Positions 1 to 64,000 of a DNA stretch of 64,000 bases are shown in pieces (position 1 is the first letter of the stretch; each line of letters starts with the position of its first letter). The stretch is taken from IMG/VR virus record IMGVR_UViG_3300042449_000993, positions 62,001-126,000 of that record, one strand, 5' to 3'. Source of the DNA: a virus. The notes under the pieces were generated by a model. That model did not search any database, was not told the DNA's origin, and saw only the letters and a list, made by a program, of their open reading frames with translations. Position numbers and translations under genes: made by a program.

Positions 1-806
1 CTGCGAACGCTGCCTATGAAGCCGCAAATACTGCTGGTGGCGGTGCTCCATATGATCAAGCAAACACCGCCCGAGATCAAGCAAATACGGCACGTACACA
101 AGCAAACACGGCACGCGATCAAGCGAATACTGCACGTGATACAGCGAATATTGCATATGGACAAGCCAACAGTTCATATGATCGAGCAAATGGTGCCTAT
201 GGTCAGGCTAACGGCGCATACGCTCATGCGAACATTGTTTATGCTCAAGCCAACACTTCCTATGACCAAGCGAATACTGCATATAATCAAGCCAATACTG
301 CTCGCACTACTGCAAACGATTCTTACAGTCAAGCCAACACAGCGCGTGATCAAGCCAATACTGCTCGAACCACAGCCAATGATGCTTATGGTCAAGCAAA
401 TACTGGAAGCACTCAAGCAACTGCTGCTAGAGATCAAGCCAATACTGCTAGAGATCAGGCAAATACTGCTCGCAATACAGCCAATGGTGCATATGGACAA
501 GCCAATGGTGCATATGCTCAAGCAAACACATCAGCAAATACAGTTCGTGTTTCCGCAAATCTTGGATCCACATTATCAGCAAAACAACTTAACTTTAATA
601 ATACATCAACAATTCAAGTGAATGTATTAGACGGTGGTGGTGATGCTGCTGGAAATGCAAATGTAACATTCTCAGTAATTGGTGGTCTCTTAAGTGCAAA
701 TGCATGGAAACATGCAACAGCAACTTATGATAGCGCCAACGTATACATCTCTGCCACTGCACCTGCCTCTGGAAATCAAAAGGGTGACATCTGGATTCAA
801 TTTTAA
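1..806 (+). CDS. Tail fibre protein, 3' part (cut by window start)
   Basis: The reading frame is open from base 3 to the TAA at 804-806, and the start lies outside the window. Residues 1 to about 175 are tandem heptads of the type ARDQANT and GAYGQAN. Alanine recurs at 4-3 spacing, the pattern of an alanine-rich trimeric coiled coil. A short globular part follows, with the NFNNTSTIQVNVL segment that also appears in the two other giant fibres of this window. The C-terminus ends in APASGNQKGDIWIQF, a typical ending of marine myovirus fibre proteins. It is most likely a virion tail fibre that reaches toward the host. Ribosomal open frames on both strands here are repeat shadows. The function is inferred from repeat type and neighbours; the receptor cannot be read. 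Confidence 0.8.
   Translation, partial: ANAAYEAANTAGGGAPYDQANTARDQANTARTQANTARDQANTARDTANIAYGQANSSYDRANGAYGQANGAYAHANIVYAQANTSYDQANTAYNQANTARTTANDSYSQANTARDQANTARTTANDAYGQANTGSTQATAARDQANTARDQANTARNTANGAYGQANGAYAQANTSANTVRVSANLGSTLSAKQLNFNNTSTIQVNVLDGGGDAAGNANVTFSVIGGLLSANAWKHATATYDSANVYISATAPASGNQKGDIWIQF
3..540 (+). repeat. Alanine-heptad coding repeat, fibre 1
   Basis: Tandem 21-base units encode ARDQANT/GAYGQAN-like heptads. Units differ mainly at synonymous positions. Closely similar units recur in the genes at 10509-13118 and 13178-18571, so recombination between the three fibre genes is possible. This is protein-coding repeat DNA, not a CRISPR: there are no unique spacers. Confidence 0.8.
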
Positions 807-818
807 TTAAGGTGCAAA

Positions 819-1382
819 ATGGCTCTTAAAATCTGGGACAGCACAGAATGGAAAATGGCGTCTCAAATCAAAGTTTGGGATGGCACCACTTGGCAAAATG
901 GCTCTCAGGCTAATGTCCATGTTTGGACTGGCACAGCATGGCAAAAAGTTCATCCTGGCGTAGAATTAGATGCAACAATTGGATATTCAGTTTTCACCAC
1001 TGATCCTACAGATGCTGGGAGTGGTGGTAATGCTCAAGCCAGAGTTAATATTTTTGCAAACGGAAAAATTCAAACCTTTGAATCAACATCAATATCAGGA
1101 ACTGTAAGAACATCAAGTGCTGATTGGTTGCTAACAGGAACAAATTCTGATTATGATGTTTATGTTGCAAATTTTGGCGGAGATAATTTAGAAAGTGGCA
1201 GCGGACCAGTTGATGGTACTCGCACAAGATTAAGTTCAGGTGTTGAATATTCTTTATTTATAAATTCGAATGGAACTAAAAGTTCTTCATTTGATATAAT
1301 CATTTGCGCGAATAATTCAGCGACAGGCACCACAATTCAAACAGCTCCAGTTTTTCTACAAGTTGATGTCGGTGGATTGTAA
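819..1382 (+). CDS. Small tail-associated protein with W-x-G-T-x-W repeats
   Basis: 187 residues. The first 50 residues hold three imperfect repeats of the form (K)xWDxTxWxxxSQ: IWDSTEW, VWDGTTWQ and VWTGTAWQ. Such repeats occur at the N-termini of many phage fibre-tip and adhesin proteins, where they probably form small beta units that dock or trimerise. Residues 60-187 look like a single beta-sandwich domain rich in Ser, Thr and Gly, with no Cys-based or catalytic motif. The gene follows the fibre gene after 12 bases and precedes the collagen-like tailspike by 13, so it is probably co-expressed with both. The start ATG is preceded by AAGGTGC. I recognise no named family; a virion accessory role is inferred from repeat style and context. 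Confidence 0.65.
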   Translation: MALKIWDSTEWKMASQIKVWDGTTWQNGSQANVHVWTGTAWQKVHPGVELDATIGYSVFTTDPTDAGSGGNAQARVNIFANGKIQTFESTSISGTVRTSSADWLLTGTNSDYDVYVANFGGDNLESGSGPVDGTRTRLSSGVEYSLFINSNGTKSSSFDIIICANNSATGTTIQTAPVFLQVDVGGL

Positions 1383-1395
1383 TTTAGAGTAATCA

Positions 1396-4300
1396 ATGTC
1401 TAATCTACTTACAATTAATACAAAAGGAATTTTATTTCCTGATGGAAGTTTTCTAGATACTGCGCAAGTTGGATCAAATCTCAACGTTGCAGCAAATGGC
1501 TCATCTATTGAGTTTACGAAATTTCTCAATTTTATTAATACTGATACAGTCACCGTTTCAGTAACTCCAAACACAGGTAATCCTGGATATACAAACGTTG
1601 CATTCACATCAACTGGTGGGGGTGGCGGTGGAGTGAGTGGTCCATCAGGTCCATCAGGTCCATCTGGACCAAGTGGTCCATCTGGAGCAGCATCAACAGT
1701 TTCTGGTCCGCAAGGCGCACAAGGTCCGTCTGGTCCATCTGGCGCACAAGGTGCCGCATCTACTGTTTCTGGACCACAGGGTGCACAAGGTCCATCTGGA
1801 CCATCGGGTGCTCAGGGGGCAGCATCTACAGTTTCTGGTCCTTCTGGTCCGCAAGGAACATCAGGTCCATCTGGTGCTGCCTCTAATGTTTCAGGTCCAC
1901 AAGGTTCACAAGGTGTTTCTGGTCCCAGTGGTCCATCGGGTCCATCTGGCGCTGCCTCTACAGTTTCTGGACCATCTGGACCAAGAGGTATAACTGGTCC
2001 GTCTGGTGCACAAGGCGTATCAGGTCCACAGGGAACTGGTCCGTCAGGTCCACAAGGAACTCAAGGTGTTTCTGGTCCAAGTGGTCCACAAGGAGATCCA
2101 GGTGGTCCATCTGGTCCGTCAGGTCCACAAGGTCCGCAAGGTCCACCAAATGGTCCATCTGGTCCAAGTGGTCCACAAGGTCCTTCTGGTCCAACTGGTG
2201 ACAAATATTCTACATCTAGTACATCGACATTTACGATTGCTCAAAATATAAACATCACGATTACAGTCGGCACTGGTTTATCTTGGACGCCTGGACGTGG
2301 TGCTCTTATTCGACACGATGGATTTAACTTTATATACGGAAGTGTTGAAGCATATAATCCAGCCACTGGTGAATTTACATTCTTCTCAGATCCAATTCTT
2401 GACTCTGCAGCAGGTGTAGGAAATTCATTTAGCAGTTGGAAAGTTGATGTTGCAATAATATTCTCAACAGTAGAAGGTCCTACTGGTCCATCAGGTGCTG
2501 CATCTACCATTTCTGGTCCAACTGGTCCGTCAGGTCCATCGGGTCCATCTGGCGCTGCCTCTACAGTTTCTGGACCATCAGGTCCGAGTGGTCCAAGAGG
2601 TGCATCAGGTCCATCTGGTCCATCAGGTCCACAAGGACCAAATGATGCAGCATCAATCAATTACATCCAAGATGGCACAGGTGCTGTTAGCAGAACAGTT
2701 CAAGCAGGATTGAGAGATCGAATTAGTGTATTTGATTTCATGACAACTGCTGAAATCACCGATGTTGAAAATAGATCGTTTACTCTTGATGTAACATCAA
2801 AAATTAAAGCAGCGATCGACGCTGCATCAGCACAAAGAAAAGATCTGTTCATTCCAGCAGGATTGTATAAGATCGTTCCAGCAACAGCATCTGAGTGGGC
2901 TGGTGGTGCTGCTGACTCTGGTCCAGTTTATGTTGCATTTACAATACAAAATAATATGTCTATTGTTGCTGAGGAAGGTGCAGTATTTAAACTTGCAGAC
3001 AATTTCTCAGTTGTTGGTGCTGTGAAAGCGCATGCGATGTTCTTTACAAATGTCCCAACTGCAAATGTCTCCTTCTATGGTTTGACAATGGACATGAATG
3101 GAAATAACAATGATGGTATCGCGCCATTCCCTGGAGACAATAATCCACAAATCTTTATTAGTGGTAAAACACCACGCTATTCTATTCCATCAAGAAGAGC
3201 AACAAGCACCTCAACCAACACAATTGGAACAGGATCAAAATCATTCACCATAGAAACTGGTAAAAGTTTTAGTGTTGGTGAAGATATTGGTATGTTAGTT
3301 GCTTCAGGAACTGGAGCATCATTATGGTCTATGCATGGAACCGTCACATCGTATAATAGTGGCAGCGGTGCTCTAGTGGTAAATGTAACTCAAACTAGCA
3401 TATATGGAGTTGGTCAAAGCGTCGGTGGAAGTTCTGGTGGCGCGCCTCGTTGGGCAATTGGTGATGGTATTGGAGCATATATTGACGATGTTGTAATTGA
3501 AAAGTGCATCTTCTTGAATAATATGGGTAAAACTGTTCTTGGTTGTGCTCAATTAGATGGCGCAACGAAAATAAAATTAGGAAAAAATTGGAAAGTTCTG
3601 AACTGCACATTTAAAAATAATGGTAAACGTGCTGCGGACCACTCAACATTTTACGGTATGGTTGATGATTTGACTGTAGAAGGATGTTCATTCACAGCAG
3701 ATTCAATGTTCCCAAATGGTTCAACTGGACCATATGCTGATGGTGGTGGAACAATAACATGTGGTACACTTGTTGCGATTGAAACTCACGGAAGCAATCA
3801 CAGATATAGTAACAATTTATTTGAAAATTACTATCAAGGATTTTGGATTGCCTCAAACGGAGCATTTGAAGCAAACAATATTGTAATTGCGCAAAATAAT
3901 TTCAAAGTATTGACTTATGGAATGGGTTCGTATAGACGCGAAGGTGGTCCAACAATTATTCGAAATGTGAATATTTCTGACAATACATTCATATATGACA
4001 ATACTTCTAGCGCAGATGGCGTTCCTAAAGTGGGTGTTCTTATTGCTGAAGATGAAGAGATTGAAGATTGGAGCATCTGTAACAACATTGCTAGAAAAGA
4101 AGTGCCTGCTGGGCAATCAAATTATCAATCTTATTTTATAGGAATATTCACTGCACGTGTAAGCGGCGTGATGGATCGAATTGTTATTGATGGTAACTAT
4201 TGCACTGGATTTGCTCGCGGCATTGTTTTGTATAGTGCTGTATCAGGAAAGAGTTTAGGAACAATTCGAATCACGAACAATACCATTTTAAATCCAAACA

Positions 4301-5085
4301 CCACTTCATCATTCCCATCTGGTGCATATGGAATTTTGGCTTATACAACTGGTGGTGCATCTACAGTCAAAGAATTAATTATCGATAATAACTCATTTAT
4401 TGATAATCGTGCTTCGCCACAAATGCAATATGGGATTAGATTATCTGGTGATTGGACAGTTAATAATCTTTGGAGAGATGGGAACAAATACTATGGATCA
4501 ACAGTAGCAGATTTTGATTCAACTGGAGCGGTTATCACAAATACACGATCTGCAGATGGCGGTGGTGCAACTGGTCCGCAAGGCGCACAAGGTCCATCTG
4601 GTCCAACTGGTGCACAAGGCTCACAAGGACCAAGTGGACCAACATCAGGTGCTTCAAGCATCACGAATTTCACACCAACTTGGTATAATCAAGAATTTGG
4701 TTCTCCGCAAACAGCTGTAACGATTGGAAACGGAAACAACGTTGGGTATTATAGTTTGAATGGAAATGAAGTTACAGTTGTCGCAACATTATTGTTGGGA
4801 AGTACAACAAGTATTGCCACCAAATCAACATCAGGATATGTATATCTTGCATTACCCTTTGCCTCTGCTTATGCAGGATTAAGTTATAATGGTGTCTGGA
4901 GAATTTACGACGATAGTGTCGCTAAATTTTATAGTGGATCTGCGTTTGTCGATGGTGGTGGTAGTACTGTCTCTTTGGCTGTTGATAATGGTTTGTTCGT
5001 TCGAAATGCTGCAGGTTCTGAGAATCCTGTAAATTTTGCTGCGGGAGACGCATTGTCCGTGCAATTAACATATTTCAAGACATAA
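1396..5085 (+). CDS. Collagen-like tailspike with right-handed beta-helix
   Basis: 1229 residues. After an 80-residue N-terminal domain come about 190 residues of Gly-X-Y triplets dominated by GPS, GPQ and GAQ (bases 1634-2200). A 90-residue beta insert follows, then a second collagen-like block (about 2473-2640). Next is the usual entry to phage beta-helix tailspikes: [10 protein letters not shown], then [20 protein letters not shown], as in the pectate-lyase-3 superfamily. About 550 residues of Asn- and Gly-rich coils follow, rich in NNxF steps. A third short [10 protein letters not shown] block (4570-4648) leads to a C-terminal jelly-roll-like domain. It is probably a trimeric receptor-binding or polysaccharide-degrading tailspike; catalytic residues cannot be assigned by eye. 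The neighbouring 2OG oxygenase and GlcNAc-transferase could modify its prolines (inference). Confidence 0.85.
1634..2200 (+). repeat. Collagen-like Gly-X-Y coding repeat
   Basis: Nine-base triplet-of-codons repeats (ggtccatct-like) encode GPS/GPQ/GAQ triplets, with interruptions such as AASTVS. Two shorter copies lie at about 2473-2640 and 4570-4648 in the same gene. Proline sits mostly at the X position of the Gly-X-Y triplet. This block accounts for the minus-strand and frame-shifted open frames in the region. Confidence 0.85.
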
Positions 5086-5138
5086 TCAACTTGATTTTGG
5101 CGTAAATTTAACGTAGAATATAGGGATGTTTCGATCCT

Positions 5139-5146
5139 TATAAATA
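5139..5146 (+). promoter_or_regulatory. T4-type late promoter (TATAAATA)
   Basis: An exact TATAAATA octamer lies 23 bases before the ATG at 5170, in the 84-base gap after the tailspike gene. In T4 this sequence is bound by the gp55 sigma factor with RNA polymerase, and a gp55 homologue is present at 39766. Confidence 0.75.
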
Positions 5147-5169
5147 TAAAAAAGATTTTTGGGATTACT

Positions 5170-6339
5170 ATGTCAGATTTAAATAAAACTTGGCTCCCTG
5201 GACCTTCGAGAGGAACGACTACCGTAACCTCTCCAGGAAACGTTACAATCCCATATGGTCGTTTTGTTGGTACAGTTTCAGGAAAGGGTGCTCCTGGAAA
5301 CTCTCCAGTAACAGCAGGTTGGGTGACAAACTATAACACCAATTATAATGTTGCGTATCCAATCGCCAATCAGCCGATCGCAAATCAGCCACTGGCGAAT
5401 CAGCCAGCAACTGCTTGGACAACCAATTACAATACAAACTATAACACCAATTATAATGTTGCGTACCCAATCGCGAATCAACCAATCGCCAATCGTCCAA
5501 TCGCAAATCAACCAGCAACTGCTTGGACAACAAACTACAATACCAATTATAATACGAACTATTTCGTAACATATCCATTTGCTGGATTCGGTTTTGGACA
5601 CTTCTCGTTTGGTGGAAATAATCCAGGTGTTTATTTCGTGAACTCTTATCGATATTGGACTTACGGTATCTATCAAAACCAAGCTGGTCCTCCAGGATAT
5701 GTTCAAAGTACCAGTTACAACTTCGACGACTCTCAATGTCCATCGCACTTTGCATTCGATCAAACAAATCCATTACAATATCAGTGGCACTGGGTTTACT
5801 TTCAATGCTGGCATCAATTTGCACCAGGAAATGCATTCTTTTTCACAAATTACAATACAGAATATAACGTCGCATATCCTGTTGCAAATCAACCAGTGGC
5901 AAATCAACCAATTGCAAACCAGCCTATAACTGCTTGGACGACAAACTATAATACCAATTATAATACGAACTACAACGTTGCTTATCCAATTGCCAACCAA
6001 CCAATCGCAACTCAGCCACTGGCGAATCAACCAATAACTGCTTGGACGACAAACTATAATACAAATTATAATACCAACTACAATGTCGCGTATCCAATTG
6101 CGAATCAACCAATTGCAAATCAACCAGCCACAGGATTTACTCCTGGAAACATTGGTGCTTCTGCTTCTGCTCTTGGTGTGACATTACCTGGCGGTGCAGT
6201 TGGTAATGTGATTGATGGTGGTCCAATTCCAGCGACACCAATTTCACCAACAACAGTAAGTTACTGGACTTACCCAGATAATTCAACATATCCTGTTACA
6301 GCCCCTTCTGGATCGGAAGTCGTAATTAAACTTGAATAA
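5170..6339 (+). CDS. NYNT/IANQP repeat virion protein
   Basis: 389 residues made largely of two alternating short repeats: a four-residue NYNT run and a five-residue IANQP run, joined by VAYP and closed by TAW. About three blocks of roughly 36 residues lie on each side of a central, aromatic and glycine-rich non-repeat domain (residues about 138-225). That domain contains a W-x-W-V-Y segment and two cysteines. A short Gly/Ala-rich C-terminal domain ends the protein. The gene has its own late promoter, which argues for a virion part made late. Polar repeats of this kind suggest a beta-solenoid or extended fibre. I recognise no named family. The Pro-rich repeats could be hydroxylation targets of the gene directly downstream (inference). 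Confidence 0.7.
   Translation: MSDLNKTWLPGPSRGTTTVTSPGNVTIPYGRFVGTVSGKGAPGNSPVTAGWVTNYNTNYNVAYPIANQPIANQPLANQPATAWTTNYNTNYNTNYNVAYPIANQPIANRPIANQPATAWTTNYNTNYNTNYFVTYPFAGFGFGHFSFGGNNPGVYFVNSYRYWTYGIYQNQAGPPGYVQSTSYNFDDSQCPSHFAFDQTNPLQYQWHWVYFQCWHQFAPGNAFFFTNYNTEYNVAYPVANQPVANQPIANQPITAWTTNYNTNYNTNYNVAYPIANQPIATQPLANQPITAWTTNYNTNYNTNYNVAYPIANQPIANQPATGFTPGNIGASASALGVTLPGGAVGNVIDGGPIPATPISPTTVSYWTYPDNSTYPVTAPSGSEVVIKLE
5320..6130 (+). repeat. NYNT / IANQP coding repeat blocks
   Basis: Two repeat arrays, about 5320-5570 and 5850-6130, flank a unique centre. Each array has about three units of roughly 108 bases, encoding NYNT tracts followed by IANQP tracts. Copies differ mostly at third codon positions, which suggests selection on the protein rather than recent duplication. 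Confidence 0.75.
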
Positions 6340-6363
6340 TTAATTGAGAGTGGAGTGAATATT

Positions 6364-6954
6364 ATGTTTAAGATTGATAAATTCAAAAGACAGTTTCCTA
6401 AATTCTGTCATGTTGAACAAGTCTTTTCTAAAGAAGAAGTAAAAAGAATTTATGATTTGGAAGATTTAGAAAAATTCCGAAGAGGAATGGTTGGATCTAA
6501 TAATTCTGAAGGTGAGGTTAAACTCGAATCTCGAGATTCTGAGATTATGTGGGTTAATCCTAATCATGAATCAGGTTGGATCTTTGATCGTTTTGCTCAA
6601 GTCTTAGCAAACGTGAACTATGATTTCTTCAATAGTAATATTAATCATATGGGTCCATTTCAATATACTCTTTATCGCGAAAATCAATATTATAACTGGC
6701 ATGTTGATTCAGATTCCATGTATGCTGATTTAACTCGAAAAATTAGTGCAACAATTATGTTATCTGATGCTTCTGATTATGTTGGTGGTGAGTTCGAATT
6801 GATTGCAAATGGTAATGTGGAACAGCCAATAATGCTTCGACCAAATGCAGGTGATATTATTTTCTTCGCCTCTCACATGCCTCATCGTGTTCGAGCAGTT
6901 ACACAAGGTGTGCGGAAATCGCTAGTGAATTGGATATATGGACCATGGGATTAA
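6364..6954 (+). CDS. 2OG-Fe(II) dioxygenase, PKHD / prolyl-hydroxylase type
   Basis: 196 residues from ATG 6364, preferred because GAGTGGAG lies 8 bases upstream; a GTG at 6355 would add three residues. The double-stranded beta-helix signature is complete. The iron ligands are H113-x-D115 (WHVDSD) and distal H174 in MPHRV, and R184 in GVRKS binds the 2-oxoglutarate carboxylate. The spacing fits the PKHD/prolyl 4-hydroxylase family. Proteins of this type hydroxylate prolines or other residues with O2 and 2-oxoglutarate, and they are common in cyanophage-like myoviruses. The gene sits between proline-rich fibre genes (collagen-like and IANQP repeats) and a Skp1-type GlcNAc-transferase, so a virion protein is a plausible substrate. 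The substrate is inferred, not shown. Confidence 0.85.
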   Translation: MFKIDKFKRQFPKFCHVEQVFSKEEVKRIYDLEDLEKFRRGMVGSNNSEGEVKLESRDSEIMWVNPNHESGWIFDRFAQVLANVNYDFFNSNINHMGPFQYTLYRENQYYNWHVDSDSMYADLTRKISATIMLSDASDYVGGEFELIANGNVEQPIMLRPNAGDIIFFASHMPHRVRAVTQGVRKSLVNWIYGPWD

Positions 6955-6964
6955 TGGATAAATT

Positions 6965-7711
6965 ATGGATCTCTCAAAGTTCACAAAACTCAAGTTTTGG
7001 TCAAATAACATCATTGAATTTTATTGTAGAAAAGAATTCGAAGGTGTAATTCCTGAACCAAAACCAGCAGCGAAATACTTTCCAGAATGGTTTAAAAATC
7101 TAGAACCATACATTGCTGCTAGAGATAAAAGCAGTGGTGATAAAAGAATCATGACTGCGAAAAGATGTCTGCCTCTCATCGATGCAATGTCATTGGGTTT
7201 TGTTATCCCTCTTGCTGCTGATTGCCACGTTTTAACAAATCATGACAATTCTCAAATACTTTTTAATGGATTGGCTGGATCATTCCCAATTATTGAATCT
7301 CATGATAAGCGACAAGTCGGAGGTCACAGCACAATTAAAAGAAATAATGGAGATGCTCTTAAATTCCTAAATTATTGGGTTGTGAAAACTGCTCCAGGAT
7401 GGTCAAGCCTTTTTATTCCTCCGATTAATAATTTCTCACAGCCGTTTACCTGTTTAGGTGGAATGGTTGATACTGACAAATATACAAAAGAAGTGAATTT
7501 TCCAGCAGTTTGGCATGCTCATAATTTTGATGGAATGATTTATGCAGGAACACCGCTTATTACTGTAATACCAATTAAAAGAAATATTTTTGATAAGAAA
7601 CCTGTTATTCGAAAAATGACTAAAAAAGAACAAGAAACTCATAATCAAATGAATCGAATTCAAAATAGTCGTCTTAGTTATTATACAAATGAGTTGAGGG
7701 TTAAGAAATGA
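6965..7711 (+). CDS. Conserved phage protein, DUF6065-like (copy 1)
   Basis: 248 residues. The N-terminus has the pattern IPEPKPAAKYFPEWFKNL, then a CLPLIDAMSLGFVIPL segment, and near the C-terminus a short stretch with TPLITVIPIKR. This layout recurs in the gene directly downstream (YIIPA; PLFHIIPLK), so the two are diverged paralogues. I recall similar proteins in cyanophage-like tail regions under a DUF6065 label, but cannot check this. There are no membrane segments or obvious catalytic motif. It ends in an ATGA overlap with the next gene, so the pair is translationally coupled. Its place among glycosyltransferase and oxygenase genes suggests a part in fibre or glycan modification, which is inference only. 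Confidence 0.6.
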   Translation: MDLSKFTKLKFWSNNIIEFYCRKEFEGVIPEPKPAAKYFPEWFKNLEPYIAARDKSSGDKRIMTAKRCLPLIDAMSLGFVIPLAADCHVLTNHDNSQILFNGLAGSFPIIESHDKRQVGGHSTIKRNNGDALKFLNYWVVKTAPGWSSLFIPPINNFSQPFTCLGGMVDTDKYTKEVNFPAVWHAHNFDGMIYAGTPLITVIPIKRNIFDKKPVIRKMTKKEQETHNQMNRIQNSRLSYYTNELRVKK

Positions 7712-8493
7712 GATTTATTAAGTATTTTATGGGTGATAATAATGACATTTTGGACAATGGCATTCATCCAAAAAAAGACGATATTGAGTTTATCTGTTTC
7801 ATGGGTCAGGCTGCGTCTCATGAACAAACTCGAGTTAAACTTGCAAAAGAAGTCGACACAAAATTTAAAAAGTATCAAGTCGAAAAGCATGGATCGTACA
7901 CCTTTGCTCAATGTCCAGGAATGTTAGATTATTCCCGTCTAGGATATATCATTCCAGCATGGACCAACTTTGAGTTCATGTACAACTCTGCAGGTGTAGA
8001 GATATTTGATGGAACAATCGATTCTAGAGTTCGCTCTAAAATTCCATTAAGAGGATTCGATCCAACTATTTTCGATGGCGCAATTAAAAACGACGATGGA
8101 TCTAAAACTGAAATCTATAACATTCAAGCACCTTGGCATATTCGATGCAAGCCTGGAGTCCATATGATGATTATGCCTGCATTCTATCATAGCAATATTC
8201 TAGATGATTTTCATATCCTTCCAGGTGTTATTGATTATGGTAGCGGATTTCATACGATTAATTTCTTAACTGGACCAAAGAGATATGGTCAGTTTAAGAT
8301 TATGATGGGCGAGCCTCTATTCCACATCATTCCTCTCAAGAATGTCCCATTCACTGCTTCTTATGGACTTGTTGATAATTATAAAAATGTCTATAAAGAA
8401 GATGAGTTTTTTGGTAAAATTAAGAGTTTCTATAGAAAATTTTATTGCGGAAAGAGAAAATTCTCCTTACGAAAGGAGATGGGAGATAAATGA
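7708..8493 (+). CDS. Conserved phage protein, DUF6065-like (copy 2)
   Basis: 261 residues, starting in an ATGA overlap with the preceding gene and ending in an ATGA overlap with the glycosyltransferase. Shared features with copy 1 are a central GYIIPAWTNFEFMY segment (compare GFVIPLAADCHVL), a PWHIRCKPGVHMMIMPAFYH segment (compare APGWSSLFIPPINN), and a late GEPLFHIIPLK segment (compare GTPLITVIPIK). The N-terminal part differs and the C-terminal tail is basic and longer (YRKFYCGKRKFS). It is probably a diverged tandem duplicate with related function. No catalytic motif is visible and the biochemical role is unknown. Confidence 0.6.
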   Translation: MRFIKYFMGDNNDILDNGIHPKKDDIEFICFMGQAASHEQTRVKLAKEVDTKFKKYQVEKHGSYTFAQCPGMLDYSRLGYIIPAWTNFEFMYNSAGVEIFDGTIDSRVRSKIPLRGFDPTIFDGAIKNDDGSKTEIYNIQAPWHIRCKPGVHMMIMPAFYHSNILDDFHILPGVIDYGSGFHTINFLTGPKRYGQFKIMMGEPLFHIIPLKNVPFTASYGLVDNYKNVYKEDEFFGKIKSFYRKFYCGKRKFSLRKEMGDK

Positions 8494-9473
8494 AAACTAT
8501 TTTCGTAAGCATTGCTTCATATAGAGATAAACTTCTTTTAGCAACTCTGAACTCATTAAGGCAAAATGAGTCTGGTCGAAATAAGATCGTTTATGGTGTT
8601 TTCGAACAGACCAAAAAAGAAGACAGTTTAGAGACAAAAGCACCAGAGTTGCTAGACAATGCTGCGATTCGATACAAAAGAATAGACCCAGAATATGCTG
8701 ATGGAGTCGTCTGGGCTCGAGCAATCAACGCCATGCAGCACTATGATGAAGAGTTTTTCTATCAGATCGACTCTCATATGCTCTTTGATAAAGACTGGGA
8801 TAACACTCTTTTGTGGGACTATCAACAAGCATCTAGGCTTGCAAATAACCCTAAAGTTATTTTAACAACAGGCACGAAGAATTTCGAGTATTTCTCAAAT
8901 TATATCACAAAACATACACTAACTCGTGATATAACAGTGAATTTTAAGTATTGGCAATTTGATAAGGAATTATGTCTAAAGGTTCATGGTCCTTGGATTG
9001 CCGCGACTGATACTGTTGTTCCTGGAATCCATACGATCGCAGGTAACTTTTTCGCACCTGCTACCTGGATTAAAGATGTCGGATTCAACACTAGATTGTT
9101 TTTTGAGTATGAAGAACAATATATGTCTCTTACATCCATATTGGCTGGATATAAAATCTATCATCAGAGAAAGATCCAATGCTATCATTATCTGGATTCT
9201 GCGAAATCAACAACTCGCCAAGAGAACGATCCAGTTCGTCCGTCGAAGATCTTTGACAATAAGAAGCGAGAGAAGGAGGAATTTATCAATTATATATACT
9301 CTTTAGGTGAGGAGAAACTTGAAGAATATCGAAGATTGACAGGAGTTGATTATATAAATAGAAAATTAGAAGAGCGCGCAATCACCAGAACCGTTCCTCC
9401 AACAATTCCTGTTGATTGGGAATTGCCTCAACCACCAGAACCAGCAAAAGACGAAGAGAAAAATGAGCCTTGA
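8490..9473 (+). CDS. Skp1-type GlcNAc glycosyltransferase (PF11397-like)
   Basis: 327 residues. It begins FVSIASYRDKLLLATLNSL, followed by GVVWAR at 72-77 and the metal-site motif QIDSHMLF with D94-S-H96. This order is typical of the GT-A family whose founder, Dictyostelium Gnt1, adds GlcNAc to hydroxyproline on Skp1. Related genes occur in bacteria and large phages. The C-terminal 40 residues are Pro- and Glu-rich and probably disordered. The gene overlaps the preceding unknown by four bases and the following one by eleven. Its nearness to a prolyl-hydroxylase-like gene (6364) and to Pro-rich fibres suggests glycosylation of hydroxylated virion proteins. Sugar and acceptor are not readable from the sequence. 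Confidence 0.8.
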   Translation: MKTIFVSIASYRDKLLLATLNSLRQNESGRNKIVYGVFEQTKKEDSLETKAPELLDNAAIRYKRIDPEYADGVVWARAINAMQHYDEEFFYQIDSHMLFDKDWDNTLLWDYQQASRLANNPKVILTTGTKNFEYFSNYITKHTLTRDITVNFKYWQFDKELCLKVHGPWIAATDTVVPGIHTIAGNFFAPATWIKDVGFNTRLFFEYEEQYMSLTSILAGYKIYHQRKIQCYHYLDSAKSTTRQENDPVRPSKIFDNKKREKEEFINYIYSLGEEKLEEYRRLTGVDYINRKLEERAITRTVPPTIPVDWELPQPPEPAKDEEKNEP

Positions 9474-10149
9474 AAATGATTTTAAAGAAGTATTTTCATA
9501 TTCAATGCATGCTGGTGGTGGGACCAATCTAAATTTCGATGACATTGATAAAAATCTCTATAATACTCGAAAAATTGATCGATACTTTCTAGAAGGTATC
9601 AAGATCGACCCAAAGATCCACTCTACTCAAATGTTTTTAGCCAATAGTTTTTATTTTCTAGTGGCTGGAGAGATTGATATTAAATATCAAGACGGATCCG
9701 ACGATCGCGTTTCTGGTTCTTATTATAATTCGAATGATTGGGTTTCCTATAAAAAATTCTGGACTGAGAATAAGCCATGTAAGATTATTCCTTCTCAGAA
9801 TGCATGTTTATATAAAATTCAGAGAATAAAAGAAATACAGAATGATTCGCCTCTCAACGATCTATCAAACTTAAATGTGATAGTTAAAAAAGTGAGTGCA
9901 GATAACGTTTCTTTCACTACAACAGGTAATAGCATTCTTCTAGTGTTTAATGCTAGCATGGAAGAATTTACTTTAAGAAATGAAACAATTGTGTTTAATA
10001 CCTCAACTGAATCTGATTATTGCGAAATTCTTATTGACAAGAATCCGCAGTTTATAAAATTTAAAAATTATTATAGATTCTCAGTTAACGGAAATTGCAC
10101 ATTTTCTACTGCAAACTCTTGTCATTTAGTTTTGTTGACACCAAAGTAA
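9463..10149 (+). CDS. Unknown protein, possible cupin-like
   Basis: 228 residues from ATG 9463, which has GAAGAGAAA just upstream and overlaps the glycosyltransferase end by 11 bases; an earlier TTG at 9412 is less likely. The sequence is rich in short beta-strand patterns (FYFLVAGEIDIKY, NSILLVFNAS, NSCHLVLLTP) with two similar halves, suggestive of a double beta-barrel such as a cupin, but no metal-binding His cluster is evident. There is no signal peptide or membrane segment. It lies between a glycosyltransferase and small virion genes. I do not recognise a family, and function is left open. Confidence 0.6.
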   Translation: MSLENDFKEVFSYSMHAGGGTNLNFDDIDKNLYNTRKIDRYFLEGIKIDPKIHSTQMFLANSFYFLVAGEIDIKYQDGSDDRVSGSYYNSNDWVSYKKFWTENKPCKIIPSQNACLYKIQRIKEIQNDSPLNDLSNLNVIVKKVSADNVSFTTTGNSILLVFNASMEEFTLRNETIVFNTSTESDYCEILIDKNPQFIKFKNYYRFSVNGNCTFSTANSCHLVLLTPK

Positions 10150-10165
10150 AGAATAGGAAAATAGC

Positions 10166-10504
10166 ATGGCAAGTCAAGTAGAATTATTTTGCGATCAAGG
10201 ATCTACATTTTCCTACACGATAGATATTGCAAATGACGACGGCACAAAAATTAATGTTGCTGGATATTCATTCTCATCATCTATTCGTAAATCATATTAT
10301 TCAAATAAAGTTGCTGCGAATTTAACCGTGGCAACTACAGACGCCGCAAACGGAAACGTTGCATTATCTATGAATGCAGCAACTACAGCAAACATTAAAG
10401 CTGGCAGATATCTTTATGACGTTAGAATGGTAGACACATCAAATGTTGTTACACGTGTGATTGAAGGAGTCATTACTGTCTACCCACAAGTAACAAAGTC
10501 ATAA
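10166..10504 (+). CDS. Small virion protein, BppU-N / Ig-like
   Basis: 112 residues with the pattern of a single Ig-like beta domain. It starts VELFCDQGSTFSYTIDIAN and has YSFSSSIRKS in the middle and GRYLYDVRMVD, then VIEGVITVYPQVT at the end. This is the layout of baseplate/fibre N-terminal domains such as those found upstream of fibre genes in many phages. Four bases separate it from the long fibre gene that follows. It probably acts as a fibre connector or baseplate attachment domain encoded as a separate small protein. The role is inferred from fold pattern and position. Confidence 0.65.
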   Translation: MASQVELFCDQGSTFSYTIDIANDDGTKINVAGYSFSSSIRKSYYSNKVAANLTVATTDAANGNVALSMNAATTANIKAGRYLYDVRMVDTSNVVTRVIEGVITVYPQVTKS

Positions 10505-10508
10505 AGAA

Positions 10509-13118
10509 ATGAAGGTAACGGTTGGATCAAATAGTAATACATCATTCCAACCAGCAACAGACAGAGGTTCTGGTGCTGCCATAACTGTCAATCCACCTGC
10601 AGGTTCTACTGTTAAAATCTCAACAGTTGGTGGTGCTGGCACAGGACCTGCATACGATCAAGCAAACATTGCTAGATCTACTGCGAATAGTGCTTATGGA
10701 CAAGCCAACGCTGCATACAATGCGGCAAATAGCGCCAAAGTCACGGTGTATGCAAATAGTGGTGCAGCCAACGCAACCACACAAAATATTAATTTTGTAA
10801 ACACATCGTCGATTCTTGTCACAGTTGCAAATACAAACGGAAATGCAAATATTTCGTTTGCAGTCACTGGTGCTGCTGCTGGTGATGCGTATGATCAAGC
10901 AAATGCGGCAAGAGACCAAGCAAATACAGCACTTAATGTTGCTAATGGCGCATATAGTCAAGCCAACGGAGCATATGCCCAAGCAAATGGTGCTTACTCG
11001 CAAGCAAACGGAGCATATAATCAGGCTAATGGTGCATATGCTCAAGCCAATGGTGCATATGCTCAGGCTAATGGAGCATACTCTCAAGCAAATAGTGCTT
11101 ACAATCAAGCCAATGATGCATACAGTCAAGCGAATGCTGGATATGCAACTGCTAATGCGGCTTATGCGACAGCAAACACTAAATTAAGTTTATCTGGTGG
11201 TACAATTACAGGACCAATTAGTGGATTAGGAAATTCTAAACTAGACCTTACTACTTTCGGAGCCAACACCGCATATCTAACAACTACTGATAATGATTCT
11301 ACTGCATTGTTTATGGGAGCGGTGTCTGCTGAGTTATACGCTAATACATATGTTCAAATTAGAGCCAATACTGGAGGAGCATCACAAAACTGGACATTTG
11401 GTGCAGATGGTACATTAACATTTCCAGACACAACAGTACAAACTACAGCCTTTACAACCGAATTAACTAATGCAATCTCAAATACGGTATCAACTGTATC
11501 GACAATTGCAAATGCCGCATACGATAAAGCAAACACTGCACTAGATATCGCGAACGGCGCATATGGTCAAGCCAACGTTGCGCGCACTACTGCAAACGAT
11601 GCATATGATCAAGCGAATACCGCTAGAAACACTTCCAACAGCGCATATCTACAAGCAAATAATGCTTATGATACAGCCAATTTAAAACTTAATATTTCTG
11701 GTGGAACCATTAATGGTTCATTGAATATCAGTGGAAATTTATTTGTTAGTGGCAACACATCATATATTAATGTTTCAACATTTGTTGTTGATGATGCATT
11801 AATTTATCTCGGCGCAAATAATACTCTTAGCGATGTTGTTGACATAGGATTTATTGGTGCGAAAAACAGTGGTCCATCAGTAACTCATACTGGTCTTGTT
11901 CGTGATGCTGGAGATGGTACTTGGTATTTGTTCGATAATTTGCCAGATTCAGGTCATCAAAATAACGTAGTTGATTTTGCAAACACCACGCTTGCAACAC
12001 TTCGAGCAAATATCGCTGCAAATAGTATTCTTTTAGTTGGAAACGTCGTTGCTACTCAAGCCAACTTAACTCTTGCGTTCAATCAAGCAAACACGGCGAG
12101 AACAACTGCCAACGATGCATATGGACAAGCCAATTCTGCTAGAGACCAAGCGAACACCGCTAGAGATCAAGCCAATACCGCCAGAAATCAAGCAAATTCA
12201 GCCTACGCAGATTCTAATACTCGAGTCTTAAAATCTGGCGATACAATGACAGGTCAATTGAACATCAGTTCAGGTGGCTTGATTGTTACTGGTAATATTA
12301 CCACAACAGGAGCAAGTGGTGATATTAGTGGCGTTAATACAATATATGCTGGAACTTTCTCAACAACTGCTGGGTTGAATGTAACTGCTCAAGCAGCAAA
12401 TGCATACGATCAGGCAAATAATGCCAGAAATCAAGCGAACACAGCTCGCGATCAAGCGAATACCGCCAGAACAACGGCGAATGATTCTTATGGCGCAGCA
12501 AATACAGCAAACACTAATGCATTAAATGCTTATGCTCAAGCCAATGCCGCTTATGATGCAGCCAATAATGCTAAAATAACGGTATTCCAGAACAATGCTT
12601 CAGGAATAACCACTCAAAATCTAAATTTTGTCAATACATCAACTGTAACTGTAAGTGTTCAGAATAGTAGTGGAAACGCAAATATATCATTCACCTCTAT
12701 CGGTGGTGTTCAAGATTATTCTTATAATACGACTTCAACCTCTACCGAAACTGTAGATTCGTGGTCAACTACAGCCTTCCGAAGCGGTAAGTATCAAATT
12801 CAAGTCTCCAGCTCTGTGGGTTATTTGACTTGCGAGATCGCTCTGCTTCATGCAGGAAATGTCACAAACATGTTACAGTATGGAAACGTTTCTATTGGTG
12901 CACCAGTTGGCGTATTCACATCGGATGTAAATAACGGTAATGTTCGTCTTCGATTTGCAGCAACCGACATTACGACAAGAATTAGATACTTCAGATCATT
13001 GTTAATTAATGATTCTGGATTCGACCCAGAAGTTCTCCCAACAGATCTCATGACTGGTATCGACACATACGATCTGATGGAAGTTCTCTACCTCATACCG
13101 ACAGATCTAAATGCATAG
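10509..13118 (+). CDS. Long tail fibre, alanine-heptad type
   Basis: 869 residues. The order is: a short N-terminal domain; alanine heptads (AYDQANA, AYSQANG), interrupted by a STSSILVTVANTNGNANISF module; a long run of GAYAQAN heptads; a globular domain with GTLTFPDTTVQTTAF; more heptads; a domain with SGNLFVSGNTSYINVSTF-like and GFIGAKNSG motifs that reappears in the next gene; further heptads; and a unique C-terminal domain (about residues 740-869) with SWSTTAFRSGKYQIQVSS. The last motif is shared with many phage neck/fibre tips. The heptads have Ala at 4-3 spacing, so a trimeric alanine coiled coil is expected. It is probably a host-recognition fibre. Confidence 0.8.
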   Translation: MKVTVGSNSNTSFQPATDRGSGAAITVNPPAGSTVKISTVGGAGTGPAYDQANIARSTANSAYGQANAAYNAANSAKVTVYANSGAANATTQNINFVNTSSILVTVANTNGNANISFAVTGAAAGDAYDQANAARDQANTALNVANGAYSQANGAYAQANGAYSQANGAYNQANGAYAQANGAYAQANGAYSQANSAYNQANDAYSQANAGYATANAAYATANTKLSLSGGTITGPISGLGNSKLDLTTFGANTAYLTTTDNDSTALFMGAVSAELYANTYVQIRANTGGASQNWTFGADGTLTFPDTTVQTTAFTTELTNAISNTVSTVSTIANAAYDKANTALDIANGAYGQANVARTTANDAYDQANTARNTSNSAYLQANNAYDTANLKLNISGGTINGSLNISGNLFVSGNTSYINVSTFVVDDALIYLGANNTLSDVVDIGFIGAKNSGPSVTHTGLVRDAGDGTWYLFDNLPDSGHQNNVVDFANTTLATLRANIAANSILLVGNVVATQANLTLAFNQANTARTTANDAYGQANSARDQANTARDQANTARNQANSAYADSNTRVLKSGDTMTGQLNISSGGLIVTGNITTTGASGDISGVNTIYAGTFSTTAGLNVTAQAANAYDQANNARNQANTARDQANTARTTANDSYGAANTANTNALNAYAQANAAYDAANNAKITVFQNNASGITTQNLNFVNTSTVTVSVQNSSGNANISFTSIGGVQDYSYNTTSTSTETVDSWSTTAFRSGKYQIQVSSSVGYLTCEIALLHAGNVTNMLQYGNVSIGAPVGVFTSDVNNGNVRLRFAATDITTRIRYFRSLLINDSGFDPEVLPTDLMTGIDTYDLMEVLYLIPTDLNA
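10900..11190 (+). repeat. Alanine-heptad coding repeat, fibre 2
   Basis: This is the longest uninterrupted array in this gene, about fourteen 21-base units encoding GAYAQAN/GAYSQAN-like heptads. Shorter arrays lie at about 11510-11690, 12070-12230 and 12395-12570. Units match those of the flanking fibre genes closely enough to be recombination substrates. Confidence 0.75.
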
Positions 13119-13132
13119 GTCTTATAGGATTT

Positions 13133-13140
13133 TATAAATA
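13133..13140 (+). promoter_or_regulatory. T4-type late promoter (TATAAATA)
   Basis: An exact TATAAATA octamer sits in the 59-base gap between the two long fibre genes, 37 bases before the ATG at 13178. It matches the gp55-dependent late promoter of T4. Confidence 0.75.
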
Positions 13141-13177
13141 TATCGTTGATTAAAACTAGAATTTAAGAGTACTCTAA

Positions 13178-16100
13178 ATGCCAACAACATTACAATTTAG
13201 AAGATACGATACAGCAAATATTGCCAATACAACTGGTGCTGTTGGTGAAATCTTCATTGATATGGATAAAGACACTATCGTTGTTCAGGATGGTGTTACT
13301 TCTGGTGGATTTCCTCTGGCTAGAGAGTCTGCTCTTATTTCTGCATATGGTGGTGCTAATGCAGCCTACGATCAAGCCAACAGTGCTCGAGATCAAGCCA
13401 ATACTGCCAGAGACCAGGCAAATACTGCTCGAACAACCGCCAACGATGCGTACAATACAGCAAATACAAAACTTTCAAGTTCTGGTGGAACAATCAGTGG
13501 AAATCTTGTAATTTCTGGAAATTTAGAAGTTTTAGGAAATAGCACCACACTTAATGTTGAAACTCTTCTCGTTGAAGATAATGAAATTGTTCTAAATGCG
13601 AACGTGGTCGGCGCACCATCATTAAATGCGTTCATTACGGTAAATCGCGGATCAAATCAAAATTCAGCTCTAGTTTGGTCTGAAGTTGGAATTGGGTATT
13701 GGGGTTGGTCTGACGGTGATGGAGTTATCTACTTCGATTCGTTAAGAGCAGCCACTGTTGCAACAAATACTGCTCTTAATCAAATAAACGCAACAATTGT
13801 CAATGTTAACACAAATGTTGCCACAGTTTATGATCAAGCAAATGCCGCTCGCAATCAAGCAAATACGGCTAACACTAATGCGAGTACCGCCAAAGGACAA
13901 GCAGATATAGCTCGAGATCAAGCGAACGTTGCTCGTACGACTGCTAATGATTCATATGGTCAAGCGAACACTGCTAGAGACCAAGCAAACACCGCACGCG
14001 ATACTGCTAATGGAGCATACGACCAAGCAAATGGTGCGTATGGTCAGGCTAACGGCGCATATGCTCATGCAAATATTGTTTACGATCAAGCGAATACTGC
14101 TCGTAATCAGGCAAATACTGCGCGAGACACAGCAAACGGCGCATACGATCAAGCAAACGCAGCATATGGCGACGCCAATACTCGAGTGTTGAAGGCTGGC
14201 GATACAATGACTGGTGCACTAAATGTACAGTCAAATGTAACAGCTGTTGGATTCTTGAGCAGCAAAACAACTCTTCAAGCACCAAGCACCACAAACTTTA
14301 ATGGTGAACGTGTTCGTCTTTATGACTTTAACGAAGCAGGTCACCCAAACTATGCAATTGGCGTTGAAACAAACTTTATTTGGAGTGGCACAGACGAAAA
14401 TAACGGTCAAACTGGTTTCGCGTGGTATGGAAATACTACACGAAATGCTATTATGCGTTCCAATGGTACGTTGCAATTAAGCAATACTGTTGAAGCAAAA
14501 GTTATTCGCGCTAATGGTACTGGCACTGCAATTGATGCAAGTCAAGGTAACATTCTAACAAATGAAGTCACTGGTACGAAGTTTAAATTCCTTGCTGGTG
14601 CAAATACAGTAACTGTTGATGCCTCTGGTGCTCTAGCAAATTACACATTTAATCTACCGCCAACAGGTGGTGTTGCTGGTCAAGTGCTTGAAACAGATGG
14701 TAATGGAGACACTATTTGGAGCAGTAACGTTTATTCATTGACGAATACAGTTTATGATCAAGCAAATACTGCTAGAAACCAAGCCAATACTTCCAGAGAT
14801 CAAGCAAATACTGCTAGAGATCAGGCGAATAGTGCTACTGTTATTGGTGAGAATGCATACGCTCAAGCCAATACAGCTCGAGATATTGCCAATGCATCTT
14901 ATGGTCAAGCAAATGCTGCATATGATGATGCAAATACCAGAGTATTGAAATCTGGCGATACGATGACAGGAACATTAAATGTCGCTGCGTCATTAATCAC
15001 ACAGAACATTGTTCCAAATCTAAATGTAACTTACGACATTGGTACAGCTGATAAAAGATTCAATGATCTTTATCTTTCAAACAGTTCTATCTATCTTGGT
15101 GATGCAGTTCTAACTGCAAATGGTCCAGTTCTTGTTGTTTCTGGAATTGAAATTGATGGAAGTGGAAATCTAGTTGCTGCATTCGAGTCATATAATCAAG
15201 CCAATGCTGCCAGAGATCAGGCGAATACTGCCAGAGATACTGCGAATGGAGCATACGGTCAAGCAAATGGTGCTTATGCTCATGCAAACATCGTATACGA
15301 TCAAGCAAATACTGCACGTGACGCAGCTAATGCATCTTATGGGCAAGCGAATGCCGCTAGAGATCAAGCGAATACGGCTCGCGACGTTGCCAATGCATCT
15401 TATGGACAGGCAAACACTGGAAGCACTCAAGCAACTGCCGCCAGAGATCAAGCGAACGTTGCTCGTACAACTGCAAATGATTCTTATGGACAGGCGAACA
15501 CTGCTAGAGATCAGGCTAATACCGCACGCGATACTGCTAATGGAGCATACGACCAAGCAAATACTGCTCGTGACACTGCAAACAGTGCTTACAATGCAGC
15601 AAATAACGCACAAGTAACTGTTTACGCAAACAGTGCTTCTGATGTCACAACTCAGAAAATCAACTTTGTTAATACCTCCACGATTACCGTATCAGTAACA
15701 AATAGTGCTGGGAATGCAAACATTGCATTCACGGCAACTGGTGGTGCTGCTTACGATCAAGCCAATGCTGCTTACGATCAAGCAAACACTGCACGTAGTA
15801 CTGCAAATGATTCTTATGGACAAGCAAACACTGCTCGCGATGTAGCAAATGCTTCTTATGGTCAAGCAAATACCGCCAACACCAATGCATTGAATGCTTA
15901 TGATCAAGCAAATACTGCCAGAGACCAAGCGAATACTGCTCGAACAACAGCTAATGATTCATATGCTCAAGCGAATACCGCTCGCAATACTGCAAACGAC
16001 TCATATAGCCAGGCAAATACTGCTCGCAACACTGCTAATGATTCGTATGGACAAGCCAATACTGCTAGAGATACAGCCAATGGTGCGTATGGACAAGCGA

Positions 16101-18571
16101 ATACTGCTCGTGATACAGCCAATGATGCTTATGGTCAAGCAAATACCGCTAGAGATCAGGCAAATACTGCTCGCAATACCGCAAATGGTGCATATGGTCA
16201 AGCGAACACTGCTCGTGATACAGCGAATTCTGGATATGGGCAAGCAAACTCTGCGCGCGATCAAGCCAATACTGCTCGAGCAACAGCAAATGATGCTTAC
16301 GGTGCAGCAAACACTAAATTGTCGACTTCTGGTGGATCTATCAGCGGAGACTTGACAATTTCTGGTAATCTTGTTATTCAAGGTAATGCAACGACGATCA
16401 ATGTCAGCAGCTTGTCAGTTAATGACTCTATAATTTTGTTGTCAGCAAATAGTACTGGTGACGCAGAGGATATTGGTTTTGTTGGACATTATACTAATGG
16501 CGCGACAAATACTCACGCTGGTTTCTTCAGAAAAGCAACAGAAAATCAATTTTATGTCTTTGACAATTATGAAACTGAACCAACAAATAATGTCATTGAT
16601 ATTGCAAATAATAATTTTAGAATTGGTAATGTTAGACTTGGAATTTTAAATGCGAATAGCGTTTTGTTGCTCGGCAATTCAGTTGCAACTCAAGCAAATC
16701 TAACATTGGCTTACAATCAAGCCAATAGCGCAAGAGACCAAGCCAACACCGCTCGCACGACTGCAAACGATGCATATGCAGAGGCAAATAGTGCGGAAAC
16801 AATTGCGCTCAATTCATATGGTCAAGCCAATACTGCTCGCGATCAAGCGAATACTGCTCGTAATACAGCGAATTCTGGATATGGTCAAGCCAATACCGCA
16901 CGTGACACTGCAAATGGCGCTTATGGTCAGGCTAACGGCGCATATGCTCAGGCAAACACTGCTCGCGATCAGGCAAACACTGCTCGCGATCAGGCAAACA
17001 CTGCTCGTACGACTGCAAATGATTCATACGCTCAAGCGAATACTGCAAGAAATACTGCAAATGATGCATATGCTGGTGCTAATACGGCAAATACCAATGC
17101 ATTGAATGCTTATGCTCAAGCCAATAACGCTAGAGATCAGGCAAACACTGCTCGCACTACAGCCAATGATGCTTATGGTCAAGCAAATACCGCTAGAGAT
17201 CAGGCAAATACTGCTCGCACTCAAGCAAATACTGCTTACGCTCAAGCCAATGGTGCTTATGCCCATGCGAACATTGTTTATGCTCAAGCAAATACAGCAT
17301 ACGATCAAGCAAATTCTGCTCGTAACCAGGCAAATACAGCAAGAGATACTGGCAACAATGCATACGGTCAGGCAAATACTGCTCGTGACCAAGCAAATAC
17401 TGCTCGAACAACCGCCAACGATGCGTACATTCAAGCAAATTCAAATTACCAGCCAGCAGTCACAAGGCTGAATGTGACAAATAGTGGAACATCTGATTAT
17501 TTGTTTGATCAATACTCAGGCGGTGATCCAACACTTTATGTCCGTGCTGGTGAAACTATTGCATTTAATTTAAACGTTTCAGGACATCCATTCTTAATTC
17601 GTGTTTCAAGTGGTGGAGCGTTATATAACACTGGACTTACTCACGTTGCAACAAACGGAACTGTGTCCACTGAAGGCAGTGCTCAGGCTAAAGAAAGTGG
17701 AACATTATATTGGAAGGTTCCATATAACTTACTTGGAAACACTTACGTTTATCAATGTCAAGTTCATGCTGGAATGGTTGGCAATATTGTAATTGAACCA
17801 CCTGGAACAATTGCATATGCACAAGCCAACGCTGCGTATGGGCAAGCAAACTCAGCCAGAGATCAAGCAAATACCGCTCGTACTCAAGCAAACACAGCAC
17901 GCGATACTGCAAATGCTGCGTATGGACAAGCGAACACGGCTCGTGACACAGCGAATGCTGCTTACGGCGCAGCAAATACAGCTGGTACAAATGCGCTAAA
18001 CGCATACGAACAAGCAAATACCGCTAGAGGTCAAGCGAATACTGCTAGAGACCAAGCAAACACCGCTCGTACTCAAGCGAATACGGCTTACGGACAAGCC
18101 AACGCCGCCTATGGTCAAGCGAATGCTGCTTATGGTCAAGCGAATTCTGCTTATGGTGCAGCAAACAATGCAGTATTGAAGGCTGGCGACACCATGACTG
18201 GTGTGTTGGTTGTTCCAGGTATTCGTAATTCAGGTAACTTGATTCTTGGTACTGTTGCAAATACAAATACCAATGGCGCCAATACATTGAATCTTGCTCA
18301 ATCAAACTTCTTTACAAGAACTTTGACAGCAAACTCCACGATCACCTTCTCAAATGCTCCAGCAAGTGGCAACTCGCAGTCGTTCACGCTTGTTATTGTT
18401 CAAGATGGTGTGGGTAATCGCGGCATAACTTGGGCAAATACGATTTATTGGGCAGGTGGCGAAGTTCCTCCGCAAACTTTGACAGCAAACTACCGAGACG
18501 TTTGGCAGTTTGCGACATATGATGGTGGATCAACCTACTTTGGAACTTTGGCTATTAAGGATGCACGCTAA
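13178..18571 (+). CDS. Giant tail fibre with alanine heptads and a cupredoxin-like domain
   Basis: 1797 residues. It begins TLQFRRYDTANIANTTGAVGEIFIDMD, a tail-fibre N-terminal motif used to attach to the baseplate or to another fibre. Alanine heptads (ARDQANT and variants) fill most of the length and are broken by at least five globular modules, several with SGNL-x-V/I-x-GN strands. Near residues 1423-1544 there is a cupredoxin-like domain with GHPFLIR and, later, YQCQVHAGMVGNI. The final 120 residues carry GDTMTGVL followed by a beta domain ending in FGTLAIKDAR, a common tip domain of marine phage fibres. It is probably the main long fibre. Shadow open frames on both strands are caused by the repeats. 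Confidence 0.82.
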   Translation: MPTTLQFRRYDTANIANTTGAVGEIFIDMDKDTIVVQDGVTSGGFPLARESALISAYGGANAAYDQANSARDQANTARDQANTARTTANDAYNTANTKLSSSGGTISGNLVISGNLEVLGNSTTLNVETLLVEDNEIVLNANVVGAPSLNAFITVNRGSNQNSALVWSEVGIGYWGWSDGDGVIYFDSLRAATVATNTALNQINATIVNVNTNVATVYDQANAARNQANTANTNASTAKGQADIARDQANVARTTANDSYGQANTARDQANTARDTANGAYDQANGAYGQANGAYAHANIVYDQANTARNQANTARDTANGAYDQANAAYGDANTRVLKAGDTMTGALNVQSNVTAVGFLSSKTTLQAPSTTNFNGERVRLYDFNEAGHPNYAIGVETNFIWSGTDENNGQTGFAWYGNTTRNAIMRSNGTLQLSNTVEAKVIRANGTGTAIDASQGNILTNEVTGTKFKFLAGANTVTVDASGALANYTFNLPPTGGVAGQVLETDGNGDTIWSSNVYSLTNTVYDQANTARNQANTSRDQANTARDQANSATVIGENAYAQANTARDIANASYGQANAAYDDANTRVLKSGDTMTGTLNVAASLITQNIVPNLNVTYDIGTADKRFNDLYLSNSSIYLGDAVLTANGPVLVVSGIEIDGSGNLVAAFESYNQANAARDQANTARDTANGAYGQANGAYAHANIVYDQANTARDAANASYGQANAARDQANTARDVANASYGQANTGSTQATAARDQANVARTTANDSYGQANTARDQANTARDTANGAYDQANTARDTANSAYNAANNAQVTVYANSASDVTTQKINFVNTSTITVSVTNSAGNANIAFTATGGAAYDQANAAYDQANTARSTANDSYGQANTARDVANASYGQANTANTNALNAYDQANTARDQANTARTTANDSYAQANTARNTANDSYSQANTARNTANDSYGQANTARDTANGAYGQANTARDTANDAYGQANTARDQANTARNTANGAYGQANTARDTANSGYGQANSARDQANTARATANDAYGAANTKLSTSGGSISGDLTISGNLVIQGNATTINVSSLSVNDSIILLSANSTGDAEDIGFVGHYTNGATNTHAGFFRKATENQFYVFDNYETEPTNNVIDIANNNFRIGNVRLGILNANSVLLLGNSVATQANLTLAYNQANSARDQANTARTTANDAYAEANSAETIALNSYGQANTARDQANTARNTANSGYGQANTARDTANGAYGQANGAYAQANTARDQANTARDQANTARTTANDSYAQANTARNTANDAYAGANTANTNALNAYAQANNARDQANTARTTANDAYGQANTARDQANTARTQANTAYAQANGAYAHANIVYAQANTAYDQANSARNQANTARDTGNNAYGQANTARDQANTARTTANDAYIQANSNYQPAVTRLNVTNSGTSDYLFDQYSGGDPTLYVRAGETIAFNLNVSGHPFLIRVSSGGALYNTGLTHVATNGTVSTEGSAQAKESGTLYWKVPYNLLGNTYVYQCQVHAGMVGNIVIEPPGTIAYAQANAAYGQANSARDQANTARTQANTARDTANAAYGQANTARDTANAAYGAANTAGTNALNAYEQANTARGQANTARDQANTARTQANTAYGQANAAYGQANAAYGQANSAYGAANNAVLKAGDTMTGVLVVPGIRNSGNLILGTVANTNTNGANTLNLAQSNFFTRTLTANSTITFSNAPASGNSQSFTLVIVQDGVGNRGITWANTIYWAGGEVPPQTLTANYRDVWQFATYDGGSTYFGTLAIKDAR
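13340..18170 (+). repeat. Dispersed alanine-heptad coding arrays, fibre 3
   Basis: At least six arrays of 21-base units, the densest at about 15180-15610, 15750-16320, 16710-17440 and 17810-18170. Units encode ARDQANT, ARTTAND, AYGQANT and related heptads. Long near-identical stretches are shared with 3-540 and 10900-11190. Confidence 0.75.
17446..17808 (+). other. Cupredoxin-like domain inside the giant fibre
   Basis: Within the coding sequence of the giant fibre, about 120 residues break the heptad pattern. They contain LYVRAGETIAFNLNVSGHPF at 17536-17595 and YQCQVHAGMVGNIVI at 17751-17795. In blue copper proteins the metal is bound by one early His and a late Cys-x-x-His plus a Met. Here His (HPF), Cys, His (C-x2-H) and Met (H-x2-M) are all present, so copper binding is possible. 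The Met spacing is shorter than in plastocyanin. Confidence 0.6.
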
Positions 18572-18603
18572 ATAAATTATAATTAACGATATGTGATTTT
18601 ATT

Positions 18604-19617
18604 ATGAAGATACATGTACTTGCTATTCCAACCAAGCCAACTGGTTTAATGGATCGCATGGAAGCATTTTCCGTGCATGCCTACAAATACATTAAACATC
18701 TCTCACCTCATTTTGAAATGATTCATTATGGGCTTGAGGGATCTACAGTTGATTGTAGACATATTGATGTTGCAGCGCATGACAATAATGATCTTGAAAA
18801 ATTCAATCGATCTGCTGCTCAAGCAATACAAAAGAATAAATCGCCTGGTGATATTATTGCCTGCTTCTATGGCACAGAAAATCAACTGGCATGCGATTTA
18901 AATTCAGATTGTCAATCTCTTGAGCCATCAATTGGTTATAGAACCAGCTGTGTGTTTGCCAAATATAAAGCATTCACATCATACGCTCACATGCATATGT
19001 TTTATGGCGAGCGAAATATGGTAAACAACCCTTCTTGGTATGATACAGTAATTCCAAATCCATTTACTATTTCTGAATTCGATTATCAATCTAAAAAACA
19101 TGACTACTATGTTTGCATGGGCAGAGTTGTTCCAGAAAAGGGTATACATTTGGCAATTCAAGCGACGCAACAACTTAATCGTAAACTTGTAATCGCAGGA
19201 CCAGCAACAGATTTAAAACATTTAGGATACGATAAAATTCCAGACCACGTTGAATTGGTTGGTTATCTAGAACCGAAAAAGAGAAATGAATTGCTTGGTA
19301 GAGCAAAGGCACTTTTAGGTCTAACTTATTATGTTGAGCCATTTGGAAATATGGTTATTGAAGCAAATTTGTGCGGCACTCCAGTAATTACAACAGATTG
19401 GGGTGCATTTCCAGAAACCGTATTTGAAGGAAAAACTGGATATAGAGTTAATGATTTTAAATCGTTGATTCAAGCCATGATTAATGTTGAAAGCGGTGTA
19501 ATGATTAATCCTCGCGATTGTAGATTTTGGGGAGAAAGATTCTCAGATGAAATCGTTCATGAAAAACATAAAGCCTATCTAGAAAAAATTATAACAAATA
19601 ATTTTTATGCGCTCTAA
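18604..19617 (+). CDS. GT4-family glycosyltransferase
   Basis: 337 residues. The C-terminal Rossmann half is typical of group 1 (GT4, GT-B fold) enzymes: YYVCMGRVVPEKGIHLAIQA near residue 165, RKLVIAGPA, and the donor-binding E-x7-E motif in PFGNMVIEANLCGTPVITTDWGAFPE around 245-270. The N-terminal acceptor domain is divergent, with GDIIACFYG near residue 80. The enzyme would transfer a nucleotide-activated sugar to an acceptor. Candidates are tail fibres or host-like glycans, since it follows directly the fibre genes. It overlaps the next gene by 11 bases. Sugar and acceptor are unknown. Confidence 0.82.
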   Translation: MKIHVLAIPTKPTGLMDRMEAFSVHAYKYIKHLSPHFEMIHYGLEGSTVDCRHIDVAAHDNNDLEKFNRSAAQAIQKNKSPGDIIACFYGTENQLACDLNSDCQSLEPSIGYRTSCVFAKYKAFTSYAHMHMFYGERNMVNNPSWYDTVIPNPFTISEFDYQSKKHDYYVCMGRVVPEKGIHLAIQATQQLNRKLVIAGPATDLKHLGYDKIPDHVELVGYLEPKKRNELLGRAKALLGLTYYVEPFGNMVIEANLCGTPVITTDWGAFPETVFEGKTGYRVNDFKSLIQAMINVESGVMINPRDCRFWGERFSDEIVHEKHKAYLEKIITNNFYAL

Positions 19618-20356
19618 ACTATTTGTAATCACCTCTGTAATTGAACCGACTGCAGCACCATTAACATATAGTAATAGTCGCTCATTTTTTACAACGGAAG
19701 AAAGACTTCGGCAAACGTTTTCTACAGTAAATAGTATTCAAAATGCTTTTCCTGATGCAAATATTGTATTGCTAGATGGCTCAAATACAAATTTCTCAGG
19801 ATATTTTGGTTATATCAAAAACTTTAAATATGTCTCATTAAAAGAAATAGACTCTGATGTTTGCGAGATTGTAAATAATCATAAACATAAATCATATTGT
19901 GAATGTCTTATGCTTAAAACATTCTACGAGAAATTTAAAGATTATATTCTTGAGCATGACTATACGTTTAAAGTTAGTGGAAGATATCTTGTTTTTGATA
20001 TGAACAATCATTTGTTTACGGAAGAAAACAAAAACAAAATCTTTTTTAAGAATAAATTGATTCATGAATGGCAAGATTATTGGGGATATAATTACGTTGA
20101 TCGGAGAGAGCAACAACAGAATAATAAGTTGTATCAATACTCTACCGTATTATATGGATTTGGAACTCAACAATTAGATACTTTTATTGAGTTGCATAAT
20201 AAAACGATTGATTTTTTATCTGATTCGAATAATCATCATTTTGATATGGAAACATTATTCTATTTTTATATGAGAGATCATGAAGATAAAATAATCGAAA
20301 CAGATTGGAGAGTTTCGGGATGGCTAGGACCGTGCGGAACATTTGTGTTCTATTGA
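19607..20356 (+). CDS. Unknown protein, possibly glycosyltransferase-like
   Basis: 249 residues, starting inside the end of the GT4 gene (11-base overlap). The N-terminus has a Rossmann-like opening, KLFVITSVI, and later SIQNAFPDANIVLLDGS, as in GT-A nucleotide-sugar domains. Around residue 120 there is HDYTFKVSGRYLVFD, resembling the segment before the metal site in some viral glycosyltransferase-like families. A clear DxD is not visible, although HHFDMETLFYFYM is a candidate for the second acidic site. Context next to a proven-type GT supports a role in glycan synthesis; the assignment is tentative. Confidence 0.55.
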   Translation: MRSKLFVITSVIEPTAAPLTYSNSRSFFTTEERLRQTFSTVNSIQNAFPDANIVLLDGSNTNFSGYFGYIKNFKYVSLKEIDSDVCEIVNNHKHKSYCECLMLKTFYEKFKDYILEHDYTFKVSGRYLVFDMNNHLFTEENKNKIFFKNKLIHEWQDYWGYNYVDRREQQQNNKLYQYSTVLYGFGTQQLDTFIELHNKTIDFLSDSNNHHFDMETLFYFYMRDHEDKIIETDWRVSGWLGPCGTFVFY

Positions 20357-20365
20357 GGTAATATT

Positions 20366-20914
20366 ATGAAAGTAAATCTTATTATTGTAGACAATTTTTA
20401 TATCAATCCAGATTCGGTTCGAAGTTATGCTCTTTCTCAGCCATTTGGAGTCATCGGAAACTACCCTGGAAAGAGAACTGCTCCTTATTTGGGAGATGAT
20501 GTGAAAAATGCTATCCAATCAATCGTTTATAATGCAGGTGGAAAGGTTACAGATTGGCTAGAAAATAGTGGATATGATGGTGCTTTTCAAATTTGCACAT
20601 CTCAAGATAGAACGTGGATTCATGCTGATACTTACAATACTTGGGCTGGAGTTTGTTATTTAAATCCTGATCCACCACTATCCTCTGGAACGGCACTCTA
20701 TCGCTATAAAGAAACGAAAGAGTATGTAAAAACAAACAATGATTACGACGGATATGATTATACCAAGTGGGAGATGACCGATTATGTCTCTAACAGATAT
20801 AATCGGTTAGTTTTGTATCGCGGTGCGCTATATCACTGCTCTCATCACTATTTCGGCACTAATATTTACGATGGACGCCTATTCCAGACCTTCTTCTTCA
20901 ATACAGAATTTTAA
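20366..20914 (+). CDS. DUF6445-like protein, possible oxygenase fold (copy 1)
   Basis: 182 residues. The opening VDNFYINPDSVRSYALSQPF, then PGKRTAPY, WIHADTYNTWAGVCYLNPDP and SGTALYRYK, match a family I recall as DUF6445. A clear paralogue lies at 35841-36413 (VDNFYEDPDSVRSFALKQNF; WPHYDKKTVAGLVYLTPNPP; SGTIFYD). The H-x-D pair (HAD), the LNPDPP turn, and a later RLVLYRGALYHCSHHYFG with a distal His resemble the iron site and beta-helix of 2OG-Fe(II) oxygenases. This oxygenase reading is my inference. It sits between fibre-modification genes and the neck genes. Confidence 0.6.
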   Translation: MKVNLIIVDNFYINPDSVRSYALSQPFGVIGNYPGKRTAPYLGDDVKNAIQSIVYNAGGKVTDWLENSGYDGAFQICTSQDRTWIHADTYNTWAGVCYLNPDPPLSSGTALYRYKETKEYVKTNNDYDGYDYTKWEMTDYVSNRYNRLVLYRGALYHCSHHYFGTNIYDGRLFQTFFFNTEF

Positions 20915-20927
20915 ATTTGTAGAATCG

Positions 20928-20935
20928 ACTAAATA
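20928..20935 (+). promoter_or_regulatory. Variant late promoter (ACTAAATA)
   Basis: ACTAAATA lies 23 bases before the gp13 start. The same octamer precedes the tail sheath gene at 25654, and the distances match those of the exact TATAAATA sites. It is therefore likely a functional variant of the late promoter in this phage; this is inference from position and recurrence. Confidence 0.5.
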
Positions 20936-20958
20936 TATCGATAGCAGAGAGGTTTCAA

Positions 20959-21720
20959 ATGGCGCAGCCTTCCACACGCACAGAATTAAAAGACTATTGT
21001 CTTCGAAAACTCGGATTCCCAGTTATTGATATTAACGTTGATGACGATCAGCTCGAAGATCGTATTGACGATGCATTACAACAATTTCGAAACTATCATT
21101 TCGACGGAATTGAGAGAACTTGGTTAGCGCACCAGCTAACCGCAGGAGATATTACGAACAAATATGTTCAACTTGCTGACTCTATTATCGGAGTTTCAAA
21201 AGTATTTCCATATACTGGATCTACTCAATCTTCAACATCATCAGCAGGATTTAACATTTTTGATATTAATTATCAGCTTCGTCTTAATGACTTCTACAAT
21301 CTAACATCTTCTTCCTACACTTATTATGTCATTGCTCGCGAGCATCTCTCAATGCTTGATATGATTATTACAGGCGAATATCCATATACTTTTAACAAAG
21401 TAACTGGAAAATTAAATTTTCAAATTGATATGGATAATCGATTTAAACCTGGAAACTACATGGTGTTTGAGTGCCTTAGAGTTGTTGATGCAGAAGCCTA
21501 CAGCAAAGTTTTTAATGATCTTTGGCTCAAAGCATATACAACTCAATTGTTTAAACGTCAATGGGGCGAAAACTTGAAGAAGTATGATAATTACGTTCTT
21601 CCAGGTGGTCTAGTTATAAATGGTCAGAGAATTTGGGACGAAGCATCAATTGAAGTTGAAAAACTCGAAGAAAAACTTCGTGATACTTACGAAGAACCAA
21701 TTCCATTTTTAGTAGGCTAA
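20959..21720 (+). CDS. 13: Neck protein gp13
   Basis: 253 residues. The start MAQPSTRTELKDYCLRKLG followed by INVDDDQLEDRIDDALQQF is characteristic of gp13 in T4-like marine phages. T4 gp13 (309 residues) forms the neck with gp14, closing the filled head and giving the docking platform for the tail. The ATG is preceded by GAGAGG at good distance, and an ACTAAATA late-promoter variant lies just upstream. One base separates the stop from the gp14 start, and the following genes keep the order 14-15-16-17-18-19-20, which fixes the identity. The protein is shorter than in T4, as usual for this clade. Confidence 0.9.
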   Translation: MAQPSTRTELKDYCLRKLGFPVIDINVDDDQLEDRIDDALQQFRNYHFDGIERTWLAHQLTAGDITNKYVQLADSIIGVSKVFPYTGSTQSSTSSAGFNIFDINYQLRLNDFYNLTSSSYTYYVIAREHLSMLDMIITGEYPYTFNKVTGKLNFQIDMDNRFKPGNYMVFECLRVVDAEAYSKVFNDLWLKAYTTQLFKRQWGENLKKYDNYVLPGGLVINGQRIWDEASIEVEKLEEKLRDTYEEPIPFLVG

Positions 21721-21721
21721 A

Positions 21722-22606
21722 ATGGCAACAAGTGTCTATTTTAATAATCAAGATGCAAGAACAGAACAATTTTTGCTTGAAGATTTGATCATTGAATCAA
21801 TTCGAAATCACGGAATAGATGTATATTATATTCCAAGATATTCACAATCTTCTACTGATGAACTATTTGGTGATGATCCCGTTAAAACGTTCACTGGTGC
21901 ATATAAAATGGAAATGTATCTTGAAACGTTTAAAGATTATGAGGGCAACAAAGAATTTTACTCTAAATTTGGTTTAGAAATTCAAGAAACTGCTCGTGTA
22001 TGTGTTGCTCGTAGAACATTTGAAAAGTATGTCACATCAATTGTTGGTTCGCGCGCAAATACACCAAAAGAAGGCGATTTAATTTATCTTCCTGTTCAAT
22101 TTAAATTGATGGAAATTAAATTCGTGGAAGAAGAAAAAAACTTTTTCCAGTTAGGTAAAGACGCTAAAAATCCATACATGTATGGGTTAACAGTTGAGGC
22201 GTTTAAGTATAATGGCGAATTACTTCAAACTGGTGTTGATGCAATTGATCGTATTGCAGATTTACAAGCTGTCACTGTCAATTATACAATGCAAGCTGGT
22301 GGAACAGGAACATATCAAGACTTTGAATGGGCATATCAGGGGTCATCTCTTGCAACAGCCACAGCAAAGGGTGTTGTTGCTTCGTGGGACAAACCAACTC
22401 GTATTTTAGAATTGAGAAATATCAAAGGCTCGTTTACAAACAACGTTGCAATAATTGGCGAATCGAGCGGTGCTTCTTGGATACACACCACTTCTGATCC
22501 AATGCAAAATGGAAATGACACAAGTATGCAAGATAATTATCGCATGGAAACCGAAGCAGACAACATCATTGACTTCTCTGAAGTCAATCCATTTGGTGAA
22601 CCATAA
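21722..22606 (+). CDS. 14: Neck protein gp14
   Basis: 294 residues (T4 gp14: 256). Diagnostic segments are the start VYFNNQDARTEQFLLEDLIIESIRNHG split by the usual turn, YYIPR soon after, then a YLETFKDYEGNKEFYSKFGL stretch, and a C-terminus ending IDFSEVNPFGEP, close to the ending found in cyanophage gp14. The partner of gp13 in the neck ring, it is needed for joining heads to tails. The gene ends in an ATGnnTAA-type overlap with gp15. It is expressed late with its neighbours. Assignment is based on recognisable conserved segments and position. Confidence 0.9.
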   Translation: MATSVYFNNQDARTEQFLLEDLIIESIRNHGIDVYYIPRYSQSSTDELFGDDPVKTFTGAYKMEMYLETFKDYEGNKEFYSKFGLEIQETARVCVARRTFEKYVTSIVGSRANTPKEGDLIYLPVQFKLMEIKFVEEEKNFFQLGKDAKNPYMYGLTVEAFKYNGELLQTGVDAIDRIADLQAVTVNYTMQAGGTGTYQDFEWAYQGSSLATATAKGVVASWDKPTRILELRNIKGSFTNNVAIIGESSGASWIHTTSDPMQNGNDTSMQDNYRMETEADNIIDFSEVNPFGEP

Positions 22607-23613
22607 TGTTTTCAAACGTTCATTTTTATCATCGTATTACTCGAAAAATGGTTGTGGCATTCGGCACACTTTTTAATAATATTCGTTTGGTGCGCTATAA
22701 TAAAGCAGGCACAACTGAGATTGAAAGAATTGTTGTGCCACTACAATATGCCCAAAAAGAAAAGTTTTATCAACGCATCACACAAGATCCTGAATTAACA
22801 AAAGAAGTTCAAATGACTCTCCCAAGAATGAGTTTTGAACTAACTGCAATTACATATGATCCAAGTAGAAAACGAAATTTATTTTCTGAAAGTTTTTCTG
22901 CTGAGTCAAACACAACAGTTAAGATTGTACGAACAACACCATATAATTTTGAATTTACTTTATACATATATGTTCGTAATACAGAAGATGGAACGCAAAT
23001 TGTTGAGCAAATTCTTCCATACTTTAATCCCGATTATAATTTAACACTAGACATGGTTGGTCTTGCAGATCAAAAAGTTGATGTGCCATTCATTCTTCAA
23101 AATATCAATTACAACGTTGAAGATATTGGAGACGGAGAAACAACACGTGTTCTTGTATGGAGTTTAACATTTACTGCTAAAGGTTATATGTTTGGTCCAA
23201 TTACATCTGCAAATGTTATTCGCAAAGTTACTGCAAATACATACAATATGGTCACAGCAGATACTCAAGAATCTCAGCGTTTGCTGTATACTGCGAACAC
23301 TGGCTTTGGAACATTTAAAATTGGTGAGTTGGTATATCAAGGTGAGAGTTTATCAGCAGCAAACTCAACTGCATTTGTTGATGCTTGGGATCCAACATCA
23401 TATAGATTAGTTGTCTCTGATGTTGCAGGAGTTTTGAAAGTTGGTCAAAATATAACTGGTGCAATTTCTAATGCATCGTATAATTTAACTTCATTTGGAG
23501 TAAATGATTATCAACTATTTAAACTTCAAATTACTCCAGATCCAACAACAGCAAATGCTCAAACTGCATTTGGGTTTGACGAAATTATTCAATATGCACC
23601 AAATATAACATGA
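22606..23613 (+). CDS. 15: Tail sheath stabiliser and completion protein gp15
   Basis: 335 residues (T4 gp15: 272). The N-terminus has FYHRITRKMVVAFGTLFNNI, followed by VVPLQYAQKEKFYQRITQDP and MTLPRMSFELTAITYDPSRK, the hallmark run of gp15 in T4-like phages. The protein forms the hexameric ring at the head-proximal end of the tail, caps the sheath and tube, and binds gp14. The region beyond residue 200 is more variable. It overlaps both gp14 and gp16 by one to four bases, consistent with translational coupling of the neck, tail-completion and terminase genes. Confidence 0.88.
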   Translation: MFSNVHFYHRITRKMVVAFGTLFNNIRLVRYNKAGTTEIERIVVPLQYAQKEKFYQRITQDPELTKEVQMTLPRMSFELTAITYDPSRKRNLFSESFSAESNTTVKIVRTTPYNFEFTLYIYVRNTEDGTQIVEQILPYFNPDYNLTLDMVGLADQKVDVPFILQNINYNVEDIGDGETTRVLVWSLTFTAKGYMFGPITSANVIRKVTANTYNMVTADTQESQRLLYTANTGFGTFKIGELVYQGESLSAANSTAFVDAWDPTSYRLVVSDVAGVLKVGQNITGAISNASYNLTSFGVNDYQLFKLQITPDPTTANAQTAFGFDEIIQYAPNIT

Positions 23614-24026
23614 GTAAAATTGATCATAATTTATCTGAAGTTTTAAACACTGATTATATCCCCGTAATAGCTGAGGAACATAAAAGTGTTACTATTCATG
23701 AGCCAGACAGATCAGCTGATAATCCTGACGCTGACTATTCTCGGGCTAATTATTACAATCTTATCGAAAAGGGTAATGAGGCTTTGGACGGCATTCTTGA
23801 AGTGGCGAAAGAATCGCAGCACCCAAGAGCGTATGAAGTAGCAGCAAACATGATCAAAAATCTCTCTGACGTTACAGAGAAATTGATGATTCTACAAAAG
23901 CAGCAACAAGAACTTCAACCAAAAGAATCAGCAGCATCAACTAATATCAATGTAGACAAAGCAGTGTTCGTTGGCAGCACCGCTGAGTTATTGCGACAAT
24001 TAAAGAATGAATCAAATAGCGGCTAA
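23610..24026 (+). CDS. 16: Terminase small subunit gp16
   Basis: 138 residues (T4 gp16: 164), placed between gp15 and the large terminase as in T4. The central part is predominantly helical: YYNLIEKGNEALDGILEVAK followed by PRAYEVAANMIKNLSDVTEK and a Gln-rich helix. This matches the coiled-coil core that oligomerises into a ring in T4-like small terminases. It regulates gp17 ATPase and nuclease activity and selects DNA for packaging. It overlaps gp17 by 20 bases. The identity rests on position and helical pattern. Confidence 0.85.
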   Translation: MSKIDHNLSEVLNTDYIPVIAEEHKSVTIHEPDRSADNPDADYSRANYYNLIEKGNEALDGILEVAKESQHPRAYEVAANMIKNLSDVTEKLMILQKQQQELQPKESAASTNINVDKAVFVGSTAELLRQLKNESNSG

Positions 24027-25641
24027 ACTGAAGCATTATCTTGGCAATCCCAAGCTGAAGCGAGTTAACATGGCGATGAATCTTACGGAGGATCAAATCC
24101 GTGAGTTCGTCAAATGCGCTCAAGATCCAACATACTTTATCGAAAACTATGTTAAGATCATTACACTTGATAAAGGTTTCGTTCAGATTGAACTTTATCC
24201 GTTTCAAAAACAAGTTGTTACTGATATTAACGAAAATCGTCGCGTGATTGTAAAGGCAGGTCGTCAGGTTGGTAAGACGACGATCATTGTAGGTTATATC
24301 CTTTGGTACATTCTATTCAATCAAGATAAAACTGTTGCGATTCTTGCGAACAAAGCCAGTACGTCAAGAGAAATTCTTGCTCGCATTAAACTCGCATATG
24401 AAGCATTGCCAATGTGGATTCAGCAAGGTGTGAAGGTTTGGAACAAAGGTGACATTGAACTTGAAAATGGATGTCGTGTGATTGCTAATTCAACTGCCTC
24501 TAGCGCAATTCGTGGTTTTTCTATTTCGCTTCTATACCTTGACGAATTTGCATTCGTTCCAAGTAATATTGCCGAAGAATTTTTTACATCTGTTTATCCA
24601 ACGATTTCTTCTGGTACGACTTCGAAGATTTTAATTTCTTCAACGCCAAATGGCATGAATCACTTTTATAAAATGTGGACCGAAGCCGTTGAAGGTCAAA
24701 ATGGATTTACACACTGTGAAGCGAACTGGCGTCAAGTTCCAGGGAGAACTCAACAATGGGCAGATGAACAACGTCGCGTTCTTGGTGAACAAAAGTTTCT
24801 TCAGGAAATGGAATGCGAATTTATGGGTTCATCAGGAACTCTACTTTCAGCCGCTGCACTTAAATCTCTTGCGTTCGTGAAACCATTACATCTAACTGAA
24901 AATGGAATTAAGATTTATCAAGCACCGATCCCTCAGCATAATTATATGATAGTTGCAGACACCTCTCGCGGAAAAGGATTGGACTATTCCGCATTTAGTG
25001 TTATAGATGTTACAAGTATTCCTTATCGTCAGGTTTGTACATATAAAGATAATAATATAAGCCCTCTTGTGTATCCATCAATCATTAAACGCATGGGCGA
25101 TTACTATAATCAGGCTTATGTTCTTGTTGAAATTAATGACAATGGGCAGCAGGTAGTTGATTCTTTATTCGAAGATTATGAATATGAAAATATTCTTTCG
25201 ACCGTTGATATAAAGGGGAAAACTGCAGTTACATGGGGCTATGGAAATAAATCATATCGTGGAATTCGAACGACGAAATCTGTCAAACGTTTGGGTTGCT
25301 CATTGATGAAAAACTTGATTGAGGGTGAGAAACTCATTGTTCAAGATTTCGAAACAATCTCAGAGCTCTCAACTTTTATTTCGAAAGGAACGAGTTTTGA
25401 ATCGGAAGAAGGAAGTCATGACGATTTAGTGATGACTCTTGTTCTCTTTTCATGGATGACGAATCAACAATTTTTTGCTGACATGACGAATACTGACATA
25501 CGACTTCGACTTCATGAAGAACAAATGAAACAGATCGAAGAGGAGTCTCTGCCCACATTTTTGGCTGGACATGTTGATGTCGACGAGGGTGATAACAGAT
25601 TTGTCTCAGATGGATCAGTTTGGGATGTCGTAAATCGTTAA
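24007..25641 (+). CDS. 17: Terminase large subunit gp17
   Basis: 544 residues (T4 gp17: 610). It carries an N-terminal packaging ATPase with Walker A AGRQVGKT at 84-91, Walker B LLYLDE at 175-180 and coupling motif SSTPNG near 220. The C-terminal RNase H-like nuclease has acidic residues in IVADTSRGKG, VEINDNG and SHDDLVM. It drives DNA into the prohead and cuts concatemers. The ATG at 24007 lies inside gp16 and gives the YLGNPKLKR segment typical of cyanophage-type gp17 N-termini, so this start is preferred over the internal ATGs at 24070 and 24076. No intein or intron interruption is seen. Confidence 0.95.
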   Translation: MNQIAAKLKHYLGNPKLKRVNMAMNLTEDQIREFVKCAQDPTYFIENYVKIITLDKGFVQIELYPFQKQVVTDINENRRVIVKAGRQVGKTTIIVGYILWYILFNQDKTVAILANKASTSREILARIKLAYEALPMWIQQGVKVWNKGDIELENGCRVIANSTASSAIRGFSISLLYLDEFAFVPSNIAEEFFTSVYPTISSGTTSKILISSTPNGMNHFYKMWTEAVEGQNGFTHCEANWRQVPGRTQQWADEQRRVLGEQKFLQEMECEFMGSSGTLLSAAALKSLAFVKPLHLTENGIKIYQAPIPQHNYMIVADTSRGKGLDYSAFSVIDVTSIPYRQVCTYKDNNISPLVYPSIIKRMGDYYNQAYVLVEINDNGQQVVDSLFEDYEYENILSTVDIKGKTAVTWGYGNKSYRGIRTTKSVKRLGCSLMKNLIEGEKLIVQDFETISELSTFISKGTSFESEEGSHDDLVMTLVLFSWMTNQQFFADMTNTDIRLRLHEEQMKQIEEESLPTFLAGHVDVDEGDNRFVSDGSVWDVVNR

Positions 25642-25653
25642 AATCCTCCTTTT

Positions 25654-25661
25654 ACTAAATA
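25654..25661 (+). promoter_or_regulatory. Variant late promoter (ACTAAATA)
   Basis: ACTAAATA lies 42 bases before the tail sheath ATG at 25704, in the only sizeable gap of this gene run. It is identical to the octamer before gp13. It is read as a T4-type late promoter with C in place of A at the second position. Confidence 0.5.
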
Positions 25662-25703
25662 TTCAGTAGATTTCTTAATTCTCCATTCATAGGAGCATAA
25701 AAC

Positions 25704-27413
25704 ATGGCTTTTCAAGTATCTCCTGGTGTTGTTACATCTGAAGTTGATTTAACAACAGTCGTTCCAGCGGTTGCAACAACGACTGGTGCGTTTTGCGGTA
25801 ATTTTAATTGGGGTCCAGCCGAAATTGCAATTGCAGTTTCCGACGAAAACAAACTGGTTGAGTTTTTCGGCAAACCAGACAATAATACAGCAGTTTCATT
25901 CTATACAGCTGCAAATTTCTTGTCATATGGCAGTGACCTTCGCGTAGTTCGTGCAGTTAATGGAATAAACACTAATACTGCAGTTTCGAACTCAAGTTCA
26001 AATGTTCTCATCAAGAACGATGAAACATACTTCAACACCTACTACAACTCAAACAGTGCAACAGTTGGTGCATGGGCTGCACGTTATGCTGGCGCAAGGG
26101 GAAACTCTCTAAAGATTTCTGTTTGGGCAAATACAAATACATCACTATTCTCTGCTTGGGCATATGCTCCATATTTCTCAAGTGCTCCAGGAACATCTAC
26201 TTACGCTTCAAGTGTCGGTGGTTCAAACGACGAACTTCACGTTATCGTTGTTGACGAAGATGGATTGTTTACAGGAACTCAAAATACGGTTCTTGAAGTT
26301 TATCCATTCCTATCAAAAGCATCTGATGCCAAGGATAGCGTTGGTAACTCAAACTACTATCGCGACGTAATCTATCGTCAATCAAAATACGTCCACTGGA
26401 CAGATCACCCAGATACTGTAAACACTTCAGCAACATGGGGTAAGAGTGCAACCAACAGAGCATTTAGCGATCTAGTCAATGTTACTGGTCTACACACAAT
26501 ATCTCTTGTGAACGGTACTGATGGTTATCCAGTTGCTGGAAACGTTCAAACAGGATATTCTAAGTTTGTGAATCCTGAAGAAATTGATGTATCATTAATT
26601 CTAACAGGCGATCACTCACCTGCAACGGTTCTCTACGCAATTCAAACTGTCGCTGAAGCAAGAAAAGACGCAGTAGCATTCGTTTCACCAACACTCGCTA
26701 ACTGCCAATCAACAACAGCAACAGACGATATCGTAAATTATCGTAAGAATGCTCTTGCAAATGTCAGCTCTTCATACGCAGTGATGGATAGTGGTTGGAA
26801 GTATCAATACGACAAGTACAACGATGTTTATCGTTGGATTCCATTGAACGGTGATATTGGTGGTATTTGCGCAAGAACTGACGCTGTTCGTGACCCATGG
26901 TTCTCACCAGCAGGATCTGCTCGTGGTCAAGTCAAGAATATCGTAAAACTTGCTTACTATCCAACTTCAACACAACGCGACACTCTTTATAAGAATGCGA
27001 TCAACCCAGTTGTAAGTTTCCCAGGAGAAGGAACGATTCTCTTCGGCGATAAGACAATGCTTGGTAAGCCAAGTGCTTTTGATCGTATTAATGTTCGTCG
27101 CTTGTTTATTGTTCTAGAAAAAGCAATTGCGATCGCTGCACGTTCAAGCCTCTTCGAATTCAATGATGAATTTACAAGAGCACAGTTTGTCTCGCTTGTT
27201 GAGCCATTCTTGAGAACGGTTAAGGGTCGTCGCGGTATCTTTGATTATCGCGTGGTTTGCGACACAACGAACAATACTCCAGAAGTCATTGACCGTAATG
27301 AGTTTATTGGAGATATCTACGTTAAACCAGCTAGAAGCATTAACTTTATCCAGTTGAACTTTGTCGCTGTAAGAACTGGCGTAGCCTTCGAGGAAATCGT
27401 TGGTAGAGCCTAA
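25704..27413 (+). CDS. 18: Tail sheath protein gp18
   Basis: 569 residues (T4 gp18: 659). The start FQVSPGVVTSEVDLTTVVPA is the sheath N-terminal arm, followed by TGAFCGNFNWGPAEIAIAVS, the conserved beginning of contractile sheath subunits. The C-terminal sheath core (residues about 440-569) has RRLFIVLEKAIAIAAR, FEFNDEFTRAQFVSLV and GRRGIFDYRVVCD, conserved across myophages and related contractile systems. The protein polymerises around the tail tube and contracts at infection. AGGAG lies just before the ATG. Codon use is enriched for C-ending codons compared with the unknown genes upstream, as expected for an abundant virion protein. Confidence 0.95.
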   Translation: MAFQVSPGVVTSEVDLTTVVPAVATTTGAFCGNFNWGPAEIAIAVSDENKLVEFFGKPDNNTAVSFYTAANFLSYGSDLRVVRAVNGINTNTAVSNSSSNVLIKNDETYFNTYYNSNSATVGAWAARYAGARGNSLKISVWANTNTSLFSAWAYAPYFSSAPGTSTYASSVGGSNDELHVIVVDEDGLFTGTQNTVLEVYPFLSKASDAKDSVGNSNYYRDVIYRQSKYVHWTDHPDTVNTSATWGKSATNRAFSDLVNVTGLHTISLVNGTDGYPVAGNVQTGYSKFVNPEEIDVSLILTGDHSPATVLYAIQTVAEARKDAVAFVSPTLANCQSTTATDDIVNYRKNALANVSSSYAVMDSGWKYQYDKYNDVYRWIPLNGDIGGICARTDAVRDPWFSPAGSARGQVKNIVKLAYYPTSTQRDTLYKNAINPVVSFPGEGTILFGDKTMLGKPSAFDRINVRRLFIVLEKAIAIAARSSLFEFNDEFTRAQFVSLVEPFLRTVKGRRGIFDYRVVCDTTNNTPEVIDRNEFIGDIYVKPARSINFIQLNFVAVRTGVAFEEIVGRA

Positions 27414-27422
27414 TCTAACGAA

Positions 27423-27430
27423 GATAAATA
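27423..27430 (+). promoter_or_regulatory. Late promoter (GATAAATA)
   Basis: GATAAATA lies 25 bases before the tail tube ATG at 27456. NATAAATA is the form reported for late promoters of T4-like cyanophages. Confidence 0.6.
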
Positions 27431-27455
27431 GATAAAGTTTCAGGAGAAATAAACA

Positions 27456-27965
27456 ATGCCATTTAATATTTCAGAATTTACTTCTACATTTACTGGTGAT
27501 GGCGCACGTCCTAATCTGTTTGAGGTTCAAATCAACAGATTAGGACCAAACTTTAACTTCTTGTGTAAAGCAGCGCAGTTGCCAGGTTCAACAGTTGGAC
27601 TCGTTGAAGTTCCATACTTTGGACGTAATGTGAAATATGCTGGTAACAGAACATTTGCTGATTGGACTGTAACGATCCTCAATGATGAAGACTTTGCAAT
27701 TCGCAATGCTCTTGAGTTGTTGATGCAAGATATTAACAGTCACGAAGATAACTTGGCTGCTGTTCTAGCAGACGGTTATCAATTCGACGCGCTTGTGACT
27801 CAATATTCAAAAGTTGGTGCAATTATTAAAGAATATCAATTTAGAGGAATGTTCCCAATTGATATTTCACCAATTGAATTGGATTGGGGCGCAAACGACA
27901 CGATTGAAGAGTACCAAGTTACATTTGCATACCAGTACTGGACTTCAGCAAGCAGCGCAACCTAA
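27456..27965 (+). CDS. 19: Tail tube protein gp19
   Basis: 169 residues (T4 gp19: 163). Conserved segments are FTGDGARPNLFEVQI at the N-terminus, FLCKAAQLPGSTVGLVEVPYFGR in two halves near 35-55, FADWTVTILNDEDF, and EYQVTFAYQYW at the C-terminus, all typical of the gp19 family. The protein stacks as hexameric rings to form the inner tube through which DNA passes. CAGGAGAAA precedes the ATG, and the gene has its own late promoter. Position between sheath and portal genes agrees with T4. Confidence 0.95.
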   Translation: MPFNISEFTSTFTGDGARPNLFEVQINRLGPNFNFLCKAAQLPGSTVGLVEVPYFGRNVKYAGNRTFADWTVTILNDEDFAIRNALELLMQDINSHEDNLAAVLADGYQFDALVTQYSKVGAIIKEYQFRGMFPIDISPIELDWGANDTIEEYQVTFAYQYWTSASSAT

Positions 27966-27977
27966 TAGGAGGTCGCT

Positions 27978-28286
27978 ATGAGTTTCTTTAAGAGTCTTGT
28001 ACGTCGTGTAAAGCGTACTGTAAAAGCACAAGTAACATCACAAGTTACTGGGTTTGTTGGAAGAGCAGCATCTAGTGTTACCAGTGCAGCAACATCTAGA
28101 GTGACGGGTGCTGTGAATTCTAGAATTGGCGGCACAATCAACACTTTGAAAGATAGAGTTACTGCTGCTGGCGTAGCATCTAGAAGATCTGGACTAAATC
28201 CATTTGCAAATGCTGCTGCTAATCGTGTTGCCAAAGGCGCAATTGCTCGAGCAAAAGGTGAAAAAATTGTTGATCCATTCGGTTAA
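27978..28286 (+). CDS. Small basic protein between tail tube and portal
   Basis: 102 residues, strongly basic, with a perfect-looking TAGGAGGTCG ribosome site ahead of ATG 27978. Composition is Arg-, Lys-, Ser-, Thr- and Ala-rich, with SFFKSLVRRVKRTVKAQV at the start and a helical, weakly repetitive VTSAATSRVTGAVNSRIGG centre. There are no cysteines. Similar small genes occur at this place in other marine T4-like phages, but I know no name. A nucleic-acid-binding or head/tail joining role would fit the charge; that is inference. Confidence 0.65.
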   Translation: MSFFKSLVRRVKRTVKAQVTSQVTGFVGRAASSVTSAATSRVTGAVNSRIGGTINTLKDRVTAAGVASRRSGLNPFANAAANRVAKGAIARAKGEKIVDPFG

Positions 28287-28318
28287 CAATTAATTTTTAT
28301 TATGATGGGTAAAAAAAT

Positions 28319-29908
28319 ATGGCAATAAATCTTTTCGGCTTCGAAATTCTTCGCAAAAAACCTGAGGTTGAACTTCAGCCTCAGGTTGCTGCACCTATAA
28401 ACGACGATGGTGCAATTACTGTCACCTCTGGCGGTTATTTTGGCACATATCTTGATCTAGAAGCCAGTTTCAAAAACGAAAATGATCTTATCTCTCGTTA
28501 TCGTGAAATGTCGATGCAGCCAGAACTGGAATCAGCAATTGACGATATTGTGAATGAAGCAATCGTCCACGACGTTACTGGTAAATCTGTGACAATTCTT
28601 TTAGATGATCTCGAACAACCAGACAATATTAAAGAAATGATTCGCGATGAATTTCAAAATGTTCTTCGCATGTTAGACTTCTCAAACTCTGGATCAGATA
28701 TTTTCCGTAATTGGTACATTGATGGTCGTTTATTCTATCAAGTATTGATTGACGAAAAGCAACCAAAACTTGGCATTCAAGAAATTCTCTATCTTGACCC
28801 ACGTAAGATTCGCAAAGTTCGTAGTATTATTCGTAAAAAAGATCCACGCACAGGAGTTGAAGTAACTGCTGGCGTTCAAGAGTTTTACGTCTACAATGAA
28901 AAAGCGATGAATCAGGGTCAAACATTGATCACATCACCAACTGATTCAGGATTAAAAATTGCAACTGATGCAATTGTAAATGTCAATTCTGGATTGATGG
29001 ATCCAAAAAGATCACTCGTATTATCGTACCTTCACAAAGCGATAAAGCCCCTCAACCAGCTCCGAATGGTTGAGGATGCTGTTGTGATCTATCGTTTGTC
29101 ACGTGCACCAGAACGTCGTGTGTTCTATATTGACGTTGGTAACATGCCAAAAGTTAAATCAGAACAATATCTTCGTGACATTATGACCAAGTTTAGAAAC
29201 AAGGTTGTTTATGATTCTGCCACAGGCGAAATCAAAGATGATCGTAAGTTTATGTCAATGATGGAAGACTTTTGGATTCCGCGTCGCGGCGAAGGCAAGT
29301 CAACGGAAATTACAACGTTGCCAGCAGGACAAAATCTTGGTGAGTTGTCTGATGTAAATTATTTTGAAAAGAAACTGTACAAAGCATTGAATGTTCCAGT
29401 TTCTCGTCTTGAATCACAAACAGGATTCACACTCGGTCGTTCAACAGAAATCACACGCGATGAATTAAAATTCAGTAAGTTTATTGATAGATTGAGAGCG
29501 AAGTTTTCAGTACTATTCGATGAACTTATGCAACGTCAACTTGCTCTCAAGGGAATCTGTTCTGTTGATGAATGGCAAGAATTAAAAGAAAAGATTCACT
29601 ATGACTTCCTTAAAGATAATAACTTTATGGAACTTAAAGAAGCAGAATTGATGGCTTCTCGATTGCAACTTATGCAACAAATTGATCCATACGTTGGAGT
29701 TTATTTCTCGAAAGCGTGGGTCAAGAAGCATGTTCTTCATTTCGATGAAGAAGGTATTGAGCGTATGGATAAAGAATTGTCAGATGAGCAAGCGGGTATT
29801 GAAGCAAGCGAAAATGCACAACCAACTCCAATGACTCAAGGTCAAGAAGTTGCACAAGCCCAAGCAAATGATATTAATTCTGTATTTAACGCACAAATTA
29901 CTAAATAA
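28319..29908 (+). CDS. 20: Portal protein gp20
   Basis: 529 residues (T4 gp20: 524). Diagnostic segments include DLISRYREMSMQPELESAID near 57-76, then AIVHDVTGKSV, FRNWYIDGRLFYQVLID, RLSRAPERRVFYIDVGNMPK and SRLESQTGFTLGRSTEITRD. Together they identify the dodecameric portal that starts head assembly, binds terminase during packaging and later the neck. Length and order match T4. The C-terminal 40 residues are Gln- and Ala-rich, as in other members. It is the most reliably recognised member of this cluster along with gp17 and gp23. Confidence 0.95.
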   Translation: MAINLFGFEILRKKPEVELQPQVAAPINDDGAITVTSGGYFGTYLDLEASFKNENDLISRYREMSMQPELESAIDDIVNEAIVHDVTGKSVTILLDDLEQPDNIKEMIRDEFQNVLRMLDFSNSGSDIFRNWYIDGRLFYQVLIDEKQPKLGIQEILYLDPRKIRKVRSIIRKKDPRTGVEVTAGVQEFYVYNEKAMNQGQTLITSPTDSGLKIATDAIVNVNSGLMDPKRSLVLSYLHKAIKPLNQLRMVEDAVVIYRLSRAPERRVFYIDVGNMPKVKSEQYLRDIMTKFRNKVVYDSATGEIKDDRKFMSMMEDFWIPRRGEGKSTEITTLPAGQNLGELSDVNYFEKKLYKALNVPVSRLESQTGFTLGRSTEITRDELKFSKFIDRLRAKFSVLFDELMQRQLALKGICSVDEWQELKEKIHYDFLKDNNFMELKEAELMASRLQLMQQIDPYVGVYFSKAWVKKHVLHFDEEGIERMDKELSDEQAGIEASENAQPTPMTQGQEVAQAQANDINSVFNAQITK

Positions 29909-29923
29909 TAATTGGAGAAAATT

Positions 29924-30163
29924 ATGAGCAATGATGGGTATTCATTAGACGCAGTGACAGCAGCAATTGCTGGCAATAAAGAAGGATTTGTAAATGCTTT
30001 CAATAGCGCAATTGCATCCAAAGTAACTGACGCACTTGAAGTAAAAAAAGTTGAAGTTGCATCCAATTTACTCGGACAAGAAGAAGTAACGAATGAAATT
30101 GAAGGATCTGAAACAGAAGTTGACGGAAGCAGCGATGCAGCCGTCGACAGCACAGAAGAATAA
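29924..30163 (+). CDS. 67: Prohead core protein gp67-like
   Basis: 79 residues from ATG 29924, chosen because TTGGAGAAAA lies directly upstream; a TTG at 29912 would overlap that site. The middle has NAFNSAIASKVTDALEVKK followed by VEVASNLL, the pattern of gp67-type prohead core proteins in cyanophages. The last 25 residues are strongly acidic (EEVTNEIEGSETEVDGSS). T4 gp67 is an 80-residue acidic core protein processed by gp21 to internal peptides. Position between portal and protease agrees with T4. Its 3' third overlaps the next gene in another frame. Confidence 0.75.
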   Translation: MSNDGYSLDAVTAAIAGNKEGFVNAFNSAIASKVTDALEVKKVEVASNLLGQEEVTNEIEGSETEVDGSSDAAVDSTEE

Positions 30164-30974
30164 GGTTTCTGCAACTCAAAAATCTGACGGAAGCGTTAGG
30201 TCAAGAGTTATGGCAGCAAAGTCTGCATTAGGGTTGAAAGATCTTAATGCATCAGCTGCAGCAACAGGTCACAAACTTTATACGCAATTGTCTTCACAAA
30301 ATCCAAACTTGCAACAAAATCAAGTTTTAAATCGAATTAGCCCAAGTGCTCGTAAACATTATATGAAGTTGAGTTCTATTGTTCCATCAGAATTCTTATC
30401 AGATAAGATTCCAATGAATCAATTTAGAGCAACTTTAAATCGTATTAAAGCAGCTCAAAATATTTCAAAACAATTGAACAATCATTATGAGATTCTTGAC
30501 ACAGAACAAGAAACAATGTCAATTGATGAATCATTTTATCCGCCACAAATGATGGTGTTGCGTAGAACTGGCGTTCGTATTTTCCCAGATGGTCGTCGAG
30601 TTGCTCTTTATAGCAATGACAAACTTGGATTAGTTTTCACAGTTCCATTTAAATCTTCTGGTGTTACAGATACATTACCAAACGTAACAGCAGAAGAAGT
30701 TGAAGTTGACAATTTAATGGAAAGTCTTGAACAAGTCGCAGCATATGCTTCACAAGAAAATCCAAAGTCTACAGCAAAACATATGAAGTTTGCTGATGGA
30801 TCTAAAATGAAAGTCAGTCATGGTGCAGCAAAAGCCATTCATATGGTTCACGATGCATTAAATGACGAAAATAAAAAGAAGTTTGCTGACATGCTTACAA
30901 CTCCAAAAAGTTTTGAAAAGGCAGCACACTTTGCATTGAGCAGAGTTAAATTTACAATCGGAGACGAACAATGA
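30093..30974 (+). CDS. Unknown prohead-region protein
   Basis: 293 residues. ATG 30093 lies inside gp67 and gives an out-of-frame overlap of 71 bases; ATG 30135 would shorten it and has GGAAG upstream. I keep 30093 because the resulting MKLKDLKQKLTEAA resembles N-termini of phage prohead proteins removed by the gp21 protease. Recognisable parts are RISPSARKHYMKLSSIVPSE, YPPQMMVLRRTGVRIFPDGR and a C-terminal helical domain with MKVSHGAAKAIHMVHDAL. The position corresponds to gp68 in T4, but similarity is not evident. It is probably a head or prohead component; family unknown to me. Confidence 0.6.
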   Translation: MKLKDLKQKLTEAAMQPSTAQKNKVSATQKSDGSVRSRVMAAKSALGLKDLNASAAATGHKLYTQLSSQNPNLQQNQVLNRISPSARKHYMKLSSIVPSEFLSDKIPMNQFRATLNRIKAAQNISKQLNNHYEILDTEQETMSIDESFYPPQMMVLRRTGVRIFPDGRRVALYSNDKLGLVFTVPFKSSGVTDTLPNVTAEEVEVDNLMESLEQVAAYASQENPKSTAKHMKFADGSKMKVSHGAAKAIHMVHDALNDENKKKFADMLTTPKSFEKAAHFALSRVKFTIGDEQ

Positions 30975-31270
30975 GTTTAGTTTCTGACATCGTAAGAGAA
31001 ATTATCGCAGAAGCCAACGTTCAAAAAATTGGACGTAAAAAACTTATTCGTTTAAGAGTTCGTGGTGGCAAAGTTCAACGACGCAAAATTGTATCTGGCG
31101 TTAAGGGTTATACAATTCGTGGTGGCAAGATGATTCGCATGTCATCTAGCGAAAGAATTAAGAGAAAAATTGGTGCTCGTCGCGCAAAAATTAAACGCAG
31201 AGCAAAACTCGCAAGAGCATTAATTAAAAGAAAGCGTTCATTAAGAAAACGCACATCATTGGGGCTATAA
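30971..31270 (+). CDS. Very basic prohead-region protein (gp68 position)
   Basis: 99 residues with Arg+Lys near 40 percent in the last two thirds (for example RRAKIKRRAKLARALIKRKR). The start overlaps the previous gene by four bases and the stop is two bases before the gp21 start. In T4 the gene at this place, 68, encodes a prohead core protein, and several marine relatives have a short Arg/Lys-rich protein here. It is probably packed in the head core or bound to DNA and cut by gp21. Charge and location are seen; function is inferred. Confidence 0.6.
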   Translation: MSLVSDIVREIIAEANVQKIGRKKLIRLRVRGGKVQRRKIVSGVKGYTIRGGKMIRMSSSERIKRKIGARRAKIKRRAKLARALIKRKRSLRKRTSLGL

Positions 31271-31272
31271 AA

Positions 31273-31917
31273 ATGAAATTAATCACAGAAACAGTTGAAG
31301 CAGTGAAGATGATCACCGAAGAAAAGAACGGTGTGAAAAGTCTCTTCATTCAAGGTCCATTTCTTGTTGCTGAAAAAAAGAATCGTAACGGTCGCATCTA
31401 TCCAGTAGAAACTCTTTCGAAAGAAGTGAAGCGTTATGATGAAGACTATGTTCAAAAGAATCGCGCATTCGGCGAATTGGGTCATCCTGATTCACCAACG
31501 ATTAATCTAGATCGCGTATCACATCTTATCACTAATCTCAAACAAGAAGGTAATGTTTGGATTGGTAAAGCAAAAATTCTTGAAACACCAATGGGTAAAA
31601 TCGCCAAGTCTCTTATGGAAGGCGGTGCAATTCTTGGTGTGTCATGTCGTGGCATGGGCTCTCTCAAAAACGAGAACGGTGTCAACGTCGTGCAAGATGA
31701 CTATTATCTGGCCACAGCGGCTGATATTGTAGCGGATCCATCCGCACCAGGTGCTTTCGTTCAAGGTATTATGGAAGGTAAAGAGTGGGTTTGGGATAAT
31801 GGCATTGTAAAAGAATTAGATGTCAATGCTTATTATAATCAAATCAAGAATGTAAAGCAAAAACAAATTGACGAAATCTCATTGAAGATCTTTGAGAATT
31901 TCTTGTCAAAACTTTAA
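31273..31917 (+). CDS. 21: Prohead core protease gp21
   Basis: 214 residues (T4 gp21: 212). This is a serine protease of the herpesvirus-assemblin-like fold. Conserved segments are VAEKKNRNGRIYP, AFGELGHPDSPTINL with catalytic H71, and GAILGVSCRGMGSL with catalytic S124. The enzyme sits in the prohead, cleaves scaffold, core proteins and the capsid precursor, and then destroys itself. It is encoded just ahead of the scaffold gp22 and the capsid gp23, as in T4. Length and motifs are complete. Confidence 0.95.
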   Translation: MKLITETVEAVKMITEEKNGVKSLFIQGPFLVAEKKNRNGRIYPVETLSKEVKRYDEDYVQKNRAFGELGHPDSPTINLDRVSHLITNLKQEGNVWIGKAKILETPMGKIAKSLMEGGAILGVSCRGMGSLKNENGVNVVQDDYYLATAADIVADPSAPGAFVQGIMEGKEWVWDNGIVKELDVNAYYNQIKNVKQKQIDEISLKIFENFLSKL

Positions 31918-31921
31918 AATT

Positions 31922-31929
31922 TATAAATA
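31922..31929 (+). promoter_or_regulatory. T4-type late promoter (TATAAATA)
   Basis: An exact TATAAATA octamer lies 27 bases before the scaffold ATG at 31957, just after the gp21 stop. It would drive gp22 and gp23, the most abundant late products. The equivalent genes in T4 are also preceded by late promoters. Confidence 0.75.
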
Positions 31930-31956
31930 ATATTACTTCTTCAGGAGTTAAAACAA

Positions 31957-33198
31957 ATGGCTAAGACATTATCAGAATCCGCTGCAGAAATTCTAAGAGC
32001 ATCAATGAATGCTGCAGGAAAAGAACCAGCAGCAAAATTGCCAGGCGAGATGGAAGATCTCGGTGGACAAACCCCAGAATCACTACCAAATGACTATGGT
32101 CTTAAAGCATCGGCTGAAATGAAACCAGCTGCAAAGCCAGGTCACGAAGGTGTTCCAGCAGAACCAATGAAGAAACTTCCTGGTTCAGATGCTAAGAAAC
32201 TCGCTGACGAAGGAGAAGGTCTTAAGAAGAATCCAGTAGATGCTGGCGAATATAAGACTGAAGAAACAGAAATCGAAGGCGAAGTTGTCGCAGAAGGCGG
32301 CACAAAGGTTCCAATGCCACTTCCTGTCAAGAAACTCGGCGAAGCTGAATCTGAAGAAGATGAAGATAAGGACGAGGAAGAAGAAGAAGAGGAAGACGAA
32401 GACGAAAAGGAAATGAAAGAAGCCTGGAAGAAAGACATGGTCAAGAAGCACAGCAAGTCAATGGCTGAAGACGTTGATGCTCTCTTCAATGGCGAATCTC
32501 TATCCGAAGAATTCCGCACAAAAGCAACAACGATTTTTGAAGCAGCCGTAAATTCTCGCGTTGAATCAATCGTTGAAGATATGGCAGCAGAGAATGATCA
32601 AATTCTTGCTGAAGCATATGAAGCAATGCAAACACAACTAGCTGAACAAGTAGATGAATATCTAAACTATGTTGTTGAGCAATGGATGGAAGAAAATAAA
32701 GTTGCAATCGAAGCAGGTCTCCGTTCTGAATTGACGGAAGACTTTATCAACGGTCTCAAGAATCTCTTTGCAGAACACTACATCGAGATCCCAGAAGAGA
32801 AGGTTGAGGTTGCAGAAACTCTAGCAGTTCGCGTTGCAGAACTCGAAGAAGCAGTCACAACTCTTGCATCAGATGCTGATGCTAAGATCACTGCTCTTAC
32901 AGAGGAACTTAACGTTGCAAAGAGAAATGAAGCAATTCGCAAGATCTGTGAAGGACTAACCGAAGTACAGGTCGAGAAAATGAAATCGCTCGCAGAGGGC
33001 GTGGAGTTCACCACAGAAGGTGAGTTTAATAGCAAACTCGCAGTAATTCGCGAGAACTACTTCCCAGTAAATAAAGTGAAAAGTGAGGTAAAGGCACTTC
33101 AAGAGACGACGGTCACTGAAGATAAGCCAGAAGTAGAAGTTCATGGTCTAATGAAACATTATGTGCAAGCAATTACAAAAACGGCTCCAAAAGCCTAA
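31957..33198 (+). CDS. 22: Prohead scaffold protein gp22
   Basis: 413 residues, longer than T4 gp22 (269). The protein is mostly helical and highly acidic. An N-terminal segment AKTLSESAAEILRASMNAAG is followed by a Pro/Gly/Lys region, then a Glu/Asp-only tract near residues 130-150. A long coiled-coil-like C-terminal half follows (ELEEAVTTLASDADAKITAL). It is the main scaffold around which the capsid shell assembles and is later degraded by gp21. The acidic tract produces several minus-strand shadow frames. CAGGAG precedes the ATG, and it is directly followed by gp23. Confidence 0.9.
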   Translation: MAKTLSESAAEILRASMNAAGKEPAAKLPGEMEDLGGQTPESLPNDYGLKASAEMKPAAKPGHEGVPAEPMKKLPGSDAKKLADEGEGLKKNPVDAGEYKTEETEIEGEVVAEGGTKVPMPLPVKKLGEAESEEDEDKDEEEEEEEDEDEKEMKEAWKKDMVKKHSKSMAEDVDALFNGESLSEEFRTKATTIFEAAVNSRVESIVEDMAAENDQILAEAYEAMQTQLAEQVDEYLNYVVEQWMEENKVAIEAGLRSELTEDFINGLKNLFAEHYIEIPEEKVEVAETLAVRVAELEEAVTTLASDADAKITALTEELNVAKRNEAIRKICEGLTEVQVEKMKSLAEGVEFTTEGEFNSKLAVIRENYFPVNKVKSEVKALQETTVTEDKPEVEVHGLMKHYVQAITKTAPKA

Positions 33199-33229
33199 TT
33201 AACTCATCTTTTTTAACGGAGTATTATAA

Positions 33230-34573
33230 ATGTATCTAAATGAAACCATTACAAAAAAGTGGGCTCCAGTTCTTGATCACGGCGATCTTCCAGCGATCTC
33301 TGATCCATACAAGCGTGCAGTTACTGCCCTTGTTCTAGAAAACCAAGAACGTGCCCTTCAAGAAGAAAACCGCTCAATGACAAACCTATGGGAAGCAGCT
33401 CCTGCTAATGCCATGGGTTCAGCAGGCATCAGCGGTCTTGCTTCAACAGTCAACACTGGCGTAACAGGCTTCGACCCAATCCTAATCGGATTGGTCCGTC
33501 GTGCTCTTCCAAACCTAATGGCTTATGACATCTGCGGCGTTCAGCCAATGACTGGTCCAACAGGTTTGATTTTCGCAATGCGCTCAGTCTATGCATCCTC
33601 AACAGCACGTGGCGGTGAAGCTCTCTTCGACGAAGCAAATAACGCCCACTCTGGTAACGGTACAATGACTGCATTCACCAGCACTATAAATCCAGGTAAT
33701 GCTAACTCATCAATCTACGGTCTTGCAAACACTGGCTTCGGTCTCGACACCGCATCTGGTGAAGATCTAACGATGAAGTATATGGGCTTCCAAATCGATC
33801 GTGTTGCTGTTACAGCAAATACACGCGGCTTGCAAGCAGCATACACGCTAGAACTTGCACAAGATCTCAAGGCAGTTCACGGTCTCGACGCAGAAACAGA
33901 ATTGACAAATATCTTGTCAACAGAAATTCTTGCTGAAATCAACCGCGAAGTTGTTCGTACGATCTATGCAACAGCAAACGTCGGTATCGTCGGTGTGACA
34001 TCAAATACCTTCAACTTGAATTCAAACGACACCACTGCAGGTGGTACATCAGGTCGTTGGCAAGTTGAGAAGTACAAGTCACTCTTGTTCGCAATCGAAA
34101 GAGCAGCCAACAAGATCGCTAAAGACACCCGTCGTGGTAAGGGTAACTTGCTCATCGTTTCAACCGATGTTGCATCAGCTCTTGCAATGACAGGTCTTCT
34201 AGACTACAACTCAGCATTGTCAAACAACACAAATCTAACAGTTGACGATACAGGCAACACATTCGCTGGTACACTATTCGGTCGTATCAAGGTCTATGTT
34301 GATCCATATTCTGTCGCCAATTCAGACTATGTTGTTGTCGGTTATAAGGGTACAAACGCTTATGACGCTGGCTTGTTCTACTGCCCATACGTTCCTCTAC
34401 AAATGGTACGTGCTATCGATCCAACGACTTACCAACCAAAGGTTGGCTTCAAGACTCGTTACGGTCTCGTTGCAAATCCATTCGCAACAGGTGGCGTAGC
34501 TGGTACAGGAGCTCTTGTAAACGGTAACAACGTTTACTATCGTAAGTTCCAAGTGTTGAACATCAACCAGTAA
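33230..34573 (+). CDS. 23: Major capsid protein gp23
   Basis: 447 residues (T4 gp23 precursor: 521). It is HK97-fold. The N-terminus has the typical YLNETITKKWAPVLDHGDLP, then LVRRALPNLMAYDICGVQPM and GPTGLIFAMRSVY, the conserved core used for T4-like phylogeny, and later RRGKGNLLIVSTDVASAL and FYCPYVPLQMVRA. Codon use shifts strongly to C-ending codons, as expected for the most abundant virion protein. ACGGAG precedes the ATG. The gene ends 43 bases before a strong terminator. Confidence 0.97.
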   Translation: MYLNETITKKWAPVLDHGDLPAISDPYKRAVTALVLENQERALQEENRSMTNLWEAAPANAMGSAGISGLASTVNTGVTGFDPILIGLVRRALPNLMAYDICGVQPMTGPTGLIFAMRSVYASSTARGGEALFDEANNAHSGNGTMTAFTSTINPGNANSSIYGLANTGFGLDTASGEDLTMKYMGFQIDRVAVTANTRGLQAAYTLELAQDLKAVHGLDAETELTNILSTEILAEINREVVRTIYATANVGIVGVTSNTFNLNSNDTTAGGTSGRWQVEKYKSLLFAIERAANKIAKDTRRGKGNLLIVSTDVASALAMTGLLDYNSALSNNTNLTVDDTGNTFAGTLFGRIKVYVDPYSVANSDYVVVGYKGTNAYDAGLFYCPYVPLQMVRAIDPTTYQPKVGFKTRYGLVANPFATGGVAGTGALVNGNNVYYRKFQVLNINQ

Positions 34574-34616
34574 TAGTTATTACCGACTTTATAAAAATAA
34601 TAAGGTAATGTGACTC

Positions 34617-34650
34617 GGGGGGAGCAGAAATGCTCCCCCTTTTTTATTTT
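34617..34650 (+). terminator. Rho-independent terminator after the capsid gene
   Basis: A 9-base-pair G/C-rich stem (34618-34626 with 34631-34639) closes a GAAA loop and is followed by a run of T. It ends the capsid transcript and isolates it from the next late promoter three bases downstream. Confidence 0.92.
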
Positions 34651-34651
34651 C

Positions 34652-34659
34652 TATAAATA
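34652..34659 (+). promoter_or_regulatory. T4-type late promoter (TATAAATA)
   Basis: An exact TATAAATA octamer directly follows the T run of the terminator and lies 27 bases before the ATG at 34687. Terminator and promoter together start a new late unit. Confidence 0.75.
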
Positions 34660-34686
34660 GATTAGTTGACTTACGGAATTTTTTCA

Positions 34687-35232
34687 ATGACTGCATTAAC
34701 TAGATCTCCAACTAATACAGACTTACTCCAAAGTACCAAATTTAGAGTAACATTTGATCGTTTGCCTGGATCCACATATTATTGTCAAGCAGCAAATGTT
34801 CCTGGAGTTTCATTAACAGAAATTGTTAGACCAACACCATTTATTGACTTATATCATCCTGGCGAAAAGATGATATATGATACATTTACAATTACATTTT
34901 TAGTTGATGAAGATATGCGCGCATTTACTGAAATTCATGATTGGATTCGTGCTATGACATTTCCGACTGATTTCAAAGAATATAGAGATTTGGAAAGGCT
35001 TGCAAGAGCTCCATATCTTTTTGGAACTGCACCAAAAGGCAAGCCACAATATTCTGAAGCAATTATGACACTACACTCGAATAAGAACAATCCCAAATTC
35101 AGAGTCAAATTTTATGATTTGTTTCCAACGACATTATCATCATTAATGTTCAACTCGCAAGATACAGCAGAGAACATTGTCGTTGCAGATGCAACTTTTC
35201 GATTTGCTTATTATGAATACGAAAGAATTTAA
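34687..35232 (+). CDS. Tail tube-like protein, probable gp3 tail terminator
   Basis: 181 residues from ATG 34687, which has a GGA eight bases upstream; a TTG at 34666 would begin seven codons earlier and run too close to the promoter. The fold pattern is that of the gp19 tail-tube family: KFRVTFDRLPGSTYYCQAAN, then VPGVSLTEI, and YDTFTITFLVDEDMRAFTEI. Cyanophages often carry gp3, the tail-tube terminator, just after gp23 and before uvsY, which is the order here. T4 gp3 is 176 residues. A baseplate-tube protein of the gp54/gp48 type is an alternative. Confidence 0.7.
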   Translation: MTALTRSPTNTDLLQSTKFRVTFDRLPGSTYYCQAANVPGVSLTEIVRPTPFIDLYHPGEKMIYDTFTITFLVDEDMRAFTEIHDWIRAMTFPTDFKEYRDLERLARAPYLFGTAPKGKPQYSEAIMTLHSNKNNPKFRVKFYDLFPTTLSSLMFNSQDTAENIVVADATFRFAYYEYERI

Positions 35233-35303
35233 TAGATACTAGATATAATCTATTGGTACTTCGTTCAAACCACACATAGTGATTATACTGTTTAATTATA
35301 CAA

Positions 35304-35341
35304 GAGTAAATTCTTGCTAGAGCTTCGGCAGGAGTTTACTT
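35304..35341 (+). promoter_or_regulatory. Inverted repeat overlapping the -35 of the uvsY promoter
   Basis: Arms 35306-35317 and 35328-35339 pair over 12 positions with two G-T wobbles, and one more A-T pair extends the outer end. The right arm contains the TTTAC of the -35 element. There is no T run, so it is more likely an operator or mRNA end structure than a classic terminator. The rest of the 159-base gap holds only an AT-rich partial palindrome near 35231-35256. Confidence 0.5.
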
Positions 35342-35363
35342 ACAAATGATAATAGTGTATAAT
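35335..35363 (+). promoter_or_regulatory. Sigma70-like promoter before uvsY
   Basis: TTTACT (35335-35340), 17 bases, TATAAT (35358-35363). The same -35 and spacing recur at 48554, 52428 and 54745. Predicted start is near 35370, about 22 bases before the uvsY ATG. It likely marks the change from late virion genes to early/middle genes. Confidence 0.75.
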
Positions 35364-35391
35364 AGAACTATCTTATCACACTTGTATTAAT

Positions 35392-35841
35392 ATGAAAATT
35401 GAAACTCCACCACTTGAAGAATTGATGGTTCAATGGGAAAGGGATTCTGAAGTAGATACCACAGAACCTGGCAAAGAAATCTTGCGTATTCCTATTCTTC
35501 ACAACAAGTATAACAAATATTTGTCTTTGCATAATCTTGCTGCAAAAAGAGCAGCGATGGAATATGACAAACTCAAGAAATTGAAGTGGATGTACTATAA
35601 CGGCAAACTTGATCAAGATGAATTGGATAAACTTGGTTGGGAGCCATTTAGATTCACCCTCAAGTCAGACATTCAAGTGTATCTTGATGGTGATGATGAT
35701 TTGACAAAACTTAAACGAAAAAAAGCCTATCATGAAGAGTCAGCAAATTTTTGTACCAACGTTATGAAAGAATTGAATAATCGTACTTGGCAATTGAAAG
35801 AATACATGGGCTGGGAAAAGTTCATTCAAGGTGCACGTTAA
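35392..35841 (+). CDS. uvsY: Recombination mediator UvsY
   Basis: 149 residues (T4 UvsY: 137). The pattern fits UvsY of cyanophage-type T4-like viruses: start PPLEELMVQWERDSEVDTTE, then ILRIPILHNKYNKYLSLHN, a Lys/Tyr-rich helix with KKLKWMYYNGKLD, and a C-terminal helical part ending MKELNNRTWQLKEYMGW. UvsY loads the UvsX recombinase onto gp32-coated single-stranded DNA. It is followed by uvsW two genes later, as in the cyanophage order. It starts a new sigma70-type transcription unit and its stop overlaps the next start in TAATG. Confidence 0.88.
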   Translation: MKIETPPLEELMVQWERDSEVDTTEPGKEILRIPILHNKYNKYLSLHNLAAKRAAMEYDKLKKLKWMYYNGKLDQDELDKLGWEPFRFTLKSDIQVYLDGDDDLTKLKRKKAYHEESANFCTNVMKELNNRTWQLKEYMGWEKFIQGAR

Positions 35842-36413
35842 TGTTTGAAAATAAAATACTTATTGTTGATAATTTTTACGAAGATCCAGATTCTGTTAGA
35901 AGTTTTGCTCTTAAACAAAATTTCACTTCAAACTATAATGACAATGGTGCCAAGATTCCTGGAGTTCGTACTGATGAAATACAAACATTGAGTTTAAAGT
36001 ATTTCAATTTATTGAAAAGCACTCTATTCAACAATTTGTTCGGCTACCCTAAACACTTTGTTTCTATAGATGAGATGATGCTTTCTAGGTATCAAGTATG
36101 TTTAGAAAGCGATGGTGATAGTTGGCCACATTATGATAAAAAGACAGTTGCAGGTTTAGTGTACCTAACCCCAAATCCTCCACCAAATAGTGGCACAATT
36201 TTCTATGATGTAGATCCAAATGATCCATCAAATAAAGAAAACATTACTGTAAAACAGGTTGTACAAAATGTTTACAATCGTGCAATAATTTATTCTGGTA
36301 CTGTTCTTCACAAATCAGAAAATTATTTTGGTGATACATTAGAAAATGGTAGACTAATCAATCCATTTTTTATTGATATTATGAACATTGATATTCAACG
36401 AGATAATTCATGA
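35841..36413 (+). CDS. DUF6445-like protein, possible oxygenase fold (copy 2)
   Basis: 190 residues from ATG 35841, which overlaps the uvsY stop (TAATG). The protein is a paralogue of the gene at 20366: both share VDNFYxxPDSVRSxAL, P-G-x-R-T, an H-x-D-like WPHYD/WIHAD site, LTPNPP/LNPDPP, SGTxxY, and a late NRxxxYxGxxxHxSxxYFG. The last motif supplies a distal His. This makes a 2OG-Fe(II)-oxygenase-like beta-helix plausible, but it is inference. The presence of the second copy in the early gene block rather than near fibres is notable. Confidence 0.6.
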   Translation: MFENKILIVDNFYEDPDSVRSFALKQNFTSNYNDNGAKIPGVRTDEIQTLSLKYFNLLKSTLFNNLFGYPKHFVSIDEMMLSRYQVCLESDGDSWPHYDKKTVAGLVYLTPNPPPNSGTIFYDVDPNDPSNKENITVKQVVQNVYNRAIIYSGTVLHKSENYFGDTLENGRLINPFFIDIMNIDIQRDNS

Positions 36414-37240
36414 AAGTTATTGATACTTTTATGTTCTGTAATGAACTTGATATGCTTGAAGGTAGACTTGAATACCTTTACGATCATGTTGATCATTTTG
36501 TTTTGGTTGAAGCGCCAATCACGCAAAGTGGGCATGAAAAGCCGATGCACTTCATGAATAACATCTCCAGATATAAAAAGTACATAGACAAAATCATCTA
36601 CTTTCCCTTTGTGTGCAAAAGAAGTGATTTTGATTTCGATAAAATTCCAAACCACGAGAGAGACTATAACACAGGACCATGGCAAGTTGAGAATGGTCAA
36701 CGCGATCACATAACAGAATGTCTTGGATTATTCTCAGATGACTCACTTATCTTTATAAGTGACTGCGATGAAATCTATCATAAAGATTGCATTGGAATTG
36801 CAAAAGATTGTTTCGCAAGTGGTTATGAAGCGTTATCCATTCAAATGGATCATTATCAGTTTAATTTTGAAAACAAATCTAAGAATAATCAAATACTCTT
36901 TAGTACCGTCTCAACAAATGCATACACTAAAAGAGAAAGAGCCAAAAACGTCCACAATAACAGATATTCTCATGCAGTAATTCATAATGGTGGATGGCAT
37001 TTAAGTTGGTGGTTGGATCCAAAAGCAATTCAGTATAAGATTGAAACATTTGCTCATCAGGAAAAGAATCAAGAACAATTTAAGAGCATGGAGTATATAA
37101 ACAAGAAACTTCAAGAAGGTGGCGATATCTTTAATCGCGACCCTAATGTTCATGCATTTGAGAAAGGTGATGTTGCTAACATCCCAGAAAATGTCTATAG
37201 AATTTTCAATGGTATTCAGCAGAAAATTGATGATCTATGA
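36410..37240 (+). CDS. GT17-family glycosyltransferase
   Basis: 276 residues. The start IDTFMFCNELDMLEGRLEYLY and then VLVEAPITQSG are hallmarks of family 17 glycosyltransferases, whose eukaryotic member is beta-1,4-mannosyl-glycoprotein GlcNAc-transferase III. Near residue 110 IFISDCDEIYH provides the acidic metal site. Later WHLSWWLDPKAIQYKIETFAHQE matches the conserved C-terminal part. GT17 genes are frequent in cyanophage-like myoviruses next to uvsY/uvsW. The acceptor may be a virion protein or host surface glycan; unknown. It overlaps neighbours by four bases on both sides. Confidence 0.85.
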   Translation: MKVIDTFMFCNELDMLEGRLEYLYDHVDHFVLVEAPITQSGHEKPMHFMNNISRYKKYIDKIIYFPFVCKRSDFDFDKIPNHERDYNTGPWQVENGQRDHITECLGLFSDDSLIFISDCDEIYHKDCIGIAKDCFASGYEALSIQMDHYQFNFENKSKNNQILFSTVSTNAYTKRERAKNVHNNRYSHAVIHNGGWHLSWWLDPKAIQYKIETFAHQEKNQEQFKSMEYINKKLQEGGDIFNRDPNVHAFEKGDVANIPENVYRIFNGIQQKIDDL

Positions 37241-38703
37241 TTGAGCACGTTGTAATTGAAAAAGTAAATAACATCTATGTCCAAGTGACTGCTGAACCTG
37301 CCATCTTGCAAGAGATGTCAGAGTTCTTTACATTTTCAACTCCAGGCTATCAATTTTCTCCAGCATTTCGCAATAAATACTGGGACGGAAAGATTCGACT
37401 CTTGAATCTGAATACAAGACAAATTTATCTTGGTTTAGTTCCGTATATCAAAAAGTTTTGCAAGGATAGCAACTACACCTGTGAGTACATCGATGAAGAA
37501 AAGGAAATCTATCCTGTTGACACCAAAAATCTGGCTTCGGCTCTTTCTTTGTCAATTGAACCCAGAGATTATCAACTCCTTGCGTCAAGCGTCGGACTTA
37601 CGAAGAAGAGAACTGTACTCATTTCACCAACAGCGTCAGGAAAATCACTAATCATCTATATGATGATCCGCCACCTGTTGAACACAGGTAAGAAGCGTGG
37701 ATTGTTGATTGTTCCTACGATTAATCTCGTCACTCAGATGCATTCTGACTTTAAGAACTATTCATCTATAAATGGATGGGATGTAGACAAGTATTGTCAG
37801 AAGATTTATGGTGGTGAAAGCAAGATACCTGATAGTGATCTTGTAATATCAACTTGGCAATCTATCTATGAGATGCCAAAGAAATACTTTGCGCAGTTTG
37901 ATTTCATCATTGGCGACGAAGCACATACATTTAAAGCCAAGTCATTAACTTCTATCATGACTAAACTCATCAACTGTGATGTGCGTATTGGCACGACAGG
38001 TACACTTGATGATAGCAAGGTCAATAAACTAGTTCTTGAAGGATTATTCGGTCCTACGTTCAAAGTTATTTCCACAAAAGAACTCATTGAGCGTAAACAA
38101 CTCGCCAACTTCAGCATCAAGTGCATTGTATTGAAGTATCCAGAAATAGTTTGTAAAACAGTTAAAGGTTTTACTTATCAGGACGAGATGGGGTTTCTCG
38201 TTCAACACGAAGGGCGCAATCGCTTCATCACTGATCTTGCGTTGAATCTCAAAGGCAATAGTCTTGTTTTATTTACTTATGTTGAAAAACACGGTAAACT
38301 ATTATTCGAATGGATAACTGAAAAAGCAAATGGTCGAAAAGTATTTTTTATTCATGGTGGGGTTGAAGCAGAAGATCGCGAAGCAGTAAGACATATCACT
38401 GAACAAGAAAACGATGCGATCATTGTGGCAAGTTACGGAACATTCTCTACTGGAGTAAACATTCGTAACCTACATAATATTATATTCTCCTCTCCAACAA
38501 AGAGTAAAATTCGAGCATTGCAGTCCATTGGGCGTGTGCTGCGTCTAGGTGAAAATAAAGAAGCAGCAACACTGTACGATATCGCTGATGATCTACGTTA
38601 TGGTCCTTATACAAACTTCACATTGAAGCACTATGAGGAACGGGTGAAGATCTACAGTGAAGAAAAATTTCCTTTCACAACGAATAACGTAAGGATAAAT
38701 TAA
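37237..38703 (+). CDS. uvsW: ATP-dependent helicase UvsW
   Basis: 488 residues (T4 UvsW: 503). Superfamily 2 helicase with an N-terminal wedge-like domain (FRNKYWDGKIRLLNLNTRQI). The RecA-like cores carry motif I SPTASGKS near residue 129, motif II GDEAH near 227, motif III TTGT and motif VI QSIGRVLRLG near 430. The enzyme unwinds D-loops, R-loops and stalled forks and helps switch from origin- to recombination-dependent replication. All core motifs are intact. Overlaps of four and one bases tie it to the genes on both sides. Confidence 0.95.
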   Translation: MIEHVVIEKVNNIYVQVTAEPAILQEMSEFFTFSTPGYQFSPAFRNKYWDGKIRLLNLNTRQIYLGLVPYIKKFCKDSNYTCEYIDEEKEIYPVDTKNLASALSLSIEPRDYQLLASSVGLTKKRTVLISPTASGKSLIIYMMIRHLLNTGKKRGLLIVPTINLVTQMHSDFKNYSSINGWDVDKYCQKIYGGESKIPDSDLVISTWQSIYEMPKKYFAQFDFIIGDEAHTFKAKSLTSIMTKLINCDVRIGTTGTLDDSKVNKLVLEGLFGPTFKVISTKELIERKQLANFSIKCIVLKYPEIVCKTVKGFTYQDEMGFLVQHEGRNRFITDLALNLKGNSLVLFTYVEKHGKLLFEWITEKANGRKVFFIHGGVEAEDREAVRHITEQENDAIIVASYGTFSTGVNIRNLHNIIFSSPTKSKIRALQSIGRVLRLGENKEAATLYDIADDLRYGPYTNFTLKHYEERVKIYSEEKFPFTTNNVRIN

Positions 38704-39149
38704 TGTCTGAAGATAAACCAGAATATAAACCAAGAGGTGAACTGCGATTCATTCGCTTGCGTTCTATCCCAGATGACATCATTGGATATGTAACTTATAA
38801 AGAAGGATACATCACAGTAGAGTTGCCTCTGAGAATTGAAATTGAAACTATATTTGATGAAGGTCGGCAAATCTTAGCGATGCAAGAGTACCTCCCTCAA
38901 TCAGTAATCGAGATCAAAGAAGTAGATTTTGATGATTATGAGGTATTATTTGCTTCACCAGTTCGCGCTGAATTTGTTGAACAATATGAATACGTTGCTG
39001 ATTTTTTCTATAATAACACAGCGCAAATTAAAACACCAGTTAAGAAAAAGACAACTGCTGACATTACTGCTAATACATCTGAAACAATGACAAAGGTTGT
39101 GTCAATTCTCGAAGCAATGCAAGCAAAAAAAGATAAACCAGTCCATTAA
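38703..39149 (+). CDS. Unknown protein with Sm-like N-terminus
   Basis: 148 residues. Residues 15-60 (RFIRLRSIPDDIIGYVTYKE, then a beta-rich VELPLRIEIET) look like a small SH3/Sm-like barrel, and residues 60-100 (QEYLPQSVIEIKEVDFDDYE) continue the beta pattern. The last 40 residues are a helix with Ala/Met/Lys, possibly for oligomerisation. The gene overlaps the uvsW stop by one base. Proteins with a similar opening occur near uvsW/gp55 in cyanophage-type genomes, but I know no function. Confidence 0.6.
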   Translation: MSEDKPEYKPRGELRFIRLRSIPDDIIGYVTYKEGYITVELPLRIEIETIFDEGRQILAMQEYLPQSVIEIKEVDFDDYEVLFASPVRAEFVEQYEYVADFFYNNTAQIKTPVKKKTTADITANTSETMTKVVSILEAMQAKKDKPVH

Positions 39150-39151
39150 TT

Positions 39152-39763
39152 ATGAAACGTTTAAACATTGAAATTAAAAAAGAACCATTCACTCATGTCA
39201 TTTTACATGATGTATATGAAAAACATGAATATGAAGGTGTTTGGTCTGAATTATTATTCTTACAAAAAAGAATGGTTCCTGGCTATATGACTGGAGCAGC
39301 AGGTGATAGTCTTGGGATCACTAAAAAACGAAACGCTGGGATATTTTTAAACGATGTTTATAGAAATCCAGAGTTCTCAAGCATCATGGTTTGCGCTCGG
39401 AATACAATCGCAGACCCCCATCTAAAGCATATTATTGATGGAATTGATGATACATACTTTGATCTTTACGATTCAATAAATTCAGATTCTACTATAGTTC
39501 AGTCATATGCTAATGGAGATTTTTATAAACCACACCGCGATGAATGTATCTTTACATCTATTTGTTGTTTATACAAAAAACCAAAAGCCTTTTCTGGTGG
39601 ATTATTACATTTTCCCAAATATGACTTTTTTATTGATTTAGAAGATAATCAATGCGTTATTTTCCCATCAAGAATTGAACATGGTGTCACAGAAATTAAA
39701 ACAAATGAATCAAATCCTGAATACAACAGATTCTCAATTAGTAACTTTATGAAGATTGTTTAA
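39152..39763 (+). CDS. 2OG-Fe(II) dioxygenase
   Basis: 203 residues with a full iron-site signature: H-x-D in KPHRDE near residue 130, distal His in IEHGVTEI near 175, and the 2-oxoglutarate-binding Arg in EYNRFSISNF near 195. The GGLLHFP segment between them marks the double-stranded beta-helix. This is a different lineage from the PKHD-type gene at 6364. Cyanophage-like myoviruses usually carry several such genes, and the substrates are not known. It lies between uvsW and gp55 in the early/middle block, so a role in nucleic-acid or regulatory-protein modification is possible; this is inference. Confidence 0.8.
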   Translation: MKRLNIEIKKEPFTHVILHDVYEKHEYEGVWSELLFLQKRMVPGYMTGAAGDSLGITKKRNAGIFLNDVYRNPEFSSIMVCARNTIADPHLKHIIDGIDDTYFDLYDSINSDSTIVQSYANGDFYKPHRDECIFTSICCLYKKPKAFSGGLLHFPKYDFFIDLEDNQCVIFPSRIEHGVTEIKTNESNPEYNRFSISNFMKIV

Positions 39764-39765
39764 TT

Positions 39766-40305
39766 ATGGCAAAAAATCACTATATCAATAATAAAGATTT
39801 CCTGAAAGAAATGACTGCGTATAGAACAGCAATACGCAAAGCAAAACGAGCAGGACAACCAAAGCCACAGATTCCTCGATACGTCGCTGAATGCTTTATG
39901 AAGATTGCTGAGAATCTTTCACACAAACCCAATTTCTTGTCTTATACTTTTCGAGATGAAATGGTTGCTGACGCGATTGAAAACTGCGTAATGTACGTTG
40001 ACAATTTTGACCCAGCAAAATCAAGCAATCCATTTGCCTATTTCACTCAAATAGTATATTATGCATTCTTACGTCGCATTCAGAAAGAAAAGAAACAATT
40101 GTATGTTAAGTACAAGGCTACTGAGACTGCTGGCATTCTTGATGAGTTTGAACTTAATGAAAATGAAGATGGAACCTTTAGACAATTTGAGTTATACGAA
40201 AACATTTCAGAGTTTATTGTAAATTACGAAAATGCTCGTAAAGAAAAGAAAATCAAGAAGGCAGGTTTGGAGAAGTTTGTAGATGAAGATAGCAATATTG
40301 GGTGA
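39766..40305 (+). CDS. 55: Late sigma factor gp55
   Basis: 179 residues (T4 gp55: 185). Conserved segments are HYINNKDFLKEMTAYRTAI, then KIAENLSHKPNFLSYTFRDE, and VMYVDNFDPAKSSNPFAYFTQI, which is the sigma region-2-like core that binds the polymerase coiled coil and the TATAAATA promoter. Region YYAFLRRIQKEKKQLYVKY follows. With the sliding clamp (56928) and a gp33-like coactivator it directs late transcription from the octamers listed here. Overlaps gp47 by 23 bases in another frame. Confidence 0.93.
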   Translation: MAKNHYINNKDFLKEMTAYRTAIRKAKRAGQPKPQIPRYVAECFMKIAENLSHKPNFLSYTFRDEMVADAIENCVMYVDNFDPAKSSNPFAYFTQIVYYAFLRRIQKEKKQLYVKYKATETAGILDEFELNENEDGTFRQFELYENISEFIVNYENARKEKKIKKAGLEKFVDEDSNIG

Positions 40306-41335
40306 CACACATTTTGGTATGAGAGGCGATAGCATTGCCTTTCATAATCATTATCGTGAGTTTTATACGAAACATTTTTTCCCTTATTTGGTGGACCATG
40401 GAGTTAGGACCATCTTTCAACTTGGTGATCTATTTGATCGTCGGAAGTATATTTCTTTTCAGTCTCTTGCTCTTTGCCGCAAGTATTTTTTTGATAAACT
40501 GGTTGAACATAATATAGAGATGCATACGTTGCTTGGCAACCATGACATCACATTCAAGAATACACTCGAAGTCAATTCGCCAGAGTTACTGCTCAAAGAC
40601 TATCCAAACGTTATTGTTTACAATGAACCAACGGAATGGCAAGGTATTGATATCATTCCTTGGATCTGTAAGGATAATGAACTGGAAATTCTTGATTTTA
40701 TCAAGAGAAGCACCAACCACGTTTGTTTTGGTCACTTTGAACTGCAAGGGTTTGAGATGGATCGTGGCAGCATTTGTCACGAAGGTATGGATCCTGCTCA
40801 ACTTCAGAAGTATGATCTTGTTCTCTCAGGTCACTTCCATCACAAGAGCAACAGCGGCAGCATTGTATATGTTGGCACTCCTGGAGAGATGACTTGGGCT
40901 GATTATAATGATGAGCGTGGGTTTCACATCTATGATACTGAGACTCGTCAATTAGAATTCATCAAAAATCCATTGAACATGTTCTACAAGATTCAATACA
41001 ATGATGATGAATTGTATTACAATGATCTTGTCAATGCAGATTATTCTCATTTGACAAGCAAGTATGTGAAGATTGTTGTTGAGAAGCGCAACAATTCATT
41101 CTTGTTCGATACACTATTGGATTCTCTTGCCAAAGTCAATCCTCTTGAAGTTTCTGTGGTTGAAGACTTTTCAGAGATCACTGAAAATGTCGAAGTTGAT
41201 ATTGACCAAGCAGAAGATACAATGTCAATTCTAAGTAAATACGTTGATGGTTTGACTTTACCTGTAGAATCAGATAAAATAAAGACCGTATTGCGTGAAG
41301 TGTACAATGAAGCATTGTCTATGGAGACAACGTGA
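40283..41335 (+). CDS. 47: Recombination endonuclease subunit gp47 (Mre11/SbcD family)
   Basis: 350 residues (T4 gp47: 339). The calcineurin-like phosphoesterase motifs are complete: GDTHFG near residue 7, GDLFDRRK near 48, GNHD near 87, and HVCFGHFEL and SGHFHHKS in the middle. With gp46 it forms the nuclease/ATPase that resects DNA ends for recombination-dependent replication. Start ATG 40283 lies inside gp55, giving a direct MKIAILGDTHFG opening as in homologues. The stop overlaps gp46 in ATGA-like fashion. The pair order matches T4. Confidence 0.95.
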   Translation: MKIAILGDTHFGMRGDSIAFHNHYREFYTKHFFPYLVDHGVRTIFQLGDLFDRRKYISFQSLALCRKYFFDKLVEHNIEMHTLLGNHDITFKNTLEVNSPELLLKDYPNVIVYNEPTEWQGIDIIPWICKDNELEILDFIKRSTNHVCFGHFELQGFEMDRGSICHEGMDPAQLQKYDLVLSGHFHHKSNSGSIVYVGTPGEMTWADYNDERGFHIYDTETRQLEFIKNPLNMFYKIQYNDDELYYNDLVNADYSHLTSKYVKIVVEKRNNSFLFDTLLDSLAKVNPLEVSVVEDFSEITENVEVDIDQAEDTMSILSKYVDGLTLPVESDKIKTVLREVYNEALSMETT

Positions 41336-43041
41336 TTCTATTCAAAAAAGTTCGATACAAGAATTTCCTTTCTACTGGAAATGTCTTTACAGAAATCTCA
41401 CTGAACGAAAACTCCACGACGTTGATCGTGGGTGAGAATGGTGCAGGTAAGTCAACATTCCTGGATGCCATTACATTCTCATTGTTCGGCAAACCATTCC
41501 GCAATATTAATAAACCTCAACTTGTAAACTCAGTCAATGAAAAAGATTGCCTCGTTGAAGTTGAGTTTGATATTGGCAAGAAGTCATATAAAGTTATTCG
41601 TGGTATTCGACCAAACGTTTTTGAGATCTACTGCGATGATGAACTTCTGAATCAAGACGCAAGATCTAAAGACTATCAGGATCATCTTGAAAAGATTATT
41701 TTGAAGATGAACTATAAGTCGTTTACACAAATAGTTATCCTCGGCTCAACCAACTTTACTCCATTCATGCAGTTGTCAGCGGCGGACCGTCGAGTTGTCA
41801 TTGAAGATCTGCTTGACATCCAGATCTTTTCTTCCATGAATGTGATCGTCAAAAGCAAACTACACACTCTCAAAGATGAAGCAGCACAACTAAAGATTCA
41901 AATTGATAACACCAAAGATAAAATTGAACTACACAAGAAACATCTTGACGAACTCAAGAAGAATACAAAAGAAATCGTAGACGCAAAGAAACAAGAAGTG
42001 ACTGAAAACACGGCATCACTCTCAGCACTTGAAATAGAAGCAACTGAAAAAGAAACTCAAATTGAAAGTCTATTAACCGAAGTATCAGATGATGACAGTA
42101 CAGCAAAGAAATTCACAAAGTTAAATCAACTTGAAGCCAAGATTGAAGGGAATATCCAGAAACTCGAGAAAGACATCGAGTTCTATTCTGTAAATTCGAC
42201 TTGTCCAACCTGCGATCAGGCTATCAATAACAAAGACGAAAAAGTACACACTTGTAACAGTAAAATCACAGAACTAACCGAAGGTCTAACCAAACTAAAG
42301 GAAGAGAGTGATGCCGTTCTACGTCGAATCAATACAATTAAAGCAACACAGCAAAATCTTAAAGTTCTTGAACAAGACCTTGTGCGGATTAATACTTCTC
42401 GCAAGCAGGTTCGAAACTATATTACGAAACTTGAAAAAGAAATCCAAGACATAGAAAGTAAACCAGCCATGAGCGATGAGTTCAAGGCACAATCAAAAGA
42501 ATTGCTCAACGCATTACAAGCATTCAACGAAAAAAGAAAAACGGTATCTGAACAAACACAACATTATGATATTGTCGCGCAGTTGCTTAAAGATGGCGGG
42601 ATTAAGTCGAAAATCATTAAGCAGTACGTTCCAGTTATCAACAAACTGGTTAATAAGTATTTGGCTGCGATGGACTTCTTTGTCAACTTCAACATTGACG
42701 AGGAGTTCAAGGAGACCATCAAGTCTCGTCACCGAGATGATTTCAGTTATGAAAACTTCTCAGAGGGCGAAAAGAAACGTATTGACCTAGCACTGTTGTT
42801 TACCTGGAGGTCGGTCGCCAAATTAAAGAACAGTGTCAATACTAATCTGCTCATCTTCGACGAGGTCTTTGATGGTTCTCTTGACATCAATGGTACTGAA
42901 GAATTTATGAAGTTGATAAATATGATGAATGACAATACAAACATCTTTGTGATCACGCACAAGACTGATCAGATGGTTGATAAGTTTAAACACACAATAC
43001 GATTCGCGAAAGTTAAAAATTTCTCGCAGGTGATATCATAA
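41332..43041 (+). CDS. 46: Recombination endonuclease subunit gp46 (Rad50/SbcC family)
   Basis: 569 residues (T4 gp46: 560). ABC-ATPase with N-terminal Walker A GENGAGKS near residue 35. Two long coiled-coil arms are separated by a zinc-hook C-P-T-C around residue 290. The C-terminal signature FSEGEKKRIDLALL and Walker B LLIFDEVFDG complete the ATPase. It works with gp47 to resect double-strand breaks. Both ATPase halves and the hook are intact. It overlaps the deformylase start by one base, so the three genes form one translational unit. Confidence 0.95.
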   Translation: MILFKKVRYKNFLSTGNVFTEISLNENSTTLIVGENGAGKSTFLDAITFSLFGKPFRNINKPQLVNSVNEKDCLVEVEFDIGKKSYKVIRGIRPNVFEIYCDDELLNQDARSKDYQDHLEKIILKMNYKSFTQIVILGSTNFTPFMQLSAADRRVVIEDLLDIQIFSSMNVIVKSKLHTLKDEAAQLKIQIDNTKDKIELHKKHLDELKKNTKEIVDAKKQEVTENTASLSALEIEATEKETQIESLLTEVSDDDSTAKKFTKLNQLEAKIEGNIQKLEKDIEFYSVNSTCPTCDQAINNKDEKVHTCNSKITELTEGLTKLKEESDAVLRRINTIKATQQNLKVLEQDLVRINTSRKQVRNYITKLEKEIQDIESKPAMSDEFKAQSKELLNALQAFNEKRKTVSEQTQHYDIVAQLLKDGGIKSKIIKQYVPVINKLVNKYLAAMDFFVNFNIDEEFKETIKSRHRDDFSYENFSEGEKKRIDLALLFTWRSVAKLKNSVNTNLLIFDEVFDGSLDINGTEEFMKLINMMNDNTNIFVITHKTDQMVDKFKHTIRFAKVKNFSQVIS

Positions 43042-43781
43042 TGAAAAAAATTAAATATTATAAAGGCGATATGATTGATTACGAAATCTATGATCTTGTA
43101 GATTTTTATGATCCAATATTACGCCAACCAACAGTTCCTGTTAAATTAGAAACATTAGATGATTTTGAACACGCAAAGTATCTTGCGTTTTCTTTGGCAG
43201 AAACGTTGGGTGAATTGCAAGGTCTCGGTCTTTCTGCAAATCAAGTTGGATTGCGTGAAAGAGTTTGTGCGATTAATATGGGTAGCGAAATTTGGGTGAT
43301 GTTTAATCCAGAAATTGTTGACCGATCAATGACCCCATCAACTTTTGAAGAAGGATGTCTATCATATCAAGGTTTATATTTAAAAGTAGATAGATCAGAA
43401 TGGGTGAAAGTTAAATTCCAAGCAGTTGGTGGTCAAATTATTGAAGAGACATTCAGTGGATTGACTGCTGTATGCGTTCAGCATGAGATTGATCATCTAG
43501 ATGGGATCATGTTTACTGATAAAGTCAGCCCAATTAAACTTGATATTGCAAAACGAAAAGTTAAGAAGAATGTGAAAAGAATAAGAGCAACAGCATCTAA
43601 AATCAAAGTTGTGCAAGAACAAGAAAGAAAACAAGAAGGTCAATTGGTGATTTCACAAAAACAAAAGATGAAGCCAATTGCAGCGCAAGAATCACCAAAA
43701 ATACAAATATTAGAACAACCAAATAGAACAACCCAACAAAAAGAGCCTGAGAAATTTGTATATAAAGTGGTCTCCTCGTAA
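43041..43781 (+). CDS. def: Peptide deformylase with long C-terminal tail
   Basis: 246 residues. The three deformylase motifs are present: GLGLSANQVG at 61-70, EGCLS at 104-108 with the metal-binding Cys, and QHEIDH with HEIDH at 148-152. The enzyme removes the formyl group from N-terminal methionine of new proteins, with a mononuclear metal. Phage-encoded forms are common in marine myoviruses and are usually short, lacking the C-terminal helix. Here about 80 Lys/Gln-rich residues follow the catalytic domain (IRATASKIKVVQEQERKQEG), which is unusual. The TAA stop begins the first leaderless-promoter module. Confidence 0.93.
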   Translation: MKKIKYYKGDMIDYEIYDLVDFYDPILRQPTVPVKLETLDDFEHAKYLAFSLAETLGELQGLGLSANQVGLRERVCAINMGSEIWVMFNPEIVDRSMTPSTFEEGCLSYQGLYLKVDRSEWVKVKFQAVGGQIIEETFSGLTAVCVQHEIDHLDGIMFTDKVSPIKLDIAKRKVKKNVKRIRATASKIKVVQEQERKQEGQLVISQKQKMKPIAAQESPKIQILEQPNRTTQQKEPEKFVYKVVSS

Positions 43782-43845
43782 GTTATTGATTTTATTATAG
43801 TTTTACCTGTTGATTTTTCATAGAGTTTCATGTAGAATACTCTGT
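43779..43845 (+). promoter_or_regulatory. Leaderless promoter module A
   Basis: First of five copies of a module that starts with (C)GTAAGTTATTGATT and ends at an ATG. -35 TTGATT at 43810-43815, 17 bases, -10 TAGAAT at 43833-43838, then 7 bases to the ATG at 43846. No ribosome-binding site is present. The predicted transcription start falls at or beside the ATG, so the mRNA should be leaderless. The stop codon of the deformylase is part of the module. Confidence 0.7.
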
Positions 43846-44058
43846 ATGAAAACCTATTATGAAGTTTGGGAAAAGGTCAGCCACCCCATTTTTATTAATA
43901 AAATGGTGGCTTCAGTAAAAACTGAAAATGAGGCTATGAAAATCTACGGTGAAAACCCTAGTGGACGGTCAGTTGAGTATATTTCCGTTCGTGATGATTC
44001 TGATGAAGTTGAATTTCGCCGTGTAATTGGTGATATTCGTACAGTCTACCCTTCGTAA
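43846..44058 (+). CDS. Small unknown protein (70 residues)
   Basis: 70 residues from ATG 43846. A TTG at 43810 is rejected because it lies in the promoter. The sequence starts TYYEVWEKVSHPIFINKMVA and has an alternating strand-helix-strand pattern with ENEAMKIYG in the helix, suggestive of a small alpha/beta domain. It is acidic overall. It is bounded on both sides by leaderless promoter modules, so it is a one-gene transcription unit. No family is recognised; small early phage proteins of this type often bind host proteins, which is only a possibility here. Confidence 0.65.
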   Translation: MKTYYEVWEKVSHPIFINKMVASVKTENEAMKIYGENPSGRSVEYISVRDDSDEVEFRRVIGDIRTVYPS

Positions 44059-44121
44059 GTTATTGATTCGTAAGGGTTTTTTCCTGTTGCCTTTTTACAG
44101 GGTTTCATACAGAATTCCACT
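44056..44121 (+). promoter_or_regulatory. Leaderless promoter module B
   Basis: Starts at the stop of the 70-residue gene. GTAAGTTATTGATT is followed by a T-rich stretch, -35 TTGCCT at 44087-44092, 17 bases, -10 CAGAAT at 44110-44115, six bases and ATG 44122. No ribosome-binding site precedes the ATG. Confidence 0.7.
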
Positions 44122-46407
44122 ATGAAAACGAATTTACAGACATCTAAATCTATTCTTGCCAAACTCTTGGCTTCTGAGAATATCACGGTCTCGCACCAAA
44201 ACGTTCGAACGGCATACTTCGACCTCAAGAATCGCACGATGGTTCTTCCTGTTTGGAAGGACATGGACGGCGACTTGTATGACTTGCTGACAGGTCACGA
44301 AGTTGGTCATGCTCTGAATACACCTGAGCAGGGCTGGCATAATGAGATCAAGAACAGCGAAGACAACAAGAAGTTCAAAGACTTTTTGAACGTCATCGAA
44401 GATGCTCGCATTGAGAAACTTGTCAAACGCAAGTTCCCTGGACTTTCAAAATCTTTCGCTCGTGCATATGCATCATTATATGAGCGTGACTTCTTCGGCA
44501 TCAAGAAACTCGACGACCTCAGCAAGTTGAACCTGATTGATCGCATCAATTTGCGTTTCAAGATGGGTTCACATGTCATTGTTGAATTCAATGATTTCGA
44601 GCGTGAGATTGTTCGCGAAGTTGAGGCTGCTGAAACTTGGGATCAAGTTGTTGACATTGCTCGTCGTGTGTATGACTACACCAAACAAAACGAGCAAAAC
44701 AAGATTCAAAACAAACAAGACCTTCAAGAGCAGATGAAGGAAGAAAGTCAGCAGGATCAACAAGATTCTGATGAGTACGATGACGTTGGTGATGATTCTG
44801 ACTATGAAGATAACATCGACGGCAACGATGACTCTGATCTAGACGAAGAATCAGACGGCACTGATGCTGAAGATTCTGACAATCAAACTGAGTCAGATGA
44901 AGAAGAATCTGACAGCAACCAGTATTCTTCTGGTGACGGTGATGATGAAGAAGAACAAGAAGATGAAGATGAGCCGCAGTCTGTAACTGATCGCAATTTC
45001 CGTCAGCGTGAGCAGGAATTGGTCAACGAGACTGGCAAAATCTTCATGTATGAGTTGCCTGATGCTGTTCTTGAGAACATCATCCTTCCGAACACGGAAG
45101 TTGTGAATGATCTTGAGCGATTCTTCCGTGCGCAAGTTGCTGATACTGATCGTCGTTATGGTCATCACGGTATTGCATACGATACTGTTGTTCAGAAGTG
45201 TGTTCGCAAGTTCAACACGAACAACAAGAAAGTCATCATGCATATTCTGAAAGAATTTGAGATGCGCAAGAAAGCCAGCGAGTATGCTCGGACACAGACT
45301 GCTCGAACTGGTGAGTTGAACATGAACGTGCTGCACAAGTACAAGTTCAGCAATGATCTCTTCAAGAAGATCACCGTTGTGCCGAAGGGTAAGAATCATG
45401 GCTTCATCATGTTCGTTGATATGTCTGGTTCGATGGGCGACATTCTCCGCAATACGATTGAGCAAATGCTTGTGCTTGCTTCGTTCTGCAAACTTGCCAA
45501 AGTCCCGTTTGAAGTTTATGGCTTCAGCGACGATTGCTATGATAACAAGAAGTTGCGCGAGATGATGAAGACGCAGAAACGTTTCGTCTCTAATCCCGCT
45601 GTTGACATGACGATGACGAGTAATTGGTTCCATCTGAAACATCTGATTGGTTCTTCACTGTCGCCTGTGCAATATCGTCGTGCGTTCAATGCGATGTGCG
45701 TCGTTGCGAATGAGTATGGTCGCTGCTATGATAGTTATGGTTCAAATGATACCGATCACGGCAACTGGCAATACAATTGGGACACTTCTGGCTTTGGTTT
45801 GAATGGCACTCCGTTCATCGAAACTTTGCTTGCTTCTCGCGGAATCATTACTGCGTTCCAGAACAAGCATCAGTTGGATGTTTGCAACGTTGTGTATCTG
45901 ACTGACGGTGATGGTGGCAACAATCTTTTATATCCTCCGATGGACACAAACTCTGGTTTCTACGACGATCGTCGCAGATCTGTTGTCTATCTGATTGACA
46001 AAAAGACCAAGAAGAAAGTTAAGTTGGCCAATAATTATTATATGCAAGCAGCGATCACGGAGTTGGTTGCCGATGTGACTGGTTGTAAGCATCTTGGTTT
46101 CTTTGTTGGTAACAAGAAAGCCATTCAACGTGACATGAAGTATCTTATTGCTGACAAGTCGCATGATCAACAAGATGTTGCCAAGAAATGTTTCCGCGAA
46201 CACAATTATCTTATCGTTGAGCGTCTCGGATATGACAAGTATTTCTATGTTGCTCTTCCGAACACTAACATCGTTGATGACAAACTTGAGATCACCAGCG
46301 ATATGAACAAGAATAAGATGGCTCGCGAGTTTTCCAAGAACGTGGGTAGCAAGAAGAGCAATCGTCTCCTCCTCACGAAACTAGCCGAAGAACTGGCGGT
46401 GGCGTAA
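44122..46407 (+). CDS. VWA protein with HExxH metallopeptidase-like domain (CobT-like)
   Basis: 761 residues. N-terminal domain with HEVGH at 59-63 and, about 40 residues later, NVIEDARIEK, a pattern of zinc metallopeptidase-like domains in which the Glu is the third ligand. A very acidic linker (about 205-290) of Asp/Glu/Ser follows. The C-terminal VWA domain has an intact MIDAS DMSGS (D433, S435, S437) and later VVYLTDGDGG. The layout resembles CobT/VWA partners of MoxR-type ATPases, and such an ATPase is encoded two genes later. The pair could remodel or insert metal into a target protein, or act as a chaperone; cobalamin synthesis itself is unlikely. The gene starts directly at a leaderless promoter. 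Confidence 0.8.
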   Translation: MKTNLQTSKSILAKLLASENITVSHQNVRTAYFDLKNRTMVLPVWKDMDGDLYDLLTGHEVGHALNTPEQGWHNEIKNSEDNKKFKDFLNVIEDARIEKLVKRKFPGLSKSFARAYASLYERDFFGIKKLDDLSKLNLIDRINLRFKMGSHVIVEFNDFEREIVREVEAAETWDQVVDIARRVYDYTKQNEQNKIQNKQDLQEQMKEESQQDQQDSDEYDDVGDDSDYEDNIDGNDDSDLDEESDGTDAEDSDNQTESDEEESDSNQYSSGDGDDEEEQEDEDEPQSVTDRNFRQREQELVNETGKIFMYELPDAVLENIILPNTEVVNDLERFFRAQVADTDRRYGHHGIAYDTVVQKCVRKFNTNNKKVIMHILKEFEMRKKASEYARTQTARTGELNMNVLHKYKFSNDLFKKITVVPKGKNHGFIMFVDMSGSMGDILRNTIEQMLVLASFCKLAKVPFEVYGFSDDCYDNKKLREMMKTQKRFVSNPAVDMTMTSNWFHLKHLIGSSLSPVQYRRAFNAMCVVANEYGRCYDSYGSNDTDHGNWQYNWDTSGFGLNGTPFIETLLASRGIITAFQNKHQLDVCNVVYLTDGDGGNNLLYPPMDTNSGFYDDRRRSVVYLIDKKTKKKVKLANNYYMQAAITELVADVTGCKHLGFFVGNKKAIQRDMKYLIADKSHDQQDVAKKCFREHNYLIVERLGYDKYFYVALPNTNIVDDKLEITSDMNKNKMAREFSKNVGSKKSNRLLLTKLAEELAVA

Positions 46408-46470
46408 GTTATTGATTTTATTCGGGTTTTTTCTATTGCGTTTTAGCGGGAAAACAGCCATAATTGTCTT
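46405..46470 (+). promoter_or_regulatory. Leaderless promoter module C
   Basis: Begins in the stop of the VWA gene. GTAAGTTATTGATTTTATTCG, -35 TTGCGT at 46436-46441, 17 bases, -10 CATAAT at 46459-46464, six bases, ATG 46471. There is no ribosome-binding site. Confidence 0.7.
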
Positions 46471-46680
46471 ATGAAGTTGAACGACGTTATAAAAATTGAG
46501 GCTTGCGAGTCTCTGGGTACACCAGCCTGTAATGGGCGCGTGTTGGAATTTGACACTTTTAAACTTGAAAAGGGTGACTTGAACGTTATCTATGTTCGGT
46601 GTGATGACGGTGATGAAGGTTATGTGACTGCCGCTGCCCCGCACCGTGTTGTTGATGATATGGGTTTTGTTCTTAAATAA
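46471..46680 (+). CDS. Small unknown protein (69 residues)
   Basis: 69 residues: KLNDVIKIEACESLGTPACN at the start, VIYVRCDDGDEGYVT in the middle and HRVVDDMGFVLK at the end. The pattern of short strands suggests an SH3-like barrel. It lies between the VWA protein and the AAA+ ATPase, under its own leaderless promoter, and could be part of the same functional unit. The stop is six bases before the GTG that could start the ATPase. No family is recognised. Confidence 0.65.
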   Translation: MKLNDVIKIEACESLGTPACNGRVLEFDTFKLEKGDLNVIYVRCDDGDEGYVTAAAPHRVVDDMGFVLK

Positions 46681-46698
46681 TTTTCAGTGAGTGATGAA

Positions 46699-48072
46699 AT
46701 GAGAAAATCTAATTATGATGCGAATGCGAAGATTGCTGTGCTTGAACAATTGCACAAGCACTTCGACAAAGATGTGGTCTCGGTCAAGGAACTGAATGAC
46801 TATTGTTTGAACAAGAAGAACGGGATTCCCAATTTCCCATACTTCATTCTGCGTGAGCGCAAGGTTGGTCGCGGTCAGTACAATATCGTTCCCAAGAACG
46901 TTGGCTGCATCACTCCTGCGTCGGTGGCGCAACCTGAACCTGTTGCCGCTGCTGCGATGGTTGCGCAGGTTGTGAACATTGCTTCTCGCCGTGCGCAAAA
47001 TCTCACCGAGTCGTTTGTGCCTGATCGCAACGAAACATATGTTCCGTTTGGATTCTACAATGACTTGCGTGACATCATCAAGTCCCAAATATTCTATCCC
47101 ATTTATATCACTGGCTTGTCTGGCAATGGCAAGACGTTCATGATTGAGCAGGTTTGTGCTGCGCTCAAACGTGAATTGATCCGCGTGAATATCACGAAAC
47201 GCACTGATGAGTCTGATCTGATTGGTTCTTATGAATTGGTCGATGGCAATACTGTGCGTCGTGAAGGACCAGTGATCACTGCGATGCGTCGTGGTGCTGT
47301 GCTCTTGCTCGATGAGTGTGATCTCGGCACGGAAGACATTCTGTGCTTGCAGCCGATTCTTGAGGGCAAGCCATACTTTGACAAAAAGACTGGTGAGGTT
47401 GTTCATCCTGCTGCTGGCTTCAACGTGATTGCGACTGCGAACACGAAGGGCAAGGGCAGCGACGATGGTCGATTCATCGGCACCAATTTACTCAACGAAG
47501 CATTCCTGGAACGTTTCGCGATCACTGTTGAGCAAGAGTATCCGCCAGCCAATACTGAGCGCAAGATTCTTGAAAAGAATTTCGCTGTTCTGAATATCAC
47601 TGACACGACGTTCATTGATCGTCTGATCACATGGGCTGAGGTTATCCGCAAGTCTTTTGCTGATGGTGCGGTTGATGAAGTCATCTCGACTCGTCGTCTT
47701 GTGCATATCAGCAAGGCATTCTCTATCTTCAACAATCGTTTGAAGGCAATTGAGATGTGCTTGAATCGTTTCGACGCTGACACCAAGACTGCGTTCTTGG
47801 ATCTGTATACGAAGGTTGATGCTGAGGCGACTCCTGCTCCTGTGGCTCCTGAAGCCACAGCCACCACTGCGCGTCCAGATGAATTGGTCATAACCAAAGA
47901 CTACAACACACTCTCTACCACCTTTTCGTATAAGGGTGAGTCTGTGACATTCTCTGAGTTGGAGATTGAAGAGTTGCGAAATCAAGGATTGTCGAGCGAG
48001 CAAATCAAACTCCGTATTATCTCGACTCTTGAGAAGGTTGCTGTTCGCAGAAGCAACGGCGGTGTGTTCTAA
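46699..48072 (+). CDS. MoxR/CobS-like AAA+ ATPase
   Basis: 457 residues from ATG 46699, with a weak GTGA site just ahead; a GTG at 46687 would add four codons. After an N-terminal winged-helix-like part (VLEQLHKHFDKDVVSVKELN) and an Ala/Pro linker comes a complete AAA+ core: Walker A GLSGNGKT, Walker B VLLLDECD, sensor 1 VIATANT and an arginine-finger region LNEAFLERF. The ESDLIGSYEL loop is typical of MoxR/CobS. Cyanophages often carry such cobS genes. With the VWA protein at 44122 it likely forms a MoxR-VWA type remodelling machine. The C-terminal Ala/Pro-rich linker leads to a short extra domain. Confidence 0.88.
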   Translation: MRKSNYDANAKIAVLEQLHKHFDKDVVSVKELNDYCLNKKNGIPNFPYFILRERKVGRGQYNIVPKNVGCITPASVAQPEPVAAAAMVAQVVNIASRRAQNLTESFVPDRNETYVPFGFYNDLRDIIKSQIFYPIYITGLSGNGKTFMIEQVCAALKRELIRVNITKRTDESDLIGSYELVDGNTVRREGPVITAMRRGAVLLLDECDLGTEDILCLQPILEGKPYFDKKTGEVVHPAAGFNVIATANTKGKGSDDGRFIGTNLLNEAFLERFAITVEQEYPPANTERKILEKNFAVLNITDTTFIDRLITWAEVIRKSFADGAVDEVISTRRLVHISKAFSIFNNRLKAIEMCLNRFDADTKTAFLDLYTKVDAEATPAPVAPEATATTARPDELVITKDYNTLSTTFSYKGESVTFSELEIEELRNQGLSSEQIKLRIISTLEKVAVRRSNGGVF

Positions 48073-48084
48073 TAGGAGATTATC

Positions 48085-48546
48085 ATGGGTCTCGATATGT
48101 ATTTGAATGCTTCGAAGTATCTTTCTGATTACAACGAAGCAGATAAAGAAACGAAAGAAGCAATGGTGAAATTGTTTCCTGAGTTGAAAGATTATATGAA
48201 AAATGGTGGATTCACATTCAAGGAAGTGACTGCTGAGGTTGGATACTGGCGAAAGGCAAATGCGATTCATAATTGGTTTGTAGAGAATATTCAAGAAGGC
48301 AACGATGATTGTAAGGCATATTTCGTCGGTCGAGAAGAATTAGGCAAACTACACGAATTGTGCCAACAAGTCTTGGCTGATCATAGTCTTGCTGCAGAAC
48401 TCTTGCCGCCAACTGATGGATTCTTTTTCGGCAGCACTGAACTTGATGAAGGATATTTCGATGATCTTCGAAACACGATTGAGATCATTGATCATGTTCT
48501 TGCGCTTCCTGAAGATTGGATGATTGAATATCAATCAAGTTGGTAA
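48085..48546 (+). CDS. Conserved phage protein of the MGLDMYL type
   Basis: 153 residues beginning MGLDMYLNASKYLSDY, a recognisable start of a small protein family found in many phages and some bacteria. Later segments are AEVGYWRKANAIHNWFVENI, then DDCKAYFVGREELGKLHELC, and GFFFGSTELDEGYFDDLRNT, all conserved in that family. The WRK-AN-IH pattern suggests a small alpha-helical domain; I know no biochemical function. AGGAGATT precedes the ATG, so unlike its upstream neighbours it is translated from an ordinary site. It ends directly before a sigma70-type promoter. Confidence 0.75.
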   Translation: MGLDMYLNASKYLSDYNEADKETKEAMVKLFPELKDYMKNGGFTFKEVTAEVGYWRKANAIHNWFVENIQEGNDDCKAYFVGREELGKLHELCQQVLADHSLAAELLPPTDGFFFGSTELDEGYFDDLRNTIEIIDHVLALPEDWMIEYQSSW

Positions 48547-48553
48547 GCAAGAG

Positions 48554-48582
48554 TTTACTTTTGGGATTTGTTATTATATAAT
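48554..48582 (+). promoter_or_regulatory. Sigma70-like promoter before the HTH gene
   Basis: TTTACT (48554-48559), 17 bases, TATAAT (48577-48582). The sequence before the -35, GCAAGAG, closely matches that before the uvsY promoter (GCAGGAG). The predicted transcript would begin within a base or two of ATG 48590. Confidence 0.75.
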
Positions 48583-48589
48583 AACAAGT

Positions 48590-48643
48590 ATGTCGCAAGG
48601 AAAGCCCCAATCTTGCGATATTATTGAAGGGGTGTTTTTGTGA
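48590..48643 (+). CDS. Possible leader peptide (17 residues)
   Basis: ATG 48590 opens an 17-codon frame with TGA at 48641-48643. The stop overlaps the GTG start of the HTH gene by three bases (GTGA). The ATG is 7 bases after the -10, so the frame would be read from a leaderless mRNA. Whether it is translated is unknown; coupling to the HTH gene is the likely purpose if it is. Confidence 0.35.
   Translation: MSQGKPQSCDIIEGVFL
48593..48632 (+). promoter_or_regulatory. Possible pseudoknot hiding the ribosome site of the HTH gene
   Basis: A perfect 7-base stem (48593-48599 with 48612-48618) has CCCC (48605-48608) in its loop. That CCCC can pair with GGGG (48629-48632), which is the core of the ribosome-binding site before GTG 48640. 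This is the geometry of an H-type pseudoknot. It could allow translational self-control, as known for other phage leaders; this is inference. Confidence 0.45.
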
Positions 48644-48948
48644 AGGTTATTAATATGTCTAATGCTCTTAATTCGTTTGTTTCTTATCTTGCTGACGGCA
48701 ACACCGTGACATCGCGTCAAGTTCGCGCCATGTTCAAGGTTGACAATGCTGCTGACCTCGCTTATCGCGCACGCAATGAAGGTATCTCTGTATACACCAA
48801 TCGCGTCACGAATTCGCGTGGTGAGAAGGTTTTTGCCTATCGTCTTGGCAATCCTTCGAAGCAGTTCGAGAAGTATCTCGATCAGGGTCAAATTGCACGT
48901 GCTCGCAAGACTCTCTACCGCGATGCTATCAGCGTCACGATGGGCTAA
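48640..48948 (+). CDS. Small winged-helix DNA-binding protein
   Basis: 102 residues from GTG 48640 (AAGGGG seven bases upstream), or 97 from ATG 48655. The sequence LADGNTVTSRQVRAMFKVDN followed by AADLAYRARNEGISVYTNRV and RGEKVFAYRLG matches the small phage helix-turn-helix family in which a recognition helix precedes a beta wing. The C-terminal part is Arg-rich (GQIARARKTLYRDAI). It is probably a transcription regulator. It stands alone between its own promoter and a terminator and is preceded by a possible pseudoknot, so autoregulation is likely (inference). Confidence 0.75.
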   Translation: MKVINMSNALNSFVSYLADGNTVTSRQVRAMFKVDNAADLAYRARNEGISVYTNRVTNSRGEKVFAYRLGNPSKQFEKYLDQGQIARARKTLYRDAISVTMG

Positions 48949-48977
48949 TCAGCCAATTCTAAAAAACTGAAAAAGTT

Positions 48978-49010
48978 CTGTGGGGGTGCAATGCCCCCAC
49001 AGTTTCATTT
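48978..49010 (+). terminator. Rho-independent terminator after the HTH gene
   Basis: A 9-base-pair stem (48978-48986 with 48994-49002) closes a 7-base loop and is followed by TTTCATTT. It separates the HTH unit from the base-modification island. Confidence 0.85.
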
Positions 49011-49031
49011 GCGTTTCGGAAAATACTGAGT

Positions 49032-49060
49032 TTGACATTGCGCCTTGCTGGATATATAAT
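49032..49060 (+). promoter_or_regulatory. Sigma70-like promoter of the base-modification island
   Basis: TTGACA (49032-49037), 17 bases, TATAAT (49055-49060): both hexamers match the bacterial consensus exactly. It lies 20 bases before ATG 49081, which has AGGAG upstream. It is the strongest-looking promoter in the window. Confidence 0.88.
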
Positions 49061-49080
49061 ATCATGAGCAGGAGAAAACT

Positions 49081-50373
49081 ATGACAAAAGTTATTATTGC
49101 CAAATCAAAATTTGATTGCGAACATTTGCTAGGTCAATTTCTTGATGAGTCTCATTTTGACACTCTCATCAATGAAGACACTGATTGTTATCTTGGAAGT
49201 GAACACGAAGATAATATTGCATTCAAGTTTCGTAAAAATTACTTCAGCAAACAAGAGCAAGATGCTGCGTATGCTGGATTGAGAGAAGCAGCAACACCAA
49301 CTCAAAACCGTGGGCTTGCTGCTGGACCGAAAGGTGAGAAATGCGGTGGTCGTGAATGGGCTACTGAGTTTCAATTGCGTGTTTTAGAATTCTTCAAGAA
49401 GCAGCCAGAAAATTCTGTTGTCAAGATTGATGTTGCTGAAGAAGTAGAAAATCTTCGAGAGAAATATAAAGACGAAGGTTCATCACGTGGTCTTGTTTGG
49501 TTGAGTGCCAAAGTCAAAGAGGATAATTTTGACTTTGATAAGTGGCTCAAGAAAGCAGTTAAGATGTCTGTGAAGGATCGTAAAGAAGAAGCACGTGGTG
49601 TTGAAGAAACTTATATCTCTGACACAACTTATGCCAATGTAGTTTTGTCTGGCATTGCTGGATGGTTTGATCGTTATCCTCGCATTCCATATGGTCGTGC
49701 GACAGCATATACGCAAAACTCATTTGATAAATTTCAAATGTCATTTCCGTTTTTACAAACACTTGATCGCGGTTTTGCAGAATTGTTACCAAATCGTCAT
49801 GCTGCTCAACGTGAAGCAGCAGATAAAATTGACCCAGCATTCCTCGTTCCACAAACTGTGTTTACAACAATCACAGTGAACAAAACATTTAGAACAGCAG
49901 CGCATCGCGATGCTGGTGACTTTACGAATGGGTTGAGTAATCTTCTCGTTCTTTCAAATAATGGCAATTATACAGGTGGATATCTCATATTGCCAGAAGT
50001 TCGTATTGCTGTGAATGTACGACCAGGTGACCTGCTGCTTGTCAATAATCATGAGTACATTCACGGCAATACACCTATTGAACTACAAGATGAAACTGCT
50101 GAGCGTGTAAGTCTTGTTTGTTATCTGCGTGAGAAGATGCTCGAACTTGGAAGCAAAGAGTATGAAGATCATCGATTTAATTATGTTGAGTCACGTCGAA
50201 AAAACAAAGAACATCCACTCCAACGAAGACTCTGGAATGGCATTTCAGAAGGAATGTGGGAAGAACAAGAGTGGTATGACTATCTTGAGAGAGTTGGTGG
50301 AAAAGAGATGGTTCAAAAATACCATCCAAAAGCATATGAAGAAATCTCAACCCTAGAAAATATGTTCGCCTAA
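49081..50373 (+). CDS. TET/JBP-family DNA dioxygenase
   Basis: 430 residues. The catalytic core (about 200-355) has the TET/JBP pattern: FTTITVNKTFRTAAHRDAGD with H275-x-D277, then YTGGYLILPEVRIAVNVRPGDLL split by the usual turn, distal H328 in YIHGN, and R342 for 2-oxoglutarate. JBP proteins hydroxylate thymine in DNA to 5-hydroxymethyluracil; phage TET homologues act on 5-methylcytosine. Which base is used here cannot be read, but the downstream hydroxymethyluracil-type kinase and pyrophosphorylase favour thymine. The N-terminal 190 residues, with GLAAGPKGEKCGGREWATEF, form an extra domain. First gene behind a consensus promoter. Confidence 0.85.
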   Translation: MTKVIIAKSKFDCEHLLGQFLDESHFDTLINEDTDCYLGSEHEDNIAFKFRKNYFSKQEQDAAYAGLREAATPTQNRGLAAGPKGEKCGGREWATEFQLRVLEFFKKQPENSVVKIDVAEEVENLREKYKDEGSSRGLVWLSAKVKEDNFDFDKWLKKAVKMSVKDRKEEARGVEETYISDTTYANVVLSGIAGWFDRYPRIPYGRATAYTQNSFDKFQMSFPFLQTLDRGFAELLPNRHAAQREAADKIDPAFLVPQTVFTTITVNKTFRTAAHRDAGDFTNGLSNLLVLSNNGNYTGGYLILPEVRIAVNVRPGDLLLVNNHEYIHGNTPIELQDETAERVSLVCYLREKMLELGSKEYEDHRFNYVESRRKNKEHPLQRRLWNGISEGMWEEQEWYDYLERVGGKEMVQKYHPKAYEEISTLENMFA

Positions 50374-50374
50374 T

Positions 50375-51064
50375 ATGTGCGCAATCATTGGTGCTTATAT
50401 TGAGAACCCAAGTTCTCGTGACTTGATTATGCTTGCTGATGTTTTTCGCGAGTCTAGTATTCGCGGATTACATGCAACTGGTGTTTCTTGGGTGCGTGAT
50501 GGCGAAGTTAAAACTCGCATTGAGGCTAAACCAGCCACACAGTTTTTAGAATCACTCGATCTAAACAATTGTGTGAATGAAGATGGCAATCTATATCTAA
50601 TTGGTCACTGCCGATATTCTACGTCTGATCTTGAGTTCAATCAGCCATTATGGAATGAGAATATTTCGATTGTGCATAATGGCGTGATCACACAAGAGAT
50701 GCCAGAGAACTGGGAACGTCTATATGGATACAAATGCAAAACCAGAAATGACAGTGAGTTGATCCTTCATACTCTTGAGGCAAAGAAGTCTCCATTACTT
50801 GAGTTTCAGAATGCTTCCATGGCTGTAATTGAGTTATACAAAGAAAATAAACTGCGTTTCTATCGCAACGGTAAGCGTCCAATTTACTTTACTTCTTTGC
50901 CAAATGGCGGTATAATTACTTCAACGAAAGATATTGCAATTCGTGCTGACCTCAAAAATCCTATTGAGATTGGTATGAACTTTTATACCACAATTGGCAA
51001 AGGTATCTTTCAGAAGAACTATGTTTTGATTGATGATGCAAAGGATTTACAGCATGTACGATAA
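50375..51064 (+). CDS. Class II glutamine amidotransferase
   Basis: 229 residues, starting MCAIIGAY so that Cys2 becomes the N-terminal nucleophile after Met removal. GHCRYST at 77-83 and HNGVIT at 101-106 are the other glutaminase motifs, as in GATase II enzymes such as GlmS and PurF. It should release ammonia from glutamine for a partner. No synthetase domain is attached, and the next gene is amidoligase-like, an obvious partner. Two bases separate it from the TET/JBP gene. Its inclusion in the modification island suggests amidation of a DNA adduct or of an intermediate (inference). Confidence 0.85.
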   Translation: MCAIIGAYIENPSSRDLIMLADVFRESSIRGLHATGVSWVRDGEVKTRIEAKPATQFLESLDLNNCVNEDGNLYLIGHCRYSTSDLEFNQPLWNENISIVHNGVITQEMPENWERLYGYKCKTRNDSELILHTLEAKKSPLLEFQNASMAVIELYKENKLRFYRNGKRPIYFTSLPNGGIITSTKDIAIRADLKNPIEIGMNFYTTIGKGIFQKNYVLIDDAKDLQHVR

Positions 51065-51926
51065 GTCAACGTTTACATATGGTGCTGAGATTGAATGGGG
51101 TGATATTGATCGTCGTATGGAGATTCCCCCAACTCTCGGCAAATGGGAATATGCTGAAACAGACATTGTAAATCTTCATCCACCATTTCAATATCGTGCT
51201 TGTGATCCACTTGGCAAAGAGCCATGGATGGGCGGCGAAGTCAATATGATGCCAACTAAAACTTGGCAGGAACAAGTTGATCGTATCATGCGTTTGAAAG
51301 AAATGTTTATTGAGTATGGCAATATGCCTACTGCTTCCTGCGTCAATCATGGACATATTCATGTCTTTGTTCCAGGATTGAAAAATGATATTGATGGACT
51401 CAAGCGTTTGATTGCTTACATTAAAGACAATCAACAAGATACCATTGAAGCCTGTTATCAATTCTATGAAACTTCTGAGATGAAGCAAGTAGAAGGCGCA
51501 AAGATGTATTTGAAGTTTGATGGTGGTCGTCCAATGCCTGACTATATGTGCGACAACATTATCAATCTTGCAACTGACTTTGATCATTTTATTAAATTAC
51601 ATGCTGCTGGCAAAGATGGCGTATCAATGGGTCGACCATTTAGATTTGCCATTAATACTTACTGCATGAAGCATACTGGTACGATTGAGTTTCGCTGCTT
51701 CCGTTCCACAACTAAACGTGAGGAAATGGAATCTCAGTTTCGATTCGTGGAAAAGTTCGTCGACTCAGCACTGAACCAGGGTCCCTCAGTGAAGGAAATT
51801 CTTTCTGAATCTGATTATAAATTTCCACCATTTAAGTGGAATTTGGATGAATATCATGGATGGCAGCAAACCAAATATCCAAAGGAACGTGGAGAAAAGA
51901 AACGCGAGTTCCATGAGGCTGCGTGA
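51054..51926 (+). CDS. Amidoligase-like (COOH-NH2 ligase) protein
   Basis: 290 residues from ATG 51054, with AGGA eight bases upstream and an 11-base overlap with the amidotransferase. The start FTYGAEIEWGD supplies the metal-binding Glu pair typical of the amidoligase/glutamine-synthetase-like fold, followed by WMGGEVNMMPT, CVNHGHIHVFVPG with the conserved H-x-H, and FRFAINTYCMKHTGTIEFRC with a late Glu and Arg. This order matches the Amidoligase_2 type that joins carboxylates to amines with ATP. Between a GATase and a GNAT it likely modifies a carboxyl or amino group on a hypermodified base. Assignment is by motif and moderately secure. Confidence 0.75.
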   Translation: MYDKSTFTYGAEIEWGDIDRRMEIPPTLGKWEYAETDIVNLHPPFQYRACDPLGKEPWMGGEVNMMPTKTWQEQVDRIMRLKEMFIEYGNMPTASCVNHGHIHVFVPGLKNDIDGLKRLIAYIKDNQQDTIEACYQFYETSEMKQVEGAKMYLKFDGGRPMPDYMCDNIINLATDFDHFIKLHAAGKDGVSMGRPFRFAINTYCMKHTGTIEFRCFRSTTKREEMESQFRFVEKFVDSALNQGPSVKEILSESDYKFPPFKWNLDEYHGWQQTKYPKERGEKKREFHEAA

Positions 51927-52419
51927 TACAAGTCGCGATGAATTCGTCGCGCATATCACTGAAGATAAAGCAGACTCTTTTGCCAAGACTTTTGTGGCAA
52001 AGGCTGACATGCAGGAACAATGGCAGTACTGTATTGGGTGTTGGGACGGCGGAGAGTTGGCTGGCGCGATTATCACGACACGATCTAAGAAAACTCCATA
52101 TGTCTTCAATCTACAATTGCTTCATACGTTTGCGAAACATAGACGTAAGGGTGTTGCAAGATTACTCACTCAAGACTCTCTTGATCGCGCACAAGGTCTT
52201 GGCACCAGTTACTATCGCGTTTCAGCAGAGCCTGATGCAGTCGTATTCTATGAATCCATGGGATTCAAATTCTTGGGAAAACAGAAAAGTGGATGTTCGC
52301 TGAGTATGTTCAAGATTAATGGCAAGAATTTCGCCGATGGAATCTATGATCTGAATGATCCTGTTATACATGCAGCAGTGTATAAAAAGGGTAAAGGTGG
52401 ATGTGTGCAAGTTTATTAA
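51913..52419 (+). CDS. GNAT-family acetyltransferase
   Basis: 168 residues from ATG 51913, which overlaps the amidoligase end by 14 bases; a start at 51847 would overlap it by 80. The acetyl-CoA site is present: LLHTFAKHRRKGVARLLTQD with the R/Q-x-x-G-x-G/A loop near residue 80, and YESMGFKFLG near 120, typical of GNAT motif B. The likely reaction is transfer of an acyl group to an amine. In known thymidine hypermodification pathways acyltransferases cap the added amino compound. Placement in the island suggests a similar role here; target unproven. Confidence 0.82.
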   Translation: MRLRDTSRDEFVAHITEDKADSFAKTFVAKADMQEQWQYCIGCWDGGELAGAIITTRSKKTPYVFNLQLLHTFAKHRRKGVARLLTQDSLDRAQGLGTSYYRVSAEPDAVVFYESMGFKFLGKQKSGCSLSMFKINGKNFADGIYDLNDPVIHAAVYKKGKGGCVQVY

Positions 52420-52427
52420 AATTGCTG

Positions 52428-52456
52428 TTTACTTTTGCGATTAGATAACCTATAAT
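52428..52456 (+). promoter_or_regulatory. Sigma70-like promoter before the ParB-like gene
   Basis: TTTACT (52428-52433), 17 bases, TATAAT (52451-52456). Same class as those at 35335 and 48554. The 70-base leader to ATG 52527 contains GAAGGAG six bases before the start. Confidence 0.75.
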
Positions 52457-52526
52457 ATATCTGTCGCTAATAGTGGTGACAATTTAACCTTATATGGCAT
52501 AATGTTATTTGCCGAAGGAGTTTGAT

Positions 52527-53840
52527 ATGTTGACTAGTAAAGTGTGTTATGTTTATGGTTTTCGTAACATTGAAAATGGGATGATGAACATTGGTTATAA
52601 GTCCCCCAAAACCGATAAGTTAGATTATATTTCTTCAATCTCTAGTGCCCAGTTCTGGGACGACTTTTACAAGGGTAAACTTGAAAAGTCTTTATTGTTC
52701 GAAGGTAGTGCGCATGAAGACGATATCGCTCAAACACTTGAGTGGTTTGGTCTTGATTATGGCATGTCTTGGAACAAAAATATGTTCTACAATAAATCAA
52801 ACAATGCGCATTGCATTGATGAGTCATTGCTAACTGAAGAACATAAGCAAACACTCGTAGATTGGATTGAGGGTCGTTCTGAAGGCATCAAGCCAACTGA
52901 CCGCTTTGTTCAAGACAAAACAACTGTAACAACAATTCATGAAGCGATAAAGTCAGGTCAATACAAAGTTGTTCTTGAACCTGTCAAAACTGTTCACGCA
53001 TATAAGAGAAATCAAATTCGCGTTGAACAGATTGACGTTAACCATGTTCGTAAGATCAAATCTCGGTTTGATCAAAACCCCAAAGATGCTTGGGATTGGT
53101 TGATGAAAGATCCTGTAGTTGTCGTTGTTTCTCGTCATAAAAACAAAATTGTATATACCATTCTCAATGGGAATAATCGCCTTGAGGCAGTTTCGAGAAC
53201 TGCGCTCAAAGAGATTCCTGTTGTCTATATAAATGAAACTGAGTTTGGTGCTGATGAGAAAACTCGTAATGCCAACTATGATCTGTTTGGTCTTTTAGAA
53301 AATAAAGAGGACTTTATTGTTCGTAAAACCAATACAGATGGTGACATCAAGAGAAATATCAATAACTTCTTGGTGAGCGAAGGATTTGATCTTTCTGATC
53401 CGCTTCAGGTCGACAGTGCTCGTGAATTGATTTATGAACGATTCTCGTTGATCACTGAAGACAAGAAAAAACTCAATGGTTTGTTTCGTTCTATTATGAA
53501 CGATTTTGCAACTCAACAAAATGCTTTAAAGTATCAAGACAATTTGATTGCCTATGATGACAATTTCTTGAACAACTACAAAGTGAAGAAGTATGAGTTG
53601 AAAGGTGTTGCAGCGATTCATGCAACTGCTTCGAAGGCAGAACATGCTGTTGCCCTTGGTTATATCGTTCACAGAATGTACAATATGAAAAAGAAAAAGG
53701 GTGCTATTGTTTTGTATTTCAAGAGCAAGAATGAATTGGCTATTGATGATCAAGAAAAGCACATTGACAAACTTCGTGATATGATTCAATATATGCAACT
53801 TGATGTAACTGTTGATGTCCTCCCTGCGTTCAACAACTAA
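52527..53840 (+). CDS. ParB-like protein with divergent N-terminal domain
   Basis: 437 residues from ATG 52527, chosen for the GAAGGAG site; a TTG 18 bases earlier overlaps that site. Residues about 155-250 are ParB/sulfiredoxin-like: RVEQIDVNHVRKIKSRFDQN, then DPVVVVVSRHKNKIVYTILNG and GNNRLEAVSR, which corresponds to the GxxRxxA catalytic/nucleotide box. The first 100 residues begin YVYGFRNIENGMMNIGYKS, which recalls the GIY-YIG nuclease strand pair in divergent form, but the catalytic residues are uncertain. ParB-like proteins recur in predicted phage base-modification neighbourhoods. It could read or cut DNA, or act as a nucleotide-using factor. Confidence 0.7.
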   Translation: MLTSKVCYVYGFRNIENGMMNIGYKSPKTDKLDYISSISSAQFWDDFYKGKLEKSLLFEGSAHEDDIAQTLEWFGLDYGMSWNKNMFYNKSNNAHCIDESLLTEEHKQTLVDWIEGRSEGIKPTDRFVQDKTTVTTIHEAIKSGQYKVVLEPVKTVHAYKRNQIRVEQIDVNHVRKIKSRFDQNPKDAWDWLMKDPVVVVVSRHKNKIVYTILNGNNRLEAVSRTALKEIPVVYINETEFGADEKTRNANYDLFGLLENKEDFIVRKTNTDGDIKRNINNFLVSEGFDLSDPLQVDSARELIYERFSLITEDKKKLNGLFRSIMNDFATQQNALKYQDNLIAYDDNFLNNYKVKKYELKGVAAIHATASKAEHAVALGYIVHRMYNMKKKKGAIVLYFKSKNELAIDDQEKHIDKLRDMIQYMQLDVTVDVLPAFNN

Positions 53841-54840
53841 AGAGAGGCGCGAGTCATTCATCCGCTGGTATGCGTGGTCGATGCAGTTTGGCGACTGCGA
53901 TCCAGCGGTATGGATGACAAACTATCTCCACCGTCGATACGAACACAATGATGAGGAAAAACTCTGGCTTGCATGGCTTTATGGTAACACCTATCAATTG
54001 CCAACTGCATGGGTTCTAAAAAATGAATTCCCAGACTATGAACTTGCTACCGTTGATCGTATCGAATGGTGGAATAGTCACAACTACAAAAGACTCAGAT
54101 ACCAAGTTGATACAAAGTGGAACAAAGGTCACTTGCCTGCCATGTTCGCATCTTACCAAAAGTTTATTGGCAAGAAAACTCAACGTGAGGTTCTAGAAAA
54201 TTATTATGGCGACAACGAAACGCAATCTTTCCACAATCTTTGGAATAATCTTAAAACTTCTCTTCACAAATTTGGTCGCTATTCCACTTGGTTTTACCTT
54301 CAGCATCTTGTTCATACTGCTGGCATTGCTTGTGTACCTGACAGCCTCATGCTTGACGATTTTGCAGGCTCTCGCTCTCATCGTAATGGTCTGCATCTCG
54401 CCCTCGGGCAAGATGACAAATATGATGTTAAACTCACTTCTGGGGAATGCGCAGACCTTGAAAGCCATGCCAAAGAAATTCTTGAGGAAACCAGATCTCG
54501 ATTCCCTCAACTGAGCAATCAAATCGATTTCTTCACGATGGAGACTTGCCTTTGCTCATTCAAGAAAATCTTTCGTGAACATCATGGTCGATATCTTGGT
54601 TATTATCTTGATCGCCAGTCTGAAGAAATCAATCAAGCAGAAGGCGACGGTTGGACTGGTATTGAATGGAATGTTTTGTGGCAAGCAAGAAATGAAACTC
54701 TTGATCTCAGACTTGCTCCGAGAAATACAATCAACAAAGAAAAGTTTACTTATTTCTTAAGAACAGGTAGAATAGAACGAATGGATTGGATGTTCGATGA
54801 TGAACAACCAGTGAAAGAAGGTTTGGAGGCATTATGGTAA
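53815..54840 (+). CDS. Alpha-glutamyl/putrescinyl-thymine pyrophosphorylase-like (amino acid:DNA transferase type)
   Basis: 341 residues from ATG 53815, overlapping the ParB-like gene by 26 bases. No ribosome site is visible, so coupling is likely. The opening FIRWYAWSMQFGDCDPAVWM followed by LHRRYEHNDEEKLWLAWLYG and YQLPTAWVLKNEFPD fits the helical family predicted, and partly shown, to replace the pyrophosphate on 5-pyrophosphomethyluracil in DNA with an amino compound (glutamate, putrescine or glycine in phages SP10, phiW-14, ViI and M6). A GRYSTWFYLQHLVH segment and an MLDDFAGSRSHRNG segment lie in the middle. The next gene is the matching kinase type, which supports the assignment. Amine used is unknown. 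Confidence 0.75.
   Translation: MSSLRSTTKERRESFIRWYAWSMQFGDCDPAVWMTNYLHRRYEHNDEEKLWLAWLYGNTYQLPTAWVLKNEFPDYELATVDRIEWWNSHNYKRLRYQVDTKWNKGHLPAMFASYQKFIGKKTQREVLENYYGDNETQSFHNLWNNLKTSLHKFGRYSTWFYLQHLVHTAGIACVPDSLMLDDFAGSRSHRNGLHLALGQDDKYDVKLTSGECADLESHAKEILEETRSRFPQLSNQIDFFTMETCLCSFKKIFREHHGRYLGYYLDRQSEEINQAEGDGWTGIEWNVLWQARNETLDLRLAPRNTINKEKFTYFLRTGRIERMDWMFDDEQPVKEGLEALW
54745..54773 (+). promoter_or_regulatory. Internal sigma70-like promoter
   Basis: TTTACT (54745-54750), 17 bases, TAGAAT (54768-54773), inside the 3' end of the pyrophosphorylase-like gene and 60 bases ahead of the kinase ATG. Same -35 hexamer as three other promoters in the window. Confidence 0.6.
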
Positions 54841-55415
54841 GAGTGATTGCTATGGGTGGTGAGCCAGCAACTGGCAAAACCACTTTGATGTTTAAATTGA
54901 TTTCCATGGCTGATGATTGGGTTACTTCGAAGCCAGAGAAACTTCTTGATGCAATGTATTCCAAGAAACTGAATCTTTATATTCTTGGCAAGTATGTGAA
55001 TGATGGTAATGTGTTCCAGGGCACTGATCGTTTGTCAATGGCAGTTCAACCAGATGCTACTGCGTTCTTTAGTAATCTTGCATATGAATCAAATGCAGAT
55101 GGTCATAGTGTAAATGTGATCTTCGAAGGTGATCGTTTGTTCAATGGCAAAATGCTTGATCGCCTTTCTGAACTATTCCCAAATGATTTCAAGATTCTAA
55201 TCCTTACAGTCAAGGATAGCACTCTTGATCAACGTCACATTGATCGCAAAGATGATCAAGATGACAAATTCAAAAATTCTCGTAAGACTAAAATCTCGAA
55301 TATCATGGGGTCGCTGACACTCATGGACTATATAGAGACAATGGTCAACGAAAATCTCGATGATCAGTCTAAGATTATTGATCATATTAGAAAATTTTAC
55401 AACTGGAGTGAATAA
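54834..55415 (+). CDS. P-loop kinase, 5-hydroxymethyluracil DNA kinase-like
   Basis: 193 residues. The N-terminal P-loop is GGEPATGKTT at 8-17. A VIFEGDRLFNG segment near 98 gives the Walker-B-like acid, and ILTVKDSTLDQRHIDRKDDQ suggests a lid with Arg residues. This is the layout of the small kinases predicted to phosphorylate 5-hydroxymethyluracil within DNA, encoded next to pyrophosphorylase-like genes in hypermodifying phages. An ordinary nucleoside or nucleotide kinase cannot be excluded, but a dNMP kinase is already present at 56273. It overlaps the preceding gene by seven bases. Confidence 0.72.
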   Translation: MVRVIAMGGEPATGKTTLMFKLISMADDWVTSKPEKLLDAMYSKKLNLYILGKYVNDGNVFQGTDRLSMAVQPDATAFFSNLAYESNADGHSVNVIFEGDRLFNGKMLDRLSELFPNDFKILILTVKDSTLDQRHIDRKDDQDDKFKNSRKTKISNIMGSLTLMDYIETMVNENLDDQSKIIDHIRKFYNWSE

Positions 55416-55417
55416 TT

Positions 55418-56257
55418 ATGCAGTTAGAAGTTAAGGTTGAGGATTTGCGCAAAAACAAACTCTTTGTCGCAACTCCGATGTACGGTGGTATGGCGCATGG
55501 TATGTATTTGAAGTCTTGTTTAGACTTGCAAGCATTGTGCGCTCAATATGGCATTGAAGTTCGTTTCTCTTTCATCTTCAATGAATCTCTTATCACTCGC
55601 GCTCGCAATTATCTTGTAGATGAATTCCTTCGTGCAGAAGGTTACACTCATCTCTTATTCATCGACGCTGATATTCATTTTGATCCGCGTGATGTTGTTG
55701 CATTGCTTGCTCTTGATAAGGATGTTATTGGTGGTCCATATCCAAAGAAATCCATTAAGTGGGGTGCTGTGAAGGAAGCTGTGAAGCGTCATCCTGACAT
55801 TGAGCCTCTTGAAATGGAAAAGGTTGCTGGTGATTTCGTATTCAATCCAGCACCAGGCACTGAAAAATTCTCTGTTGCTGAACCAATTGAAGTTCTTGAA
55901 ATTGGTACTGGCTTCATGCTCGTCAAACGTGAAGTCTTTGATAAATTTAAAGAAGCCTATCCTGAGTTTAGTTATCGTCCAGACCATGTTGGTCAAGCCA
56001 ACTTCGATGGTAAGCGATACATTCACGCCTATTTCGATACCGTCATTGATCGCAAGCGTGTGGTCATGATGGATGGTATTGAGAAGGAAGTTGGTGGATC
56101 AGATCGCTACTTGTCTGAAGATTATATGTTCTGCCAGTGGTGGCGTCATCTTGGTGGTAAAATTTGGCTCTGCCCATGGATGAAAACACATCATATCGGC
56201 ACTTATGCATTCACTGGTGATATGCCTGCAGTTGCCAATTGGGTCGGTTCTCTTTAA
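55418..56257 (+). CDS. GT-A glycosyltransferase, possible DNA-base glycosyltransferase
   Basis: 279 residues. GT-A core: KLFVATPMYGGMAHGMYLKS near the start, ESLITRARNYLVDEFL near 50-65, and the metal site LLFIDADIHFDP with D-x-D near 84. A late GSDRYLSEDYMFCQWWRHLGG followed by WMKTHHIGTYAF matches the catalytic half of similar phage proteins. It lies two bases after the kinase in the modification island, so glycosylation of a modified base is an attractive reading; a protein acceptor remains possible. Motifs are intact. Confidence 0.8.
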   Translation: MQLEVKVEDLRKNKLFVATPMYGGMAHGMYLKSCLDLQALCAQYGIEVRFSFIFNESLITRARNYLVDEFLRAEGYTHLLFIDADIHFDPRDVVALLALDKDVIGGPYPKKSIKWGAVKEAVKRHPDIEPLEMEKVAGDFVFNPAPGTEKFSVAEPIEVLEIGTGFMLVKREVFDKFKEAYPEFSYRPDHVGQANFDGKRYIHAYFDTVIDRKRVVMMDGIEKEVGGSDRYLSEDYMFCQWWRHLGGKIWLCPWMKTHHIGTYAFTGDMPAVANWVGSL

Positions 56258-56272
56258 TAAAGAGATTTTGTT

Positions 56273-56941
56273 ATGATTGTAGGTTTAGTTGGCTTTATTG
56301 GAGCAGGTAAAGGCACAGTTGCAGATCTCTTGGTGGATCGTCATGATTTCGTCAAAGAGAGTTATGCGAATAGCGTCAAAGACGCCTGTGCCACGATCTT
56401 CGGTTGGAATCGTTCCATGCTTGAAGGTGACACTCCAGGATCTAGAGCATGGCGTGAGCAGCCAGATAAGTGGTGGTCAGAAAAATTCGGTTGTGAGTTT
56501 TCACCAAGATTGGCTCTCCAACTAATGGGCACAGAGGCAGGTCGTGATGTATTTCACCCTGACCTCTGGGTTCATACTGTGATGCGACGCTGCGAACAAG
56601 CACCATGGAATAACTATGTGATTGCTGATGTTCGTTTCCCAAATGAAATTGATGCAATCGTAAAATCAGGTGGCAAAGTTATTCGCGTTCGTCGTGGTGA
56701 TGATCCTGAGTGGTATAGTCTTGCTCGTGAATGCAATCTTTATAACAAACAAGAAATAATGCGCAATGCATATCCAGAAATTCATTTCAGTGAATGGGCT
56801 TGGATTGGTTCGCATTATGATATTGTGATGGATAATAATTGTTCGTTGGATGAGTTGACTGTGAGAGTTGACAAGTTGGTTGATTCGTTATATAATAATC
56901 GTGTTGAAGCAAATGAGGTCGTTAATTATGAAACTTTCTGA
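56273..56941 (+). CDS. 1: Deoxynucleoside monophosphate kinase
   Basis: 222 residues (T4 gp1: 241). P-loop GFIGAGKGTVADLL near residue 7-20, then QLMGTEAGRDVFHPDLWVHT near 80, typical of T4 gp1-like dNMP kinases, and VIADVRFPNEIDAI near 115. The enzyme phosphorylates dTMP, dGMP and modified pyrimidine monophosphates to diphosphates. In T4 it handles hydroxymethyl-dCMP, so it may here also accept unusual pyrimidines. It follows the modification island by 15 bases and overlaps the clamp gene by 14. Confidence 0.85.
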   Translation: MIVGLVGFIGAGKGTVADLLVDRHDFVKESYANSVKDACATIFGWNRSMLEGDTPGSRAWREQPDKWWSEKFGCEFSPRLALQLMGTEAGRDVFHPDLWVHTVMRRCEQAPWNNYVIADVRFPNEIDAIVKSGGKVIRVRRGDDPEWYSLARECNLYNKQEIMRNAYPEIHFSEWAWIGSHYDIVMDNNCSLDELTVRVDKLVDSLYNNRVEANEVVNYETF

Positions 56942-57602
56942 TGATACTGTGCAAGTCCTGAAAAACTTTTCAGGCATTAATCAAAGTTTGCAGTTCAAGT
57001 CTGGCAATACTTTGAAAACTATTTCTCCACTCAAGACAATCTTCGTTGAAGCAACTGTTGGTGAGAGTTTTCCAAAAGAGTTCGCTCTTTATGATTTGAA
57101 CAAACTTTTGGCAAAGGTATCTTTGTACAAGGATGCCGAGTTGTCGTTTGACGATGACAAACTCAATATTAGTGCAAACAAGAAGTCTGATTACATCAAG
57201 TATTGCTCGCCGAAAGTTATTGTAACTCCACCTGAGAAGGCAATCACGTTTGGTGAGCCTGATTGTTCATTCAGTCTTTCGCAAGAAGATCTTGATTGGA
57301 TGCGTAAGAGTGCTGGCATCTCTGGTTCGCCCAACTTCGTGTTTGAAAGCGATGGTTCCACAATTCACTTCATTGCTACAGACGTGAAGGATGATTCTGC
57401 TGATCAGTCCAAGATTGAAATTGGTACTGCTGAGAATGGTAAGGAATTCAAAGTTGTGATGAAGGTCGAAAACTTCAAGTTACTTGAAGGTTCGTATGAC
57501 GTTGCAATTGCCAAGAAAGGTCTTGCTCGATTTAAGCACAAAACTGTTGACATCACCTATTACATTGCGATTGAAGCCGCAAGTTCAACTTTCGGAGAAT
57601 AA
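56928..57602 (+). CDS. 45: Sliding clamp gp45
   Basis: 224 residues from ATG 56928 (T4 gp45: 228), chosen because the true family start KLSDDTVQVLKNFSGINQSL begins there and GAGG lies upstream; an in-frame TTG at 56868 is spurious. Later segments KADY-like NKKSDYIKYCSPK, FSLSQEDLDWMRKSAGISG and YYIAIEAASSTFGE fit the trimeric processivity clamp. It tethers DNA polymerase and also, via gp33 and gp55, activates late transcription. Order 45-44-62-regA follows T4. Confidence 0.93.
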   Translation: MKLSDDTVQVLKNFSGINQSLQFKSGNTLKTISPLKTIFVEATVGESFPKEFALYDLNKLLAKVSLYKDAELSFDDDKLNISANKKSDYIKYCSPKVIVTPPEKAITFGEPDCSFSLSQEDLDWMRKSAGISGSPNFVFESDGSTIHFIATDVKDDSADQSKIEIGTAENGKEFKVVMKVENFKLLEGSYDVAIAKKGLARFKHKTVDITYYIAIEAASSTFGE

Positions 57603-57841
57603 TGATGGCACTTGATAAAGTAAAGGTATTGGGATGCCTTCAAGAAATCTCCAACTCACTCACTCGTATTGAGGCTGAACGTGATCTGATTAAAGACATT
57701 CTTCAGAAGATGCAAGACGAATGTGAGATTCCAAAGAAGTTGGCTCGTAAACTGGCGCGTGTTTACCACAAACGTAATTATGAGGAAGAAGTCGCAGAGC
57801 AGAGCGATTTCCAAACCATTTACGAAAACGTGGCTAAATAA
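57602..57841 (+). CDS. Small helical protein between clamp and clamp loader (DsbA/gp33-like)
   Basis: 79 residues from ATG 57602 (a second ATG follows at once), overlapping the clamp stop in TAATG. Two helices: RIEAERDLIKDILQKMQDEC, then IPKKLARKLARVYHKRNYEE, ending ESDF-like QSDFQTIYENVAK. This pattern, a coil followed by a helix-turn-helix-like pair and an acidic tail, resembles small T4-like proteins such as DsbA and the late coactivator gp33. gp33 binds the clamp, so a gene beside gp45 would fit, but I cannot decide between them. Confidence 0.6.
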   Translation: MMALDKVKVLGCLQEISNSLTRIEAERDLIKDILQKMQDECEIPKKLARKLARVYHKRNYEEEVAEQSDFQTIYENVAK

Positions 57842-57942
57842 AAATATTGGGGTGCAATACTCTAAGTTGACGGCACTATCCGCCAGACTGCTCGCCGTGG
57901 GAGTTCACCTTCCCCACCCCATCTTCTCTTCGGAGTTATATT

Positions 57943-58110
57943 ATGCATAAAGATGATCTAAAAGTATTGATTATTATTCTTTTATTCGCCGCATTCGCTC
58001 TCGTCAACACATTTTTTCTTTGGGTTCCTGCATCAGCACCACCTGTAATGTTGGTGTTGTTCGTTGGATTGTATTCGATATGGGAGCATAAGTATGGCAA
58101 CAAGGCGTAA
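57943..58110 (+). CDS. Small membrane protein (55 residues)
   Basis: ATG 57943 with CGGAG nine bases upstream; stop at 58108-58110. The 55 residues contain two hydrophobic segments (VLIIILLFAAFALVNTFFLW and VMLVLFVGLYSI) separated by a Pro/Ala turn, so two membrane helices are expected. The 101 bases before it hold no gene but carry a weak GTGGG/CCCAC hairpin near 57897-57920. It overlaps the following Tat-signal gene by 17 bases. Function unknown; inner-membrane phage proteins of this size often affect lysis or exclusion. Confidence 0.65.
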   Translation: MHKDDLKVLIIILLFAAFALVNTFFLWVPASAPPVMLVLFVGLYSIWEHKYGNKA

Positions 58111-58414
58111 TTTTTTCAAGTATCTTGGTCTTGCTGGTGGTGTTGCTGGCGGTGGTATTGTAGCCGCCGCCGCTGTTCTTCCTGATGCTGATAAGTGTAA
58201 GGCAATAGAAGAAATTAAAGCCGCTGGTTACAATGGCAAGTTAAACATTGGCACTGAGTATGGTGAACTTGCATCACCAGACGGCACTATCAGTTGTGGT
58301 CCCAAATTTGTTCCAGGAACACAAAAGCATGTAACCGCAAGTATGACCGTCGGTCCTGATGGCGAGATGTACTTGATGACAAACGGAAAATGGCGTAGAA
58401 TAGTGACTGAATAA
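58094..58414 (+). CDS. Small protein with Tat-like signal peptide
   Basis: 106 residues from ATG 58094 (GGGAG eight bases upstream). The N-terminus MATRRNFFKYLGLAGG is a twin-arginine signal (T-R-R-N-F-F-K against S/T-R-R-x-F-L-K) followed by a hydrophobic, Gly/Ala-rich stretch ending near AAAAVLPDA. The mature part of about 75 residues has two cysteines and a beta-rich GPDGEMYLMTNGKWRRI ending. It would be exported folded by the host Tat system. A Tat signal in a phage replication-gene cluster is unexpected. No family is recognised. Confidence 0.7.
   Translation: MATRRNFFKYLGLAGGVAGGGIVAAAAVLPDADKCKAIEEIKAAGYNGKLNIGTEYGELASPDGTISCGPKFVPGTQKHVTASMTVGPDGEMYLMTNGKWRRIVTE
58373..58401 (+). promoter_or_regulatory. 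Internal sigma70-like promoter before gp44
   Basis: TTGATG (58373-58378), 17 bases, TAGAAT (58396-58401), inside the 3' end of the Tat-signal gene, 31 bases before ATG 58433. CAGGAG precedes that ATG. Confidence 0.55.
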
Positions 58415-58432
58415 ACAATCAGGAGTTACATT

Positions 58433-59371
58433 ATGAATGAAGCGTTGTGGGTTGAAAAATACCGTCCTCATACTATTGCCGATTGTATTCTTCCTGATGA
58501 ATACAAGGCAACTTTCCAATCTTATGTTGATCGCAAAGAGATTCCCCATCTCTTGCTTTGCGGTGGTCCAGGCACAGGCAAGACCACAGTCGCACGTGCA
58601 TTGTGTGATGAAATTGGCTGTGATTATCTAATGATCAATGGCTCGGATGAATCAGGCATTGACACATTCAGAACAAAGATCAAAAACTATGCCAGTGCAA
58701 TGTCAATGACTGGTGGCAAGAAAGTCATCATCATTGATGAAGCAGATTATCTAAATCCAAACTCAACTCAGCCAGCCATGCGTGCGGCAATGGAAGAGTT
58801 TGCGCATAACTGTACGTTCATCATGACTTGTAATTTCAAGAATCGTATCATTGAACCATTGCATAGTCGTTGCGCTGTTATTGAATTTAAACTGCGCAAA
58901 GAGGATAAGCCAAAGATGGCTGCTTCGTTTATGAAGCGTGCTGCTGAGATTTTGGCGAATGAAAAAGTTCCTTATGATAAGGCAGTTCTTGTTGAAGTTG
59001 TCAAGAAGCACTTCCCAGATTATCGTCGCATTCTGAATGAACTTCAGAGATATTCTGTTAGCGGTAGAATTGACACTGGTATTCTCACGAGCATTGCTGA
59101 TGTTTCTTTAAATGATCTTGTGACGTCACTCAAAGATCAAAACTTCAGCGCAATGCGTAAGTGGGTTGCTGACTTTGGTGGTGATGATCCTGCAAAGATC
59201 TATCGTAAAATCTATGACAGTCTGTATGACATTATGGACAAGTCTACGATTCCAAATGCTGTGCTAATCCTCGCCAAGTATCAATATCAAGCAGCGTTTG
59301 TCGCCGATCAGGAACTGAACCTCACCGCATGTCTAACCGAGATGATGGTGGAGTGTAAGTTCAATGGCTGA
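58433..59371 (+). CDS. 44: Clamp loader large subunit gp44
   Basis: 312 residues (T4 gp44: 319). AAA+ ATPase of the RFC type: the start ALWVEKYRPHTIADCILPDE, Walker A GGPGTGKTT near residue 43, Walker B VIIIDEAD near 102, sensor 1 IMTCNFKNRI and the SRC motif HSRCAVIEF near 144. Four copies with one gp62 load the gp45 clamp. All motifs are intact. It overlaps gp62 by eight bases. Confidence 0.96.
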   Translation: MNEALWVEKYRPHTIADCILPDEYKATFQSYVDRKEIPHLLLCGGPGTGKTTVARALCDEIGCDYLMINGSDESGIDTFRTKIKNYASAMSMTGGKKVIIIDEADYLNPNSTQPAMRAAMEEFAHNCTFIMTCNFKNRIIEPLHSRCAVIEFKLRKEDKPKMAASFMKRAAEILANEKVPYDKAVLVEVVKKHFPDYRRILNELQRYSVSGRIDTGILTSIADVSLNDLVTSLKDQNFSAMRKWVADFGGDDPAKIYRKIYDSLYDIMDKSTIPNAVLILAKYQYQAAFVADQELNLTACLTEMMVECKFNG

Positions 59372-59741
59372 TCTATTTAAAGAAATCATTCCGTCTATTC
59401 TACAGACGAAAGAATATGCGCTCCTGACAGAACAGGATGAAAAGACATATTCATCGTTTATGGTGAATCGTGCACTCTCATTTCATCGCGATACCGTTTT
59501 ATTCGCAAATGAGATGAATAAGTACCCGAATCTCGATAATAAACTCAAATATGACTTTCTCCTAAATATAATACGAGCCCAAAAGCGTCCATACTCAAAG
59601 TGGCACAAGAAGGCTAAAAGCAGTGATTTGGAAGCGGTCAAAGAATATTATGGTTACTCCGATGCAAAGGCAGAGGAAGCATTAAAAATTCTAGACGACG
59701 CTCAAATCGAATTGATAAAAGAACAATTATATAAGGGTTAG
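59364..59741 (+). CDS. 62: Clamp loader small subunit gp62
   Basis: 125 residues, shorter than T4 gp62 (187) but close to the size in cyanophages. Conserved stretches are SSFMVNRALSFHRDTVLFAN near 30-50, then KLKYDFLLNIIRAQKRPYSK, and an acidic helix ending ALKILDDAQIELIKEQL. It is the single non-ATPase subunit of the clamp loader. Its place between gp44 and regA is as in T4 and supports the assignment. Confidence 0.9.
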   Translation: MADLFKEIIPSILQTKEYALLTEQDEKTYSSFMVNRALSFHRDTVLFANEMNKYPNLDNKLKYDFLLNIIRAQKRPYSKWHKKAKSSDLEAVKEYYGYSDAKAEEALKILDDAQIELIKEQLYKG

Positions 59742-59744
59742 AAC

Positions 59745-60146
59745 ATGAGCGTTGATAAACTAGTTGAAGTCACTCTTGGGCAGCAGGATGATTTTCTAAA
59801 AGTTCGCGAGACACTCACTCGCATTGGTGTAGCAGCAAAAAACGATAACATCCTATACCAATCCTGCCACATTCTTCATAAACAAGGAAAGTATTATATC
59901 GTTCATTTCAAGGAACTCTTTGAATTGGACGGTAAGCCATCAAACATGTCAGATAATGACATTCAGCGACGCAACACGATTGCGAATCTAATGGCTGAGT
60001 GGGGACTAGTCAAACTCGTAGATCCAGATAAGACAAAGGATAATGTCGCACCATTAAGTCAGATTAAAATTCTTCCATTCAAAGAGAAGAACGATTGGCA
60101 ATTGGTTTCCAAGTATACAATCGGGAAGAAAAAGAAGGAAGGATAA
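59745..60146 (+). CDS. regA: Translational repressor RegA
   Basis: 133 residues (T4 RegA: 122). Recognisable segments are VEVTLGQQDDFLKVRETLTR near the start, LYQSCHILHKQGKYYIVHFK in the middle, and RRNTIANLMAEWGLVKLVD, all as in RegA. The protein binds ribosome sites of early mRNAs, including its own and those for clamp-loader genes, and blocks translation. The C-terminus is Lys-rich (TIGKKKKEG). Order 62-regA is as in T4. Confidence 0.93.
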   Translation: MSVDKLVEVTLGQQDDFLKVRETLTRIGVAAKNDNILYQSCHILHKQGKYYIVHFKELFELDGKPSNMSDNDIQRRNTIANLMAEWGLVKLVDPDKTKDNVAPLSQIKILPFKEKNDWQLVSKYTIGKKKKEG

Positions 60147-60149
60147 TTT

Positions 60150-60779
60150 ATGCTTGTGATGAATGTGTATAAACTTCGTGATGATATTGAACTTCCAACA
60201 TACGGCACTTCTTTAGCAAACTGTTTTGATTTGTCATTCCAACCAACATCAAATGTTGTAAATGGATATGATTCATTTAACGCACCTGTTGAAAGAGAAG
60301 TAAATGGATTTGGTGAAGTTTCTATCTATCCTGGTGATCGTTTATTGATCCCAACTGGATTAATTTTCAAAATCGAACGTTATGTTACGATTGAAACATT
60401 TGCAGACATTGCACGACATGATGCTGAACTTCCGCTTCAGAACTATAGCATTCGTCTTCATCCTCGCTCAGGACTTTCGCTTAAGAAAGGATTGATCCTA
60501 GCAAACAGCGAAGGCATCGTTGATGTTGATTATCAAGAAGAAGTGTTTGTGCTTTTGACAAACGTTTCCAAGATGCATCAGACAATTCGTCGCGGCGATC
60601 GTATTGCTCAGGCTGAAGTTGTATCAAACAATCCATTCGCATTTAAAGTTATCGCATTAAGACCAGAGAAGCATTCTGAAAGATCTGGTGGATTTGGTTC
60701 AACTGGGATTTCGTTGAATACAGAAACTCCGCCAATGGAAGAATGGCACGTCGACGGACCAACAGAGTTTCCTAAATAG
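60150..60779 (+). CDS. dut: dUTPase
   Basis: 209 residues. All five trimeric-dUTPase motifs are readable: I SLANCFDLSF, II HPRSGLSLKKGL, III ANSEGIVDVDYQEE, IV RRGDRIAQAEV, and V RSGGFGSTG. The enzyme converts dUTP to dUMP plus pyrophosphate, keeping uracil out of DNA and supplying dUMP. An insertion between motifs I and II makes it longer than usual forms. Together with dCMP deaminase (61410) it feeds thymidylate supply. GGAAGGA precedes the ATG. Confidence 0.93.
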   Translation: MLVMNVYKLRDDIELPTYGTSLANCFDLSFQPTSNVVNGYDSFNAPVEREVNGFGEVSIYPGDRLLIPTGLIFKIERYVTIETFADIARHDAELPLQNYSIRLHPRSGLSLKKGLILANSEGIVDVDYQEEVFVLLTNVSKMHQTIRRGDRIAQAEVVSNNPFAFKVIALRPEKHSERSGGFGSTGISLNTETPPMEEWHVDGPTEFPK

Positions 60780-60843
60780 AATTGGAATGCCCATTTGGGG
60801 TTCCGTTTCTAAAATGTCACTTGCTTATTAAAGGAGTACACAA
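60780..60843 (+). promoter_or_regulatory. Gap with weak hairpin before hsp20
   Basis: Holds an imperfect hairpin (GGAA-CCC arm at about 60784-60793, GGG-TTCC arm at about 60798-60805) without a T run, and AAAGGAG before the hsp20 ATG. No clear promoter is seen. It may slow transcription or protect mRNA ends. Confidence 0.35.
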
Positions 60844-61284
60844 ATGACAAATATCACTACACTTTCGTCAACCTACGGACTCGATCGTCTTCTACCAACC
60901 GCTCTTGGGTTTGAGAATTCGTTCGCAGCTCTCGATAATGCTGCTCATCTATTTACAGCATCTCAAACTGCATTTCCTCCAGTGAACATCGTCAAGAAAG
61001 ACGAATACAACTTTATCATTGAACTTGCAGTTGCTGGATACAAACAAGATGAGATTGAAATCACTGCCGAGAGAAACTCTCTCAAAGTCACAGGCAAAAA
61101 GTCAGAAGAAGAAGATCGCAATTATCTTGTAAAGGGTATTGCTGGTCGTAAATTCTCACGCCAATTTGTTTTGTCTGACACAGTAGTGGTTCGTGATGCA
61201 AACCTTGCTGATGGTATTCTTTCTATTGAACTAGAAAATGTCATTCCTGAAGAACAGAAGCCTCGTAAGATTGAAATCAAATAA
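60844..61284 (+). CDS. hsp20: Small heat shock protein, Hsp20 family
   Basis: 146 residues with an alpha-crystallin domain: NIVKKDEYNFIIELAVAGYK, then DEIEITAERNSLKVTGKK, and NYLVKGIAGRKFSRQFVL, with the closing ADGILSIELENVIPEEQKPR and the terminal IEIK in place of I-x-I. It is a holdase chaperone that binds unfolded proteins. Hsp20 genes are nearly universal in T4-like cyanophages and common in other marine myoviruses. The start has AAAGGAG eight bases ahead. Confidence 0.93.
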   Translation: MTNITTLSSTYGLDRLLPTALGFENSFAALDNAAHLFTASQTAFPPVNIVKKDEYNFIIELAVAGYKQDEIEITAERNSLKVTGKKSEEEDRNYLVKGIAGRKFSRQFVLSDTVVVRDANLADGILSIELENVIPEEQKPRKIEIK

Positions 61285-61394
61285 TGCAATCACTAGAAAT
61301 CTTTATCTTACTTTTAATTGGTGCTTTTAGCATCGCATATTTCTTTAGAGATAAATCTAAAAATAGGGAAAAAGAAGATAACTGGTTTCTATAA
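61284..61394 (+). CDS. Tiny membrane protein (36 residues)
   Basis: Starts in TAATG overlap with the hsp20 stop and ends at TAA 61392-61394. One hydrophobic helix (LEIFILLLIGAFSIAYFF) is followed by a charged tail rich in Lys and Glu. It is a single-pass membrane peptide if translated. The coupling to hsp20 and an intact frame support reality; function unknown. Confidence 0.55.
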   Translation: MQSLEIFILLLIGAFSIAYFFRDKSKNREKEDNWFL

Positions 61395-61409
61395 CTGAGA
61401 AAACATATT

Positions 61410-61889
61410 ATGCATAATGATGAATTAACGTGGGATGAATTGTTTATCTTACAGGCTACTCTGATCTCTCAGAAAAGCAAGGACCCGTCGACAAAGGTGG
61501 GGTGTATTATTGTCAATGATGATAATGTCATCTTGTCGACGGGTTTTAATGGATTCCCTCGAGGAATCGAAGAAGATTGGAAAGATCGATGGAAGAGTCC
61601 AGAAAAGTATCACTGGGTTGAGCATGCTGAACGCAATGCAATCTTCAACGCCGCACGTGTTGGTGTTTCACTCAACAATTCTCGTGCATATCTAAACTGG
61701 GAACCAAAGCCATGCGCTGATTGCACACGCGCATTGATCCAAGCAGGAATCAAGGAAGTCATCGGACCAAACCGACCATTCTCTGGTAAGGGTGCAGGAA
61801 AGCATTACTCGATCGAGCACGCAGAAGTCATGCTGCGCGAGGCTGGTGTTAAAATTAGAACATGGGATATGCCAAAAGAACTCATATGA
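61410..61889 (+). CDS. cd: dCMP deaminase
   Basis: 159 residues (T4 Cd: 193). Zinc-site motifs HAERNAI (H72, E74) and PCADCTRALI (C102, C105) are complete, and GFNGFPRGIEE near residue 46 is the substrate loop of the dCMP deaminase/ComEB family. It makes dUMP from dCMP for thymidylate synthesis. Its stop overlaps the next start in ATGA. Confidence 0.93.
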   Translation: MHNDELTWDELFILQATLISQKSKDPSTKVGCIIVNDDNVILSTGFNGFPRGIEEDWKDRWKSPEKYHWVEHAERNAIFNAARVGVSLNNSRAYLNWEPKPCADCTRALIQAGIKEVIGPNRPFSGKGAGKHYSIEHAEVMLREAGVKIRTWDMPKELI

Positions 61890-62350
61890 GTATACACGAC
61901 CCTCATGAATTCATAAAATATAAATTGTCAGCTGACACTCATGTTCGCGATGGAAGAAATCTATACGAACATTTATGCAATGTTGAAAAAATTCTCAAAA
62001 TTTGTGGATGTGATGACAGCGTTTGTTTAGCTGGATTATTTCATAGTGTTTATGGCACATCAAAATGGCGTCATGAAAGTATTAGAGATAGAGAATTGGT
62101 TAGAAGTATCATTGGAGAAAGAGCAGAACATCTTGTTTGGATTTTCAGTAATGCAAAAAGACCATTTTGTTGGTTGTTTGGAGAAAATATTCCAATGACT
62201 GATGGATCATTTGCTCGCGTTGATCGTGATACATTGCATGACCTTCATATGATTGAGGGTGCGAATCTCCTCGAGCAACAGGGTGGGTTGGTTGAGATAC
62301 TTTCATTCGCCTCTATGCAGAGCCCAGAGGAACTCCGAGGAGAGAGATAA
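61886..62350 (+). CDS. HD-like protein (DUF6817 type)
   Basis: 154 residues from ATG 61886. The sequence LYEHLCNVEKILKICGCDDS followed by VCLAGLFHSVYGTSKW matches a compact HD-domain-like family that I recall as DUF6817. The His residues (EH, FHS) could bind a metal, but the classic H-D pair is replaced by H-S. Such proteins appear in nucleotide-metabolism neighbourhoods, and this one is coupled to dCMP deaminase. The last residues (SPEELRGER) are encoded in the G-rich left arm of a long inverted repeat. Confidence 0.65.
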   Translation: MSIHDPHEFIKYKLSADTHVRDGRNLYEHLCNVEKILKICGCDDSVCLAGLFHSVYGTSKWRHESIRDRELVRSIIGERAEHLVWIFSNAKRPFCWLFGENIPMTDGSFARVDRDTLHDLHMIEGANLLEQQGGLVEILSFASMQSPEELRGER

Positions 62351-62412
62351 GGGTATCGGGAACCCTAAAACAACGCCGCTCTCTCGGCTCTCTCCTCGGC
62401 GAGAGAGGATGC
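62335..62412 (+). promoter_or_regulatory. GC-rich block of alternative hairpins
   Basis: A perfect 12-base inverted repeat (62335-62346 with 62388-62399) encloses a small AGGGT/ACCCT hairpin (62350-62354 with 62362-62366). A competing CTCTCTC/GAGAGAG pairing links about 62379-62395 with 62401-62407. There is no T run. It covers the end of the HD-like gene and the whole gap before module D, and is much more GC-rich than its surroundings. Confidence 0.6.
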
Positions 62413-62480
62413 CGTAAGTTATTGATTTTATTCGATTTTTCTCTGTTGTGTTTTCCTGTGATTCAGGTAGAATATGCAAT
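62413..62480 (+). promoter_or_regulatory. Leaderless promoter module D
   Basis: CGTAAGTTATTGATTTTATTCG, -35 TTGTGT at 62446-62451, 16 bases, -10 TAGAAT at 62468-62473, 7 bases, ATG 62481. No ribosome site. Unlike copies A-C, no gene ends in its TAA. Confidence 0.7.
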
Positions 62481-62666
62481 ATGAGTAAGCAATATCACTT
62501 TATCGACGCCCAAAACGACAAGTTCGGTGCCCGACACACACTCTGGCATGTTGGGAATTATCACTATCAGATTGAATGCCGCTCTACTGGCAACAAAATC
62601 GACCTTCCTGACACCAGTTTCGAACAGGCAAAACAGGTGTTCGAGGACGTGCTCGTAAGTTATTGA
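62481..62666 (+). CDS. Small unknown protein (61 residues)
   Basis: 61 residues from ATG 62481; a GTG 33 bases earlier lies in the promoter. Pattern is strand-strand-helix: WHVGNYHYQIECRSTGNKID, then TSFEQAKQVFEDVL. The gene reads five codons into module E before its TGA. One-gene unit between two leaderless promoters. No family is recognised; small early proteins of this kind may target host factors. Confidence 0.6.
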   Translation: MSKQYHFIDAQNDKFGARHTLWHVGNYHYQIECRSTGNKIDLPDTSFEQAKQVFEDVLVSY

Positions 62667-62720
62667 TTTTATTCGGTTTTTTCCTATTGCGTTTTTCTTG
62701 GTTTCAGTTAGAATATAATT
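62654..62720 (+). promoter_or_regulatory. Leaderless promoter module E
   Basis: CGTAAGTTATTGATTTTATTCG, -35 TTGCGT at 62687-62692, 16 bases, -10 TAGAAT at 62709-62714, six bases, ATG 62721. No ribosome site. The upstream gene ends inside the module. Confidence 0.7.
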
Positions 62721-62993
62721 ATGAAAAGCGAAAACACTATTGTAAAAATCGGTGACGTTGTTAAGTCTCTTGACTTCGTTGGTATCAATGACTGTTATTA
62801 TGTCGGTCTCGTGGTCGGCATCAGCAAGATGGATGGCACTTTCCGCGCCAAGACCATCAAGCGTGTGTGGCAGGGTCAGTTGGACAAGAAGTTTCCGTCT
62901 GACTTCTTCACTGCTCCGCTTCCTGGCAATTCTTTCTTCGACGATATGGCTGAAGAAAAGGGTGTCGATTCTCGCGTGCAGGTGGTTGCCTAA
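62721..62993 (+). CDS. Small conserved phage protein (90 residues)
   Basis: 90 residues. The pattern VKIGDVVKSLDFVGINDCYY, then YVGLVVGISK, RAKTIKRVWQGQ, FFTAPLPGNSF and RVQVVA recalls a small family present in several T4-like phages, probably an SH3-like barrel. I know no biochemical role. It is the first of a chain of six short genes coupled by TAATG overlaps or short gaps, all likely read from module E. Confidence 0.7.
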   Translation: MKSENTIVKIGDVVKSLDFVGINDCYYVGLVVGISKMDGTFRAKTIKRVWQGQLDKKFPSDFFTAPLPGNSFFDDMAEEKGVDSRVQVVA

Positions 62994-63217
62994 TGAACAT
63001 CGATGACCGACATGGTAGTCCGTATGATCGTGGTCGCGCTGACAGTTATTATCGTCGCGCTCGAAGTCCGCACTATATGAAAAGTGACATCAATGGTTAT
63101 GTGACTTTCAATAGTGCTCGCGTGTTCGAGAAAGAAATGACTGCGAAACAAATTGTTGAGTACAATCTTGGCTTCGACGTGAATGAAGCAGAACAAAATT
63201 TTAAGGAGTGGGAATAA
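62993..63217 (+). CDS. Small conserved phage protein (74 residues)
   Basis: 74 residues starting in TAATG overlap with the previous gene. The start NIDDRHGSPYDRGRADSYYR is a recognisable opening of a small family seen in various phages, with a C-terminal MTAKQIVEYNLGFDVNEAEQ helix. The first half is Arg/Tyr-rich and probably disordered. Function is not known. Confidence 0.7.
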   Translation: MNIDDRHGSPYDRGRADSYYRRARSPHYMKSDINGYVTFNSARVFEKEMTAKQIVEYNLGFDVNEAEQNFKEWE

Positions 63218-63218
63218 T

Positions 63219-63443
63219 ATGAGAAAGCAAACTGAAACTTTGCTGAGTGAGGCGATCGATCTGGTGAACGGTGTCGATCATGTTCTGGCGAACACCATGA
63301 CTCAGTATGATCTGAGTGCCAAGGATTGCTACAACATGGCAGAGAAACTTGAGCGTGCGTGTCATGCACTGCTTGTTGTTGGTGATCGCAAGACGCAACA
63401 GGATCTGAACAAGATTCCGATGGGTGAAGGAGTGCCGTTCTAA
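63219..63443 (+). CDS. Small helical unknown protein (74 residues)
   Basis: 74 residues from ATG 63219, with GGAGTGGGAA just upstream; an ATG at 63183 lies in the previous gene. Three predicted helices: TETLLSEAIDLVNGVDHVLA, YDLSAKDCYNMAEKLERACH, and a short C-terminal piece ending GEGVPF. No cysteine pairs or catalytic pattern. It is coupled to the next gene by a TAATG overlap. Confidence 0.6.
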   Translation: MRKQTETLLSEAIDLVNGVDHVLANTMTQYDLSAKDCYNMAEKLERACHALLVVGDRKTQQDLNKIPMGEGVPF

Positions 63444-63676
63444 TGGGATACTTCAAAAATTTAGAAATTGATGTCATTGAGATGTATCGCGTTGATGGTC
63501 TCAAGGAAGCAGAGATTGCAAAGATCACTGGCTTGTTATTGAGTGAAGTCAACGAGATTCTTGCTGCGTATGAGAATCGCGATGCTGACTACAATGAATA
63601 TGATACTGACATGGTCAGTTACGATGATCTGTCTTTTGATCCAGGTGACATTGACTACAATGCGGAGCATTACTAA
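63443..63676 (+). CDS. Small HTH-like protein with acidic tail (77 residues)
   Basis: 77 residues. Residues 8-45 (IEMYRVDGLKEAEIAKITGL, then LLSEVNEILAAYE) have the spacing of a sigma-region-4-like helix-turn-helix. The rest is a highly acidic tail (YDTDMVSYDDLSFDPGDIDY). Such a DNA-mimic-like tail could bind a host protein. DNA binding and target are inference. Overlaps both neighbours by one base. Confidence 0.6.
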   Translation: MGYFKNLEIDVIEMYRVDGLKEAEIAKITGLLLSEVNEILAAYENRDADYNEYDTDMVSYDDLSFDPGDIDYNAEHY

Positions 63677-63867
63677 TGGAAGACATGATGACAGAAAGCG
63701 AAATCTTTGCACTTTGCGTTAAAATGCAACATCTTGGGTATGCAGTTATTTGCTTCACTCCAGAAGAATTGCGTGGTGCAGATCCTGGTCATGTTCAAGA
63801 TCGTTTGGTTGAATTGGGTTGGGATGTAATTGATACTCTTGCCACTGAACCACGTGAGGGCGAATAA
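63676..63867 (+). CDS. Small unknown protein (63 residues)
   Basis: 63 residues: a helix ESEIFALCVKMQHLGYAVIC followed by FTPEELRGADPGHVQDRLVE and a WDVIDTLA end. The layout resembles small phage proteins of unknown role that occur in early gene runs. TAATG overlaps on both sides show it belongs to the same translational chain. Confidence 0.6.
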   Translation: MEDMMTESEIFALCVKMQHLGYAVICFTPEELRGADPGHVQDRLVELGWDVIDTLATEPREGE

Positions 63868-64000
63868 TGACAAACGAGTATCGTCGTTCTGTTCTTGCCC
63901 CCAAAGAGCGAGTAAAGTTTGATCCCCGCAATCGCAAGCACATGCTTGATTTTGCTAAATTTGTGAAGTATAATAGTTGGACAAACGGTTGCTCTTATTT
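63867..64000 (+). CDS. Conserved phage protein, 5' part (cut by window end)
   Basis: ATG 63867 overlaps the previous stop (TAATG), and the frame stays open to the end of the window (44 codons seen). The readable part includes VLAPKERVKFDPRNRKHMLD followed by FAKFVKYNSWTNGCSY, a run I associate with a small conserved protein of T4-like and other phages. The full length and role cannot be judged from this fragment. Confidence 0.6.
   Translation, partial: MTNEYRRSVLAPKERVKFDPRNRKHMLDFAKFVKYNSWTNGCSY

Follow-up and report, generated by a model that had tools for sequence, protein, structure and literature searches.

A conserved oxygenase-DUF6065-glycosyltransferase cassette behind a repeat adhesin of uncultured phages as a probable system for virion-protein modification

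A 64,000-nucleotide window of viral DNA (positions 62,001 to 126,000 of IMG/VR record IMGVR_UViG_3300042449_000993) carries genes for a 2OG oxygenase and a PF11397 glycosyltransferase beside repeat-rich fibre proteins, which raises the question of what these enzymes modify. The first-pass annotation had proposed that the phage hydroxylates prolines of its own fibre repeats and then glycosylates them, as in the Skp1 pathway of Dictyostelium. The region 5170-9473 is best explained as an adhesin with its maturation cassette, whose enzymes most plausibly modify a virion protein. From the sequence evidence, action of the cassette on the adjacent adhesin is given a probability of roughly three in four.

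Gene content of the locus

The four ORFs named in the first-pass annotation (1396-5085, 5170-6339, 6355-6954, and 8490-9473) were confirmed within 8 kb, all on the + strand, with catalytic residues intact in both enzymes. Two DUF6065 paralogues absent from that annotation (6965-7711 and 7708-8493) bridge the oxygenase and the transferase into a single run, 6355-9473, with 4-bp overlaps between its last three genes.

The gene at 6355..6954 (+, GTG start) encodes a 2OG-Fe(II) oxygenase with a complete HxD...H...R set, matching 2OG-FeII_Oxy_3 PF13640 with 58 bits (cut-off 27); the ligands H116, D118, H177, and R187 were invariant in 22 relatives. Its nearest solved or named relatives were PKHD/PiuC-type hydroxylases (3dkq, 9.4e-6; NF003974, 3.3e-18), whose genomic context differs, and phage 2OG oxygenases. 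It fell below the NCBIfam equivalog cut-offs for PKHD YbiX/PiuC (66 versus 143 bits and 36.6 versus 399). Among oxygenases, the PDB sequence search (E <= 1) returned only PKHD/PiuC chains and no solved prolyl hydroxylase, and the P4H family was not among the Pfam or NCBIfam matches, kinship being judged here by sequence alone. T4-like marine phages commonly encode 2OG oxygenases, with five PF13640 matches in this genome, and the enzyme lends no specific support to a Skp1-like route.

The gene at 8490..9473 (+) encodes a GT60-type glycosyltransferase with the DSH metal motif (QIDSHMLF), scoring 93.4 bits against the GlcNAc PF11397 profile (cut-off 21). Its D94-S95-H96 motif and E208-E209 pair were kept in 24 relatives, and it is the sole PF11397 copy in the genome. 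No useful match or solved homologue was found in the PDB sequence search and no relative in the phage records; a single-sequence scan of genome contigs found nothing, and the alignment-based scan found one 4.4-kb MAG contig (L165), probably phage. Membership in PF11397 does not by itself prove a polypeptide acceptor.

Of the two bridging genes, DUF6065 protein a (6965..7711, +) matched PF19541 (33 bits, cut-off 26.6) and phrog_7084 (E 1e-56), and its paralogue, protein b (7708..8493, +), matched phrog_7084 only (E 4e-17). Wherever a cassette of this adhesin type lay on a contig long enough to include it, protein b was present. Invariant residues of protein a were Cys68, Trp138, Asn178, Gly195, and Pro197, with His113, Gln117, and Lys133 near-invariant. 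The PDB sequence search gave no match, and the model of protein a was weakly dUTPase-like (the highest TM-score against the PDB was 0.38 when normalised to the query and 0.73 when normalised to the target). No paper on DUF6065 was found in the open-access literature, a search of limited scope that does not prove absence.

Conservation of the cassette among relatives

Gene content, order, catalytic residues, conservation, and specificity for adhesin type were established directly, the substrate role of the adhesin, the target residue, the sugar, and the function being inferred. It was complete and in the same order, oxygenase - DUF6065 - DUF6065b - PF11397 transferase, in 22 of 25 transferase clusters (<85% identity, IMG/VR), the exceptions being L133, where the contig is truncated, and the L117/L119 group, where the genes are rearranged. 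On every contig that extends far enough, the cassette follows a repeat protein whose N- and C-terminal frame is shared among the loci. A scan with the adhesin C-terminal frame, seeded from adhesins found via the transferase and thus only partly independent, gave 44 loci, a count inflated by near-identical contigs; oxygenase and at least one DUF6065 gene lay downstream in all 44, and the transferase directly behind in 34. An apparent absence of the oxygenase from L134 and L193 was rejected as an ORF-calling artefact after a six-frame search confirmed the gene. Single-protein scans with transferase, DUF6065, or oxygenase returned mostly near-identical contigs and, in L006, a false match; alignment-based scans were required.

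At the density in these records, a PF13640 gene would be expected no more than 1.5 kb away from a DUF6065 gene with a probability of ~0.06 per locus, so the oxygenase-DUF6065 order, the rule at the loci examined, is far beyond chance. Joint transfer can also produce a conserved neighbourhood. The oxygenase tree consisted of two clades matching the two adhesin types (support 100 and 98), with one change of adhesin-type label versus 12.7 in shuffles. The earlier grouping of the oxygenase and transferase with each other and with the 5170 repeat protein was thus borne out by the conserved cassette and the unbroken count at the adhesin-frame loci.

A shorter form, DUF6065 plus oxygenase, was found behind adhesins that are glycine-rich and akin to the receptor-binding tips known from phages. 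Both forms adjoin in L044, where a module of Gly-rich adhesin, DUF6065, and oxygenase is followed by one of NQP adhesin, oxygenase, DUF6065, DUF6065b, and transferase. The DUF6065 gene of haloviruses is three genes away from that of a glycine-rich protein that matches the adhesin shown to determine host range (PMC8651126). The DUF6065-oxygenase pair is separable, since haloviruses and L042/L075 keep DUF6065 without the oxygenase.

The adhesin as probable substrate

The probable substrate, encoded at 5170..6339 (+), is a fibre-tip adhesin with aromatic-Asn/NQP repeats (TNYNTNYNVAYPIANQPATAW), assigned by frame homology and the cassette downstream. Its N-terminal frame (~5170-5325) and C-terminal frame (~6112-6336) enclose repeat arms that flank a Cys-containing central segment on both sides. 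The protein contains 7% Gly and 14% Asn, and its arms are essentially Gly-free. In the AF2 model only the two frames were resolved, with pLDDT 77-93, the arms reaching ~30-40. No Pfam or NCBIfam family matched the protein, and no relative was found in phage records. The N-terminal frame was homologous to Gly-rich adhesins (HHalign 98.5%), and these in turn to cyanophage PF21722-type proteins (93.9%), while 5170-type and PF21722-type proteins compared directly with each other gave only 22%. We infer a receptor-contacting tip protein of the tail fibre of a T4-like phage.

The 5170 product, and not the collagen-like tailspike at 1396..5085 (+; Collagen PF01391, E 1.4e-17), is very probably the substrate, because the cassette tracks the adhesin and the oxygenase tree splits by adhesin type. 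Collagen prolyl 4-hydroxylases act on Y-position Pro; the strict GXY triplets of the tailspike have Pro 31 times at X and 0 times at Y. Tailspikes are also inconstant neighbours of the cassette, and this one was judged to lie outside it. The proposal that the phage modifies its own fibre proteins was therefore retained for the neighbouring adhesin and dropped for the tailspike.

Proposed mechanism and alternatives

The oxygenase would hydroxylate a repeated residue in the low-complexity arms of the adhesin, and the transferase would then add a sugar, most simply onto the new hydroxyl. The two DUF6065 proteins, near-constant partners, may help the enzymes by presenting the repeats, act as chaperones of the adhesin, or carry out an additional catalytic step. 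Arms decorated in this way might stiffen, shield, or tune the adhesin or alter receptor binding. The idea that adhesin repeats are hydroxylated and then glycosylated has good support; the hydroxyproline, Skp1-like version is not specifically supported.

Across 38 dereplicated repeat adhesins, Asn had the least variable density (CV 0.18; longest gap <=32 residues) and was the most constant repeat residue, usually following Tyr or Phe; the longest gaps reached 127 residues for Pro and 262 for Tyr. Tyr was rejected as the target, since L158 and L141 use Phe-Asn and have hardly any Tyr. The likeliest hydroxylated residue, at somewhat below even odds, is the Asn of the aromatic-Asn motif; Pro is a possible but less probable target, and the rest falls to other residues. 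Both stay in play because Pro is abundant in nearly all adhesins (37 of 38) and the Asn/aromatic repeats may be structural.

If proline were the target, the oxygenase would convert Pro of the NQP/PG repeats to hydroxyproline, which would then receive GlcNAc from the PF11397 enzyme in the way Gnt1 acts on Skp1. The family is indeed that of Gnt1, PF13640 folds include prolyl hydroxylases, and Pro is frequent in most repeats, but in the L124 lineage 127 consecutive repeat residues lack Pro although the cassette behind them is intact, and no Pro motif is common to all putative substrates (NP density median 0.1 per 100). The Y-position Pro (GNPG) of oxygenase-associated Gly-rich adhesins occupies the site used by collagen prolyl 4-hydroxylases, yet the oxygenase itself lies nearest PKHD/PiuC. 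A prolyl 4-hydroxylase of viral origin whose substrates are viral peptides is known (Eriksson 1999, cited in PMC9301287). On balance the proline route is unlikely, and neither Pro as the modified residue nor a specifically Skp1-like route, as first proposed, is upheld.

A structural explanation, likewise unlikely, takes the Asn/aromatic pattern as a need of the fold and the DUF6065 proteins as chaperones, with the oxygenase and transferase modifying a few sites outside the repeats, for instance in the Cys-containing central segment. Ladders of Asn and stacked aromatic residues occur widely in repeat folds; the repeat lengths, however, vary from lineage to lineage, a poor match to a single solenoid. 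The retention of DUF6065 by haloviruses without the oxygenase and its weak likeness to dUTPases agree with this explanation; the invariant polar residues of DUF6065 speak against it, as does the Asn enrichment of Gly-rich adhesins, which goes with oxygenase presence: the share of Asn at GXY position X was 0.24-0.58 with the oxygenase (n = 16) and 0.05-0.15 without it (n = 3, two of them related), a small contrast group.

Host-surface or small-molecule targets (LPS/O-antigen change, superinfection exclusion, nutrient or 2-oxoglutarate metabolism), linked to the adhesin because both follow the host, would agree with the reading of glycosyltransferases in pelagimyophage host-recognition clusters as changing host LPS (PMC7029224) and of cyanophage 2OG oxygenases as serving DNA repair and nitrogen control (PMC3037559), but are improbable, as oxygenase and DUF6065 accompany every adhesin-frame locus, the oxygenase clade tracks adhesin type, and a host-directed enzyme need not follow adhesin repeat chemistry.

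Modification of the adjacent adhesin thus remains the preferred reading. Its boldest form, which is doubtful, would comprise O-glycosylation of beta-hydroxyasparagine at tens of sites in a receptor-binding protein, DUF6065 as a new class of modification enzyme or presenter, and the Gly-rich/DUF6065/oxygenase form as general adhesin hydroxylation in tailed phages.

Comparison with known systems

The Skp1 pathway of Dictyostelium and Toxoplasma comprises the prolyl 4-hydroxylase PhyA and Gnt1 (GT60, PF11397). The phage run shares a 2OG oxygenase and a PF11397 transferase with it, and hydroxylate-then-glycosylate logic is plausible here. It differs in its two DUF6065 genes, a pair with no known counterpart in the Dictyostelium pathway, in the likely substrate, a repetitive virion adhesin, in a target residue that is probably not Pro only, and in an oxygenase whose PDB, Pfam, and NCBIfam matches included no named prolyl hydroxylase.

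In giant viruses, PBCV-1 encodes a prolyl 4-hydroxylase, and the mimivirus lysyl hydroxylase/glycosyltransferase L230 modifies collagen. In both cases the virus would supply the hydroxylating and glycosylating enzymes as well as the repeat protein that they act on, but those are eukaryotic viruses with collagen substrates, and here tailed phages carry separate genes, DUF6065, and a putative adhesin substrate.

No such cassette is known from T2 or S16. The gp38-type polyglycine-II adhesins of T2, S16, and PP01 and the glycine-rich adhesins of hafunaviruses are Gly-rich fibre-tip proteins (PMC12892980, PMC8651126). Relatives of the 5170 frame that are Gly-rich share a homologous motif with cyanophage proteins of the PF21722 type; in the 5170 product, Asn/aromatic repeats take the place of Gly-rich (polyglycine-II) arms. 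In the cyanophage oxygenase islands of syn9 and S-CREM1, Gly-rich tail genes likewise have genes for 2OG oxygenases and a DUF6065-like protein behind them, but with many oxygenases, a tryptophan halogenase, no PF11397, and only a distant DUF6065. The open-access literature searched, of limited scope and no proof of absence, held no account of oxygenase-modified phage fibres.

The cassette, which many uncultured phages carry directly behind a repeat-rich fibre-tip protein, very likely modifies that protein; this would amount to a dedicated, hitherto undescribed chemical modification of the host-contacting part of a phage. If so, phages carry self-contained kits decorating their host-recognition protein, and some of the many orphan glycosyltransferases and 2OG oxygenases in aquatic phages, so far linked with nitrogen control, DNA repair, or alteration of LPS, would gain a function. 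Fibre-tip proteins made without the partner genes could miss their natural form, and DUF6065, a widespread family without a function, would gain a testable one.

Genes behind the cassette

The gene behind the transferase (9466..10149, +) had a weak relative in L031 (E 8e-6) and was otherwise variable between lineages. The following gene (10166..10504, +) encodes a phrog_1084 protein that also resembles phrog_3304 (L-shaped tail fibre assembly) and could be a tail-assembly helper; a gene of 333-339 bp was found behind the cassette in most TNYN-type lineages.

Gene run in the window and its genome

The source virus record is 172,991 bases long, the window covering bases 62001-126000, and by sequence it is a T4-like aquatic myovirus, because the major capsid proteins of cyanophage S-CREM1 and pelagiphage HTVC008M share 56% identity with its own. 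The four genes named in the first-pass annotation were all found, correctly described, on the + strand: a collagen-like tailspike (1396-5085; PF01391, E 1.4e-17), an Asn/NQP repeat protein, the adhesin (5170-6339), an oxygenase (6355-6954; PF13640, 2e-15), and a PF11397 transferase (8490-9473; 2.5e-26). Two DUF6065 paralogues absent from it lie on the same strand between oxygenase and transferase. The domain search gave no convincing family match for the adhesin (extensin, E 0.003 only). Because 4-bp overlaps join the last three genes and the adhesin stop lies 15 bp ahead of the oxygenase start, the adhesin-to-transferase set looks co-transcribed and translationally coupled.

Elsewhere in the window, a small tail-type protein (819-1382) carries repeated Trp motifs (KIWDSTEWK, KVWDGTTWQ, and HVWTGTAWQK), and QANTARDQANTARTTANDAY heptad-like repeats make up two very long fibre proteins (10509-13118 and 13178-18571) and recur in the 267-aa open frame with which the window begins.

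Conservation of the cassette and its adhesin

The transferase alignment (A5) matched 80 loci in IMG/VR plus a single MAG contig, and the transferase loci were grouped at 85% identity into 25 clusters. The full order of oxygenase, DUF6065, DUF6065b, and transferase was present in 22 of the 25, the oxygenase of locus L134 included; the remainder are one truncated contig and a rearranged group (loci L117 and L119), in which oxygenase and transferase adjoin without DUF6065 and are followed by a second adhesin with an oxygenase and two DUF6065 genes. Transferase residues DSH and E208-E209 were invariant in all 24 aligned sequences and the oxygenase ligands in the 22 aligned, and both therefore look like working enzymes. 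By eye, the transferase of one lineage (L126:8001-9554) has a long C-terminal extension resembling a SAM-dependent methyltransferase, and a low-Pro lineage has a sulfotransferase-like gene with an FYRNP motif between adhesin and oxygenase (L124:5147-5839).

In every locus whose contig extends far enough upstream, the gene before the cassette encodes a protein sharing the frame of the window adhesin, with the N terminus KTW..(G)TTTFN.PGN..IPYGR...V.G.GG.GN and the C terminus LGV..PGG...YW.YPDN.TYPVTVPSGG.I.IKIE. In the reverse test, a scan with the C-terminal frame alone retrieved 44 loci, including some new contigs, with the transferase directly behind in 34. At least one DUF6065 gene accompanied the adhesin in 44/44, as did a downstream oxygenase, placed next to it or separated from it by a second adhesin. 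This count is descriptive and not a probability because the scan was seeded from the same families and holds near-copies.

A shorter module, consisting of a glycine-rich adhesin, DUF6065, and oxygenase without transferase or DUF6065b, was obtained in the DUF6065 scan. The N-terminal frames of the two adhesin types are homologous (HHalign 98.5%), and cyanophage tail proteins, among them one that passes PF21722 Gly_rich_2, are homologous to the Gly-rich type (93.9%). Published work locates such proteins at the distal fibre tip, both for gp38 of T2, S16, and PP01 (PMC12892980) and for hafunaviruses, in which the Gly-rich adhesin determines host range (PMC8651126); in HF1 and HSTV-2, DUF6065 is three genes away from a Gly-rich protein fitting the hafunavirus description. 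A protein of about 105-130 aa ('M.I.KI.DIYLYT...'), without a match in Pfam, is repeatedly encoded immediately upstream of the Gly-rich adhesin or in the interval separating that adhesin from DUF6065 (loci L034, L038, L040, L041, L045, L047, L054, L055, L062, L074, and L075).

Locus L044 has the two module types in tandem, with a separate set of enzymes for each adhesin. The maximum-likelihood tree of 44 oxygenases was split cleanly by adhesin type (29 versus 15, support 100/98), with one change of label compared to 12.7 in shuffles.

Probable substrate and candidate residue

Action on the host, the published reading for glycosyltransferases of phage host-recognition regions (PMC7029224), or in metabolism or DNA repair, as published for cyanophage 2OG oxygenases (PMC3037559), is possible for these enzymes instead of action on the adhesin. 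Neither reading, however, predicts that the enzymes would pair strictly with a single adhesin frame or that the oxygenase tree would split by adhesin type. The first-pass interpretation is partly supported: its idea that a fibre protein is hydroxylated and then glycosylated is probably right, but the tailspike was probably the wrong substrate, and the interpretation is redirected to the adhesin. Collagen prolyl 4-hydroxylases act on Pro at position Y of the glycine triplet GXY; the strict triplets of the tailspike have Pro at X in 31 and at Y in 0, and the gene upstream of the adhesin differs from lineage to lineage, making the tailspike an unlikely substrate.

The adhesin repeat units are wholly unlike between lineages (TNYNTNYNVAYPIANQPATAW in the window, NLNYNPLVPG in L130, GTFNIVPGNATG in L163, ASYNAQNV in L124, ASYNTVTNYPYT in L115, and AVYNTVPGNPNPPN in L116), their common feature being an aromatic residue before Asn, a pair over-represented in 16/16 adhesins. 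Among 38 dereplicated adhesins, Asn density was the least variable (CV 0.18), and the Asn gap in the repeat arms never exceeded 32 residues, compared to longest gaps of 127 for Pro (L124), 262 for Tyr, and 130 for Thr. In Gly-rich adhesins, Asn occupied X in 24-58% of triplets with the oxygenase versus 5-15% in three without it, and Pro occupied Y in 8-23% versus 0-6%. Given its steady density, short gaps, and rise at X, Asn is the best single candidate for the modified residue. This is a lean and not a demonstration, because Pro, the target first proposed and still unproven, is plentiful in nearly all of the adhesins and rises with the oxygenase too. A purely structural role of the repeat Asn is a live alternative.

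Hydroxylation and glycosylation of a virus's own repeat proteins by virus-encoded enzymes are already known in giant viruses, and the modification of the adhesin proposed here from the genes would be alike. For the giant-virus case, PMC9301287 cites Eriksson 1999. In the open-access papers searched, no description of tailed phages with a conserved cassette of adhesin and DUF6065 genes was found.

DUF6065

The AF2 model of DUF6065, built with 46 relatives, was confident (pLDDT 87), and among solved structures it resembled dUTPases only, with a TM-score of 0.73 by target but a weak 0.38 by query length. Viral matches were uncharacterised phage proteins and, more distantly, dUTPases. The invariant Cys68, Trp138, Asn178, Gly195, and Pro197 and near-invariant His113, Gln117, and Lys133 would fit an enzyme and a chaperone equally. 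Since haloviruses hold DUF6065 without any PF13640 gene, it can presumably serve an adhesin in the absence of the oxygenase.

Other oxygenase and halogenase clusters

Gene islands directly behind Gly-rich (PF21722-type) tail genes in the cyanophages syn9 (L028, 3185-15986), S-CREM1 (L030, 5914-15393), and L082 combine a DUF6065-like protein with one or two tryptophan halogenases and with a series of as many as eight 2OG oxygenases, a JmjC type among them. This adjacency suggests that much-discussed cyanophage 'auxiliary metabolic genes' may act on fibre-tip proteins by hydroxylation and perhaps Trp halogenation. Beyond the window, the genome that contains it encodes a tryptophan halogenase (G000:C1:142276-143847; PF04820, E 5e-107) adjoining a glucose-1-phosphate thymidylyltransferase-like gene and further genes apparently for sugar nucleotides, and has a second cluster (G000:C1:13760-20000) with several 2OG-oxygenase-like genes beside glycosyltransferase and sugar genes.

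Follow-up and report, generated by a model that had tools for sequence, protein, structure and literature searches.

The window analysed in this study is a stretch of 64 kb out of a virus record totalling 172,991 bases. It carries T4-type terminase, sheath, portal, scaffold and major capsid genes, and its source is therefore a T4-like myovirus. The data do not tie this phage to a cyanobacterial host. The portal shows about 52% identity to its best cyanophage matches and 53% to a Stenotrophomonas phage, and psbA is absent from the phage's record, which may be incomplete. By this measure the Stenotrophomonas phage is as near as the cyanophages.

The ORF list of the window contains a giant fibre of 1797 aa on the plus strand. 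The original prediction described an alanine-heptad fibre with a cupredoxin-like domain in its middle, and the heptad character is borne out by the Pfam and PHROG matches given below. The Mtd_N-like N-terminus is probably the virion-attachment end. The features of the fibre are as follows.

13178..18571, plus strand: giant tail fibre (Pfam Alanine_zipper E 4.7e-25, 9 stretches; PHROG tail fibre, best E 8.8e-49)
13193..13300, plus strand: Mtd_N-like N-terminal domain, residues 6-41 (Pfam Mtd_N 26.4 bits, cut-off 26.3)
17444..17809, plus strand: predicted cupredoxin domain, residues 1423-1544 (AlphaFold2, Foldseek, VIA and profile matches)
17585..17587, plus strand: His1470, first putative copper ligand, in SGHPFLI (H in 120 of 124 non-redundant relatives)
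17756..17758, plus strand: Cys1527, putative thiolate ligand (C in 118 of 124)
17765..17767, plus strand: His1530, putative second imidazole ligand (H in 119 of 124)
17774..17776, plus strand: Met1533, putative axial ligand (M in 121 of 124)

Residues 1423-1544 constitute a non-heptad stretch of the fibre. AlphaFold2, with an alignment of 117 sequences, yields a confident cupredoxin-fold model of this stretch (pLDDT 93.2, pTM 0.86), and the Foldseek, VIA and profile matches agree with it. The predicted location of the domain thus stands, and only its ends, placed at 17446-17808, are one to two bases away from the in-frame 17444-17809. Foldseek returns 67 PDB chains at E<=0.001, and the best 50 of the 67 are all cupredoxin-domain proteins, judged by title; among the matches listed are rusticyanin (3e-5), amicyanin, plastocyanin, nitrite reductases, laccases and CuA subunits. 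VIA-align superimposes the model on a copper nitrite reductase with a Z of 10.7 and an rmsd of 2.4 over 107 residues, and on the N-terminal part of Hyphomicrobium NirK with a Z of 10.3 and 26% identity over 96 residues. TM-scores normalised to the query length reach only moderate values (about 0.4-0.55), and the domain therefore represents a distant cupredoxin branch. Predicted structures of viral proteins agree with a cupredoxin domain as well.

The PDB match needed a profile search, and the E-values are modest even so (best 0.001). With the single window sequence, the PDB search gives pseudoazurin (E 0.85), plastocyanin (1.1) and unrelated reductases, and single-sequence searches with relatives give one weak plastocyanin match (E 0.057) and otherwise noise. 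The Pfam Copper-bind (PF00127) match of the domain scores 14.5 bits (E 0.048), below the cut-off of 21.2, so the earlier caution about copper loading was fair on the sequence alone; by this comparison the domain is not assigned to PF00127. A profile of the first-round relatives places the domain at residues 1421-1542 and finds no second copy in the 64-kb window. Another profile, built only from domains of the bacterial relatives described below (21 of 36 cellular domains, one class, with the truncated one left out), matches residues 1425-1540 with a domain E of 8e-16. Chance or composition was considered as the source of this match and rejected, the best of 20 shuffles × 1032 window segments reaching E 2.5. 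Judged by the predicted model, residues 1423-1544 form a real cupredoxin domain.

All four of the anticipated ligand candidates, a His, a Cys-x2-His pair and a Met, are present as His1470, Cys1527, His1530 and Met1533. The first His lies between model strands 41-47 and 53-56, the Cys ends strand 103-108, and the second His and the Met follow in the loop after that strand. Secondary structure and fold matches thereby put the candidate residues at cupredoxin positions in the model. The ligand loop reads C-x2-H-x2-M. Its short His-to-Met spacing had been taken to leave copper loading uncertain, a concern that falls away, because the solved copper proteins 2vmj (CTPHPFM), 9cck (CTLHPWM) and 6hbe (CSIHPYM) show the identical C-x2-H-x2-M spacing in PDB alignments; among short-loop type-1 sites it is therefore nothing unusual. 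The 2vmj loop is, we take it, that of amicyanin. On the other hand, the first His stands in G-H-P-F, in contrast to the P-H-N of plastocyanin, and the HMMER alignment to plastocyanin puts it one residue out of register. To our knowledge, H-P-F occurs in the type-1 sites of laccases only, and the corresponding motif of rusticyanin is GHSF. Type-1 cupredoxins (amicyanin, plastocyanin, rusticyanin, NirK domains) share the fold and the order His, Cys, His, Met with the phage domain. The phage domain differs in being embedded in a fibre, and so no free redox carrier, and in having its first His in GHPF.

The domain is a recurrent module, not peculiar to the window's fibre. By tblastn against 50,697 phage records, the window domain matches 327 records and a ligand-less relative matches 340. 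By name, the 340 comprise 268 Synechococcus, 46 Cyanophage, 19 Prochlorococcus, 6 Marine and one Actinomycetia record. A search with the T4-type portal gives 2400 records, including 381 Synechococcus, 62 Cyanophage and 626 Escherichia, and none of the domain matches is an Escherichia record, as compared by name counts and not record by record. The commonest family match is Pfam PF25489 (At5g54830-like), with 43 of 117 phage domains. PF00127 is matched by 21 of the 117 relatives at E<=0.01, and weak NCBIfam blue-copper matches among the 117 are to rusticyanin (6), plastocyanin (6), halocyanin (5) and amicyanin (3).

In several cyanophages, the domain is C-terminal in the baseplate wedge/fibre connector. 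Positions 301-409 of the 412 in PHROG 677, the gp10-like cyanophage baseplate wedge tail fibre connector, are this domain and are matched by all 117 members of alignment A1. These C-terminal ~109 positions are all that the window's fibre shares with PHROG 677; otherwise it consists of alanine heptads, and its domain is internal. PHROG 677 is not among the matches of the full-length fibre scan, the two being different proteins with a shared domain. The same profile finds no such domain in the wedge region of S-CREM2 (77500-93100). The fetched loci and the window contain 336 domain-bearing ORFs, counted with duplicates. By a crude tally of motifs, 26 of them are alanine-heptad proteins, 104 are collagen-like and 206 belong to neither type; 38 of the 336 hold two or three copies.

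This distribution bears on what the copper might do. The connector terminus is a plausible switch site, and the type-1 ligand set is intact; a type-1 copper could then swap electrons with a partner on the host surface or in the periplasm, the loop change signalling the baseplate. We regard such a redox contact or trigger as rather unlikely, since the domain also occurs mid-fibre and several times per protein, far from any baseplate switch, natural ligand-less copies exist, a rigid type-1 site changes shape little on redox, and no partner is known. The frequency of the domain in Synechococcus and Prochlorococcus phages is also compatible with copper on the fibre imitating a copper chelate and docking on a copper-uptake receptor of the host. 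The nearest published idea concerns iron: iron-binding HxH motifs have been proposed in the fibre of an Alteromonas phage, where the fibre likewise serves as metal carrier (the Ferrojan or Trojan horse hypothesis), with HxH sites where the window's fibre has a cupredoxin-type site (PMC11705849). A copper version of this idea seems very unlikely to us, as a type-1 copper lies inside the protein, where a chelate receptor would hardly recognise it, no such receptor is known, and the host of the window's phage is not established.

The domain also has cellular relatives. One scan of genome contigs, seeded with a consensus-like phage domain, gives 22 cellular loci from Acidobacteria, Alphaproteobacteria (OCS116, PS1, Rhodobiaceae), Muricauda, Paraliomyxa and others. 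These loci hold 36 domains, 34 with H/C/H/M, one with H/C/H/Q and one truncated. The bacterial relatives are 48-68% identical to a phage relative over the domain and have the same ligands. They are proteins of one or two domains, some with export signals (judged by eye), whereas the phage domain sits in a fibre. By eye, one relative (L328) consists of a signal peptide, one domain and a C-terminal membrane stretch, and another (L331) reads as a lipoprotein. The genes around one alphaproteobacterial relative give no functional clue.

For the conservation of the ligands, we assembled domains from five viral-contig scans, after which the fetched loci and the window were searched with a profile. 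This gives 377 domain hits, 374 of which span the ligands (the other 3 are left out of the ligand count), and 124 domains at 85% non-redundancy. The alignment with similar phage domains reveals a conserved four-ligand set: 117 of the 124 read H/C/H/M. One further domain reads H/C/H/Q and is the only member counted from the distant baseplate-wedge domains, which appear as truncated hits in the third profile iteration only. The remaining six comprise two Q/S/S/M and one each of H/S/F/L, F/S/H/V, Y/S/F/M and H/S/N/M. We notice that the F/S/H/V domain is very divergent.

The losses are close to all-or-none. Among the 124 domains, 118 have lost none of the three core ligands (His, Cys, His), 0 have lost exactly one, three have lost two and three have lost all three. 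Each of the six deviating domains is without Cys and without at least one His. Cys and the second His are lost jointly in 5 domains against 0.24 expected (Fisher p 2.7e-8). One control glycine pair is also lost jointly (5 domains), so these joint-loss tests are inflated by shared ancestry. The viral Cys losses fall in about 5 tree lineages with differing replacements, and nearby branch support is 0.33-0.95; parsimony gave 6 losses, reduced to 5 on removal of a truncated bacterial sequence with gaps at the ligands (L349). Ten other similarly conserved positions are mostly intact in the six Cys-less domains, with 0 or 1 loss each. We also considered a bias of the scan pattern and rejected it: in the loci from the scan seeded with the ligand-less copy, 86 of 90 domains are still H/C/H/M. 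Among non-seed domains, with loci seeded elsewhere left out, 28 of 34 are H/C/H/M, and a single divergent FSHV group accounts for three of the six exceptions.

As far as the alignment can tell, such near all-or-none loss fits a metal site and not an inherited decoration. The beta-sandwich could alternatively be a metal-free spacer or adhesin, borrowed from a secreted bacterial cupredoxin, whose ligands are leftovers. Leftovers should decay singly, however, and 118 of 124 domains still have the Cys on what is probably an exposed virion surface. We therefore consider this explanation unlikely, even with one copy in the same phage that keeps the fold without the ligands. This copy is as follows.

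164834-165133 of the virus record: second domain copy, in a 1210-aa collagen-like fibre, ligand-less

Its ligand positions are occupied by Gln, Ser, Ser and Met (Q/S/S/M). An identical IMG/VR copy has a cupredoxin fold in AlphaFold2 (pLDDT 96.2) and matches a nitrite reductase domain (VIA Z 11.2) and rusticyanin (Z 10.9). Since the second copy is predicted to fold without ligands, a fibre can employ the fold with the site lost. This, and the completeness of the site wherever it is present, would be expected of a metal that contributes something other than the stability of the fold. The existence of a ligand-less copy in the same phage counts against a need for metal in the fibre.

As four of the six Cys-less domains still have the Met, this residue may also be structural. 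Its retention in 121 of 124 domains bears, in addition, on the identity of the metal. The copper-poor cytoplasm is the place of phage tail assembly, which counts against copper loading. Because the fibre is assembled there, another metal, most likely zinc, might occupy the site, and zinc is a frequent occupant of cupredoxins purified from recombinant sources. An axial Met is nevertheless typical of copper and rarely used in zinc sites, and occupation by another metal appears highly improbable.

A relative of the domain is found in virions. SSZBM1_206 of S-SZBM1 (CDS 146110-147606, 498 aa) is a cyanophage wedge protein with the same C-terminal domain, by which we liken it to PHROG 677, and this domain is an intact H/C/H/M one (SHPF and YQCTIHSGM). 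The protein, S-SZBM1_206, was detected by LC-MS in CsCl-purified virions at 51.38 kDa, with 9 peptides and 24.9% coverage (PMC9146016). A homologous domain-carrying protein is thus present in the virions of S-SZBM1, itself T4-like, the mass-spectrometric figures referring to the whole protein (PMC9146016). By analogy, the window's fibre would be present in its virion as well.

Overall, we favour the reading that the domain is a cupredoxin module with a type-1-style site, which binds copper and serves as a staple and contact face; as a whole, we consider this reading rather probable. A compact cupredoxin bead would be inserted between alanine-heptad stretches and hold an intact mononuclear type-1-style site. 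Binding of copper itself is very probable, and the metal might be acquired either inside the host cell or once lysis has occurred. That copper mainly pins the ligand loop and shapes the contact face for the host surface is an evenly balanced proposal. The pinned loop would belong to an exposed, disulphide-free beta-sandwich, and the contact face would occupy one of the bead's poles. Electron transfer would be possible and is not required for this role. In sunlit, oxic water, a free thiol on the bead would be expected to oxidise, and copper ligation would protect it, which may explain in a simple way why the ligand set is either retained complete or given up altogether. Compared with the contraction trigger that had been suggested, a role in stabilisation or host contact is the more plausible one.

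The cupredoxin fold is old. As a repeated, ligand-complete module in phage fibres and baseplates it appears to be new, judged by listings of the open-licence literature. Some cyanophages carry the cupredoxin gene petE, encoding plastocyanin (PMC2984593, PMC5083919), a metabolic gene acting in the host, whereas the window's domain is part of a structural protein. Judged by titles and abstract openings, we found no description of the domain in a virion protein in the open-licence literature, and passages of two cyanophage papers (PMC10665884, PMC10966104) contain nothing relevant on copper or plastocyanin in structural proteins.

For annotation, the C-terminus of PHROG 677, named only as a connector, can be relabelled. 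By analogy with T4, there would be about 18 copper beads per trimeric, six-fold fibre type. It is possible, if doubtful, that many T4-like cyanophages and their relatives are copper metalloparticles, in which type-1 beads on baseplate connectors and fibres, kept intact by selection, serve in host contact or provide a redox cue, and sister beads of the same virion have lost the metal. Seawater copper is low and tightly complexed, and copper is toxic to picocyanobacteria. As a copper reservoir the phages would be negligible, at ~3 femtomolar, assuming 1e5 phages per mL with 18 sites each. If the site does contain copper, however, one of the most common groups of marine phages would have metalloprotein virions, and copper availability could affect the stability or adsorption of these phages.

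The cellular relatives of the phage domain include a protein of ~430 aa in marine Alphaproteobacteria (L332, L335-L337, L339-L348), in which two cupredoxin-like domains of different class lie in tandem, each with the putative copper ligands His, Cys, His and Met. At the bacterial locus L337, its gene adjoins a Y-family polymerase / S24 peptidase pair. Two other cupredoxin-like finds, one bacterial and one in baseplate wedge genes, are placed as follows.

L331 3842-4321: lipoprotein-like acidobacterial relative
L169 4519-4872 (viral contig) and relatives: divergent cupredoxin-like class, within baseplate wedge genes

In the acidobacterial protein (CQFHSSQ), Gln replaces the axial Met, as it does in stellacyanin. 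The divergent class carries the motifs NHPL ... YWCHYHTGQG, with Gln occupying the Met position; on other contigs, genes with comparable stretches have no such ligands there.

The phage to which the window belongs encodes another cupredoxin-fold domain, outside the window, in which the His, Cys and His positions are all substituted (L085, L326).

G000:C1:164834-165133 (full virus record): cupredoxin-fold domain in a collagen-like (GPQG) fibre of 1210 aa

Other genes of the window are listed below.

10509-13118, +: alanine-heptad fibre, 869 aa, immediately upstream of the main fibre ORF
8490-9473, +: glycosyltransferase, close to the fibre genes
18604-19617, +: glycosyltransferase, close to the fibre genes
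49081-50373, +: Tet_JBP-type 2-oxoglutarate/Fe dioxygenase (E 3.6e-24)

The upstream fibre shares fibre families with the main fibre, and a profile search of the window found no cupredoxin domain in it. The glycosyltransferases may decorate the fibres or host glycans, and the dioxygenase gene suggests that the phage DNA contains oxidised bases.
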